Assembly (NCBI GenBank): GCA_935421135.1 | Contig: OW285187.1 | Location: forward strand, 25,358,429 to 25,422,428 | Reading direction: 5' to 3' | From: Bugulina stolonifera | Taxonomy: Eukaryota; Bryozoa; Gymnolaemata; Cheilostomatida; Bugulidae | Length of the DNA stretch: 64,000 nt | Shown here: positions 1-64,000 of the stretch, piece by piece | Numbering within the stretch: position 1 is the stretch's first letter | How the letters are laid out: each line of letters opens with the position of its first letter | Program-made: the position numbers and the translations under genes | The notes under the pieces: model-generated | What the model was told of the DNA's origin: nothing | Database searches by the model: none | The model's input: only the letters and a program-made list of their open reading frames with translations

Positions 1-798
1 TTATTATTAGTAAATTTCCACATCTATCCCTGTTGAAGGTCGTTTAAAGGTTTCCGCAGAAGTCCATATCCGGTAATATATCTGTTGCAGATTTCATCTC
101 CGGGTGATCGAAAAGTGCGTGACAAATATTTCATTGGTCAAGTTACTTGTAGCCTAGCAACGCAACGCTTTTAGACGATATTTTGTACTAACATCCATGT
201 ACATGTTTAGGGTTTAGACTTTCTCCTCTTTCATTGATAACTAATTTATTTTTTGTGATTAAAATGCCATGCATCAATTTAACTGTACCTTTATATATTG
301 ACATAATTGCTAACTCAGTCCTATTTGCGAAAAAGCTATTGCATATTAATTTACTTTACAATTCAGTCTAGGCCGTTGATGGTGATGGATAGTAAAAATA
401 CTAATTTAGCATGTGCATTTTCTTATTTCATTTATTTATTTTTAAGTAATTATTTTATTTTCCTCTAGTCTCCTGGAATGTGCAGGCATCTGAAGGCTCA
501 ATTTATAACCTCACGCGTGATTATGTAGTTTTTAGAGCTATTGACTATAATAATATAATCAAGGATTGTTACTCCTTGTTATAATATAAATACATACAAA
601 AAATGTAATATTTCATTCCCTGTAATAATAATTAATATATATATATATGTTGCACATGTATATTATAAGCAACTGTGTAACTTTATTTATGTACGTATTA
701 TTTTAGCCAGTTGTCTTTGATTTTCTGAACCCACCAGGGGGCTGATCCAAAATTACAATTAAACACTGTTTTTGTTGTTTGGTCATTGCAGCATTAAC
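1..798. other. 5' flank of the Tctex-type gene
   Basis: No open frame here resembles a known protein. Apart from the X-box at 149-161, I see AT-rich sequence with runs of TA. A pyrimidine-rich tract and acceptor (TTGCAG) end at 790, nine bases before the ATG, so much of this stretch is probably a 5' UTR intron. The exact first exon cannot be placed. Confidence 0.4.
149..161. promoter_or_regulatory. Candidate RFX X-box
   Basis: The 13-mer GTAGCCTAGCAAC fits the X-box consensus GTNRCC-N(0-3)-RGYAAC exactly, with one spacer base. A CCAAT-type element on the minus strand (ATTGG) lies just upstream at 134-138. RFX factors drive ciliary genes, and the next gene downstream is a Tctex-type dynein light chain, a family often found in cilia. 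A splice acceptor directly before that gene's ATG implies a 5' UTR intron, so a promoter 640 bases upstream is plausible. The functional link is inferred from motif and context only. Confidence 0.5.
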
Positions 799-2388
799 AT
801 GTCTGACCGAGAACTTGCAAAGGAGAAGGCCGCAAGGCTGTTAAAAAAGAGAGGAAGTCAGTCAACAATAAATAGTGATGTTCATCACAAGGCTCATTCA
901 CACCATGCTGGCAGCAAGTATCAAGTGTGAGTGTTATATCACATGAAACTCTTAGTATAGTAGAAGTGGTACATTCATGCATTTACTTTTGTTTCAATGA
1001 TGCTTTTACTCAATCACGCTTTTTCTATTTCTGATCATACATGTAGTTGCACTGATGCAAATTAAACTCTGAGTTCTGCATAATACTGTAGATTCTCTTT
1101 ACACTTTTAGTGTTCAAACAGAAATTCTCCACACATAGAATTCCCCATTGAACATATATCAATATTCCCCGTCAAATCGTGCTATGTTTAGTATATGGTA
1201 TTGTTTTATATAGCGCTTACTAAAGTTGTGTTGCTCATCCAAAACTTACTTCCATTGTACTTTGTTTCTAGATCCTATACAGCAGTGTATCCAACCAAGA
1301 AGATAACAGGATACAAGAGGATATGAAATCAAATGTAAAATTTGAAAATACATATCAACTAACAGCCCAGAAAAAATTTCCCGACTCTGCAGTAAAAAGT
1401 ATTATTAGAGATGTGTTGGAGAGTTATTTATTGGACCAAAAGTATGAACCCGAGATTTGTCGACAAATGACAAAAACGTTATCTGAGGTAAGTATTCATT
1501 GAAACTGTACAGCAATCTTAGCATGCTCCCATTTCCACACATTATATACATGTAGTATTTTAATGGAGAGGCTCATAATTTGGGCTCCTAGCGTTAACTC
1601 AATGCCGCTTACAATTCTTGCTACTTTTGAACTATATTGACTAAGCTAGTTCAAATTAAGAAGAAATTGGCGATGCTAACAGCAAGCTTAGGATTTTGCA
1701 TCATTTAGACATACAAGCAGTGGTCAAAGTTGGGGGGATGCAGTCCCCCACCATAAATTTCAGGGGGTCTCTCAGACTGATAGACCCCCTACAGATTACT
1801 ACTATAAAAATAATACATATTGGACTATATTTTACCTTATAATCTTGGACCATATTTTATAACCTGAAGTTTTTGGATTTTGCACCATTTTGCACGCTTG
1901 TTGTTTGGGCGCCTCACACCCTCAAGTGATTATGGCTGCTACCCTAGAACCCCCACTTCTTTTCTTAGACTTTGACCACTGTATACAAGATAATATTACT
2001 GTCACATACCATTACCATGTATATTATAAAACCTTGTTAGACATCGGCTTTTTGATTCAAAACCAATGTATAGCACATGCACACATGTCATGTTCAGCTG
2101 CTACTGCATATGATTGTGTAGTAGAATACACACACACTTATAGTTGTACAACTTATCCAATTATTTTGCTATTCAACTGAATAGGTTGTGAAGGCAAGGG
2201 TGAAAGAGCTACAGATTCCTCGGTATAAAGTCATCACACTCATAACCATAGGGTCAGCAAATGACCAAGGTATGGCAGTTGGTAGCAGGTGTCTATGGGA
2301 TGCAGGTGCAGACACTTTCTCAAGCTTTGAATACAAAAACAAGCACCTGTTTGCTGTAGGTACAGTGTATGGAGTTTATGCTGAATAG
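799..2388 (+). CDS. Tctex1-domain dynein light chain (DYNLT5/TCTEX1D1-like)
   Basis: Three exons join in frame: 799-926, 1283-1487 and 2185-2388, giving 178 aa. All introns are GT-AG. The N-terminus (about 1-60) is basic and polar. The rest is a Tctex1 domain: FENTYQL near its start, a helix with an [14 protein letters not shown] segment, then VVKARVKEL, a [17 protein letters not shown] strand region and a terminal [10 protein letters not shown]. Human DYNLT5 is almost the same length. Tctex-type light chains bind dynein intermediate chains in cytoplasmic or ciliary dynein and act as cargo or assembly adaptors. The exact paralogue is uncertain, but the domain is clear. An alternative exon 2 acceptor at 1271 hits a stop, which fixes the junction at 1283. 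A perfect RFX X-box at 149-161 suggests ciliary regulation. Confidence 0.85.
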
Positions 2389-4354
2389 GCTGTACCTGAC
2401 TGTAAATATCTGACAGAAACATAATAACTATACATTTCTCAGTTTTGACTTATTTTTATGTATTTCTACACATTAAATTTGCAATCAACCTTAAATTGTA
2501 ACACGATTATCTTATTGAAACGCAACAACTTTGCATTTAATATAAATGCAATTCTGCAACTTTTTAGTACACAGTGCTAGAGCGTGTCTGTTATCATATT
2601 AAGATTTGCAGGTACATTAATATTATTTTAAACTACAGACAACTTCCTTGTATTCAAGATTTCATCAGCAAGTTCTTATTTCTCTAACTTAATAATTTTA
2701 CCAATTTATCTGAAACTTTTACATCTCTAACATAAACTGTTTTTACACTTTAGTCACTCTGGATTCTTTTCATTCTGCAATAACTGTAGGATAGCTAGTC
2801 TACTGGTTACTATACTATACAGTCATCATCTATTATTGCAGACGTAGATAATGAGCATACATGTGTATATGCAGTATGCCAACCAGGAGTCCTTTTTATA
2901 TCTTTATTTATTATTTCATATTCCTCCTTCTGTTCTCTGTCCATAATGACAATTGTTATTGGTTACTTGTTTTTCTGGCAATTTTCATAAGGAATACTAT
3001 TATAATAATTATGTGTTTCATACGTCTCATTCATTTATAATAAAATTTGTTATTTGTAACATGACAAGAATTATAATGACTATTTTCAAATTATATACAT
3101 GTACGTACATATATATACATGTACGTTATGTATGTGTATATGTATATTTCTGGAATTGCTATAATACTATATCTACATAGACAATAAAAATACATGTATA
3201 TATACCTACATTATGTAGGTAGACAACATAAATTGTTAGATGAAGGAAATGTGGAGCAAAATGCGTTTAAAAATTAATCATGACCAATAAAATGGAGTTT
3301 ATAGTATATATTATGCAGTATATTGTATGTAGTATTATATGGTGAATACAGTCATGTATATAGTTGTAGTTGAGATTAATTGCATTGTATTCATGTCCCA
3401 TTGGTTTAATTTGAGTAATGTGGTACATACAAGTACACATAGAGAGAGGACAGCCTCAAATTATATTTACAGTGTATAAAGCTGATTAAACATATTTGCT
3501 ATTATCAATATCATTTACCCTACAGGCTTGTAGTACATTTGTATTATGGATGTAGGATGTTACAAGCTATTGATTAGTTTCAAAGTTGTCTTCTCCTAAG
3601 ACTTGAAGAGAGAACAAAATTGGGAGAGGACAACTTTAAGGTAAATAATTAGCTTATATTATAGGCTACACAATAGTTGCTATTATGCTCTTGCTGAGTT
3701 GTTTTCTGACACATGAATATTCTATGCAACTAAACTTTGACCTCATTTGACACATGTCAGCTAAGCAAGTAAATAAACAGTTTAGACCTGGCGGTGCAGG
3801 CAAGCCTGCAACAACCACCTGCATGCTTGTGGTCGCAGAATATTACTCTCTATAATAGTGCAGATCCTTATCAGTATAGAAACGAGTTAGTATCATAGAC
3901 CACAGTGAGTGCCAACTCATCTTTTATCACACAGTCTTTGTTTAGTCATTTATCATGGAAGTACTACTCTAAGGAACACAAGCCATGGCCCATACATGCA
4001 TGGGTAGTTTTATCATCTGAAGGCACCGACACCTACACTGACTGCACTCTGTTGTAGCTTCAAGTTTAATGAGGTGAGCAGAGATAATCTATATGATTTT
4101 TCAGTGATGTTCAGTTTGTAGAACGCAGTATGGTCATTCTTCCTACCTCTTAGTCTCAACCAGAACTAGATATACCTTCACTCTCCAGATGTGTGAGTAT
4201 GGCACATTCCACACAATGCAGTTGTACCTTTATATTTCATATACTGAAACATCACATTAAACATTGGCAGTGCTTCATAGACATTATGAACATCCATACA
4301 ATGTAACATAGACGATAGACAACATTTGCTCTATGTACACATTATATCTTTTAG
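2389..4354. other. Intergenic, AT-rich spacer
   Basis: No gene is recognised. The stretch is rich in TACATGTA-type palindromes (3100-3210) and holds one short hairpin repeat at 3583-3636. An acceptor (TTTTAG) ends at 4354 directly against the GH31 start codon, so the last part is probably a 5' UTR intron of that gene. Confidence 0.5.
3583..3636. repeat. Short hairpin repeat with AGTTGTC ends
   Basis: The ends read AAAGTTGTCTTCTCC and, inverted, GGGAGAGGACAACTTT. A similar palindrome lies at 9811-9857, and half-copies occur near 34720, 24190 and 51835. It looks like a very short fold-back (MITE-like) family. Confidence 0.45.
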
Positions 4355-7300
4355 ATGGATGTGTTGAGAGGTACCACTGATCTCCTAATTGTCATACTAG
4401 CCTTAGTTCTCATTCCTCTTTGGTTTTCTTCTCCTGTGCTGGACAGGACATCTCCTTCCTGTCAGTGTGCAGACGAAGTGAGATCTGGTTCAGGATCCTT
4501 GTATATCAGCAAGTATTCTAGCCTGGCAAAGATTAAGGATTCCAGCGAGTTATTGTTAGGTGTAATCTCTCTCTCCACTCAGAGAACTTTAGACACGCTT
4601 AAACTGCAACCATTTGAAAGAAACTGTATCAACGTACTCCATGAGAGCGATGGCAACATCTCGCATAGACTGAGTTCTGACAAATGGTATGGAGGTCCAC
4701 AGTACTATACGGCAAGATGGCCTCTCAGTAAAGAGAATGTGCAGTACCAACACTACGTCTCCGATGACCTTCTTCTGCATCCTGGTAGATTTGGATCAAT
4801 ACTAGAGAGGTATTGGCTCTCTTCAAGTGGAATAGCTGTATATTTTCTCCATGACAATCTTGATCTTTACTATGGTGTAGAAAATGGTGACATATTGTTA
4901 GGATCATCTTCTGGATTGATCAACTACTTGATATGTAAGCATGGAACATCTTTAACGGATACACATAAATATGTCATCCGTACCTTCTTCAAGAAGCCTT
5001 CAAAGCTTCCAGACACAACTATAATGAGGCATCCCATTTGGTCTACGTGGGTCCGGTATAAGACAAAAATTAACGAAAGTGTCATACTATCATTTGCTCA
5101 GGAAATTAGGGACAATGGTTTTGAGAGCAGCCAATTAGAAATAGATGACACGTACACCACTAACTACGGAGACATGGAGTTTGATCTAACTAGATTTCCA
5201 AAGCCTCAGCAGATGCTGTCAAAGTTAAAGGAAATGAACTATCGAGTAACGTCATGGATTCATCCATTTGTAAATTTCGATACCAAATCTTTCCAGGTAA
5301 GAAATGTAGGCTTACGTTGTAATTGTGCCTATATAGTGTACATGTATATAATAGTAGGACTGTATCAAATACTTAGATCATATGTACTGTACAGTTGTTT
5401 TTGTTACAACCTGAGCTATGCAAAGATTAATTCTAAATTGCAAAAGTTCAACCCAGTTTTTTAGTTGTAATAGTCATATACGTATATGCTTGAAATGAAA
5501 ACTTGCAAGTTTCTCATGTAAGGTTGTATGCATGACTGTGGTAAGTTATGTAAGATGGAGAAATTGCAATATGCAAGGAATGTCTAAACTCTCCTTCATT
5601 AGTATTCATACTAGTAACTACAGCACTTTCGAATGCACTTCTTACATACATATACGTAATTATGTGTAGCAAATTTTTTTAGACAACCTTATTATTAGTT
5701 TTTAACTAAATCATCTTCCAAACACACTGAAGCATTTACATTGTATGTAAAAAGTAGAAAATGGAACACCTGTATTGTTAGTAATCACAATGATTTTCTT
5801 TCAGGAAGGAGTAGTCAACAATTACTTGGTGAAAGATCGAGTTCGAAATGTCACTGGTCTAATGAAGTGGTGGCAAGGGACTGGTGCTATCATTGACTTC
5901 TATAGCCCTTCTGCTCAACAGTGGTACATTAAAAAGTTGAAAACTTTTCAGAGGCTGGGAATCGATTCCTTTAAGTTTGATGGAGGAGAGTATATCTACA
6001 TGCCTGCTGGTAGGAACATAGTTTGAGGAAACAGGATAGACAAATTTTACTGCATATTATAACATAATAAATTACATGTACAATATATATTCATGTTAGT
6101 AGATGTAAAAACTTTACTGTACAGTATACTGGTGCTTGTGCTGATACTGTAGATCTGCATTCAAGTTCAGACATCAAGTAGCGGTGTTTGTTTATAAGAT
6201 TATCCAGGCCCCTTAGGCTATTCGTGATCTACAATTATAGCAAGCTTGGTTGCAAGTTAGTGTTTCACCGGTAAAAAGACAACTTTGCAAGATAAGTACT
6301 GTAACAGTAAGTATCTGAAACACTAACTTGCAACCAAGCTTGCTTATGTATATCACCTAAATAACCAGAGTTCAGACTTCTATAATACAATACATGTAGT
6401 TAAAGAATATAACATTATGATATTATATTGGCATAACTTTGAAATTTGTTGCTTATACACATCACACATGTGAAAAGTAAAAGATAGAATATTTTTAGAC
6501 TAAAACATAACCATTTGTGGTAAATTGTAGATATGGAGTATAACCCAAATTTATTGACCCAGGAGTATGTAAACATGGCGTCAGAGTACGGCGGGATGGT
6601 AGAGACTAGAGCAGCATATAGGAACCAAGACAGCAATATATACCTTAGGATGATGGATAAACATTCCTACTGGGGCTTTGAGAACGGGCTAAGGTCAATG
6701 ATCCCAAGTGCTTTACACCTCAGCATCATTGGTTATCACTTCATTCTACCTGATATGATTGGTCAGTGGCATTACCTAGAGAGGTAGAAAATATACTCAT
6801 ATACACATTATATAATATCTGTGTTCTACGTACCATATATACATGGCGGCAGAATTTGGTGGGATGGTAGAGACTAGAGCAGCAGTATATTAGTTTTATT
6901 GTTGCATTTGTTATACAGTGACAGTGAGAGATCATAAAATTTTACATTTGCAAGACCTTCTGTCGGGCTTTTGGCTAAATCTGACGATGTAAATGTAGTT
7001 GTAATATTGTGTTGCAATGGTTCATATATTATATAATAATATACATGCATACACGTTGGCAGCAGTGGGCAGATATACATGTAACACACATTACATCTGG
7101 TATGCATTGTAATAACTTAGGTGGAAACGCTATGGTTGAAGATGTGGAAAATCTGTTTAAGATGTCTGAGATACCAGAGAAGGAACTTTATATAAGATGG
7201 TTCCAACTGGTCACATTTCTACAGTCTATGCAAATATCTATCAGTCCTTGGCAGTACGATGAGGAGACAACTTCCATTGGTCTGTACATGCAATGAACCA

Positions 7301-8433
7301 AGTGTCTTTGAGCACTTTGACACAACTCAAACCTTTTATAAGCCTATATAACTATGCGTATAAGCAGTGTAGAACTCATATCTCAATATAGGCTCAAAGA
7401 TTTGCTGCATTGTTGGCTGCCAAATCTAATCTAAACCGGTAGGTTGCTTATAGATAGAACATTGTTTTGTTTATGTGTAATTCTATACTGTAGCTTTAGA
7501 GATGACAAAACTCCATGAGGAGTACGTAGCACCACTGATCATATCTATAGCAGAGCAAACTATACTAGACGGTACACCAATTATTCGACCGCTCTGGTGG
7601 AATTTCCCTCTTGACCTTGTCACACTTGATATAGAGGATCAGTTTATGATTGGTAAGTACTAACTAATAGAGAATAGTATCCAAGAATACTTTACTTCTA
7701 GTTTGAACTCAGTAGAAGCAAGATCTGTATTCATTTGGCCTTGGCAGTAAACTTGCTGAACATGAGAGACTAGGCAATTTCATGGGAGAATCACTTGCAG
7801 GCTACATGCATATAACAAGTTTAGCAGACCTTTGCAAAGATTACTTACCAGAAATGTATATAAGATGAAAAAAAAGATAATTACTGGTGTCAGAATATTA
7901 ACATTTTTATTGTGGCCTATATTACTGCAGTGCATGTCCTTCACTTTGACAATTGACCAAGTTGGCAATTTGAAAACAGTTATTCAAGTCACATTGTTAT
8001 AGTTTTTGGTTTTATTCCCAATATTTCAATGGTTGTCCAAGCATCATCATCATCATCATCATCATCAAACTATTAGCCCACACCAACATTTTCCAGTTAT
8101 TCGAGAGTAATATATTAGTTCAATGTACTTACATAATTATAAGATCCTAAGGTTGGATTCTGTGTACAAGACGTGAATGTGTATTACATGTGTAATTATG
8201 TAAATGTCTGTCTAAACTACTAACAAACACTATTAAAAATACTTCTTCTTGTAGGAGATACATTGTTAGTAGCTCCAGTGGTGGAGAAAGGAGTGGATAG
8301 TAGAAGGATATACCTACCTGAAGGGGTTTGGTTAGACATGAGTGACAAAGGTAGGGAGTACCTGGGGGCTCAATGGATTCAGTACCCTGTGAACATTAGA
8401 ACAGTGCCTCATTTTCAGCTGAAGCAGAATTAA
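4355..8433 (+). CDS. GH31 family glycosidase, MYORG-like, membrane-anchored
   Basis: Six exons join in frame (4355-5296, 5805-6009, 6531-6761, 7121-7279, 7494-7652, 8255-8433) to give 624 aa. Residues 8-26 are a hydrophobic signal-anchor, so the enzyme is probably a type II ER/Golgi membrane protein with a lumenal catalytic domain. Family marks include PIWSTWVRYK, the SQLEIDD strand with a following YGDMEFD, and SFKFDGGEY, whose Asp373 is the expected nucleophile. Asp425 in RMMDKHSYW is the likely acid/base. The segment FILPDMIGGNA spans exons 3 and 4, and LLVAPVVEKG starts the last exon. GH31 enzymes hydrolyse alpha-linked sugars; MYORG in vertebrates is an alpha-galactosidase, so that is the best substrate guess but it is inferred. 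The ATG follows a splice acceptor directly, implying a 5' UTR intron. There are no frameshifts, and every junction keeps phase (0,1,1,1,1). Confidence 0.88.
6239..6344. repeat. 29-bp perfect inverted repeat in GH31 intron 2
   Basis: Arms 6239-6267 and 6316-6344 are perfect reverse complements (core GCTTGGTTGCAAGTTAGTG) around a 48-base loop. It is either a tiny fold-back transposon or an RNA hairpin in the pre-mRNA. No clear target duplication is visible. Confidence 0.75.
6841..6890 (+). repeat. Partial copy of GH31 exon 3 inside intron 3
   Basis: This stretch matches exon 3 positions 6573-6620 with a handful of differences; GGGATGGTAGAGACTAGAGC is identical in both. It lacks flanking splice sites and is out of frame, so it is a shard of duplicated exon rather than an alternative exon. 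Confidence 0.75.
8041..8067 (+). repeat. (CAT)n microsatellite in GH31 intron 5
   Basis: About eight uninterrupted CAT triplets in an intron. No other structure is seen around it. Confidence 0.9.
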
Positions 8434-8949
8434 TATACTGACATAGCTATGATTGACTGTTTTGAATAGAAAGTACAAATGTGAAGTAGCACATCTTTTA
8501 ATTGGCTAATAACGTCTTTGGAAGAACAATGGAATATTCTAATTTTACGAAATGGGAATTTGTTTAGTTTAAATTGTTCACAATCACTCAGTGTTTATGT
8601 TTTGTGTGTAGTATTATGAGTATGATCTGAGATGTGTTATTGTCTGTATTCAGCCAAGTATTCTTCTATAGCAGGGAACCTTATCATAGTTAAGAATGGT
8701 CAGAAAAAGCTACATGCAGCTACCATGTATAATTATCTAGAAAGCTCTAATATATAATATTATGTGATAGCATGTGAACTTGGCAGGAACCAATAATATT
8801 TCTGAATAACATGATATCAACACTCAGCATGGGGTACATCTACGTGACTTTGGCTTATATTATGTTGTTCAAGTGTAAAATATAAAGTATAATGCAAGTA
8901 CAATGTATTTAGTGAAAATAGTCCAATCGCATTCGATTGCATGAAATAT
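8434..8949. other. 3' flank of the GH31 gene
   Basis: Probable 3' UTR followed by spacer. No open frame or recognised repeat was found, and no canonical AATAAA stands out close to the stop. Confidence 0.4.
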
Positions 8950-9735
8950 TGTAATGGTTTCTGTGATTTGGTGCGGTCGTCCTTGGACGACTACCGACTC
9001 AGAATTGAAGTGCCTATGAGTGGTGCTAGGCCTTCGCATTACATGAAAGATCGAGCGGTCTCAGTAGCCCAATAACTACCAGAGACGACCCATCTGGTCC
9101 CAAGTCTGACCTTCAGACTATACCTTGAAAGAGAGTGATCCGACCTAGTAGGCGGTTCGCTAAGCGAATGACCTGACAAAAGGAAGTGAAAGTCTCTGTA
9201 TCAAGTATAGATGTGTCTTTATTGAAGGCCAAGTGAAGACTGAGACAATGAACAGTGAAACAATGCCCTTTATATAGTATAAGGACTTCCGTCCGACGTA
9301 GTGTCGGGAAAAGACGACATAAGGTCGTCCGGAAGTTGCGCAACAACATGGCCGCCGGAAGCCCGACAGCCGACCCAAAATAGGTCGGGTTCTACAAAAG
9401 TTGCTTATAATGGTCCAATTCATGTACAAAATGAATATCAAGCGATTCTGAGAGGTCGGGCCTCTGTACATGGGTATAAAAGGCATTAAAAGACTTAGTA
9501 ATAATCATACATGAATGCACATCAGTATGTAATGGGTATAAACACATGGAGACACGTATATAGACAGTAATTAAATGGTTTAACATGCAATACAATTGAA
9601 TGTGGGTATACGAGCAGCTAGTTATGAGAGTTTGAGTGTTAGCTGAGTAGCGCTGTGACAACTACTAGGCACTTAGGGTGCTGTAGGGCTTTGTCCGGTA
9701 GCTGGAGTCGTATACAAATGTCCTGTGCCATTACA
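8950..9735 (-). mobile_element. Solo LTR, family 1, copy 1
   Basis: Bounded by TGTAATGG on the plus strand and by GCCATTACA at the far end, so it has TG...CA termini. In minus orientation it carries a TATA box (TATATAAAGG-like) followed by AATAAAGACAC, the promoter and polyadenylation layout of an LTR. It is homologous over its length to 45278-46074 and 54338-55129. No internal gag-pol lies next to it. Flanks ATAT and CTAT are only a weak 4-base target duplication. Confidence 0.75.
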
Positions 9736-9810
9736 CTATGACCGATGATGTACAATGTACATTGTATGTTACATGTGCATGTACTACATTGTATGCTATT
9801 GATTATGATT

Positions 9811-9857
9811 AGAAGTTGTCCTTTCTCAATCTATTTTAATTGAGAGAGAACAACTTC
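9811..9857. repeat. Short hairpin repeat with AAGTTGTCC ends
   Basis: GAAGTTGTCCTTTCTCAAT is inverted as ATTGAGAGAGAACAACTTC with a short loop. It belongs with the similar palindrome at 3583-3636. Confidence 0.5.
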
Positions 9858-10719
9858 CAATTATAATTAATTACTTATGAGCATAGAGTTACCTCTATGC
9901 TTATGAGTCTCTCTCTGATTTGGAGAGTCGGAGTTGTTCACTTCACAGTACACCAATGGCAAGGTAAGACAACTTTATACTTTCTACATGCTTGGCAATA
10001 AGCCAACAATAACAAACTTTTCAATTTATTGGCCCCTGGACAAATAACATGTTTAGGCCCAAGATGGTGGTTGGCGACGAATCCTTGCCTAGATACAAAC
10101 GACCATGCACGTGTTTTGTTTTTGGACAAAACCAGAGCCATTGAGTAGAGAGTTATGCTTTCCTATAGGCCATATATTAGACACGCATAGTTCTAAACAA
10201 ACAGGCCACGCCCACATTTGGTCAAGCTTATTCATATATATTACAATGTAATGGCCATGTGCTGATTTTGTAAGCTTGTGCTAATTCACATTTTTAAGGG
10301 CTTTTATGACAACTGAGCCACAAATGCCCTTTCTCATAATACAGAGCACCTCTTAGGCTACAACATGATTATTTTACTTTCTCAAAAAAGTAAATAAAGC
10401 TCCACTTACAACTTGTTTAACTTCTGAAATTGACATTGCTTGTTGGTTTCACAAGTGGTGTGTGAAAGCAGGTTTGAGCACATCATTAACTGAATGACCT
10501 AGGACACCTTTTGTTATTAAAGAACCAGATTATTCAATGTCTTTGTGAATGAGAGTGTGAATCTGATGATTTTCTGACCCGTGGCCCCTAAACACAACAC
10601 TTTAACGTGGCTGCCCAATAGCAGAGCCAATTGAGGGGCCACCAAGCTCCTAGTGCTGGATATTGTTATAGTTTGATATGGCACAGAGATAAAACTTTCT
10701 TTGGGACAAAAACCTCTAA

Positions 10720-10795
10720 TTAATTGACTGGACTCGAACCCACGTCCTTTCAGGTAACTTGCGTTATTGCTGCAAGATGCCCTAGTTCTCTTTCA
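10720..10795 (-). repeat. Candidate tRNA-derived SINE head
   Basis: The minus strand reads GTGGGTTCGAGTCCAGTC, a good RNA polymerase III B-box in tRNA context, followed by AT-rich tail sequence. The upstream half does not fold convincingly as a functional tRNA, so I call a SINE relic rather than a tRNA gene. Confidence 0.4.
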
Positions 10796-12794
10796 CTATG
10801 CAACAAATGCAAATGTCATTGTGCAAACAATAGTTTATGTTTTTAGAAGTGATAGAACACATGTATTAAAATTCTCTTGTTATATCATTCTGTGTACTGT
10901 TTCCATCACACCAGAAATTACTCTGCAAAGCAAGCATTCAGGAACTGACAAGTGCAGTCTTGAAGAATAAAAACCATCTACATATTTACATGTACAATTA
11001 TGTAATTACTAATTAATAAAATACTCAAAAAGCAAGTTTGAAGGCTATGATGCGCTTCGGGAAAGTTATCATTGCTAAAATATATAAGACTGTCTACCAA
11101 TTAGATTCTGTAACACTTTGTTGGCACTAGGGCTCTCTACGGCCACAACTGTCAGAATACATTGCAGGGGCAAATACATGCTTGCTTATGAACATTATAC
11201 AGCCTATAGATTTATTGCATCCATGGAATCATCTCTAGGCCCAGGAATGTTGTGAAAAAGCACAAATAAAGCAGCAACCAAGAAGAGATGTACCACTTAG
11301 TTCTGTACATATTGCGTGTATATTGTGTGTATATAAGGGGAGATTATGCTGAATGTTGTGTGTATAATTATTGTGTGTATATAAGAGAAGATTATGCTGA
11401 ATTACACGGAAGATAGAGATGGAAAGTGGTATCCTAAGTTTCTCAAACCCTGAAAATGAGTAAATGCAGATAACTTAGCAAATGACATCTACATTAAGTC
11501 ATGTTACTTTTCCTTGCTGTCTTGTAATGTTGGCATGTGTACATTATATGAATTAGTTTATGAAATTGTACAAGTAGGCTATCATTTTCAAAAATAATGC
11601 TGGCTGCACAACGTGACTTGTGTATTATTCAAGTTTGTAAGTAAGATCAAAATATGTTAGTCATAAATAATGGCACATTGGCACCCAAGTCATTAGTTTT
11701 ATTATCACAGCTGGTAAAAACATTTTCTGTGGTCACAATACTCCTGGCAAAATCCACTCATTGTAAAGTAATTAGTGTTGTCTTTCTCTTGGCAAATGGA
11801 AATCAAAGAAAACTGCCACTAGTGGGTGAGGTGCAGAAATAAACATATTAAAAGTTGTATGGGATAAAAGCCCAGTTTCTAAGCTATCTTTTGATATATT
11901 ATTCATCAATATAGCATTATTCCATATCAAATAAGCTGGAAATAAAATTGTCAAGTCAGATTTTCCAATGATAATCAATGAGACCATATGCCTTTGTTTG
12001 GAACTATGCATATCTGTTTCCGGCTCAGTTGTCACAACTCTCTACTCAATGGCTCTGGACAAAACTAGTCTTTCTATCATCGTAATGCAACAACGGGAAA
12101 AACCCGAAGTATTTTATAGCCTTGGATACAAATAAGATCCTCTCCGCACGAAGAAGCATATTATCATTGATTATGATTAATTATGATACTAATAATTAAG
12201 AGCAAAAACTCGATCTAATAGTAGTAAAATGGGGAAGCGTTTTTAAACCACATTTTCTGTACTTACTATTTTGTCTATTTCTGTACTAAAGTATTTATGC
12301 CATTAAAATAATTGTATAATTTTAGTTGATATAATTGTCATTATGCCTTCCTCCCTACAATGATTGTCATAATTAATATAAGTATATTAATGACATCTCG
12401 ATTATCAAAGAATATCAATCAGTGAGTGAGTAATGGGTAGTAGCAAGCAAGGAGGGGTAACCCGTAAGTGCTGTAGTACTAGATAATAGAGGTAAAGGGA
12501 CATTTCGAAAAAGACACTTTGAAACAGGACGTTTCACAACTGGACAGTTAGAAACAGGACAGTTCGAAACTGTGTAGATTACATTTAAAAGAACACGAAC
12601 TTGCAGAAAATTAATGTTAATTAATTCATTTAATTAATCAAATATAAAAAAAATATTAAAAATAAAAATTGGTTGAAATCTGGTAGTTGGGGTTTGGGGC
12701 AGACCTGCCAACCTAAGGCTGGGGCAATAGAGTGAGTTGCATAAAAGGGGCAAAAACTTTTTTGATTGGGGCACTCACAAAGCCTCTGAATTGA

Positions 12795-15560
12795 CGGTTG
12801 TACTACATTACGGGGCCGGGGTTTGCCGGGGTCCGGTGCCGGGGTGAATCAAATTTGATTGAATTTTAATAAAAATAATTTATTTAAATTAAAATGAGTC
12901 AATAGTAACTTATTTATTTAATTTTAACTCACCTAGTCACCAAAAGTGACTCACTGAACGAACGGCATTCCTGAAGACAAACCGGCCAAATAAAAATTGT
13001 TCGTAGACAAGATAATCAAGTTAAGTAGACCTCAACAGTCTCGCCAGCCGTTAGCCCGACGCCTTTGTGCAAACTAATTTTAACGTTTCCCGAATGCTTT
13101 TGTTGCCTATGACAACAGTCTCTACTTCCTGTCTCAACCGAGTTCTTGCTGAAATATTCTCATTCTACAATGTACTTTTTGAATATTTCTACTGTATTGA
13201 TATTGTATCATATTCATTATGGACTGCAGCACTGGTTAGTGAAGTTTCCATCTATATATGAATAGAGAGTAAAGGTTTAGCATCTTTGTTAACAGAGCTG
13301 TTGCCTGCTGAATGATCTTGCCCAGTGAGTAAGTAACAAAACATAAAGCATTCTCATTCATTGGATTGTTATATTTAATATTAAATTACTATTTACATCA
13401 TTAGAGATAATATTATTTGAATAAAAAAAAATAATATATAATTATTGCAAGTGGCTTAATTATTTTTTAGAATTAGCATTTAAAATAGTTAAAATGACAA
13501 AATCAAAATAAAATAATTAAAATCAAAGAAAAGCTCCAATGCATTCATCAGCTGAAATATGACTTATATACTTTAGTCATACTCACCTGGTAAAGGGACA
13601 TTTTGGAAAATACAGTTTGAAATAGGACATTTGTAAACCGGACGTTTGGTATACAACCAATTCAAAACTGTGTAGTTTATAGTTAGAAGAACATAACTCA
13701 CAAAGAATTAATTATTTAGTGTTCTACAAGTTGCTAGTAGTAGAACAAAAAATTACTATTAAAAATAAAAATTAGTTGAAATCGGTAAAGGACATCTCGA
13801 AAAAGACAAATCGAAACAGGACGTTTCACAACCGGACAGTTCAAAACCGGACAGTTCTAAACTGTGTAGATTACATTTAGAAGAACACAACTCACAGATA
13901 AATTAATTTATTTAGTTGTTTAAATAAAAAAATAATATTAAAAATTGGTTGAAATCTGGGGGTTGGGGTTAGGGGTTTCGAACTGTCCAGTGTTGAACTG
14001 TTCGGTTTCGAACTGTTCCAAATTTATTGAAGTCTGAGAGTTGGGGATTGGGGTGTAGAGTTTCGAACTAGCAGTTTTTCAAAAATCCAGGTTCGAAACT
14101 TCCTGTTTCGAGCTGTCTTTTTCGAACATTCACAAATTCTACTTACCTATAATAGCATTATGAAATCCTGCCTTTTTACACATGCATGTAGGTCCAATGC
14201 GATCTGATGATATTAATGTTATTACAGTTATGGCTGAACTGGTACGACGACCCAGGAAATCAGCATCGAGAAGAAGATGCCCTATTACCACCAACCTCCA
14301 GCACTCTGGCAAGCATGTGAAGAGACTGCTACCATCACGGCCACCTCAGCAACATAAAAAATACATGTATAGTGACAATCAGCCTACACACACTGCTGGA
14401 CAGTTTCACCACGCTGTATGGGTTGATTTCCACTATACATGCGGTTGTTGAAGCTTAATTTTTGAGAGTTGCAAAGTGGTCATGCTGTAGCAGCTTAACA
14501 CTTTGCTCTTCTTTATATATAATATAATGCATGTATTATTACTTGTTTTTCATCTGAGATCTAGCTGTTCTGTTTTGCATATTATTTTATGTATATAAAT
14601 ACTGTTTTCCATGTGCAGTTCATTTGTATTATTGGTATACTGGATGTGCAAGTTTTAACTATTTGTAGCTTACGACTTCATTCATTGCACATCCTATGCA
14701 TGTTGTTAGTGGAATTAAACATTTAACCAAGAACAGGAAATCAGTACAGACTTTATGTACATTACGATTATATGGACTAATATTATTATATAATGTTTAA
14801 ACATGAGAAATAAATCTAAATATTTGTTCAGAGTTGAATTAATAATGTTTTTAGAATACTAATAAATCTGTTGTAGTGCATATAAAGTCTACCTGTATTA
14901 TTTTGTGTTGTATTAGCCTAATAAATTTGATTATTAATGGATCAGAATTGCCAACACAGGAAGTATGATAATGCAGGTATTGATACATGATTGTGTCTGA
15001 ATCCTGTTCTGACTAGGATGCTCCTGATGTGTTTATTTTCCCTCTAATCAATCCATAGTTCTAAGCATCTCCTCCCCCCCCTCCCCCACCCAGCTATATA
15101 CTGAATGAGTACGAAGTTGGTAATCACCTCCCAGTTGTACTGTATGATCTCATATTGATGTGCACATGTCAGCATTGGGTGTTTGGAAATCCATGTTATA
15201 TTTATACAATACAGTGCTAGATTACAATAAGTGATGATACTATGAAGTTGTCTACACAATCTCAATGAAGAAACCAGTAGGGAAATTAACTGGTGGCCAG
15301 TACTTTGTAGGCCAAGATTCTTGCGGCCGGTATTTCTATAATAACGATCAACAGCGGTCGACTAGTCCAATATTCCTACCAGTTTCGGTGAAGCAATCAC
15401 TTTTGTCTGTTTGATGACTAGGTGAGTTTAAATATAATAAATACACTTCTATTTATTGAATTTAATTAAAATAAATTATTTTCATTAAATTTTGATCAAA
15501 TTTGAGTCACCCCGGCACCGGACCCCGGCAAACCCCGGCCCCGTAATGTAGTACAACCGC
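12795..15560. mobile_element. DNA transposon with long GC-rich TIRs, nested
   Basis: Inverted termini of about 100 bases start CGGTTGTACTACATTACGGG and run through a strikingly GC-rich core with repeated CCGGGG. The flanks carry TGAATTGA at 12787-12794 and 15561-15568, an 8-bp target duplication. The interior holds another MITE (13589-14139) and no recognised transposase; the open frame at 14182-14451 matches nothing I know. The superfamily is not assigned, as an 8-bp duplication would fit hAT or P. Confidence 0.7.
13589..14139. mobile_element. MULE-like MITE, second copy
   Basis: Starts GGTAAAGGGACATTTTGG and ends in GTCTTTTTCGAAC and CACAAATTC. It is flanked by TACTCACCT and TACTTACCT, a 9-bp duplication with one mismatch. 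A second internal start-like segment at about 13789 suggests a tandem or composite copy. It is rich in TTCGAAAC and GGACAGTTC motifs. Confidence 0.6.
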
Positions 15561-16061
15561 TGAATTGATTATTATAATCATTATGATTATGAAAAATATG
15601 AATCTCATTTTATTAATATTATTAAATTACTAGCTGCTAGCACGCTTGTAAATTTCATTTGGCTGAAAATAAAAATTAAAATTAAGATTTAGTAGTTATA
15701 GAATAGTACTCGTAGACCAATTAAGAGATTGTGACTTGTTTGTTCTTATGTAAAATAAAATCTAGTAATTTAGCAAGTTAGTGAAAATAATGTATATATT
15801 TATCCTAGATTTATTATATTAATATTTGCTTAGCCCTTACGATTAGGCCCTACTGTAATAACATCTAATAGAGCTGTTGTAGTTTAATGTAATTAGTAAT
15901 TACATAAAATTCAGTTTCAGTTTGTTTAGTTGTAGTAAAAGCTTATGTCCTCCAATGTATTAGCAGTTAATTAGTCTGCTTATGATGAGCTTGCAATCGT
16001 GTGGTACAAAGATCCAAATATCTTTTAAACATAATATGTTTTACTTTATTAGTCATATTTA

Positions 16062-16660
16062 CAGAGATGTGTGCAAGTTTTATTTTGGAAACTCAAGTTT
16101 CCATGGCCAACTCTTAGATGTGACTCTACAAGTTACAAGTCAATTCTTTCAGTGAAAGATAAAAACTTTCAAGTTACGAGTTAAATATTTACATGTCCCC
16201 AGAAACTCAAGTTTTTGTCAAGTTATCCAAGTTAACTACAAGCAAGTTTCAATTCAATTATTTTCTTGTTTAACTCAAGTCTTTTTATAGAGTTATTGGG
16301 TTATTGTTTAGCTTACGGTGAAATTTTGTTAGGAAATGGTGTTAGAAGTTCAAATTTCAAAGCAAAATGTCACAATTTTAGTGTAAAATGTGTTATAATT
16401 GTGGTCGTGGTTGGTGGTTATAACTGTGGTTATTTTTATTTATTACAATTCACAGCTGCCCAATGAAAACTCGAGTTATTGAATATTTCAATATAATGAT
16501 GTGCAAGTTGAGAGTCTTTGATCATAGCCATAATTGAATTACAATTCAAGTTACAATTTTTGACAGCTGTATATTCAAGTTACGAATCTTTATAATAAGC
16601 CATAAAATGTTGCTTGAATTAACTCGAGTGAGAGTCTTTAACTCGAGTCTGGCATCTCTG
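16062..16660. mobile_element. Candidate small hAT-type MITE
   Basis: Ends CAGAGATG and CATCTCTG are inverted repeats. The flanks are GTCATATT(TA) and GTCATATA, close to an 8-bp duplication. The interior is dense in ACTCAAGTT and CAAGTTAC repeats. The open frame 16266-16466 inside it has no recognisable product. Confidence 0.45.
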
Positions 16661-19329
16661 GTCATATATTACCAAGAAGTTTGTTGCCAACGATTTGATG
16701 CGCATTGGTAGAAAGTGGATAAAACAAGTTGTAGGCCTACATATTGTGATGAATTGTAAATACAATCTTTATATCGCATAATTAAATAACTTCAATCGCA
16801 TGTGCTGTGCTAGGTGCAATAGTACACAGTTCATGTAACCTTAGATCTTTGTTTGTGGTTGGGGTGACACCATTTTTAATGAAGAAGCCAACTTCTCCAT
16901 CTGAAACTTCGCTGAAGAACCCTGGCTATGACCAAAACCATAAAGTTGTGCTTGCCTCTATACTGTAGGCCCTACATCTCTCAACCATACTTTAGTTGTA
17001 CAACTTTATTTTTATATGTATTTCTTGTTGAGTCATATTTTGTTGAGTTCGTTGCTGACTGGGATTGACTGTTATCTATTATGGGCCGAGAGCCGATAAC
17101 ACATATTTATTAAACAATTGTTTACATAGATCACAATCCTCCACCTGACTTGTAAGGGCTGACATTTTATGCTGGACCCTGGTGTTTTCATTATGTCCTA
17201 ATCGTCGTCGATGGTGCATTGGCTCTGAAGTTTTTGTAGAAACTAGTTGGGTATTGATGGCCCTTCAGACTCTAGACAGCCAGTTTTTTTTATAAAAAGT
17301 GCCACTTTCTCTGTTTTGTTCAGTTGCTACTTAGATTACAACACAGTTCTCTCTATCTTCTTACATACTCTGCATTCTTGATAGAAACCTAAAGCACTAC
17401 CTAGGAGTCTTCCAGTCTGTGGAATTGAGTGCCCAGGGTAACCAGTGTTAGTTCAAAATAAGTTATACAAGTTTAGACATGGAATCAGAGGCCGGTACTA
17501 TGCATGCACAACAATATACATGATAGGAGCCCGTTGGACCTGTTAATCAGTTGTATAAGGTTTTAATCTGCAGGTATCTACGGTATCTAGCAGTGTTTGG
17601 TCAGCCCTAGGGTTTTATTGGGTGATTTCAGCGAATGTGGTATGTAGGATAGTGTGCTAGACACAGTCAAACACCACAATACTATCACACTTGAAAAAAA
17701 AGCTGTATCCAGTGCCAGACTTGACCGTTTTCTTAAGACTATCATTCTTCTGATGGGTGAAAATCATCTGAGAAATTAGCACATTTGATAATTGTATTGC
17801 TGAGCGTCGTCTTTAGGAAGGCAGTTTGGTATGGTGTTTAATTATGTATAAGGGGTGTGTGAGGGCCAATGTGAGAGCCAGATAGCTTATTAGCTTAAAC
17901 TTTTTTGAAGTTTGCCCGTTTTAATCAAAACCTGTTTATCGAGCTACACGACTCGTTTTTCAAATTGTCAAATAAAGTATAGTGATAGCATTTTCCAATG
18001 CATTTATTTTCTCATATCTATACAAAAAAGCTTCAATGTGTAACAATAAGATTAACTACATCTCATTTAGCGATTTAGTACTATCAGCTACAAAATAGTC
18101 TGCCCCAGAGTCAATCTACCCAGGAACTCTGGCAATTTGATAATTAGAATAATATTGTTTTTGTATTAAATTTGATATACTTATACTAATAGTTTCTCAC
18201 CATTCCATTCTATCTCACTGTCACTGTACAAATTACAGTAATGCAGGTAGTAGGCCTACTAGCTAGGCTTAGCTCACTCGTACAACTGATAATATAAAAT
18301 AATGTAGGCCTATAATACTTTGGTATATATTAATATTATGATTATCATCCAATATTATAGTTGAATTCAGATTATCATTTATGGTAGGTGCCTAAGTGTT
18401 GTGATAGGATCCTAATTAGTAAGGGGCATCTCTGTATCCCAACATATAAATTGATGCTCCATATAAATGAAATAAAGGCTATTGTGGCAATGCCAATAAA
18501 CTGTACCCTGTACTCTTTGTTTGTATGAGCTTTGTGGCTTGAGGAAAGCAAGTAAGTAGAGCAAAATGAGGCAAAAACAACATTTTTATTACTTTATAAT
18601 GGGGCAAAAAATAATTTTTTATTGCTTTGATGGGGCAAAAGAGTGAGAAGGGAGTGAGAGCTTGAGGCATGGAGCAATTGCTTGAATCTCACGCTCAATG
18701 CGTGAGAGTTGGCAGGTCTGGTTTGGGGTTAGGCGTTTCGAACTGTCTGGTGTTGAACTGTCCACTTTCGACACGCCCTGTTCGAACTGTCTTTTTCGAA
18801 CAGTCACACATTCGATACTAGATAGTACGTAGGTAGTAGATAGTGTTTAGTGAAATAATAGTCACTATTCTACACACTACTACTACTTTATACTATGGCT
18901 TTAGACTACAAATTCAGTAATTGTATTGAATTGTAGTGACCAACTATCTAATCTTAGTCTGTTCTATGAATCACTGACTCTCTCTGAGTCTACGGTCCGA
19001 GTTTACTATGGTGTCATAGTGATTGCTTGTAGTTATAATAAATAAAAAATAACTAAATTATAGAATTACGCTTACAATAATTTTTTGCTTTTATTTGGTT
19101 ACTGTCGAGCCACTTGGCCATCCTATTTAATGGACCTCAGAAGTACGAAACTTGTATGAGCGACAGGAGCTGGGCTGTGAGTGGAAGTGCTCACCTTCCA
19201 CAACAGGAGTACGTAGTCGGTGACCACTACATCAACCTTCCACCCTAATGTGGTCACATACCCCGCCAGAATCTGGCTTCTCTTTTCGAATCAGGGCAGA
19301 GATAGATCTTTAACATGCGTGTTTTTGAT

Positions 19330-19500
19330 GTAGGCACTACACGGGACCTCCTGTATTATTTATGCGCCCTGATCCGAACAGGTGCAGCTAAGGTGAAAGG
19401 CTTGCTGAAGGCCTTTGCAGAAAATGACACAGATGGGGTTTGAACTCACAACCTCTACATGTATATTTGTGAGCATGTGTGCCACCAGCAGCTGGCTGAA
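19330..19500 (-). repeat. Candidate tRNA-derived SINE
   Basis: On the minus strand a B-box-like TGAGTTCAAACCCCATCTG follows an A-box-like TGGTGGCACACATGC at tRNA-like spacing. It is followed by a non-tRNA body. This is SINE architecture; a functional tRNA does not fold. Confidence 0.45.
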
Positions 19501-19502
19501 AC

Positions 19503-19582
19503 GGCATTGTCCAACTGGCATTGTCCAACTGGCATTATCCAACTGGCATTGTCCAACTGGCATTATCCAACTGGCATTGTCC
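19503..19582 (+). repeat. 14-bp tandem repeat
   Basis: About five to six copies of GGCATTGTCCAACT with a few changes, ending exactly where homology to the copy B upstream region begins. Confidence 0.85.
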
Positions 19583-20013
19583 AAAAACTAAATTGACCAG
19601 GGGGACATGTAGCCATGCATCAGGTGTTGGTGCATGACTATTTCTTCTCCATGTATGTAAGCTTTGACTGTGCTTATTATAAAACAAGGAGTTGCAACCC
19701 CTTGCATTAAAGCATTAGACTGGGTTGTGAACAGTGTTGGGTAGCGTCCGTGTAGCATGCCCTTAACAGTGTTATGAGAATGAAGCGCAGGATTACGAAA
19801 AAGTAGTAGTAGTAGCAAGTCGGTCTTGTCAGAAAAGACATGTGTTCTCTGATATTACTGGTAGATTTAAATCCAAGTTCTCTGTGGTACACGATTAGTA
19901 GATCAGATCTAAAAGTATCTTACTTTCAATAAAATGTCAAGTTTGACCTCTATAAACAATAAATATACGCATATCATTGCAGACTTGATTATATATTGCT
20001 AGGTGTTCTGGAT

Positions 20014-23000
20014 ATGGATGGTGTAGAGGAGATTGCTATACCAGTAGCAGTTGGTGGTACTGTTCTAGTTGGTATTGGTATTAGACAGATCTATTCTTGG
20101 ACCAAATCATGCATAGCAACAAGGCGTTACAATCGTGTCAGAGAAAACAAGCAAGCTACTGTACAAACGGCTAAGGAGCATTGGATGACACAAGTAAAAG
20201 CACAGGTAACTTATGATTCAGTATGGTGGCATTGGCCAGATTGAGCATGCTCCAACTGATCACTCTTTGGTTGTATATTTCATGATGCACACGTTTCGAT
20301 ACAGAGCAAACTCTGTTATAGCGGTCATAAAACTATTGTTTTATTGATACGTCTGTATCATAACCTGAATTAATTCTTGTTTAAATTGTCATCTGCTCCA
20401 TGATGATGTTTTATCCTTCTTTCTTGCAAACCCAGTTTGTGGTAATTTGTGTAGATTCAACCAGAAGATGCCAGTAGAGTTGTTAGCTTGTCCTTTGAGA
20501 ATTTACGAAAGGCTTTACATTCCGGTGAGGTGACGGCTACACAGGCACTGCATGCATACCAGTACAAAGTAGTACAAGAAAATACTAAATCTAACTTTCT
20601 ATGTGAAGCTATTGTAGAGGCAGAGGTAGGTCACAGAGTTGAAGTAATGCTTCCTGTCCTGCTGTACCGGTTGTTGAGTGTCATTGATGCAAACTTAATT
20701 ATTTTTAGCTTCAATTTTATTTTTTAACACAGTTGAATTTTTAATGCAGGACATGGCTGCAAAGCTGGATACTTTATCTACTGAGGAGCGTCAAAAGTTG
20801 CCTCTCTTTGGTATACCAATCAGCTTGAAGGAGATTTATATGCTTGAGGTATGAAAGGGTACACGATGAGGTGTATTATAAGAGTTCTGTAATATTTATT
20901 GCTATCAGCTTGAGCTAGAAATGAAACCAATTTTTTGTCTCAAAGAACGACTTACAGCTGAATTTGAAGTTGTGTTCTCATGAAATAACTAGTATAGTAA
21001 AACTGTGTATTCTTGGGTTTAGCGTGAATCTTCACTGGTATCTTTATTTACTAAGTTTTATTATTCTTATTGGCAAAATGACACCGTCAAGACTGGAAAC
21101 AAAAAAGGAACAACAATAAAACATCATGTATGTTATAACAAAAGAAGTATTACTATGATCAAATAATATTAGCTTCCTTTTAGCTTCTTACCTATTAGCT
21201 TCCTTTCAATCTTTAAATACATGTTTTACTAGATTAAGATACAAAAATAAACTCAACTGTCTACGCCAAGAGTCAAACACAAACTGTGCAGCAGACGAAT
21301 CTGCCCACATATCGCGCCGCGCCCGGCGCAAAGTCAAGGGTCAAAGAGCGCAACGGTACAACTGCACTCAGCCCGATGGCCAGGCGCATTGCGTCAAAGA
21401 GCACCTGTTATAATTTCACTACACACCCCCCAGAAATCGCTCCGATTTCTCAAGCAACTAAGGAACAGCCAACAAAGTGAATATTTGAGGACCAATGATA
21501 TGAGACATGTATAACGGGAGGTTTTCATAAGAATGTACCATAATTGCTTAAAATATTACTACTGACTCATACATGTATGTGGTATGTATACACATAAAAA
21601 CTAGAAAACCATCAGATTCAATGATTATGCATCAAAACAGCAGATATATACAAATATATATCACCTAACGACATAACAATGTAGCAAAACAGACAGTAAG
21701 ATTTATATGTACATATCTTAGAACAAAAAAAAATTGAAACTCGGATGTTGCTGTGCATGTAATAAGATAACACCACATGTGAACACCAAATCGGTTAACG
21801 AAATATGCACAGAATACAAAGAAATAACACCTACATGTATATACAATTAGGAATCTTACATATCTTAAACGTCTGTAGAGTTTTCCATCAACAGAACCAC
21901 CTTTTGTATTGGTCTCTCTAGCAGCTGGTAGTCACCAACTCGTTTTACCTTGGAGTCTAGTGTGGCACTAAGAGCTATCATTACTCTCCTCACTAGCCCA
22001 TCAGCTCCAGGATTTACACTGTCAACCACTCCTACAGGCCAATTACCACGGAGCTCATTATCCTCCTTTATCATGACCAGGTCTCCTTTCTTCAGGTTGC
22101 GCCGGGGTGAGTGCCACTTCTGACGTGCCTGTAGTTGAGTGAGATACTCTTCCCTCCATCGTTTCCAGAACATACCACATAGACTCTGAACGTAACGCCA
22201 TCTCTTCTTTGGGTAGCTATCATCAAATTTTCCAGGTAATGGAACCATCACAGATGTCTTCATGATCAGGATATCATTAGGAGTCAGTGGTCTCTGTGAG
22301 GTTGGGTCATTCAAAGTGTGGTTGGATAGTGGTCGGCTGTTTACAATAGCCATTGCTTCATAGAGAAATACACGCATAGTTGTGCTATCTGGTGGGTGCG
22401 TTAGCCTAGTCAACATGGTGTTGAGAATACTCCTGATTGTCCGTATCTGTCGTTCCCACACTCCTCCGGCATGTGATGCTGAAGGTGGGTTAAATCTGTA
22501 GTCAATCATGTTCTGGGAAACAAAGTCTTTGAGCTTACCATCATCCATTTCTTCAAGAGCCTTCTTCAGTTCAGTACAAGCTCCTTTGAAGTTTGTGCCT
22601 TGGTCAGACACAAGTGTTGACACTTGTCCCCGAAGAGATATTAGCGATCGCAGAGCATTTATGAATGAATCTGAGCTAAGGTCATCGAGCATCTCAAGAT
22701 GAACTGCTCTTGATGCAAGACAAATGAATACTACTCCATAGACTTTGCAGTAACGTCTTCCATTCTTCACCTGAAACGGCCCAAAACAGTCCATGCCTGT
22801 ATGTGTGAAGGGACCTGTCGCTTCAGTTCTGATTTGAGGAAGGTCACCCATCTTCTGTTGGAGAGGGTTGTGCCGCAATTTTCTACAGATCACACAGTGG
22901 TAGATGAAGGATTTCACTGCAGCAGTACACCCAACTATCCAGTATCCTTTGTTGCGTATGGAAGACATTGTTATTCCTCGTCCTTGATGATGTGAGTTGT

Positions 23001-26000
23001 GGCAATCACCAATCACCAACATAGCAAGGTGACTCTGTCTAGGAACAATGACTGGGTGTTTTGTAGAATCTGTGAGTCCAACAGCCTGAGACAGCCTTCC
23101 ACCAACTCTAAGCACACCATCATTGTCTAGGAATGGATTCAACTTGTTGAGATGATTCTTCCTTGGTAGGGGATTACCATCTGCTAAAATATCTATTTCT
23201 TCACTGTAGACTTCTCTCTGAAACACTTTGATGACGATTGTACTAGCTTTGTTGTAATTTCTTGTCAGCTGACATATTTTGGAGGTATCATCATTTTGCT
23301 GAAATCGTCTGGCCAGTCTCCTTAGCACTTCAACTGCACGTACTGCTGAATGCAATGATGAAAATCTTTTTAACCGGTCTACAAGTGTTGCTCTTGCTGG
23401 TCCTTGTGACTGTGTGGTGTGAGCAGTTGCTGATTTCACTTCTGGATCTCCCGCTGTCAGTGTAAAGTCAATAGAACACCTTGTCGGAGAAAATTCAACT
23501 CCAGAGTGAAGAAATGCTGGTCCATGAAACCAGATCGATTGGAGTAGTCCCTCTACTGTTGTCCCGCGCGAAGCTAAGTCTGCAGGATTGTCATTGGTTG
23601 GGACATGCTTCCATTGAGACCCATTGGTTTGGTTCTTTATCTGCTGGACGCGATTGGCCACATATGTGTGAAACCTTTATGAAGTTAATGCCTGTACCAG
23701 ATGCACTGAGCTGTAGCGAAGTCCCAGAAGCACTTAAGTCATTGAGGGCGATAACATAAACTCTGTTACATATACAAGTATCAATGTCATTCAAAACAAA
23801 AGCTGCAGTCTACAAAATGACAATCTATAATCTTTGTTGATGGTTAATATACAACAATTTTGAATCACGGTGTCAAATGAACTAATATCAAAGTGACCAA
23901 TGTGTGTTCAACCAATAATATATAAAGGGTCAAAGAGCGCAACGGTACAACTGCACTCAGCCAGATGGCCAGGCGCATTGCGTCAAAGAGCACCTGTTAT
24001 AGTTTCACTACAACTAGTTTGCTTACTTTCAGGGTTATGACTGTACAGCAGGATGTGTGAGACTAGTAGATAAACCAATGAAAGAGACATCATCTATAGT
24101 AAAGGTAAAGTGTTACCATGTAGATAGTTATACTGTACAACATGTAACTACTCTATATTATTTTTTCCTAGCTGTATAGTGTAGTGTGAGGTTGTTCTCC
24201 CTTTCTTTCTTTTCTCTCTTCCAAACAGTTGGGCATAGTTATATTCCATTACTTTTTTTACGCACAACTTTCTGTTGAGTTATTTTTCACTGATAACAAC
24301 TTTTGAACTTATCTCCTAAAAGTATCATACTCATTTAAAAGTTATTTGATATCATGTAGATAGAAAAGATTTTGATAGAAAACAATCAGTGATATTGGTA
24401 TGACTGAGCGTAGTCTAGTACCAGGGTTGGGAATCGCCAATGGCATTCGATATTCGATGGCGATTTTCGTTGGTCTATTCACCATCGATTGTACCTAATC
24501 GTTGGTTTCCAACAAAGCCATCGAATTGCATGTATTCGTTGGTTTTATAGGATTACAGCTGCATTCGATTGTCACTAAACTGCTAATTGATCTGCTAGTA
24601 ATGTTTAGTACAGGAAATAAGTAAAAAGCCTCGTAACTTAATTCTTATCTTTTTAATAAATGATGATGAACTCTTTTATTTAATAATAAAACAATAGAAT
24701 AATAGCCTCTATTTGCAAGCTAGAATGAAATGTGAGTGGCTATCAATAAATAAGAAATAATAGCCTGGTATACCTGATTAAGATTTGCTATATATATAAA
24801 TATTTGGAGGCTAAGAGGAAACATAGAGGTAGAGGAGATAACTCTATGAGTAGAAACGTACGTGATTAGCTATGAGAAAATGAAAATAAAACTGGTAATA
24901 TTAGGTACTTTTGTTATAACATTTTAAAGTAATAGACAGATTTATTGAAAACAATAAATTTCTTTATTTTTATGAAACTTTACAGTTTCATCATAAACAT
25001 TTAGCAACAAATTGACGTGAAATGTTTTAGAGATTAAATAAATAGATCATCCATCATGGCAGACGACAAACCGAAGTTTTTTGTTCCAGAAGATTACTTC
25101 ACACTGAAGTGTGAATCCAAAGTCAAAGGTAATTTTCTGTATTCTTGCAAAAGATGCCTTCCTGTGGGTAGCAAAACCATAAGTGCTAACAAAAAAAGTA
25201 GAATCAATCTAAGAAACCATATCAAGAGTGTCCATACCAGATCTTTGACAGAGTTTGACTCAATATGTAAAGCTAAGGATAAGCGGCTGGCTGAAAGACC
25301 AGGAGGTGCAACAAGTGCAACTGGTGGTAAGACTGACCAAAAACCAACTTGTTCAAACACCCTTCTGCAGTACACTCAATCAGGAAGGAAACTAACTCAG
25401 AGAGATTTAGATGAGGCCATCGTGACTTACATCTCAGAGGCTGTGCTCCCATTTCATCACGTCGAATCAAACGCATTTAAGGTGAGTGAAAGGGGTTTTG
25501 TGTAGCCCTGTATCAACTGTGGTAATGCATGATACTGTGCCCTCAATTTCAAAATGGGTTCATTATTACACCGCACTAATAAATTTCAATAAGAAATAAT
25601 ATTTTTTTAATCATAACGATAGCATAGTTATAAAAATAATTGTATTATAATATTATATTAATATTCCGAATATTATAATTATTAATTATATTATGAATAA
25701 ATTATTAAAGATATTTACTAATAACGAAATAATAAAAGGAGAGTTATGATTCTATTTTTAGGCATACACATTAAAGCTACAGCCAGGCTTACGGCTAAAG
25801 TCTGCTAAAACGTACACTTCCTATGCAAAAGCCAAGCACAACAACCTGAAAGAAGAACTTACAGCTTCTATGCAGGTTAATATTAGCTTTTATTCTATAT
25901 CAGTGTATGTTGTATTATGTATATAGGATTATTTCAACAGCGGCACAAATACATACATACATGCATACACACATACAATAACAATGCAAGATATGAACTG

Positions 26001-29000
26001 CTTTTATATTATAAAAAGTACTAATTCAAATTGTTATGATATTGCTAGGTGGCAAGTAAAATATGCCTGACAATAGATCACTGGACAGCAAGACGAAGAG
26101 GGTACCTGGGGGTGACTGGTCACTGGTATTCTAAGGAATCACGAATGAGGCATGCATGCTTGGCGCTAAGACGAATTCAAGGAAAGTGCACATACGATGC
26201 CATTGCTGAAGTCATTCATACCATTATAGCAGACTATGGGTTACACGGTAAGGTGACTCACTGTATAACTGACAGTGGGTCAAATATGATCAAAGCTTTC
26301 AAAGAGTTTTCAGTAAATCAAGAGAATGATGAGCATGACAGTGACAGTGATACTGAAACAGAAGAATTCCACATTGGTGATGCTCTCGATCAACCTCAAG
26401 CTGTGCTCCCACCACACATGAAGTGTGCTGCTCATAGGTTGAGCCTCATAGCTACAGAGGATGTGAAGGACGCTCTGGAGAATCCGATATGTAAGAAATT
26501 ATTTCGATCGATGATGGCAAAGGTACAAGCTGTTTTTAACAAGCAATCTAGATCCAGCTTGGCAAGGGATAAGATTGTGGAGATGCTGGAACGTTTGTTT
26601 GTAATACCTAACTCGACTAGATGGAACAGTTGGTACGATGCTCTGGTTCGAGTTGATCAATTCCTTAATCAGAAACCCAATGAGATGCTCAATCTCTTTC
26701 GCCACTTTGATATAAGGCCCATTCTACCTGAGGAGCATGTAGTAATAAAAGAATATTTATTTGGGATGAAGCCGGTGGCCAATGCTCTTGATGTACTTCA
26801 GGGTGAAGATGAAGTAACTGCTGGGTATCTTCTACCAACACTAAGAATTGTCCTTGAGGACCTTGAGTCCATTACAGATATGAAATATATGAGTGGACTT
26901 GTAACAGCTCTACAGGGAGCCATTCAATATCGCTTTCAAGAAGAATTGGAGTCGACATGGTTTAAGGTATCTGCAGCTATTCACCCAAGCTTTAAACTTT
27001 ATTGGGTAAAAGAAGAAGAGGCCGATTTTATATCAACTGTGGTGAAAGCAAAACTGAGGGAGATGGAGGAAGCAGAGCCTACTCAATCACCTGTGCCCAC
27101 AACCTCAGATGACACAGAGCCTCCAGCAAAAAAGTCACTCTTCTGGAGATTGGAAAAAAAGCGCATGGAGTCCACTTCATCAAAGACTGGACTTGTCTCA
27201 CTATGGGAAGACTGGGTTAAGTCAGCAGACTGCGAAGTTCCTACCAGATTGTGGCCTGTGTTTGTCAAGTTTAACACTACACTCTGCAGTTCTGCACCAG
27301 TTGAACGGTTATTTTCCCTGGGAAAACGTGTTTTGACACCAAATCGCTCCTTGTTAAGTGACGCTAACTTTGAACTGACTACAATGCTTGCCTTTGACAG
27401 TATGAAGAGAAGGTGTTTGGTACAGGGCAATGCTGGTATTATTGCTAAAGTTTGAGCTATAACTGTGAGAATGTGTTGTGTTGTACTATCATTATATTTT
27501 TATCTTTGCAATATATTATATTAATAAATACTTTGTTTAACTCATCTTGATCCATCATTTTTCTAGATACCTGGAAAATGTATTGAAAGTTGTTATACCC
27601 ATATACATGTGCATTTTCTAAAAGCGTCATCGATTGTAAAATCGATTGAAGTACAATCTTTGATTTGGTAAAGTGACAATCGAATGCTTGTATTCTTTGG
27701 TTTAACCAGCATAATCGAAAATCGAAAATCGAATGCAAAAGTAGATCAAAGTTCCCAACCCTGTCTAGTACTCCACACCTAGTTGGTTCAACAGCACACA
27801 GCTAACTATCAGCTGTACAACATTTTACCAAAACAAGTTTTCCATGTTGCTACTGCCTTCCACAAAAACCTGGTATCAGCTATTAGCTCAAAGCTTAGGC
27901 AACAATACTGCATGTATTGGGTATTTAATCTAGGCTACTTTTTTGGCATAATTCTTACACTGTAAGACATGTACGTAAAATGCATATGATTGTAGGCCTA
28001 TAGATGATGAATAATAAGACGAGACACATTTTTATATTTTTGTTGACTCGACAAAAATATAAAATACAAAAATATAAAAATGCGTGCGTCTCGTCTTGTT
28101 ATTTATCATTAAGATACTTGCTTGCACCAAAATTCTCCAATTGTATAAATATATATGTAGACCAGTTTATTAATAAATAACATTAATGGTGATAGGTTAC
28201 ACAAGTGCATTATTATACATACAAACACAGTTCATCTACATGTATCTATGTTACACTATAATAAATTATTATTCTACCAGTGACAGACTTTAGTAAGATA
28301 GTTTATATGTACATGATATGCTATACGATATGCTATAGACATGCTATATGAGTATGCTATATACATTGTAGCAACTAGAAACTAAAATAATGCTAGAAGT
28401 AATATGCAGCATATAAATAAGACTAGATGTAATATGCAGCATATACATATAAATATGGAGTTAGTCATCATTTCTGTTGTTGAATTTAAGGCAACAGAAC
28501 ACATTTCTTAGAGCTCTTCTGATACGTTTTCTTAGGCTAAGTCTCTCTGTAGTATCTACTGAGGGAGTAGTTATAACATCCCCTTCTTCAAACAGTAGAC
28601 TTAGATCTGCTGAACTTACTCCAGAATCTAATAATAATAGAATATCATGTAAAAATATCTAAATACCATAGTAATAAATGCAAATAATTCTGTTGTCTCT
28701 GTAAAACATGATTTTTGTGAATAATAATATGAAAGTGTGGGCTATATTAGACAATGTAAACTTACCAAATGTACTGATCATCTTCACTTCACTGTTGTTG
28801 AGTCTTTTATTGAGACAGGTTCATCATCTACTGAGTTAATAACACAACTAATTACTACTAATTACTAAGTAAACTATATATTATATGAATCTACAAAGCT
28901 ATACACAGAATCTTATAAACATACTTCAAGTTACGTAATTGTAAGTCCTGCTTGGTATACACTTTGCACCACCACAGATAGACATCTATATACGTAGACC

Positions 29001-32000
29001 AATAAACATACTTGTAGATAATAGGTATATAATCATCACCTTTGTTAGTAGAAGACTCGGTAATCATATTATAAGACTGGCTACTCTGGTTTATTTCCTG
29101 TACATGAACTGAGTCACTCTTAGACACGCCCACTTCTAGATTTGATAAGTCGTCCTCTGTCCTCCATGACTTTAAGATATTCTGCCCTAAGAGGTAGAAA
29201 CATAAACTATATAATTATTATGATATACAACCATTTTTAGACCACGTTAGGATAACTCCATATACTCTTTTGTATAATTCATGTAGATAGTCTACCAAAT
29301 AAACTGGCTTGCATGATGTATATGCGTATATAATTAAATACTTGCTTACCATTTTCTGCTGTGGAGTTGTCACACATTGGATTCAATTTATTTTCCTCAA
29401 AAACCTGCTCATACTCATCAAAGTCATCTAGATTACCGATATCTGACTTTATCAGATTAGTAGCAGGAACTGTAAATAGAGAGAATTATTATTGTAATGT
29501 TGATTTCCTCAGCTCTGCAGCTGGTGTGAATTGGTGTCTGGTTAGAACCCCTAACCTGAGACATCCAACACTTTCCTCAGTATAGTTGCCGTTCCTAGTA
29601 GAGCAGAAAATTGAATCCTGTCTACTTCCTTCCGCTGTATATCAATCATCCCCAGATATTCTTCTAGCTTCATTATTATCGCTCATGTTGATTTCCTCAG
29701 CTCTGCAGCCGGTGTGAGTTGGTGTCTGGTTAGAACCCCTAACCTGAGACATCCAACACTTTTCTCAGTATAGTTGCCGTTCCTAGTAGAGCAGAAAATT
29801 GAATCCTGTCTAATTCCTTCTGCTGTATATCAATCATCCCCAGATATTCTTCTAGCTTCATCACTGCTCCCAGTGCTCCTACGACAACAGGGATCACATT
29901 TACAGATGTTTCCCAAAGTCTCTGTAACTCTCTCGCCAAATCTTGATATTTCTCAACCTTTTCTCTTTCCTTCTCTTCTACTCTAGCATCCCCAGGTACT
30001 GCGATGTCAATAATCCACGTGTGGTCCATATCCTTGTCTTTCACGACGATGTCTGGTCTGCGGGCTTGTATCACATGATCAGTCTGAATGTTGAAGTCCC
30101 ACAAAATCTTTGCTTTGTCATTTTCTGTCACTTTTCCTGTATTATGTTCATACCAGTTCTTAGCATGCGGAAGTTCATATCTCCTGCACAGATTCCAATG
30201 CACTAATTGTGCGACCTTGTCATGTCTCTTTTTATAATCTGTTTGAGCCATCTTAGAACACTCGCTTAGAATGTGAAAAACTGTTTCATTTCTTTCATTA
30301 CACATTCTGCACAGAGGTGTTCCAGATTGCTTTTCTATATTCACTTTTCTCCATCGTGTTGGTAATGCCTGGTCTTGTGCTGCTGTGATCAGTCCTTCGG
30401 TCTCTTTTTTCATATATCCATTTTTCATCCACTTATATGTCTTCTTTCTGTCTGTCTTGTCTGCTATTTTTGTATACTGTCCGTGTAGTGCCTTCTCTTT
30501 CCATTCCTTCTCGCTGGTTTCTCTTTGACTGTCCTGGTATTCTCTTTTCGTTTTCTCCTTCATCAATTTCTTCAAAAATCTATTATATCCTTTCTCTTCG
30601 CACCTGATGTAATCCGACAGTCCATGTTCCTCTGTCCTCACTGTTTCTTCTGCTGATCTTAGTCCTCTTCCACCCTCATTCCTCGGTAGGTACAGTCTAG
30701 CCACATTAGCTCTTGGATGCAACGCTCTATTGATAGTCATAAGTTTCCGTGTCTTCCTGTCTATGCCTTTTAAGTCATCCTGCGTCCAATCTAGTATCCC
30801 CCCAGAGTATCTGAGCACAGCAACTGCCCCTGTGTTGATTGCCTTGATAACATTTCCTCCATTCAGTTTAGATTCCAATAGCAGTTTTACTCTTCTTATG
30901 TACTCACTTCTCATTTTGTCTTTCATTTCCTTGGTCTTTATTTCACTAGCCTCTAGTACTCCTAGGTATTTGTAGCCTTCACCTCCTAGGTCTTTCATCA
31001 TTTCTCCATCAGGTAACAGTATACCCTCATCCACCTCTCTCTTTCCTCTCTTCAAAACTATGCTGGCACACTTCTGAATTCCAAACCTCATCCTTACATC
31101 TTGTGTGAATATTCTCACTGTCTGAACCAAAGACTCCAATTGGCTTTTGTTACCCCCATATAACTTCAGATCGTCCATGTAAAGCAGATGGTTCACCTTC
31201 CCAGATACTGATCTGTTTAGGCAATAACCCTGCTTTACCTCCCGTAGCATCACACTCAATGGAATCAGACAAATGATAAACAGCAAGGGTGACAATGAGT
31301 CTCCTTGAAATATTCCTCTTTTGATATCCACCTTAGCCAGCTGTTGCCCGCCACATTCCAAATTCGTGGTCCACTCCTTCATACTTCTACAAAGAAATTT
31401 TCTGGTTCCCTCTGCCACTCCTACCATCTCAAGTGTCTCAGATATCCATGAATGTGGTACTAAATCGTACGCTTTTTGGTAGTCTATCCACCCCATTGCA
31501 AGTCCTGTTTTCCGCTGTTTACAATCCCTCATAATCACTTTATCAAGCATCAGATGATCTTTCGTTCCACGGTATCCTTTTCTGCATCCCTTTTGTTCTT
31601 CTCCCAGAAGATCTTTCTCCTCAAGATATCTGTAGATTTCCTCGGATAGCATTGAGGTGAGGATCTTCCAAACAATCGGTAGGCAGGTTATAGGTCTATA
31701 GTTTCCTGGTGCTCGTCCTTTGTTTACATCCTTTTGTATCAATACAGTTCTTCCAGTTGTCATCCATACAGGAATGTGTGCATTCTCCAGGCACTCATTC
31801 AGGTGTTCTACAAGTTTGCTGTGAAGGTTGGTCAGGTTTTTGATCCAAAATCCTTGCACGGCATCTGGTCCCGGAGCTTTCCAGTTTGGTAGTTTCACAA
31901 GCGCCTTTTTCAACATGTCTGCGCTAATCTCCACATCCTGCTGTTTATCGGGTCTTTGTAGCTTCTCCCTCACTCTGGTTATCCATGGCGCATCCTCATC

Positions 32001-34313
32001 ATGTTCAGCAGCTTGTCCCCAGATGTCTTTCCAGAATGCTTTAATAATTATTAAAGCATTAATAATAATGCTTAATAATGCTTATTATTATTATTATTAT
32101 TATTCATGTTGATTTCCTCAGCTCTGCAGCCGGTGTGAGTTGGTGTCTGGTTAGAACCCCTAACCTGAGACATCCAACACTTTTCTCAGTATAGTTGCCG
32201 TTCCTAGTAGAGCAGAAAATTGAATCCTGTCTACTTCCTTCCGCTGTATATCAATCATCCCCAGATATTCTTCTAGCTTCATCACTGCTCCCAGTGCTCC
32301 TACGACAACAGGGATCACATTTACAGATGTTTCCCAAAGTCTCTGTAGCTCTCTCGCCAAATCTTGATATTTCTCAATCTTTTCTCTTTCCTTCTCTTCT
32401 ACTCTAGCATCCCCAGGTACTGCGATGTCAATAATCCACGTGTGGTCCATATCCTTGTCTTTCACGACGATGTCTGGTCTACGGGCTTGTATCACATGAT
32501 CAGTCTGAATGTTGAAGTCCCACAAAATCTTTGCTTTGTCATTTTCTGTCACTTTTTCTGTATTATGTTCATACCAGTTCTTAGCATGCGGAAGTTCATA
32601 TCTCCTGCACAGATTCCAATGCACTAATTGTGCGACCTTGTCATGTCTCTTTTTATAATCTGTTTGAGCCATCTTAGAACACTCGCTTAGAATGTGAAAA
32701 ACTGTTTCATTTCTTTCATTACACATTCTGCACAGAGGTGTTCCAGATTGCTTTTCTATATTCACTTTTCTCCATCGTGTTGGTAATGCCTGGTCTTGTG
32801 CTGCTGTGATCAGTCCTTCGGTCTCTTTTTTCATATATCCATTTTTCATCCACTTATATGTCTTCTTTCTGTCTGTCTTGTCTGCTATTTTTGTATACTG
32901 TCCGTGTAGTGCCTTCTCTTTCCATTCCTTCTCGCTGGTTTCTCTTTGACTGTCCTGGTATTCTCTTTTCGTTTTCTCCTTCATCAATTTCTTCAAAAAT
33001 CTATTATATCCTTTCTCTTCACACCTGATGTAATCCGACAGTCCATGTTCCTCTGTCCTCACTGTTTCTTCTGCTGATCTTAGTCCTCTTCCACCCTCAT
33101 TCCTCGGTAGGTACAGTCTAGCCACATTAGCTCTTGGATGCAACGCTCTATTGATAGTCATAAGTTTCCGTGTCTTCCTGTCTATGCCTTTTAAGTCATC
33201 CTGCGTCCAATCTAGTATCCCCCCAGAGTATCTGAGCACAGCAACTGCCCATGTGTTGATTGCCCTGATAACATTTCCTCCATTCAGTTTAGATTCCAAT
33301 AGCAGTTTTACTCTTCTTATGTACTCACTTCTCATTTTGTCTTTCATCTCCTTGGTCTTTATTTCACTAGCCTCTAGTACTCCTAGGTATTTGTAGCCTT
33401 CACCTCCTAGGTCTTTCATCATTTCTCTATCAGGTAACAGTATACCCTCATCCACCTCTCTCTTTCCTCTCTTCAAAACTATGCTGGCACACTTCTGAAT
33501 TCCAAACCTCATCCTTACATCTTGTGTGAATATTCTCACTGTCTGAACCAAAGACTCCAATTGGCTTTTGTTACCCCCATATAACTTCAGATCGTCCATG
33601 TAAAGCAGATGGTTCACCTTCCCAGATACTGATCTGTTTAGGCAATAACCCTGCTTTACCTCCCGTAGCATCACACTCAATGGAATCAGACAAATGATAA
33701 ACAGCAAGGGTGACAATGAGTCTCCTTGAAATATTCCTCTTTTGATATCCACCTTAGCCAGCTGTTGCCCGCCACATTCCAAATTCGTGGTCCATTCCTT
33801 CATACTTCTACAAAGAAATTTTCTGGTTCTCTCTGCCACTCCTACCATCTCAAGTGTCTCAGATATCCATGAATGTGGTACTAAATCGTACGCTTTTTGG
33901 TAGTCTATCCACCCCATTGCAAGTCCTGTTTTCCGCTGTTTACAATCCCTCATAATCACTTTATCAAGCATCAGATGATCTTTCGTTCCACGGTATCCTT
34001 TTCTGCATCCCTTTTGTTCTTCTCCCAGAAGATCTTTCTCCTCAAGATATCTGTAGATTTCCTCGGATAGCATTGAGGTGAGGATCTTCCAAACAATCGG
34101 TAGGCAGGTTATAGGTCTATAGTTTCCTGGTGCTCGTCCTTTGTTCACATCCTTTTGTATCAATACAGTTCTTCCGGTTGTCATCCATACAGGAATGTGT
34201 GCATTCTCCAGGCACTCATTCAGGTGTTCTACAAGTTTGCTGTGAAGGTTGGTCAGGTTTTTGATCCAAAATCCTTGCACAGCATCTGGTCCCGGAGCTT
34301 TCCAGTTTGGTAG

Positions 34314-34357
<44 letters not shown>

Positions 34358-37300
34358 GTACTACTAATGGCAATTCCGAAGGGCCTTGGGTTCCCAGTAC
34401 TGAGTTAAGAGTTCCCAAGAGAAAGCAATTTCAGCGGTACTGGGAATTGAATCTTTCAGGGAAAGCCTGAAGTATCTTACCGGCCCAGCACTAATGTACA
34501 GTGTATATTATCAATAGATATTCCTACATAAATACATAGATATAGTGTGTATATCTCACCATTTGTATATATTCAACTCCATCAGGGACTATAGTCTTAT
34601 CATTTTCACTATCCAACTCCTTATTCCACTCTGTATATAATATTATTATGTTACAATGTATAACATGTCTAATAGTTTGGAGTTATGTTCTCTTATCAGG
34701 TAATAATAGTTGTTAGAGAAGTTGTCTCCTCTTACAATTCAATGCCAATTTCACAATGTTATTGTCTATCCTACATATACATGTAGTATTTGAGTAACTC
34801 AGTAATATGAATAGCCTGTGCACGATTGTATATCAAAGAAAATGTTCTTTAGTATGATTATTGTACTAACCAACAAGAGCAGTAAACTCCACTCCATCAG
34901 GTACGATAGTCTTAGAATCATCTAAATTATCACTACTAGTACCAATATCCTTCATCAACTTACATCTGAAATAAATAAAAATACAATGAATATTATTCTA
35001 CTTTCATAATAATCTTAATATACAGTATAGTATAGCGTTTACTGCGTTTATCGCAAGTTTTAACCGACAGTCCTAGTGAAATGCTCTACTGTAACATCAC
35101 ATAAATTATTAAATCCAAATATATTTATTATATAGTATTCTAGTTTTTGTATAGTCTACAAAGCATATGTATGTAAATGTACATGTATAGGTGCTATATG
35201 TACACAGTGTACCCCAGTGTATATATAGGGCCCAAATAATTATTAGCATAGCACTTTGACTTAGTTTTATCATTATGTAACTCGTTGAGTGAACCACAAC
35301 GAGTGTTCTGAAAACTGACTTCTCTATTTAGTTCAGTTGTAATCAACTAATAAACATACTAAACACTACTTGTATCACATGTACATTATACATACACATA
35401 GTAGACATAATATGTAAATATATAAAATTATTTAGCAGCAAAATTAAGTTTGTGAGTAGAGAACAGAGGAAGGGAAACCTACGATATGAGAGACTAAATA
35501 TCACATGCTTAGACTTACATTATATAGTCGATACACGACTCAGACACCATATTCTGCTCCATACACGACATTCTATATATGAGATAGTATATAGATAATA
35601 TCATAGAAAAACAAATCACTTTATCGTATGTTTAATAGTCCGAGAGAGAGAGAGAGTTAATATATATTCTGGTATACTCATCACAATCTGAACTAACAAT
35701 GGTCTGAGATGAGTTATACTGTTTACTTTGTGTCATAAGTTGATTGTTGAAAGTTATGTATTAATTTATAATAAAATACAATAATGATTATGTTATTCTG
35801 TTGGAAAGTTATCTTCCCTTCTACTTGTAATACAACCCGATAACTAAATAACGATTATATATTTTATGGGATTACAATAATTGTAGTAATAATTATGTAT
35901 AATATTGAATGATTAGATTATGAACGAGCTATTGGCAGTTCAACATTTTCTATGGTCATAATGTAAGTTATTGTACAAATGAAAAGTCAAAAGTACCAGT
36001 TTATACATTCCCCACAATTTGAAAGCAAGCCTAGTCTTCATTTACATTTATTTGTCATGTTTGACTTTGTTGTATGTTTACTAACTGCTAGTCCCATAAT
36101 ACAAAGGTTTCTAAACAATATTATTCTCAACGATAATTAGCACTATGTTACTGTATCCCCTGCACCACTGTAAGCCACTCCACCACTGTACACCTTACAC
36201 TACTGTACACGCTATACCGCTGTATCCACTCCACCACTGTATCCACTGTACCACTGTATCCACTCCACCACTGTACACCTTACACTACTGTACACGCTAT
36301 ACCACTGTATCCACTCCACCACTGTATCCACTGTACCACTGTATCCACTCCACCACTGTATCCACTATACCACTGTATCTACTCCACCACTGTATCCACT
36401 ATACCACTGTATTCACTATACCACTGTATCCACTCCACCACTGTATCTACTACACCACAGTCTCCACTACACCACTGTACCCACTATACCACTGTATCTA
36501 CTCCACCACTGTATCCACTATACCACTATATCCACTACACCACTGTATCCACTATACCCTGTATCCACTATACCACTGTATCCACTCTACCACTGTATCT
36601 ACTCCACCACTGTATCCACTACACCACAGTCTCCACTACACTACTGTACACGCTATACCACTGTATCCACCACACCACAGTCTCCACTATACCACTGTAT
36701 CCACTACACCACTGTATCCACTATACCACTGTATCCACTACACGACTGTAGTAACCATGATGTTCCTGCTGCAGATGCTGGTGGCCCAGGGTGCTGTACC
36801 TTTTATTAGGACTAACATTCCACAAACCTGCTTGGCATTTGATAGTACTAACCCCATATATGGGGCAACCTCCAACCCACATAACTCCAGCAGATCTTGT
36901 GGGGGTTCCTCTGGTGGTAAGCTTGATTCACTCCTTACTTTACCTTAGTGTGCTGTGTAAACTCTGTATATCAACTCTTTCCTCTCCATGGAATTCCCTC
37001 TTGGCCCAGAGTTATTAATTTCCGGTAAGTGGGTCATAGGCCTATGCTCATTGTTGTTCAAATTTTCTAAACTACATTTTATTGATGTAACAATTATAAT
37101 TATGGTGCATATACTGTACATCTGATCTGCTCTCAACTTATGCATTTCTTATACTAATACATTTCCTGTTTACATGTACAATGTAGGTGAAGGAGCAGCT
37201 ATAGCTACAGGAAGCTCTATACTCGGCTTTGGCAATGATATCGGTGGTAGTGTTAGGATTCCAGCAGCCTTTTGTGGTATTTACTCTTTGAAACCGACAG

Positions 37301-37682
37301 CTGGTAGACTCAGTTTCCATGGCGATAAAGTTGTTGACTTGAATGAGAGGATTGGTTAGTAAATGTGTATACTATACATTTCTATAGGTTAGTGCTAGTA
37401 TTTGTATAATATGTACATTCACATATACATGTATGTATAATATGTAATAGTATATACTACTCAAGCTCACTATATATACCTTATACGGCATGATGTCTGT
37501 GTCATCTACTCTGTTATAGTGACGGTAACATGTGGACCAATGGGAAGAGATGTAGACTCACTGATAGCTGCCATGAAAACTCTCTCTATGCGAGAATCTC
37601 TCTTAGTAGACCCATACGTACCTCCAGTATCATTCAATGATGAGGTGGGAGATAGTGATAGTAGCAGTAGCAGTAGGGATAT

Positions 37683-37736
<54 letters not shown>

Positions 37737-40700
37737 CAGTAGCAGTAGCAGTAGCGGTAGCGGTAGCGGTAGCGGTAGCGGTAGCGGTAGCGGTAGCGGT
37801 AGCGGTAGCGGTAGCGGTAGCGGTAGCGGTAGCGGTAGCGGTAGCGGTAGCGGTAGCGGTAGCGGTAGCGGTAGCGGTAGCGGTAGCGGTAGCGGTAGCG
37901 GTAGCGGTAGCGGTAGCGGTAGTAGTAGTAGTAGCAGTAGCAGTAGCAGTAGCAGTAGCAGTAGTAGTAGCAGTAGCGGTAGTAGTAGCGGTAGCAGTAG
38001 TGGTAGCAGTAGTGATAGCAGTAGTGGTAGCAGTAGTGGTAGCAGTAGTGGTGGTAGTAGTAGTGGTAGCAGTAACAGTAGCAGTAGTGGTAGTAGTAGC
38101 AGCGGCAGTAGGGGTAGTAGTAGTGGTAGCAGTAGTCGTAGCAGTAGTCGTAGCAGTAGTCGTAGCAGTAGTCGTAGCAGTAGTCGTAGCAGTCCTGGTA
38201 GTAGTGGTAATGGTAGTAGCGGTAGCAGTAGAAGTGGTAGCAGTAGAAGTGGTAGTAGTAGTGATAGTAGTAGTGGTGGTAGTAGTAGCTGTAATAGTGG
38301 TAGTAGTAGCTGTAATAGTGGTAGTAGTAGTAGATGGAGTGATAGTAGTAGTGGTAATGGTTAGTGATAATAGTACAATTAACTGTAGTGTGAGTGGTTG
38401 TAGTTGTGGTGGTCGTAATAGTAGTAGGAACACATTGGCAAGTAGTAGCAACAGTGTTAGTAAAAGTACTAGTGGCCGTGGTAGACACAGGTATAGTGAT
38501 ATTAATGACTGTAGTGGTACTAATTCCAGTGGTACTCACTTGTACTAACATTGTCAACACATGCATCGTCTTTGTTCAATTCTGATTGTAAATCTAATTA
38601 TTCAGTGGCTAACTACTGCAGAGAAACTATTTTTATTTACTGGAAATTTTCTGGCAGGAACTGAATTCCACACGAAAACTTCGTGTCGGCTGGTTCGATC
38701 ACATGGATCCCATGGAGACGAGTGAGTCATCCAGAAGGGCTGTTGCTATGGTAGTGCAGGCCCTGAAGGAAGCTGGTCATGAGGTAGGTTCAACCTACTC
38801 TATCAATAGGTGTACTATGTATAACATTACTATTAGATATACTCACTGACTATCATCTTATACCAAATTGTTTTAGTTTCCAGAATGATTAGTTCATCTC
38901 TCCATCTTGCCTTTCAGCATGCTATTTACATTCTTGTCAAATGCCAAGCGGCTAACTACAGGTTTTTCAATTCTGAATTAATATTGGGAAAGGTAGCTTT
39001 ATGAAACATTTAACTTAATCTTTTAAAATCCGAGTTTATGAACAAGTATTACCTATGTTTTATCCCGATACACTTTTATTTCACATTTATATCAATAAAT
39101 GGTAAACAATTAAAAAAGAGTCATGGACAAAGCACTTAAATCATATTTGTTATCATTATTTGTTATTTTCTATAATCTGTTTGTAAGGTAGTGGAGTGGC
39201 AGCCCCCCAACACTGTTTGGGCTCTATCAGAGGCATTTAGTACCAATGTGTTTGGAGATGGTGGAAAAACATTCCTTGAACTCATGTTAGTATCTCTTAC
39301 ATTATATTTAATTCTACTATTCTTGTTGGTATAGGTTGTGAGCCTATAATACAAACCACTGAAACATCGTCCAGTTTAAATCAATCAATCAAACAATCAG
39401 TCAATCGACCAGTCTATTTACCGATCCATCATTCATGTTATGCTATATTTGTAGTCAAAATGATATCTGGGAGGATCATATAAAGGATGCAGCCCACTTA
39501 GCTATGATTCCTGCGTGGCTAAAGAAGCTATTGTTGTCCACTGTTGCCCGATTAATTGTAAGATTTCTCATATTCGTGATTTAAGTAGATTTTTGGTGTT
39601 ATATTATCAAAATCTTTGTTGTGCGTGCTGGCTATATATTATATGATCCTATTGAATAATTAGATGTAACGGAGTATTGTATGGCTTGTTTTTTAGGTCC
39701 CGAAATATGTGATCAACTACCTACGAGGTAGCTGTGGTTCAGGGTCTATTGCTCAGTTCTGGAGGGATGAGGCAGATATTAAGGTAATCTAATAGTCACT
39801 CTTGGGAAGTTTTTTTGCACTAAGTCCACTCATGGTATCGCACACTAGATCCACTCATTGTATTACATCTGGGAAAGCTGTGTCAAACATGTCATTTTTG
39901 GTTTTATGGGCTGTCTCATATTCAAGCAGTTGTTACTATAAAGCTCACACATGCTGTGAGTAGCATCTTAAACCTGGATGCTGAATGACAACAACTGGCC
40001 CTCTGAAGAGCACCATATCTAGTCATCTGTCAGTTTTCATCCTAAGCTAATATAATATAATTTAGTCGTTAAAATTTTACCTGTTAGAGCAGGATCTGCT
40101 ATGGCCTTTATCAATTTATATTCACTGATTTTGGTCTAAAACGTTGATCTGACTCTGGATATTTCCTCTAACTATTTTTATGAGCGCAATCTCTTATGGA
40201 ATTTATTAGCGCAAGTTTCAAATTGGTTCAAATTAACAACAAACATGTTTATTAACCCAGAAGAACCCAGTTCTGCCGTCAATGTTTCATAGCTACAGTT
40301 GTATATTATATGTGTGTGAGAATTGAGAAATATTATTTTCCTACAGGAATATCGGCGAATGGTTGTTCAATCACTGAAGAAGGAAAACATAGATGTAATC
40401 ATATGTCCCACAATGCCTGTTCCTGCTATGAGAATTGGAGAATGCAAGGATGCAATGGGTGAGTAAAACGCTGTAGAATACATATCCCTGAGCTGGCTTG
40501 AATGACCAGCAAGTTAACAGCTAGATATACCAACAATTGACTGCCTGTGACCAGTGTATTACCTAAGTCCATTTTCCATAGCTATATAATGTGGGGCATG
40601 TCCCACAGGTTGATATAAAGAAGCTTTTCTCAGCAGTAGTTGTGTAAATATTTCAGGTGTTGTAGTCTTTACTGCATTGTTTAATCTCCTGAACTTACCA

Positions 40701-41611
40701 AGTGGTGTTGTACCAGTGACAAAGGTTACAACAGAAGATGTGGAGAAAGACATGAAAGATTTCCCTGCTAAGGATATCTGGCACGAGGCTATGAAAAAGG
40801 TTGACTGTTACAACAATACCTAGTTATTATATGCAGTTATATGGAATGAGTTTGAATTATTTGGAGCTGAACTTTACTAGTAATTCGCCACTTTTATTAC
40901 ACATTCAGACAATATTTTATTTTGTGTTGAGTTGCCTCCCATTGTTCAGAAAGAACAACCCATACAATACTTTGCTACATATAATTATTCAATAGGAGTA
41001 TGAAATACATGTATATAGCCATCATGCACAACAAAAATATTGATAATATAATACCAAAAATCTACCTAAATAATGTTACCAAAACATGGAATTTCATCTG
41101 CTTAACTACACAATGGGCATATTCGGAAACTGTACTGGTTCATGTGAGACTGCTTTTAATATCTGAACACAGCTTAAACGTTCAGGAGTGACTAAAGCTT
41201 GATCTGAAGGGGACCCCCTTGTTTACAATCAATATTATTACCAGGCACGCCTGACTTAGCGCTGTAGGTCGCTGTGTATTATTGAATAAAATAAATTGTA
41301 GTGTGGGATTTTAATTATCAATATACATAGAGGGCACAACTTCTCTACTCTATTGGTTAATACTGTATCACTGCCCTGTCCACCACTTATCTACATGTAT
41401 CTCGTAACCACTTACTCTACTAACTGCTGACTTCACTAATATGTACACATAACTCCTGGAATTATTACAGAACCTTGAAGGCTCTGAAGGTCTACCGGTC
41501 ACTGTACAGTGTGTTAGTCTGCCGTACCATGAAGAACGCTGCTTGAGAGTGATGAAGGAACTTGAAGGAATAATTGGATATGATGTGATGAAGGAATATC
41601 AGCCCAACTAA
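20014..41611 (+). CDS. Fatty acid amide hydrolase, copy A
   Basis: Fourteen exons join in frame to 592 aa: 20014-20205, 20455-20625, 20750-20848, 24033-24104, 36775-36916, 37187-37354, 37520-37644, 38658-38783, 39188-39285, 39455-39557, 39697-39783, 40347-40458, 40657-40799, 41471-41611. Human FAAH has 579 aa and the same plan. A hydrophobic N-terminal helix (about 8-26) anchors it to membranes. The amidase-signature triad is complete: Lys148 in ISLKE, Ser223 in CGGSSGG and the nucleophile Ser247 in DIGGSVRIP. The expected activity is hydrolysis of fatty acid amides such as anandamide. Introns 3 and 4 carry a BEL element, an hAT transposon, LINEs and an antisense gene remnant, none of which disrupts exons. 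The ATG is chosen because copy B has one at the matching place; the upstream in-frame TTG is not conserved as a start. Confidence 0.9.
20993..21423 (-). repeat. 3' LTR of the BEL element
   Basis: 431 bases, TGTAGTGAAA at one end (minus strand) and ACTATA at the other. Its first 88 bases match 23925-24012, the surviving piece of the 5' LTR. Confidence 0.75.
21865..23661 (-). CDS. BEL/Pao pol C-terminal part: integrase and DUF5641-like tail
   Basis: A 598-aa frame on the minus strand. It opens with the end of the RNase H region (HVPTNDNPADLASRG, 19-33). Next come the integrase zinc-binding HHCC module (His221, His225, Cys256, Cys259) and the DDE core with Asp291 in GMDCFGP, Asp353 in VSDQGTNF and Glu403 in GGVWERQ. 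The C-terminal domain includes RWRYVQ, KRWREEYL and a KKGDLVMI segment typical of BEL elements. Upstream reverse transcriptase is absent, so the annotated start is only the first Met of a truncated polyprotein. The integrase frame itself is unbroken, which suggests a fairly recent deletion or insertion. It cannot move by itself. Confidence 0.85.
   Translation of the reverse strand: MANRVQQIKNQTNGSQWKHVPTNDNPADLASRGTTVEGLLQSIWFHGPAFLHSGVEFSPTRCSIDFTLTAGDPEVKSATAHTTQSQGPARATLVDRLKRFSSLHSAVRAVEVLRRLARRFQQNDDTSKICQLTRNYNKASTIVIKVFQREVYSEEIDILADGNPLPRKNHLNKLNPFLDNDGVLRVGGRLSQAVGLTDSTKHPVIVPRQSHLAMLVIGDCHNSHHQGRGITMSSIRNKGYWIVGCTAAVKSFIYHCVICRKLRHNPLQQKMGDLPQIRTEATGPFTHTGMDCFGPFQVKNGRRYCKVYGVVFICLASRAVHLEMLDDLSSDSFINALRSLISLRGQVSTLVSDQGTNFKGACTELKKALEEMDDGKLKDFVSQNMIDYRFNPPSASHAGGVWERQIRTIRSILNTMLTRLTHPPDSTTMRVFLYEAMAIVNSRPLSNHTLNDPTSQRPLTPNDILIMKTSVMVPLPGKFDDSYPKKRWRYVQSLCGMFWKRWREEYLTQLQARQKWHSPRRNLKKGDLVMIKEDNELRGNWPVGVVDSVNPGADGLVRRVMIALSATLDSKVKRVGDYQLLERPIQKVVLLMENSTDV
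24422..27763 (+). mobile_element. Intact hAT transposon in FAAH-A intron 4
   Basis: 3342 bases with terminal inverted repeats CAGGGTTGGGAA and TTCCCAACCCTG, flanked by the exact 8-bp duplication TCTAGTAC (24414-24421, 27764-27771). The matching place in FAAH copy B (near 52080) has a single TCTAGTAC and no insert. Subterminal regions are dense in ATTCGAT/CGAATGC motifs, probable transposase binding sites. It encodes a full-length transposase, so it may be, or recently was, autonomous. Confidence 0.92.
25056..27455 (+). CDS. hAT transposase with BED zinc finger
   Basis: Three exons (25056-25481, 25762-25875, 26049-27455) join in frame to 648 aa with no stops. A BED-type finger uses Cys31, Cys34, His55 and His60. 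The RNase H-like catalytic core has Asp190 in LTIDHW and Asp255 in CITDSGSN, with CAAHRLSL following after an acidic insert (about 270-290). The C-terminal dimerisation region has SSAPVERLFS, whose Glu599 completes the triad. The protein cuts and pastes the element through its terminal repeats. Both introns are short GT-AG introns, and AATAAA at about 27522 is a likely polyadenylation signal. It belongs to the transposon, not to FAAH. All key residues are present. Confidence 0.9.
28005..28108. repeat. Palindromic MITE in FAAH-A intron 4
   Basis: Arms AAGACGAGACACATTTTTAT and, inverted, ATAAAAATGCGTGCGTCTCG surround a short AT-rich centre. Copy B lacks it at the homologous place (about 52305), so it entered copy A after the duplication or was lost cleanly from B. 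Confidence 0.7.
29499..29682 (-). mobile_element. LINE 3' fragment (third copy)
   Basis: About 180 bases matching the 3' end of the two longer LINE copies. It runs from the TGTTGATTTCCTCAG terminus to a break at CTAGCTTCA followed by ATT repeats. ATT triplets lie on both sides. Confidence 0.8.
29696..32045 (-). mobile_element. LINE with restriction-like endonuclease (R4/Dong-like), 5'-truncated
   Basis: Minus-strand element ending in the same TGTTGATTTCC terminus as its neighbours and separated from the next copy by an (ATT)n tract (about 32080-32104). The 5' end is cut within the coding region near 32045. Insertion into TAA repeats is a known habit of the R4/Dong group. Confidence 0.8.
29739..31973 (-). 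CDS. LINE reverse transcriptase with restriction-like endonuclease
   Basis: The frame gives 744 aa from the first Met and stays open upstream to about 32045, where the element is truncated. Reverse transcriptase motifs: NYRPITCLP (91-99), motif A WIDYQKAYD with Asp164, the GDSLSPLLF block (224-232) and motif C YMDD at 265-268. A CCHC-type finger follows (Cys555, Cys558, His567, Cys572). Then comes a PD-(D/E)XK-like endonuclease with RRPDIVV (Asp641) and IIDIAVPGD (Asp656). This order marks the R2/R4/NeSL group, which uses site-specific nicking and target-primed reverse transcription. The N-terminal DNA-binding part is missing. The frame is intact and nearly identical to the copy at 32160-34418, so both arrived recently. 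Confidence 0.85.
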   Translation of the reverse strand: MREKLQRPDKQQDVEISADMLKKALVKLPNWKAPGPDAVQGFWIKNLTNLHSKLVEHLNECLENAHIPVWMTTGRTVLIQKDVNKGRAPGNYRPITCLPIVWKILTSMLSEEIYRYLEEKDLLGEEQKGCRKGYRGTKDHLMLDKVIMRDCKQRKTGLAMGWIDYQKAYDLVPHSWISETLEMVGVAEGTRKFLCRSMKEWTTNLECGGQQLAKVDIKRGIFQGDSLSPLLFIICLIPLSVMLREVKQGYCLNRSVSGKVNHLLYMDDLKLYGGNKSQLESLVQTVRIFTQDVRMRFGIQKCASIVLKRGKREVDEGILLPDGEMMKDLGGEGYKYLGVLEASEIKTKEMKDKMRSEYIRRVKLLLESKLNGGNVIKAINTGAVAVLRYSGGILDWTQDDLKGIDRKTRKLMTINRALHPRANVARLYLPRNEGGRGLRSAEETVRTEEHGLSDYIRCEEKGYNRFLKKLMKEKTKREYQDSQRETSEKEWKEKALHGQYTKIADKTDRKKTYKWMKNGYMKKETEGLITAAQDQALPTRWRKVNIEKQSGTPLCRMCNERNETVFHILSECSKMAQTDYKKRHDKVAQLVHWNLCRRYELPHAKNWYEHNTGKVTENDKAKILWDFNIQTDHVIQARRPDIVVKDKDMDHTWIIDIAVPGDARVEEKEREKVEKYQDLARELQRLWETSVNVIPVVVGALGAVMKLEEYLGMIDIQQKELDRIQFSALLGTATILRKVLDVSG
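32046..32104. repeat. (ATT)n tract between LINE copies
   Basis: AATAATAATG units then about eight ATT triplets, separating two head-to-tail LINE copies. It is probably the remnant of the TAA-repeat target. Confidence 0.8.
32107..34316 (-). mobile_element. LINE second copy (R4/Dong-like), 5'-truncated
   Basis: Same orientation and same 3' terminus as the copy at 29696-32045. The 5' break falls at the codons for KLPNWKAPGPD and abuts a pure (ATT)n tract at 34317-34354. Confidence 0.8.
32160..34418 (-). CDS. LINE reverse transcriptase/endonuclease, second copy
   Basis: A 752-aa frame whose first 34 residues are not LINE: they read a SINE-like stretch and then a run of Ile from the ATT repeat, so the predicted start is artefactual. 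From KLPNWKAPGPD onward it matches the copy at 29739-31973 with about eight replacements in roughly 720 residues (for example Gly to Arg in LPDGEMM, Gly to Trp in NTGAV, Gly to Glu in HNTGK). Reverse transcriptase, zinc finger and endonuclease motifs are all kept. It is truncated at the 5' end and not expected to be autonomous. Confidence 0.85.
34317..34354. repeat. (ATT)n tract at the LINE 5' junction
   Basis: Twelve or so uninterrupted ATT triplets between the LINE 5' break and a SINE-like tail. Copy B has only three ATT triplets at the same place (about 54006). Confidence 0.9.
34355..34500 (-). repeat. Candidate tRNA-derived SINE (FAAH-A intron 4)
   Basis: The minus strand has an A-box-like TTAGTGCTGGGCCGG and a B-box-like GATTCAATTCCCAG at tRNA spacing. 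A unique body and an AAT-repeat tail follow. The same element lies at 54025-54152 in copy B, so it predates the duplication. Confidence 0.5.
36147..36755 (+). repeat. 17-bp minisatellite before FAAH-A exon 5
   Basis: About 35 copies of CCACTGTATCCACTNYA, ending some 20 bases before the exon 5 acceptor. Because 17 is not a multiple of three, the unit is read in all frames, yet it stays open for over 200 codons; it is intronic and not coding. Copy B has a related, shorter array at 56405-56850. Confidence 0.9.
37660..38355 (+). repeat. AGT/GGTAGC trinucleotide-hexanucleotide tract in FAAH-A intron 7
   Basis: Starts 16 bases after the exon 7 donor (GATGAG|GTGGGA). (AGT)n comes first, then about 28 perfect GGTAGC hexamers (roughly 37755-37920), then degenerate AGT/AGC. 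All frames are open (Ser/Gly, Val/Ala). Exon 8 joins exon 7 in frame without it, so it is an intron repeat. Confidence 0.9.
38918..38992 (+). other. Candidate cassette exon in FAAH-A
   Basis: A 75-nt segment with a strong acceptor (TTGCCTTTCAG) and donor (GTAGCT), open in frame for 25 codons ([10 protein letters not shown]...). It lies between exons 8 and 9, and both flanking junctions are phase 0. Copy B keeps it, with open frame and splice sites (60402-60476). FAAH relatives lack this insert, so it may be optional. Confidence 0.45.
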
Positions 41612-44600
41612 TGTTATTGTTCACACAGAGCACCTGTTCAACAAGCTAGGCTATAGATTGCTTATACATTGAATTCACTTTGAGGTGCATTGTAGAGTTT
41701 GAAGATACTTTTACACAATCTACAATTGCATTGCATGCATTGCATATTATTTATTTGTCTTTGTGTCAGTTTTGTGGGAATACTATGAGTACATGCGTAA
41801 TGCGGATGATAGTAAGGAACTAAGCAGGGTGTTAGCAAATCAATTGCGGGAAAGAAGCTGAAATTTACCTCATTTGTAACATTTTATTTATTGAGAATTG
41901 TTTAGATTCTGGTTAGGTTTCAGAGGCCCCAGTGGTTCCATACACTATCTCAACAATGATCAAAATGTTATTGTGTTCTATTAGTTAGTAGTAACTCATA
42001 GCCATCCTACAAGCATTACAATAGCCCAAAACAGATTACTTTATAATATTGGATAGTTATTTTGACAATGGGAAGACAACTCTCACATTGAAGAGAATTC
42101 ATTTTTACTTTCCTTATTGCTGTGATAGGATTCTTTGTGATCCAAACCGCTGAAGTGTTTGTTATTCACCGCTTGCATAATATCCTGTATTTAGAGAATT
42201 TATGATATTTCACTACCTAAAATGAATTTTATAGCAATTAATAAGATGGATTTTGTGTGACGACTTTATTTTTACATATTCATATAATAAATATTTGGAT
42301 GATAATATGCAAATTATTTTTTAATTTTGCATTGAGTAATTTTTATGATAACAAGAGGCAGCTTTTTCTGCATGTACTAACTAAAAGACACGGTATGTGC
42401 ATAATGTACGTGTCATAGTGATAAATTTTACAATAATTATTATAAAAAAAGACATAAAGCTACATATATAATGGTATGAATGTTTAAATTCTATAATGTC
42501 AATGTATTCCTGGTAATTATGTACAGTACTACACCTTATTAGTGGTACATCTGCATGCAGTAAGCTACACTGTATGTGTAAGTAAGCAATGTATGAGTGG
42601 AGGAGTTATCTTATATTGTAACTTTTAATATGTACAATATGTATATAATATGATGCAGGGTACATGAGGGATGCATCACTACAAATTCTTGCAACCCATA
42701 TTTGGCTAGAAGTACCTGTAATGCTAGCCCATTATTTTCAGGATACATGGCGTTTATACCGATTGCATCAATAGAAGAGGCAAGCATTTAGAGGAACTTA
42801 AATATAAAAAAGAGGCTCAAAGCGTTTGAGCCATCCTACTGAGCACGTGGTCTGGACTATTTATGCCTCATGTAGACCAAAGATGGTAAAAGTACGCTCT
42901 TTGTGCAGACTGTCAACCACTGCTGCTGACCTATATTTCTATAGCCAAAGCATTTGACTACAGGCTGGGCGCTCATCAAAGAGCAACGGTTTGCCGATTT
43001 TGGTGAGAGAAACACGGCAAATGACTATGCGTGTCATTTACTGGATAAAGATGCTATATAGAAACTTTGCTGAAAGTAAAAAAAGTAATACAGTGTATTT
43101 CAACTTTTGGCAAGTGGGCCTACTTTTGCCTTTATCGGTGGCAAATACATGTATATGTGCGTTCAAATCAACTACCACTATTGACTATAACTGTATTATA
43201 TGAATATCTTTGCGCTTGGTTCTAAATATAGACCTGTTATTAAATATTAATTGTAGTTATGAAGCGGCAGTCACTGAGTCAATGACTGTCACCGGCACAT
43301 TTAATGTAGTTCTACAATTATGGGCCTTGCTCTTAGCTGAAGAGTACTATACAACACTCACATATTCAAGTCTAGGCCTGCATAGACTGGTGTATGGCAG
43401 TGGCTTGGCTTAGCCTCTTCTGGTACATGGTACATCAATTGTTTGAGCTCCCCGATTATTTTCCGACATTTGTAAAATATAGGACTACCAGGTTTTATTA
43501 CTATTCACTCGGTGCTAGAAGTGGAACAAAGTAGATGGTGGGTGGTGGGCGGCTATAGGCATCCACGCCACCATCTTAGGCGTGTGTTCAATCAAGCATG
43601 CAATACTAGCTGTGCTCTGTAAACTATTAATACTATGCATGTCCAGGCTTCAATTCCTTTTCTATTTACTTACTCAGGTAGCACAGTCATTGCATAGTGT
43701 TGTAATAGTCATGTTATTTGTGTAGACTGTGTAGATGGTGGGTGGTGGGTGGCTATAGGCACCCACGCCACCATCTTAGGCGTGTGTTCAATCAAGCATG
43801 CAATACTAGCTGTGCTCTGTAAACTATTAATACTATGCATGTATCACACTTATCTTGTATTAACTAACTCAGACGGGTGAAATCCATGATTTCTTGAAAA
43901 TAGGCTGGTGTTGAAATTTTTCTAGATCCGCCCCTGACACACACAACATATTATATAGCCCATTCCATCATGACGCTGGGAGAATTTAAATCAAATAAAT
44001 TTAACTAGAAATATAAATCATCAAGCAATATTCCACCCAACAATTCTTTGTTCTCATCAGACCCAGCATCATTCCAATCTTAATCACAAGAACAGTATTT
44101 TAGCAATTCTCTGTTCTTATCAAAACCAGCATCATTCCAATCTCTCACATCACAAGTAAATCAAGTAAAACTTTCCTCATCCGATCTATGCTACTCCAAG
44201 TATTTAAGCACAACATGTTGGAAAGGACGACCCCCCAGTCTGTTTGCCTGCCGACGGCCCTTAAGGTCGTCACCCCCTTCATTATATTATAAGACTGACT
44301 TCTCATAGTATGTCTTTATTGTATATTTTTAAGCATTACAAGTAAAATGTCATTTATATACATTATTATATCTTGAAGAATGTCTCTATCTTAGGTCGTC
44401 CCGGCTGTGCATAGACGACTGGGACCCGCCTGAAGTGGTTGACGACTTTCTTTGTTCTCTTTCCCTATAAAAGGAACCAGATTCTTGTTATTAAGTGGCA
44501 GTCTTTTGTACGTTTTCAAGCTGTTAAGTTCATACATTACACTCATATGCATACTTACTTGTATATCCTGAGCTGTGCTAGTGCATTGACAATCTGAACG

Positions 44601-45277
44601 CTGCTAACCACTAGAAGCTTACCTTGGCATAGAGGTTGCTTGGCTAGGTAGCCGTTCTCTGCATCTGCACCTACAAGTCGTCTGTGGCTTGTGTACAGAC
44701 CTTGGGCTGTCTGGGATACATCCACAACAATATAGCTTATACATGTACTTGTATGTAATAAGGTCAATTTTAATCGGTATTCACCCCTTATCTACTTTAT
44801 ATGCATTTAATATAACATTCGTGATCTTTGAGAATTTCAGTAGCGAAAGATGAAAAGGTGACTTGAAGACCATGGTAAGCCACAAACTGATGTCATTGAG
44901 GTAAAATTGTATTGTCCAAGTCTCTATATTCTCTAAAGGTAATACAGTCTACATTGCACATGATCAATTGGACACCAAAATAACAAAATGTATCATTCAA
45001 ACCTCTATATTATATAAATTGATATAGTTTACCTCACACATGATCAAGTGAATACCAAATGCTAGGCCTGATACATCTGAGAAAACATGTTGCACATGTA
45101 GACTATATAGTATTATACTTCTACCTATTTATCACCAATGCACTTTATTCTATTCAAGATATAATAAGTCTATTTCCTTCTGTATGACTGTATTCAAAAT
45201 GTCTATTTGACTGGGCTGCCAATCCAATACAAAATTCAACAACACCTTTAAATTGTTATGTTATGTATACAATGTAT
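41612..45277. other. Intergenic spacer after FAAH-A
   Basis: 3' flank of copy A, then sequence with no recognised gene. It holds a 112-bp duplication at 43531-43642 and 43731-43842. At 44220-44480 there is a GACGAC-rich stretch with a TATAAAAGG box that may be a worn LTR. Confidence 0.4.
43531..43842 (+). repeat. 112-bp direct repeat, period 200
   Basis: 43531-43642 and 43731-43842 are almost identical, beginning GTAGATGGTGGGTGGTGGG and ending TACTATGCATGT. About 88 bases of unlike sequence lie between them. No coding potential. Confidence 0.85.
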
Positions 45278-46074
45278 TGTAATGGTTTTTGGTTTCTGGT
45301 ATGGTCGTCCTAAGACGACTCCCGAGTCCAAAGTGAAGTGCTTATGAGTGGTGCTAGGCCTTCTCATTACATGAAAGATTGATCGGTGTCAGTAGTCAAA
45401 GACCTACCAAAGACGACCCATATGATCCCGAGTCAATGCTTGTTTACTATACTGAGAAAGAGAGTGATCCGACCTAGTAGGCAGTTCGTGCTGCAAGGTC
45501 GAGGACCTTAACAACTAGAATGACCTATCTACAAAGTGAAAGTCTCTGTATATAAGTATAGATGTGTCTTTATTGAGATCCAAGCATGAACTGAGACAAC
45601 AAACGTAAAAACAATGCCCTTTATATAGTAAGAGAACTTCCGGAGGAAGTTCCGGTAAAAAGGCCGACGTAGTGTCGGGAAAAGACAACGTAGGGTTGTC
45701 TGGAAATTGCGCAACAACATGACGGCCATAAGCCCGATGGCCGACCTAAAATGGGTCGGGTTAATACAAAAGATGCTTAGAATCATTCAAATCGTATACA
45801 AAATGAATATCAGGTAATTCTGAGAGGTCGGGCCTCTTTACATGGGTATAAAAACAGTACAATGTCCCAGTAATGCTATATACAGGTATGTACATGTAAT
45901 TATCGAATGTATGGTTAGACATGCAATATAAAACAAGTATGAGTATAGGAACAGCTAAGTGCAAGAGAATAAGTGTTAGATGAGTAGTGCTGTGGCAACT
46001 ACTAGGCACTTAGAGTGCTACAAGGTCCATCAGGGTGGCTGGAGTCGTATATACAAATGTCCTGAACCACTACA
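45278..46074 (-). mobile_element. Solo LTR, family 1, copy 2
   Basis: TG...CA ends (TGTAATGG, CCACTACA) and an exact 4-bp duplication GTAT (45274-45277, 46075-46078). In minus orientation it has a TATA box and an AATAAA. Homologous to 8950-9735 and 54338-55129. Confidence 0.8.
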
Positions 46075-48987
46075 GTATTTTATCACATTTTGCAATAATT
46101 TACATGACCAAGATACATGTATTAATGCTGTCACAGGGTTATCAAGCAGCTGATGTTTTGTTGTCTTAATGTGCTATTTGAGTATACAATGTACAGAATG
46201 TACATCTAAACACCAGTGGCGAAATCAGCACTTTGGAAACTGCCATCAACACATATTTGAGAGAAGAAAATTCCAAGCAGCCCTGTCAAATAAATTAATA
46301 TAATACATGAACTAATCCTAGTTTTACATTTTAGGTTGGATGATTATTAGCTCTCCCAAGACCTGAGGCTAACAGCTACAGTATATACAATATAGCATCC
46401 GATGCACATAGAATCACCCGCCTAGAATAACAGTGATTATTACAGTCAAAGCCTGTAATTCTGAATGGCTACTTCAACAACCAATACACACCTCTAACTT
46501 GACGCCTGCTGACATGAGTCGAACTAAAATCAAATTCCATAGACACGTCATCATACTATTGAACTCTGTTATTAACTAATAGTGTGACAGGATAACTTAG
46601 ATAAAACACTGTTGGACAAATTTTACAAGTCAAAATACATGTATAGTTTATATCCCTAAATGGGAAGATATGTTTAATCATTTGTGAATGTAGTTTATTC
46701 TTATTTCGTGGCAGTCGTGCTAATAACTTTGTGTATTGCAGATCTAGATTCTAATTTTGTTAAATAATTGAGAATGGTTTATTTTATATTTTTATCTAAT
46801 TAATTGACTACAAATCCAATATATTTTTCGTGAAATCCAAACAAGCGACGAAGACCAAATTGACATTATTCTACACAACTATAACTGAACGTCATCTCAT
46901 ACAACTACAACTTGACAGAAGTAAGTTCTCAGAAGAATCCCAGATACAATACCAAGCAGCTCAAGATACGTAAGTCAGCTGAATCCGACAGTGCCTACCT
47001 AAGTGGATCGCTGGAATTTTTCTACATTTTTCTATTTAGTGCATCGATTGCTAGAATTTTCCGACCTAATTGTATTATTTGATCAGACGAAATAGACTTG
47101 CTAATATATACCCACAGATTGTATTCTTGATACGGTAGGAAGAGCTAGTTTTGTCAAAGTTCCAAATCATTATCTTGTCGGGTACCTCGTCTTGAGTACT
47201 ACTATTACACTGCCACAATAGAACCATACACATAATATTATATACTTACAAATTGAATTGAAACATTCCGAGAATAATTACTTGTGGAAATTACACAGAT
47301 TAACATAAATACATACATACATACATACATACGAATACTTGAATGCCAATAAGGCTGATTTATCTAATGTAGGAAGTTATCTTCTCTCTTCAGTGCCTCA
47401 TCTAATTTGATGTAATATAGACTGTGTGTCACGATTAGCTTCAACCAAGAACTATCTTCTCTCTCTGAAATTTACAAACACCTCCACAGTATCATTAACT
47501 GACAACATTGCCAATCACAAATTTATGCCAACTGAGAATTATTGTCATACTCGTACATTTGTATCCGTCACATTAGACGGCGTGAAACCAATCATCTGAC
47601 ATTACATCAAATTGAAACGAAATTACATTCCTGCCAAGACCAACCTCTTTTATCTTGACAGACCTTATGTATATATAATATCATCTATACTCATTATTAT
47701 ACATAGCATATACAAAATATCCATATTCCAATATTTACAATTTCAAATCCCGACAAAACATATATAGAAAATACTATCACAATAAAACCAAAGTGTTCAA
47801 AACCATTTCATCACTATTAATTTCGTGTTAAAAACACTCATCAGATGAATAATGGTTTATATACATTATATATACTCAATCTGCATACAGTGTACTGTTT
47901 CGGTGTTTAACACCTCATCATTGTATAATTACATGTATATGTAGGGGTGAACAACAACAAATATCACAATAGCGTCCTCCCAAGTACTATCACAGATATG
48001 AGGATAGAACCCTATCAAGGAGTACGTGCACAGAGCGGTCCCCAACCACGACCTTCACATAGCCAAGCTAGAGAGTTCTGTTTAGTCAATGCAGACTATT
48101 TGTTACTCAATTCGGTAAAGCTACTGTCCGCAAACAGTTTAACCCATTAGCTATATGTGGCACACCCCTAGCGGTCCAGTGTGATGGTTACATGTACTTT
48201 GAGTAAGCTTGAGTAATAGAACAGAGATAATAATTATAAATGGATGCACTACTGAAAGTTTTTATTTAAATACGATCAAGGAAAGTGAGTATAGAACCAC
48301 CAAGGGAGAAGGCCTACCTTGACGAGGGAGGATGTACCTGTTCCTCTATACCACAGCTATTTGCAGTGTGATGGCTCATACACTGGATTCTTGAAAATGT
48401 GTAATATAACTGGACGAAGACCGCAGTCTGCGAAGTTTTGCCCGGAGCACGTATGACTGGTCCATCATCTGTTACAGAGTTGGTCTGCTTCGACATCAAG
48501 GAAGCAGGATACAGCAGACCCCACTGACTGAAATGAGAAGCGATCGATCCGGCATTATCCGAAAACTAAATTAACCAGGGGGACAAAGTATCACTGCCTC
48601 AAGTGTTGGTGCATGGCTATTTCTTCTCCATGTATGTAAGCTATGACTGTGCTTATTATAAAACAAGGAGTTGCAACCCCTTGCATTAAAGCATTAGACT
48701 GGGTTGTGAACAGTGTTGGGTAACAGTGTTATGAGAATGAAGCCAAGGAGTACTAAGAGGTACACTAAGAAGCAGTAATAGAATAGTAGCGAGTCGGCCT
48801 TGCCAAAAAATACATGTATCCTCTGATATTAATGGTAGATCTAAATTCAAGTTCTCTGTGATACACGATGAGTGGGTCAAATCTAAAAGTCTCTTACTTT
48901 CAATAAAATGTCAAGTCTGACCTTTATAAAGAATAAATGTACACATATAATTGCAGACTTGATTATATATTGGTAGGTGTTGGGGAC
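46075..48987. other. Spacer and 5' flank of FAAH-B
   Basis: No gene is recognised before about 48557. From there it matches the upstream region of copy A (including the segment AACAAGGAGTTGCAACCCC). A run of ACAT repeats lies at about 47303-47332. Confidence 0.5.
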
Positions 48988-51900
48988 ATGGATGTTGAAG
49001 AGGAGATTGCTAGTCTAGAAGTAGTTGGTACTATAATTATTCTAGCTGGTGTTGGTATTAAACAGATCTATTCTTGGACCAAATCATGCATAGCAACAAG
49101 GCGTTACAATCGTGTCAGAGAAAACAAGCAAGCTACTGTACAAACGGCTAAGGAGCATTGGATGACACAAGTAAAAGCACAGGTAACTTATGATTCAGTA
49201 TAGTGGCATTGGCCAGATTGAGCATGCTCCAACTCCATTAGTACTGATCACTCTTTGGTTATATAGTTCACGATACTACATGTGCCGCTACAGAGCCAAC
49301 TTTGTCATAGCAGTCTGTATCATAACCTGAATTAATTCAAGTTTAAATTGTCATCTGCTCCATGATGATGTTTTATCTTTCTTTCTTGGAACCCAGTTTG
49401 TGGTATTTTGTGTAGATTCAGCCAGAAGATGCCAATAGAATTGTTAGCTTGTCCTTTGAGAATTTACGAAAGGCTTTACATTCCGGTGAGGTGACAGCTA
49501 CACAGGCACTGCATGCATACCAGTACAAAGTGGTTCAAGAAAATACTAAATCTAACTTTCTATGTGAGGCTGTTGTAGAGGCAGAGGTAGGTCACAGAGT
49601 TGAAGTTGTGCTTCCTGTCCTGCTGTACCAGTGAATGCGGACATATATATTTTTAGCTTCAATTTTATTTTTTAACACGATTAAATCTTTAATGCAGGAC
49701 ATGGCTGCAAAGCTGGATGCTTTATCTGCAAAGGAACGTCAAAAGCTGCCTCTCTTTGGTATACCAATCAGCTTGAAGGAGATTTATATGCTTGAGGTAT
49801 GAAGGGGTACACGATGAGGTGTATTATAAGAGTTCTGTAATATTAATCGCTATCAGCTTGAGCTAGAAATGAAACTAATTTTTTGTCTCAAAGAACGTCT
49901 TACAGCTGAATTGAAGTTGTGTTCTCATGGAATAACTAGTTTGTTTACTTTTAGGGTTATGATTGTACAGTAGGATGTGTGAGACTAGTAGATAAACCGA
50001 TGAAAGAGACATCATCCATAGTAAAGGTAAACTGTTACCATATACATATAGATAGTTATACTATGTGTAATTACTCAATCCTATTACTTCCCAGCTGTAT
50101 GATATTGTGATGGATTGGTCGACTCACCCAACACCCAGGTCATCAAGAAGGCCTCGTCGCCCAAGCGAATATTCTCCATCTTGAGTAACTCTAAGCATGC
50201 CCTTATGTCTAGATTATTTGTGAAATAAGCATATTATGATCTGATTACATTCTATGTCTTTTTGCCTATTGTAATTGATGGCCGATGTCTTGGATATTTA
50301 TCATATTAATACATAATCCATTTCTCATCTTTGTAAGCACTTTTGCGCATGGCCGACCTTTTTATGGTCGGACCTCGGGCATTTTTCAGCTATCTTGCTA
50401 CCCATTTTCCTGGGACGATGCCTTATCGTGCAGCCCGACCCCCTGTCGGCCTTTTTGCCGAAAGTTTGAATCATATAGAAGCCAGTATAATATTTTCTAT
50501 GCTAAATCAGTTGTTGATTGCGCTCTAATAAAGCAACATCTTCTAACTCAACCTACAGAGTCTTACTCTTGCAGCTCCAGCCTTGGTCCTTGAACCTTTA
50601 GCGCCCGAGCTCGTCCTCATACTCGTATAAGTCTCTTACTACACTCCTTGATGAGTATAAGCCTCTGACCTTAGTCAATCCTTGATTCTTCAATGAATCT
50701 AACATCGGGCCTACATCCCCTCTTCAACATAGATACTCTCTACACTCCTACGAAGTCTAAACCATCGAACCTACGTCAAACCTTGACTCTTTAATGAGTC
50801 CAAACATCGGCCTATGTCCTCCACAATAACTACAAGAGCTTTCTGTAATGTTTTGTGCTATGGTTTTCCCACGGGTGCCGATGTTAGCACGAGTGGGGGA
50901 AGCGCTTGGTAGTGGTAGTGGGCTGCCAAGGTAAACTTCCACACATTACATGAAGAGTGAACAATTAAGTAAAGCTCTTGTAGTTATTATAGAGGACGTA
51001 GGCCGATGCTTAGACTCATTAAAGAGTGTAGAAAAAATGTTTATATTGATGAGGGGACATAGACCCAAGCTAGATTAATTGAAAAATCAAGGATCGGCTA
51101 AGGTCCGATGGTTTATACTCAGCAAGGAGTGTAGTAAGAGACTTATACGAGTATGAGGACGAGCTCGGGCACTAAAGGTCCAGGGGACCAAGGCTGGAGC
51201 TGCCTGCCTGCAAGAGTAAGACTCTGCAGGTTGAGTTAGGAGATGACGTTGCTTTATTGAAGTGCAATCAACATAGTGATTTAGCATTGGAAATGTGCTG
51301 GCTTTTATGTAAAATGAACTTCTTGCTAACAGGGCTGACAGGGGGTCGGGCTGTACGATAAGGTATCGTCCCCGGAAATTGGGTAGCAAGATAGCTGAAA
51401 AATGCCCGAGGTCCGACCATAAAAAGGTTGGCCATGCACAAAAAGTGCTTAGAATAGTGAGAAACGGATGCTATCTTAATATGAGACATATCCATGACAT
51501 CGGCCATCAATTACAATAGGCAAGAAGACTTAGAACATAATCAGGTAATAATATACTTGTTTTACAGGTAATCTAGACATGAAAGCATGCTTAGAGTCAT
51601 GCACTCAAGACAGAGAATATTTGCTTGGGTGACGGGGCCTTCTTGATGACTTCTGCATAGGTCGGCCAGGGTGTTGGATGAGTCGGCCAATCCATCACAT
51701 TACTTAATTGTTCACTCTTTATGCAATGTGTGGAAGTTTACCTTGGCAGCCCACAACCACTACCAAGCGCTTCCCACACTCGTGCTAACATCGGCACTCG
51801 TGTGAAATCCTAAGCACAAAACATTACAATATTATGTGAAGTTGTCCTCCCTTTTTCCTTTTTCTTTTCCAAACTGAGGTGGGCGTAGTGATATTCTACA

Positions 51901-54900
51901 ACTATTTTTGTTATGCACAAATTTCTGCGGAGTTGTTTTTCCCTGATAGCAACTTTTGAACTTATCTACTGAATTCATCATGCCCATTTAAAAGTTATTT
52001 GATATCATGTAGATAGAAAAGATATTGATAGAAAGCAATTACATTATTATAATCAGTGATATTGGTATGACTGATAGTAGTCTAGTACTCCACACCTAGT
52101 TGGTTCAACAGCACACAACTAACGAATCAGCTGTACAACATTTTACCAAAACAAGTTTTCCATGCTGCTACTGCCTTCCACAAAAACCTGGCATCAGCTA
52201 TTAGCTCAAAGCTTAGGCAACAATGCTGCATGTATTGGGTATTTAATCTAGGCTACCTTTTTGGCATAATTCTTACACTGTAAGACATGTACGTAAAATG
52301 CATATCAATGTATACATTTACATGCATATGTATAAGTGTATATGTAGGCCAGTTTATTAATAAATAACACTAATGGTAATAGATTACACAAGTACATTAT
52401 TATAGTACAAACACAGTTCATCTACATGTATCTATGTTACACTATAATATTATTCTACCAGTGACAGACTTTAGTAAGGTAGTTCATATATGTACATGAT
52501 ATGCTATATACATTGTATCAACTAGAAACTAAAATAATGCTAGAAGTAATATGCAGCATATTAAATATGACTAGATGTAATATGCAGCATATAAATAAGA
52601 CTAGATGTAATAGGCAGCACATAAAATGACTAGATGTAATATGCAGCACATAAATAAGTAGATTAGATGTAATATGCAGCACATAAATAAGACTAGATGT
52701 AATATGCAGCACATAAATAAGACTAGATGTAATATGCAGCATATACATATAAATATGGAGTTAGTCATCATTTCTGTTGTTGGATCTAAGACAACAGAAC
52801 ACATTTCTTAGAGCTTTTCTGATACGGTTTCTTAGGCCAAGTCTTCCTGGAGTATCTACTGAGGGCGTAGTTATAACGTCCCCTTCTTCAAACAGTAGAC
52901 TCAGATCTGCTGAACTTACTCCAGGATCTAATAATAATACATATAAATATACTACAAGGTACTACTGATGCACCCATAGCAGTTGACCGCAGTAGTTATG
53001 ATATCGTTGTAATATCATCACATAGACGCCATGTATGCATGTGTGTATTTATGCAGTGACTTCCTAAAGATATATTATTTCTTAATACAGTAAGAATGAA
53101 ATGGAATGGATTTAAGTAAAATGCTTCAGCTCAATTTAACGTATTGCTAATTTATTGAATCTCTATAATATGTTGCACATCGTACAGTATAACACATCTA
53201 TACATTGTATGTTAGAATTAATTATTGATAATATCAAACTATGAAGTACGTACTATATTAGACAATATTAACTTACCAAATGTACTGATCACCTCCGTAT
53301 TCAGATTTTCACTGCAACTCAGAGTTGAGTCTTTTATTGAGACAGGTTCATTATCTACCGTTAATAACAAAACTAATTACTACTAATTACTAAGTAAACT
53401 ATATATTATATGAATCTACAAAGCTATACACAGAATCTTATAAACATACTTCAAGTAATTGTAAGTCCTGCTTGGTATACACTTTGCACTACCACAGATA
53501 GACATCTATATACGTAGCCCAATAAACATACTTGTAGACATGTATATGATCATCACCTTTGTTAGTAGAAGACTCTGTAATCATATCAGAAGACTGGCTA
53601 CTCTGGTTTATTTCCTGTACATGAACTGAGTCACTCTTAGACACGCCCACTTCTAGCTCTGATAAGTCGTCCTCTGTCCTCCATGACTTTAAGATATTCT
53701 GCCCTAAGAGGTAGAAACATCAACTATATAAATATTATGACATACAACCATTTTTAGACCATGTTAGGATAACTCCATGTACTCTTTTGTGTAATTCATG
53801 CAGATAGTCTACCAAATAAACTTTCCTGCATGATGTATATGTATATATAATTAAACACTTGCTTACCATTTTCTGCTGTGGAGTTGTTACACATTGGATT
53901 CAATTGATTTTCCTCAAAAACCTCCTCATACTCATCAAAGTCATCTAGGTTACCGATATCTGACTTTATCAGATCAGTAGTAGGACCTGTAAATAGTGAG
54001 ATTCATTATTATTGGTTGTTCAGACAATTCCGAAGGGCCTTGGGTTCCCAGTACTGAGTCAAGAGTTCCCAAGAGAAAGCAATTCCAGCAGTACTGGGAA
54101 TTGAATCTTTCAGGGAAAGCCTGAAGTATCTTACCGGCCGAGCACTAATGTACAGTGTACATTATCAATAGATATTCCTACATACATACTTGTACATGTA
54201 AATATAGTGTGTATATCTCACCATTTACTTGTATATATTCAACTCCATCAGGGACTACAGTCTTATCATCTTCAATATCCAATTCCTTATTCCACTCTGT
54301 ATCTGTTAATATATCATATCATTACGTTACAATGTATTGTAATGGTTCAGGACATTTGTATAGACGACTCCAGCCACTCTGATGGACCTTATAGCACCCT
54401 AAGTGCCTAGTAGTTGTCACGGCACTACTCATTTAACACTTATTCTCATGCACTTAGTTGCTCGTGTACTCATACTTGTCTTGTATTGCATGTCTAACCC
54501 TACATTGATAATTACATACCTGTATATTATAGTTTTATTAAGACATTATACTGTTTTTATACCCATGTAAAGAGGCCCGACCTCTCAGAATTACTTGATA
54601 TTCATTTTGCATATGAATTGGATGATTCTAAGCATCTTTTGTAATAACCCGACCCAATTTGGGTCGGCCATCGGGCTTCCGGCCGCCATGTTGTTGCGCA
54701 ATTTCCGGACGACCCTACGTCGTCTTTTCCCGACACTACGTCGGCCTTTTTACCGGAACTTCCTCCGGAAGTTCTATTACTATATAAAGGGCATTGTTTT
54801 TATGCTTGTTGTCTCAGTTCATGATTGGATCTCAATAAAGACACATTTATACTTATATACCGAGACTTTCACTTCGTAGATAGGTCATTCTAGTTGTAAG

Positions 54901-57900
54901 GTCCTCGACCTTGCAACACGAACTGCCTACTAGGTCGGATCACTCTCTTTCTCAGTATAGCAAACAAGCATTGACTCGGGATCATATGGGTCGTCTTTGG
55001 TAGTTCTTGGCTTACTGACACCGATCAATCTTCCATGTAATTAGAAGGCCTAGCACTACTCATAGGCACTTCATTTTGGACTCGGGAGTCGTCTCAGGAC
55101 GACCACACCAAAACCCAAAAACCATTACAATACTAACCAACAAGAGCAGTAAACTCCACTCCATCAGGTGCGATAGTCTTAGAATCATCTAAATTATCAC
55201 TACTAGTACCAATATCCTTCATCAACTTACATCTGAAATAAAGAAAACTACAATGAATATTATTCTACTTTCAGTATAGTATCACATTGTATGTTGTTTT
55301 ATTACTGGTTTTTAATTAACAGTCCTAGTGAAATGTTGTACTGTAACATCACATAAATTATTAAATCAAAATGTATTTATTATATTATAGTATTCTAGTT
55401 TTTGTGTAGTCTACAAAGTATATGTATGTAAGTCTACATGTATAGGTGCTATATGTACACAGTGTACCCCAGTGTATATATAGGGCCCAAATAATTATTA
55501 GCATAGCACTTTGACTTAGTATTATCATTATGTAACTCGTTGAGTGAACCACAACGAGTGTTCTGAAAACTGATTTCTCTATTTCGTTCAGTTGTAATCA
55601 ATTAATAAACATACTAAACACTACTTGTATCTACATGTACATATACATACACAGTCATAGTAGACATAATATATATATAAACATGTAAAATTATTTAGCA
55701 GCAAAGCTACGTTTGTGAGTAGAGAACACAGGAAGGGAAACCTATGATTATGAGAGACTAAATATCACATGTTTAGACTTACATTATATACTCGATACAT
55801 GACTCAGACACCATATTCTGCTCCATACACGACATGCTATATATGAGATAGTATATAGATAATATCGTATAAATACAAGTCACTTTATCGTATGTTTAGT
55901 AGTCCAAGAGAGAGTGAGAGAGTTAATATATATTCTGGTATACTCGCCACAATCTGAACTAACAATGGTCTGAGATGAGTTATACTATTTACTTTATGTC
56001 ATAAGTTGATTGTTGAAAGTTATGTATTCATTTATAATAAAATACAATAATGATTATATTATGTTGTAGAGTTATCTTCCCTTCTTCTACTTATAATACA
56101 TGTACAACCAGATAACTTAATAACGATTATGTGTTTTGTAGGATTACAATAATTATAATAATAATTACATGTACATATAATATTGAATGATTAGATTATG
56201 AATGGGTTATTGACAGTTCAACATTTTCTATGGCCATAATGTAAGTTTTTGTACAAATGAAAAGCCTAAAGTACCAGTTTATACATTCCCCACAATTTGA
56301 AAGCAAGCCTAGTCTGCATTTACATGTTACATATTTACTAACTGCTAGTTCCATAATACAAAGGTTTCTAAACAATAATATATTCTCAACAATAACTAGC
56401 ACTATGTTACTGTATCCACTGCACCACTGTAAACCACTACACCACTGTATCCACTGCACCACTGTAAACCACTATACCATTGCATCCATTGCACCACTGT
56501 AAACCACTATACCACTGTAAACCACTGCACCACTGTAAAACACTATACCACTGTATCCACTGCACTACTGTAAACCACTACACTACTGTATTCACTGCAC
56601 CACTGTAAACCACTACACCACTGTATCCACTGCACCACTGTAAACCACTACACCACTGTATCCACTGCACCACTGTATCCACTACACCACTATAAACCAC
56701 TGCCCCACTGTATCCACTGCACCACTGTAAACTGCTACACCACTGTATCCACTGCACCACTTTATCCACTGCGCTACTGTAAACCGCTATACCACTGTAT
56801 CCACTGCACCACTGTGCACACTATACCACTGTATCCACTACACCACTGTAGTAACCATGATGTTCCTGCTGCAGATGCTGGTGGCCCAGGGTGCTGTACC
56901 ATTCATTAGGACTAACATACCACAAACCTGTTTGGCATTTGATAGTACTAACCCCATATATGGTGCAACCTCCAACCCACATAACTCCAGCAGATCTTGT
57001 GGGGGTTCCTCTGGTGGTAAGCTTGATCCACTCCTTATTTTACCTTGCTGTGTTGTGTGTACTCTGTATATGCAGTATAGTCTATATACAATGTACTCCT
57101 TACTTTACCTTACTGTGCTGTGTAAACTCTGTATATCAACTTTTTCCTCTCCATGGAATTCCCTCTTGGCCCAGAGTTATTAATTTCCGGTAAGTGTGTC
57201 ATAAGCCTGTGCTCATTGTCGTTCAAATTTTCTAAACTACATTTTATTTATGTATGATTATAATTATGGTGCATATACTGTACATCTGATCTGCTCTCAA
57301 CTTATGCATTTATTATACTAATACATTTCCTGTTTACATAAACAATGTAGGTGAAGGAGCAGCTATAGCTGCAGGAAGCTCTATACTCGGCTTTGGCAGT
57401 GATATCGGTGGTAGTGTGAGGATTCCAGCAGCATTTTGTGGTATTTACTCTTTGAAACCGACAGCTGGTAGACTCAGTTTCCATGGCGACACAGGTGTAG
57501 ACTTGAATGAGAGGATCGGTTAGTAAATGTTTATATTATACATTTCTATAGATCACAACTAGTATTTGTATTTGTATAATATAGTTATATATTGTTATAA
57601 CTAAAATTGGGGGTTTTGGTATTGTCAGTTATAACATTTAATTGGAGCCAAAGTACTTAGGACTCACCAGCTGTACGTAGTATTGTAATGTTTTTGAGTG
57701 TGATTACATACAGGAGCCGATAGGCTGCAAGTATGGGAAGGGCTTGGAAGGTGGTAGAGGCCGACCAAGTAACCTTCTGCTCATTACATAAAGAGTGACC
57801 AGTATTTATATGCTCTTATTGGTGTGTATATCAGACGTAGGCCGATGCCGAGACTCATTGAAGAGCTCAGGACCGACGTAGGTCTTGTAGACTTTATACT

Positions 57901-59773
57901 CCAGAGGAGTGCAGTGAAAGATCTGGTGTTCTAAGACCTTGGGCTCGACGCTAGATTCATGTAAAATCCGGGATCGACCCAAGTCGTAGAAGTGGTGAAG
58001 AGATGTGCTTAAACGAGGATGGGGATGAACTCGAGCTGTACTGGATCTATGGATCCTCCGGTAGAGTTACCCGCCTACAAGAATAAGCCTCTATAGGTTT
58101 GAGTTAGGAGATGTTGCTTTATTGAAGCGCAATCAACAACTGATTTGATACAGAAAATGTACTGCCTTTTATACTACATGTATATCTATTTCCGGCCAAA
58201 AGAGGCCGATAGGGTATCGGGTCCGGAACTGATGCAACAACATGGATGGTTCCGCCCGACGTCGGCCATAAAAAGGGTCGGCCTTGGCACAAAAAGTGCT
58301 TACAATAAGGTGAAACATAAGATATATAATTATGAGTCCAATCCATAGCATCGGCCACAAGTGATACTTACATGTATAATAAATGGTAAAAGACTCTATT
58401 TAATATGGTCAGACAAGAGAAGGTAATTGCTAACAGTGTATGGGAAAAACCAAGTTGTAATAAAGTTGTAATTCCAATAGTCTGATTGACAAGTAATAGT
58501 AAAGGCACACAATATAAGTTGATTGGATATAAGTGATGCATAACAATAATAGTATAAGGTAAGACATCGTGCATGAATGAATATGGATACATGGATAATA
58601 GTGTAATGCATGATAACGTCAATGTTAATGTTAATGTCAGTGTTGTGTGGTTGGCCCAGGGAGGCCATTGCCACGGAGGCTGTTTCACCACAGTATGTAG
58701 TAGTAGTACACTGTCTGTAGGTCCTTTTGTTAGCGCCTTGATCTCCAATGTAGTAAGCTGTGTAGGGTAGGTTCTGGCTCTGTGGTCTAGGATGTGACGG
58801 TGTCGACTCTATTCTGAGGTCTACAACGAGATAGTTGTTCCGCATATATCCTTGCTCCTTAGTACGCATTGATATGAGTTACTGGGTAGCATACGATCCA
58901 CCTACACTATACACACTGTTGTAGTTTAGTTTTTAGTGTTTTTGTTTTAGTGTTTTATTAGTTTTTATTTGGTTTTCTATTTTGTAGCTTTTCTTTCATT
59001 TTCGTGTTTTCCACTAGCCTATACATTTGTATAATATATATATGTAACGTCTATGTCATCGTCCACTCTTGTCACTGTGTGACTTATCTACAGGTATGTC
59101 TACAGTCTATACTGCTGTCTCTCCATGCCTCATTTTCACAGTCTACTCTAGGTATCTGTCTATCTATCTCTCTACTGAGACTACTCTACAGTGTAGGTAC
59201 TCCTCTCCTATATATGCCTGTCCTATCTAAGTATCTACAGTCAGCCAATCAATTTTAGTGAGGAGTTATATTCTCTCAAGTGCGCAAGAGTGGACAACTC
59301 TTAAATATACTAATTGTCACTATTTACATGCAACAATATTATGTATATTCACATACACGTATGCATACATGCAAGTACATGCGTGCACATATATAGTATA
59401 TACTACTCAAGCTCACTATGTATACCTTATACAGCATGATGTCTATGTCATCTACTCTGTTATAGTGACGGTAACATGTGGACCAATGGGAAGAGATGTA
59501 GACTCACTGATAGCTGCCATGAAAACTCTGTCTATGCGAGAATCTCTCCTAGTAGATCCATACGTACCTCCAGTAGCATTCAATGATGAGGTGGGAGCTA
59601 GTGATAGTAGCAGTAGTGGTAGCGGTAGTGGCAACAGCAGCGACAGTGGCAGCAGCAGCGGCAGCGGCGGCAGCAGCAGTCGCAGCAGCAGCAACAGCAG
59701 TAGCAGCAGTAGCAGTAGCAGCAGTAGCAGCAGTAGCAGCAGTAACAGCAGTAGCAGCAGTAGCAGCAGTAGC

Positions 59774-59823
<50 letters not shown>

Positions 59824-62800
59824 CAGTAATAGTAGCAGGAGTGATAGTAGTAGTGATAGTAGTTGTGGTAATGGTTAATGATAATAGTACAATTAATAGT
59901 AGTGAGAGTGGTAGTAGTTGTAGGAGTGGTGGTGGTAATAGTAGTGGCAACACTGTTAGTAAAAGTACTAGTAGCCGTGGTATAGTGATATTAATAACCG
60001 TAGTGATAGTAACATCGGTGGTACTCACTTGAACTAACATTGTCAACACATGCATCGTCTTCGTTCAATTCTGATTGTAAATCTAATTAGTCAGCGGCTA
60101 GCTACTGCAGAGAAACAATTTTTATTTACTGTAAATTTGCTGGCAGGAACTGAATTCCACACGAAAACTTCGCATCGGCTGGTTCGATCACATGGATCCC
60201 ATGGAGACGAGTGAGTCATCCAGAAGGGCTGTTGCTATGGTAGTGCTGGCCCTGAAGGAAGCTGGTCATGAGGTAGGTTCAACCTACTCTATCAATAGGT
60301 GTACTATGTATAACTTTACTATTACATGTACTCATTGACTATCAACTTATACCAAATGTTTCTAATTTCCAGAATGATTAGTTCACCATCTTGCCTTTCA
60401 GCATGCTATTTACATTCTTGTCAAATGCCAAGCGGCTAACTACAGGCTTTTCAATTCTGGATTAATATTGGGAAAGGTAGCTTTATAGGCATTGGACTTA
60501 AACTTTCAAAACCTATGTTTGTGAAAAAGTGTAGCCTATTTTTTATGCTGGTGCACTTTAATTTCACATCTATATCAATAAATGGTAAACAATTAATAAA
60601 GAGTCATGGACAAAGCACTTAAATCATATTTGTTATCATTATTGGTTATTTTCTACAATCTGTTTGTAAGGTGGTGGAGTGGCAGCCCCCCAACACTGTT
60701 TGGGCTCTATCTGAGGCATTTAGTACCAATGTGTTTGGAGATGGTGGAAAAACATTCCTTGAATCAGTGTTAGTATCTCTTAAATTATATTTAATTCTAC
60801 TATTATTGTTGGTATAGGTTGTGAGCCTATTAATACTGTGGTGAATCAGCATAACCTGCCACATCATGAACTGCAACTTGTGCCAATAATCTTGTACATG
60901 CATTGACATTGTTCTTATATCTAATCTTATACATGCGTGGAGATAATTATTATAATCAATTGCTTTATGCATAGTGTGCTTTGTATTGTTATCATTAGCC
61001 AATCAGGTTATCGCTTTTCCTATATGGTTTAACTATACTATGTGTGCATTTATCTATTTATCCTGATTATATCTTCCAAGTCTTTTACCTGTACACTTTT
61101 TGGGGCCGATGTCTCAAAACATGGCCATATTTATATATAATCCATACTGGTATATTGTAAGCACTTTTTGTGCAAGGCCGACCCTTTTGGTGGCCGACGT
61201 CGGGCGGAACTACACCATGCTGTTGCATAAGTTCCGGCCCGATACCTTATCGTACCAGCCCGATACCTTATCGTACCAGCCCGATACCTTATCATACCTT
61301 TTTCCGGAGTGTTATTAGTATAAAAGCCAGCACATTTCTTGTATCAAATCAGTTGTTGATTGCGCTCTAATAAAGCAACATCTCCTAACTCAACCTAGAG
61401 TCTTACTCTTGCAGGCAGGTAGCTCCACCCACAGGTTTTCTTAGACCTAAGCGGCCGAGCTCATCCTCATACTCGTTTAAGCACACTCTTTCTACGCTCC
61501 TTGTGAATTCTACATTATCGGACTTTAGCCGATCCCGGATTCTTCATGAATCTAGCGTCGGGTCTAAGCCCTTAGATCAATACTACTTTTTCTACACTCC
61601 TTTGGAGTATAAACCTACAGACCCACGTCGACCCTGGACTCTTCCATAAGTCTCAGCCTTGGCCTACGTCTTTATCAACAATCATAGAGCTTAACTAACT
61701 GTTCACTCTTTATGTAATGTGTGGAAGTTACCTTGGTTGTCCTCTACCAACAAACAGGCACTTCTCGTACCCGTGCCATATCGGCACTCGTACGTAGCCC
61801 TACACAGCAAAACATTACAATACAAACCACTGAAATATCATTTTCCAGATGAGCATTCAGTTTAAATCAACCAACCAACCAACCAATCAATCTTGTTATG
61901 CAACATTTGTAGTCAAAATGATATCTGGGAGGATCATATAAAGGATACAGCCCACTTAGCAATGATTCCTGTGTGGCTAAAGAAGCTATTGTTGTACACT
62001 GTTGCCCGATTAATTGTAAGATTTCTCATACTCATGATTTAAGTAGATTTTAGGTGCTATAATTTATATAAAAATCTTTGTTGTGTGTGCTGGCTATATA
62101 TTATATAATCCTATTGAGTAATTATATGTAACGAAGTATTGTATGGCTTGTTTCTAGTTCCCAAAATACCTGATCAACTACCTACGAGGTAGCTGTGGTT
62201 CAGGGTCAGTTGCTCAGTTCTGGAGAGATGAGGCAGATATTAAGGTAATCTAATGGTCACTCCTGGGAAGTTTTTTTGCACTAAGCCCACTCATGGTATC
62301 GCACACTAGAACACATGATCCACTCATTGTACTACATCTGTGAAAGCTGTGTCAAACATGTCATTTTTGGTTCATTGGGCTGTCTCATATTCAAGCAGTT
62401 AGTACTATAAAGCTCACACGTGCCGTGAGTAGCATTTAAAACCTCGATGCTGAATGGCAACAACCGACCTTCTGAAGAGCACCATATCTATTCATCTGTC
62501 AGTTTTCATCCTAAGCTAATATGATATAATTTAGTCGTTAAAATTTTATCTGTTAGAGCAGGATGTGCTATGGCTTTCATCACTTTATATTCACTGATTT
62601 TGGTTTAAAGCGTTGATCTGACTCTGGAATTTCCACTAACTATTTGTATGAGTGCAACCTCTTATGGAATTTATTAGCGCAAGTTTTAAATTGGTTTGAA
62701 TGAACAACAAACATGTTGTTGATTATCTCAGAAGAGCCCAGTTCTGCGGTCAATGTTTCATAGCTACAGTTGTATTATTATATAGTACAATGTATGTGTG

Positions 62801-64000
62801 CAGAATTGAGAAATATTATTTTCTTACAGGAATATCGGCGAATGGTTGTTCAATCACTGAAGACGGAAAACATAGATGTGATAATATGTCCTACAATGCC
62901 TGTTCCTGCTATGAGGATTGGAGAATGCAAGGATGCAATGGGTGAGTAAAACACTGTAGAATACTTATCCCTGAGCTGGCTTGAATGACCAGCAAATTAA
63001 CGGTTACATATACCAACAATTGACTGCCTGTGACCAGTGTATTACCTAAATCTATTTTTCATAGCTATATAATTCCGACTCTGTGCTGAAGTACAAGCTT
63101 GGTGTTTTAGCTTAAATTTACGATAGACCTTGAAAAGCTCAATCTACAGTGTATTTATATACATATATGTATATGTGGGGCATGTTTCACAGGTTGATAG
63201 AAAGAAGCTTTTCTCAGCAGTAAACCCTTTCACTTAAGAGTTGCGTAAATATTTCAGGTGTTGTAGTCTTTACTGCCTTGTTTAATCTCCTGAACTTACC
63301 AAGTGGTGTTGTACCGGTGACAAAGGTTACAACAGAAGATGTGGAGAAAGACATGAAAGATTTCCCTGCTAAGGATATCTGGCACAAGGCTATGAAAAAG
63401 GTTGACTGTTAGAACAGTATCTATTTGTTATAGTTATATGAAATGAGTTTGAATTATTTGGAGCTGAACTTTACTAGTAATTCGCCACCACTTTTATTAC
63501 ACATTCAGTCAGTATTTTATTTTGTGTTGAGTTGCCTCCCATTTGCCTCCCAATTTATCTTCTTTTTTCTCCCGGGAGAAAAAAGAAAAGGAAGATAAAT
63601 TGGGAGAGGAAAACTTCTAATTATGATCAATAGCTTATTAGTGCCCATGGTCAAAGGCCGCTGTGTAATTATTGAATAAAATAAATTGCAGTGTGAGATT
63701 TTAATTATCAATATACAGAGAGGGCACAACTTCTCTACTCTATTGGTTAATACTGTATCACTGTCCTGTCCACCACTTATCTACATGTATCTTGTAACCA
63801 CTTACTCTACTAACTGCTGACTTCACTGATATAGTACACATAACTGCTGGGATTATTACAGAACCTTGAAGGCTCTGAAGGTCTACCGGTCACTGTACAG
63901 TGTGTTAGTCTGCCGTACCATGAAGAACGCTGCTTGAGAGTGATGAAGGAACTTGAAGGAATAATTGGGTATGATGTGATGAAGGAATATCAATCCAACT
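48988..64000 (+). CDS. Fatty acid amide hydrolase, copy B
   Basis: Fourteen exons in frame, 593 aa: 48988-49182, 49416-49586, 49698-49796, 49955-50026, 56875-57016, 57351-57518, 59466-59590, 60147-60272, 60671-60768, 61913-62015, 62158-62244, 62830-62941, 63258-63400, 63862-64000. The window stops after the T of the stop codon. The triad is Lys149, Ser224 and Ser248, all in intact amidase-signature motifs. The N-terminal anchor (about 8-27) is a hydrophobic helix whose sequence differs clearly from copy A, while the rest of exon 1 is almost identical. Intron 4 holds an intact antisense gene and nested LTRs; introns 6 and 9 hold solo LTRs. It is probably a functional membrane lipid amidase whose division of labour with copy A is unknown. 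Confidence 0.9.
50106..51828 (+). mobile_element. Solo LTR, family 3, interrupted by an inverted copy
   Basis: Starts TGTGATGGATTGGTCG and ends AAAACATTACA, flanked by the 4-bp duplication ATAT (50102-50105, 51829-51832). Without the insert at 50844-51699 it is about 867 bases. It carries AATAAAGCAACATC, a polyadenylation signal shared with family 2. The matching place in copy A (about 24180) is empty. Confidence 0.8.
50844..51699 (-). mobile_element. Solo LTR, family 3, inserted in its own relative
   Basis: 856 bases, inverse complement of the surrounding LTR, starting TGTAATGTTTTGTGC and ending CCATCACA on the plus strand. It is flanked by TTC and TTAC, a TTAC duplication with one lost base. 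The outer LTR reads through correctly when it is removed. Confidence 0.8.
52534..52745. repeat. 30-bp minisatellite 3' of the nested gene
   Basis: About six to seven copies of GACTAGATGTAATATGCAGC plus ACATAAATAA. Copy A has only about two (28385-28440). It lies just past the stop of the antisense gene, likely in its 3' UTR. Confidence 0.85.
52761..55835 (-). CDS. Novel antisense gene nested in FAAH-B intron 4, intact
   Basis: Seven exons read on the minus strand: 55783-55835 (ATG), 55138-55232, 54222-54296, 53867-53986, 53557-53703, 53277-53354 and 52761-52927 (TAA). All introns have GT and AG ends, and phases match throughout, giving 244 aa. I recognise no family. The N-terminus is [13 protein letters not shown]. 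Exons 2 and 3 each end in a related motif ([27 protein letters not shown]), which suggests an old exon duplication. The middle is acidic and Ser/Asp-rich. The C-terminus is a basic helix followed by a Cys pair ([19 protein letters not shown]), a possible palmitoylated membrane-binding tail. Copy A has a broken paralogue at 28461-35571. Open phase-matched exons in copy B argue for a real gene; expression is not shown. Confidence 0.65.
54025..54152 (-). repeat. Candidate tRNA-derived SINE (FAAH-B intron 4)
   Basis: Counterpart of 34355-34500 with the same A-box-like and B-box-like segments. It lies in intron 3 of the nested gene. Its AAT tail here has only three triplets and no LINE. Confidence 0.5.
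54338..55129 (+). mobile_element. Solo LTR, family 1, copy 3
   Basis: Starts TGTAATGGTTCAGGACA and ends AAAAACCATTACA, with TATATAAAGG at about 54781 and AATAAAGACACA at about 54834. It ends only 8 bases before exon 2 of the nested gene (55138) without removing the donor site. Relative to copy A, about 200 bases are missing at the insertion point, and the flanks (GTAT, ATAC) do not match as direct repeats. Confidence 0.8.
56405..56850 (+). repeat. 17-bp minisatellite before FAAH-B exon 5
   Basis: Units of CCACTGTATCCACTGCA and CCACTGTAAACCACTACA type, about 25 copies. It is the same array as at 36147-36755, but shorter and with a different dominant unit. Intronic. Confidence 0.9.
57584..59330. 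other. Extra 1.7 kb in FAAH-B intron 6
   Basis: Not present in copy A, where the flanking sequence TTTGTATAATAT runs straight on. It contains the solo LTR at 57684-58692. The remaining roughly 740 bases (57584-57683, 58697-59330) match nothing I recognise and have no convincing gene. Confidence 0.5.
57684..58692 (-). mobile_element. Solo LTR, family 2, copy 1
   Basis: 1009 bases with ends TGTAATGTTTTT and TTTCACCACA, and an exact 4-bp duplication GTAT (57680-57683, 58693-58696). In minus orientation it starts TGTGGTGAAACAGCC, like the copy at 60837, and carries TATAAAAGGCAG and AATAAAGCAACATC. Confidence 0.85.
59606..59870 (+). repeat. AGC/AGT trinucleotide tract in FAAH-B intron 7
   Basis: Ser-codon-like tract starting shortly after the exon 7 donor, the counterpart of 37660-38355. 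It is made mainly of AGCAGT units and lacks the long GGTAGC block. Confidence 0.9.
60402..60476 (+). other. Candidate cassette exon in FAAH-B
   Basis: Counterpart of 38918-38992: 75 nt, open in frame, TTGCCTTTCAG acceptor and GTAGCT donor kept. Only a few substitutions separate the copies. Confidence 0.45.
60837..61819 (+). mobile_element. Solo LTR, family 2, copy 2
   Basis: 983 bases from TGTGGTGAATCAGC to AAAACATTACA, flanked by the 4-bp duplication ATAC (60833-60836, 61820-61823). Copy A has a single ATAC there (about 39346). It carries TATAAAAGCC and AATAAAGCAACATC. Inside, the 18-base unit CCCGATACCTTATCGTAC is repeated about three times near 61240-61295. Confidence 0.88.
63543..63607. 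repeat. Near-perfect hairpin in FAAH-B intron 13
   Basis: CCTCCCAATTTATCTTC is mirrored by GAAGATAAATTGGGAGAGG around a CCCGGG centre. Copy A has no such palindrome at the same place, so it is a small fold-back insertion in B or a loss in A. Confidence 0.8.

What the first reader, a model, noticed from the sequence alone, without database searches (positions are those of the whole stretch)
52761..55835. Unknown seven-exon gene lies antisense inside a FAAH intron
The minus strand of FAAH-B intron 4 holds seven phase-matched exons with standard splice sites giving 244 aa. It has an acidic middle, a duplicated TIVPDGVE motif and a basic CC-containing tail. I recognise no family. It is duplicated with its host, so antisense transcription through FAAH pre-mRNA may couple the two genes.
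Basis: partly seen in the sequence, partly recalled or inferred. Interest (0 to 1): 0.8.

Follow-up and report, generated by a model that had tools for sequence, protein, structure and literature searches.

The report
Orphan gene nested in FAAH intron
In a bryozoan (not a sponge), a small seven-exon gene of unknown family sits backwards inside an intron of a fat-metabolism gene; it appears to be a real gene, but an ordinary nested one that also exists inside a different host gene nearby, so a special link to its host is not supported.

Summary
Seven minus-strand exons at 55835-52761 join in frame with GT-AG introns, giving 246 aa (not 244), inside one FAAH intron. The genome holds four copies within 80 kb. 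A is broken; B, C and D are intact (246, 248, 272 aa; 18 of 18 introns GT-AG). Exons carry 1-2 indels per intact pair against 26-32 in introns. The 240 bp before the ATG is the most conserved part (2-4%; introns 11-16%). A, B and C share one FAAH intron; D lies antisense in an acyl-CoA oxidase intron. Coupling to FAAH is therefore not supported. No family was found. Protein constraint is weak (omega 0.63, p = 0.04; FAAH 0.17-0.25). Best reading: a self-contained, lineage-restricted nested gene for an acidic, disordered protein with a basic Cys-Cys tail, perhaps a membrane-tethered phosphotyrosine adaptor (speculative). C1 has exactly the published length of the longest scaffold of Bugulina stolonifera, a bryozoan. 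No RNA was available; RNA-seq ERR10123683 would decide.

The parts
55783..55835 (-). nested gene copy B, exon 1 (ATG at 55835; [17 protein letters not shown])
   Evidence: aligned in 4 of 4 copies
55138..55232 (-). nested gene copy B, exon 2 (first PDGVE motif)
   Evidence: GT-AG introns
54222..54302 (-). nested gene copy B, exon 3 (second PDGVE motif, VEYIQV)
53867..53986 (-). nested gene copy B, exon 4 (acidic; DEYEEVF)
53557..53703 (-). nested gene copy B, exon 5
53277..53354 (-). nested gene copy B, exon 6 (one 36-nt unit; copy D has three)
52761..52927 (-). nested gene copy B, exon 7 with stop (basic amphipathic CC tail)
   Evidence: low-confidence model of the exon alone with a helix at its residues 26-51, mean pLDDT 65.9, 84 in the best block of ten
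55836..56075 (-). conserved 5' flank (putative promoter and 5' UTR; TATATAT at -97)
   Evidence: 2.1-4.2% divergence among intact copies against 8.8-9.2% to broken copy A; TATA-like sites
52353..52358 (-). candidate poly(A) signal AATAAA, 403 nt after the stop
   Evidence: AATAAA also in the 800 nt after the stop of A, C and D, at 290, 774 and 335
54335..55132 (-). about 800-bp interspersed repeat inside intron 2 of copy B only
   Evidence: 39 other places at 90-93%, which scored only 40 of 3807 candidates; intron 2 is 835 bp in B against 234, 252 and 241 in A, C and D
50027..56874 (+). host FAAH-B intron that holds the nested gene (donor GTAAAC, acceptor GCAG)
   Evidence: letters; acceptor placed so that the exon starts [10 protein letters not shown], as MLVTQGAVPF in the Bugula neritina protein P0001
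49955..50026 (+). FAAH-B exon upstream of the host intron
   Evidence: start approximate
56875..57018 (+). FAAH-B exon downstream of the host intron ([14 protein letters not shown]...)
   Evidence: end approximate
28461..35571 (-). nested copy A inside FAAH-A: broken (exon 3 acceptor lost, 4-nt deletion at the end of exon 3, 16-nt deletion in exon 6)

Best explanation
Shown by sequence: a conventional spliced gene with an open frame, nested antisense in a FAAH intron, present as three intact copies (B, C, D) and one broken copy (A). Inferred: it is protein-coding and expressed, a self-contained transcription unit with its own promoter in the roughly 250 bp before the ATG. It entered the FAAH intron in an ancestor of the chromosome-1 FAAH cluster and was multiplied when FAAH was tandemly duplicated. 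It was also copied as DNA, introns included, between FAAH and an acyl-CoA oxidase (ACOX) intron about 32 kb beyond copy C. Nesting is a place to live, not a regulatory circuit. Molecular role (about 0.25 on its own): an intrinsically disordered, acidic adaptor held at a membrane by a basic amphipathic helix with two palmitoylatable cysteines. Its three conserved Tyr sites, each preceded by Glu (IEYIIC, VEYIQV, DEYEEVF), would be tyrosine-kinase substrates and SH2 ligands.
For: GT-AG in 18 of 18 introns of B, C and D. No stop in the 246, 248 and 272 codons of the three copies; neutral chance of no stop in 101 substitutions 0.023. Exon indels 1-2 per intact pair against 26-32 in introns, the exon ones of 6 and 72 nt in frame. 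Exon divergence is below intron divergence in 6 of 6 pairs, p < 0.05 in 5 of 6 (well-aligned columns only, intron 3 left out for the three pairs with A). The 5' flank is at 2.1-4.2% among B, C and D against 8.8-9.2% to broken A (flank against introns p 4.7e-10, 4.6e-6 and 7e-4; B-C flank against B-A flank p 0.0019). Homology of D to the others begins 248-255 bp before the ATG and ends 196-271 bp after the stop. D sits in an ACOX intron of about 4.4 kb; the neighbouring ACOX paralogue has about 0.5 kb there. FAAH paralogues elsewhere have short introns there; no nested gene in 8 of 8 fetched loci. For the role: net charge -29 to -35, last 40 residues +4, best 18-mer moments 0.69-0.73, Tyr contexts kept in 3 of 3 intact copies; helix in a low-confidence model of exon 7.
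Against: No transcript was seen. Codon-level constraint is weak: omega 0.63, p = 0.04 over the whole protein, and none of the four subsets significant (exon 7 omega 0.81, p 0.74). A simple simulation gives p = 0.017. FAAH on the same duplicates has 0.17-0.25. Exon against intron divergence is not significant for C-D (p 0.25). Gene conversion between copies (A and C differ by 0.7% in intron 6) can lower divergence, including in the flank. No homologue in the collections searched, which include annotated Bugula neritina proteins. No transmembrane-like segment. The palmitoylation, ITIM and SH2 readings rest on short motifs recalled from general knowledge.
Confidence: 0.72

Rival explanations
1. 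Antisense coupling: transcription of the nested gene through FAAH pre-mRNA regulates FAAH, and the arrangement is kept for that reason.
For: Antisense in 3 of 3 chromosome-1 FAAH copies; D is antisense to its host too; antisense regulation and transcriptional interference are known phenomena (listing).
Against: An intact copy lies outside FAAH; one nested copy is broken; FAAH paralogues elsewhere lack it in the stretches fetched; opposite-strand nesting is the usual outcome (220 of 296 human and 193 of 248 mouse pairs, PMC8467205 section 3.2).
Confidence: 0.1
2. A gene on its way out: it was coding when it inserted, but is now under little or no constraint, with B, C and D simply not yet broken.
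For: Copy A is already broken; omega 0.63 with p 0.04, no subset significant.
Against: Few indels in exons, 18 of 18 introns with intact splice sites, and the 5' flank conserved in intact copies but not in A.
Confidence: 0.12
3. Cargo or gene of a transposable element that hops between introns.
For: Sits in two different hosts; C, D and the A/B pair share nearly the same upstream boundary of homology.
Against: The four copies lie within 80 kb of one chromosome. Flank and gene DNA of D gave, outside the four copies, 1 hit of 94 bp and 6 short hits of about 45-107 bp. No transposase or polymerase domain.
Confidence: 0.04
4. Conserved non-coding element (enhancer or structured RNA) whose open frame is accidental.
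For: The 5' flank is more conserved than the exons.
Against: In-frame 36-nt repeat expansion in D, exon indels between intact copies multiples of 3, intact splice sites.
Confidence: 0.03

Closest known systems
Opposite-strand nested (intronic) protein-coding genes of animals, e.g. 2mit in a timeless2 intron of Drosophila (PMC3786989, start of abstract in the listing); human and mouse sets in PMC8467205 (sections 3.1 and 3.2)
   Same: Wholly inside one intron, opposite strand, own exons; the usual origin is insertion of a duplicated gene
   Different: Orphan protein; one copy sits in a second, unrelated host gene
LRRTM genes nested antisense in alpha-catenin introns (PMC3933685, abstract seen)
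   Same: A nested gene moved into a large intron and was then multiplied with its host by duplication
   Different: LRRTMs are a known vertebrate family; here the family is unknown and was found only in one 80-kb cluster of this genome
Palmitoylated phosphotyrosine adaptors such as LAT, PAG/Cbp, LIME (recalled)
   Same: Acidic, disordered, Tyr in acidic contexts, cysteines that could be palmitoylated
   Different: No transmembrane-like segment, cysteines at the C-terminus, no sequence relation found
GPCR helix 8 (basic amphipathic helix with palmitoylated Cys; recalled)
   Same: Look of the tail [16 protein letters not shown]
   Different: No seven-helix domain; none of the 10 PDB sequences hit by the tail at E <= 10 is a GPCR

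Membership tests
Nested (intronic) gene | whole gene lies within one intron of a host gene | tested here: met
   Host FAAH exons on both sides for A, B and C; ACOX exons on both sides for D
Nested (intronic) gene | own open reading frame and splice sites | tested here: met
   B, C and D intact, 18 of 18 introns GT-AG; A not intact
Nested (intronic) gene | independently transcribed | not testable with these tools
   No RNA data; a conserved 5' flank is indirect support only
FAAH (host; amidase signature enzymes) | amidase domain and close match to solved FAAH | tested here: met
   PF01425 E 3e-53; 1mt5 FAAH E 4.5e-44; both on a 237-aa part
Acyl-CoA oxidase (host of copy D) | ACOX domain match | tested here: met
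   Acyl-CoA_ox_N E 1.4e-21 on three joined exon pieces of the minus-strand gene; a further exon found by tblastn
LAT/PAG-type transmembrane adaptor | transmembrane segment | tested here: not met
   best 19-residue Kyte-Doolittle mean 0.81, 0.85 and 0.71 in B, C and D; no dedicated predictor was run
LAT/PAG-type transmembrane adaptor | several Tyr motifs phosphorylated and bound by SH2 proteins | not testable with these tools
   3 conserved E-Y motifs; phosphorylation unknown
Transposable element gene | dispersed copies or element termini | tested here: not met
   4 copies, within 80 kb; termini were only looked at by eye in the alignments
Any Pfam, NCBIfam or PHROG family | score above cut-off | tested here: not met
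   Pfam none at E up to 10; NCBIfam best 14.5 bits, E 0.011, against a cut-off of 1020; PHROGs best E 0.11

The most novel reading that the evidence does not exclude
A bugulid-restricted orphan family encodes a non-transmembrane, C-terminally lipidated phosphotyrosine adaptor, and spreads as a complete promoter-plus-gene cassette that settles antisense in introns of unrelated (here lipid-catabolic) host genes.
Probability: 0.12. Interest if true: 0.55.

Novelty: new member of a known kind. Interest (0 to 1): 0.35.

Why it matters
It is a clean small case of gene nesting with internal controls: three intact copies, one broken copy, two different hosts, and related host introns without the gene. 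It separates what belongs to the gene (exons, splice sites, about 250 bp upstream) from what belongs to the host, and suggests that a shared duplication history with a host need not mean shared regulation. The protein family is undescribed in the libraries searched, and nested genes can be lost by automatic annotation (PMC10282587, passages). It also corrects the source organism, so the right RNA-seq and relatives can be used.

Tried and rejected
Family searches found nothing usable: Pfam, NCBIfam, PHROGs, PDB (best E 0.0063 to an alpha-isopropylmalate synthase chain, judged chance; tail alone 59, best E 0.55), 5.8 billion proteins with the single sequence (12) and with B, C and D aligned (55). 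As a positive control a joined FAAH-B chain did find bryozoan and other animal proteins (484 at E <= 1e-60 among 7998 scored candidates, 120 listed), so animals are in that database; an unannotated nested gene would still be missed there.

Rejected: the codon test. Its null fixed kappa at 2 because the estimate was not read, so its p-values (down to 1.5e-5) overstate selection; one search replaces it (p = 0.04). A 94-bp match (82%) to the upstream flank at C1:22922422 was checked as a possible further gene copy; tblastn found no nested-gene exon in that 10-kb stretch. Peptide queries f8 and f9 were uncertain or wrong-frame guesses and were left out, which used 9 of the 11 FAAH pieces. My A exon 3 end was one base off: read from the letters the deletion there is 4 nt, while one search counted 3; the 'TG' shown for A's third intron comes from that. 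A rows were not used for the selection statistics quoted.

Direction of the move between FAAH and ACOX was not settled: informative sites favour AB with CD in introns 1 and 5 but AC with BD in intron 6, a mosaic as from gene conversion. The exon 7 model (mean pLDDT 65.9, two rows) was too weak for a fold search. Literature searches gave no paper on this gene (listings); some searches were partly aimed at sponges before the organism was known.
Full report
WHAT IS THERE. On the minus strand at 55835-52761 seven exons join into 741 nt without an internal stop and encode 246 aa. All six introns are GT-AG; the first is phase 2 and the other five are phase 1. The gene lies between two FAAH exons of the plus strand, one ending at 50026 and one starting at about 56875, with a GTAAAC donor and a GCAG acceptor (letters; the acceptor is placed by the MLVTQGAVPF of the Bugula neritina protein P0001). 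The host is FAAH: Pfam Amidase E 3e-53 and solved fatty-acid amide hydrolases as the best PDB matches.

ORGANISM. The window is G000:C1:25358429-25422428. C1 is 36,811,656 bases. This is exactly the longest scaffold of Bugulina stolonifera tzBugStol2.1 (PMC10213821, section read), a cheilostome bryozoan. C3 (26.37 Mb), C7 (19.49), C8 (16.40) and C9 (16.36) agree as well. The totals differ slightly: 234.95 Mb in 27 contigs held here against 234.98 Mb in 30 scaffolds. The best protein match of the joined FAAH-B chain is FAAH of Bugula neritina, same family Bugulidae (66% over 59%). The sponge attribution is wrong.

COPIES. A protein search of the whole genome found four places, all within 80 kb of chromosome 1; beyond them only two weak hits at E 1.2 and 5.0. 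A: 35571-28461, in FAAH-A. B: the finding. C: window coordinate 72053-69420, in FAAH-C. D: 103747-106286, on the plus strand. B, C and D are open and give 246, 248 and 272 aa; 18 of 18 of their introns are GT-AG. D's exon 6 is 72 nt longer: it holds three in-frame units of 36 nt where B has one (read). A is broken in three ways: no AG before exon 3, 4 nt lost at the end of exon 3, and 16 nt lost in exon 6 with a stop after it. Since exons 3-6 are all phase 1-1, skipping exons 3 and 6 would keep a frame; whether that happens is unknown.

TWO HOSTS. A, B and C lie in the same FAAH intron (about 12.7, 6.9 and 4.5 kb). D has no FAAH exon near it. It lies antisense in an intron of a minus-strand acyl-CoA oxidase gene, between an exon ending at 107062 and one starting near 102639, about 4.4 kb (splice sites read by eye). 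The neighbouring plus-strand ACOX paralogue has about 0.5 kb at the same place. In FAAH paralogues on other chromosomes the corresponding intron is short: about 290-625 bp in L047, L050 and L051, where both flanking exons were placed; in L048 and L049 the neighbouring exons lie within 0.5 kb. tblastn found no nested-gene exon in the eight 10-kb loci fetched. So the gene looks like an insertion in both hosts. Homology of D to the others starts 248-255 bp before the ATG and ends 196-271 bp after the stop. I did not settle which host came first; the informative sites are a mosaic.

CONSTRAINT. Exons differ less than introns in 6 of 6 pairs of copies (for example B-C 0.081 against 0.158), significantly in 5 of 6 (C-D p 0.25). 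That count used well-aligned columns only and left out intron 3 for the three pairs with A. Among intact copies the exons have 1, 2 and 1 indels against 32, 30 and 26 in introns of similar scored length. The neutral chance that 101 substitutions make no stop is 0.023. Against this, amino-acid constraint is weak: NG86 ratios are 0.41-0.70 for the three intact pairs, one-ratio maximum likelihood 0.63 with p = 0.04, and none of the four subsets significant (exon 7: 0.81). A simulation gave p = 0.017. Nine FAAH exon pieces of A, B and C have 0.17-0.25, at similar synonymous distance (B-C 0.122; nested gene B-C 0.113). The earlier codon test was wrongly set up and is not used. The 240 bp before the ATG is the most conserved part: 2.1, 3.3 and 4.2% between intact copies, but 8.8-9.2% to A. 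A's flank has thus drifted like its introns (B-A, p 0.59), while B, C and D have not (p 4.7e-10, 4.6e-6, 7e-4). This is what a promoter kept only in working copies would give; gene conversion among B, C and D is the alternative. A TATATAT at -95 to -97 is in all four.

PROTEIN. No family was found. The protein is acidic (net -29 to -35), falls on the disordered side of the charge-hydropathy line, and ends in a basic amphipathic stretch with Cys-Cys (best 18-mer hydrophobic moments 0.69-0.73). Exon 7 alone is modelled, with low confidence (mean pLDDT 65.9), as a helix over its residues 26-51. There is no transmembrane-like segment by hydropathy. Three tyrosines are shared by 3 of 3 intact copies, each after Glu: IEYIIC, VEYIQV, DEYEEVF. 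In D each of the three exon 6 units has a Tyr (YSE), where B and C have Cys and Asn. From recalled motif knowledge VEYIQV fits an ITIM pattern and DEYEEV resembles a Src-family SH2 ligand, and CC in a basic tail suggests palmitoylation. Hence the proposed role as a membrane-tethered phosphotyrosine adaptor, at about 0.25; such motifs are short and may be chance.

MECHANISM. Shown: gene anatomy, copies, hosts, conservation. Inferred: expression, own promoter, DNA-level copying with introns, autonomy from the host. Not shown: any transcript or protein. Host coupling is not excluded, but I found nothing that supports it: D is intact without FAAH, and A decays with FAAH present.

KNOWN CONTEXT. 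Nested genes are common in animals. Opposite-strand pairs are 220 of 296 in human and 193 of 248 in mouse, and most nested genes arise by insertion of duplicated genes (PMC8467205, sections 3.1 and 3.2 read). The sponge Aphrocallistes has 12.4% nested genes, and some annotation settings miss them (PMC10282587, passages). LRRTM genes in alpha-catenin introns are a precedent for a nested gene multiplied with its host (PMC3933685, abstract). I found no paper on this gene in the searches (listings only).

VERDICT. A real and probably functional orphan gene in an ordinary kind of arrangement, with a good natural experiment attached; interest moderate.

Noticed in passing
window:29672-34316: Copy A's intron 3 is swollen to about 5.1 kb by a 2.2-kb direct repeat (29672-31895 and 32093-34316, 99% identical), with a 190-bp piece present three times.
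   Followed up: no
window:54335-55132 and 45274-46077: An interspersed repeat of about 800 bp: 39 other places at 90-93% identity among the 40 of 3807 candidates scored; one copy sits inside the nested gene's intron 2 in copy B only.
   Followed up: partly
L046:4923-5016 (G000:C1:22922422-22922515): 94 bp, 82% identical to the conserved upstream region of the nested gene, 2.5 Mb away with no nested-gene exon in the 10 kb fetched; perhaps a shared promoter element or an old fragment.
   Followed up: partly
window:28628-28765 (copy A, intron 6) and copy C intron 6: A and C are 0.7% divergent in intron 6 although 10% over the scored introns together, as from recent gene conversion.
   Followed up: partly
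window:56409-56880: A minisatellite (cagtggtgcagtggata-like units) lies between the nested gene's upstream flank and the next FAAH exon in A and B.
   Followed up: no
window:19565-41609, 48543-64000 and beyond to 78668: Three tandem FAAH genes; FAAH-A has N where B and C have S in GFG(S)DIGGS.
   Followed up: partly
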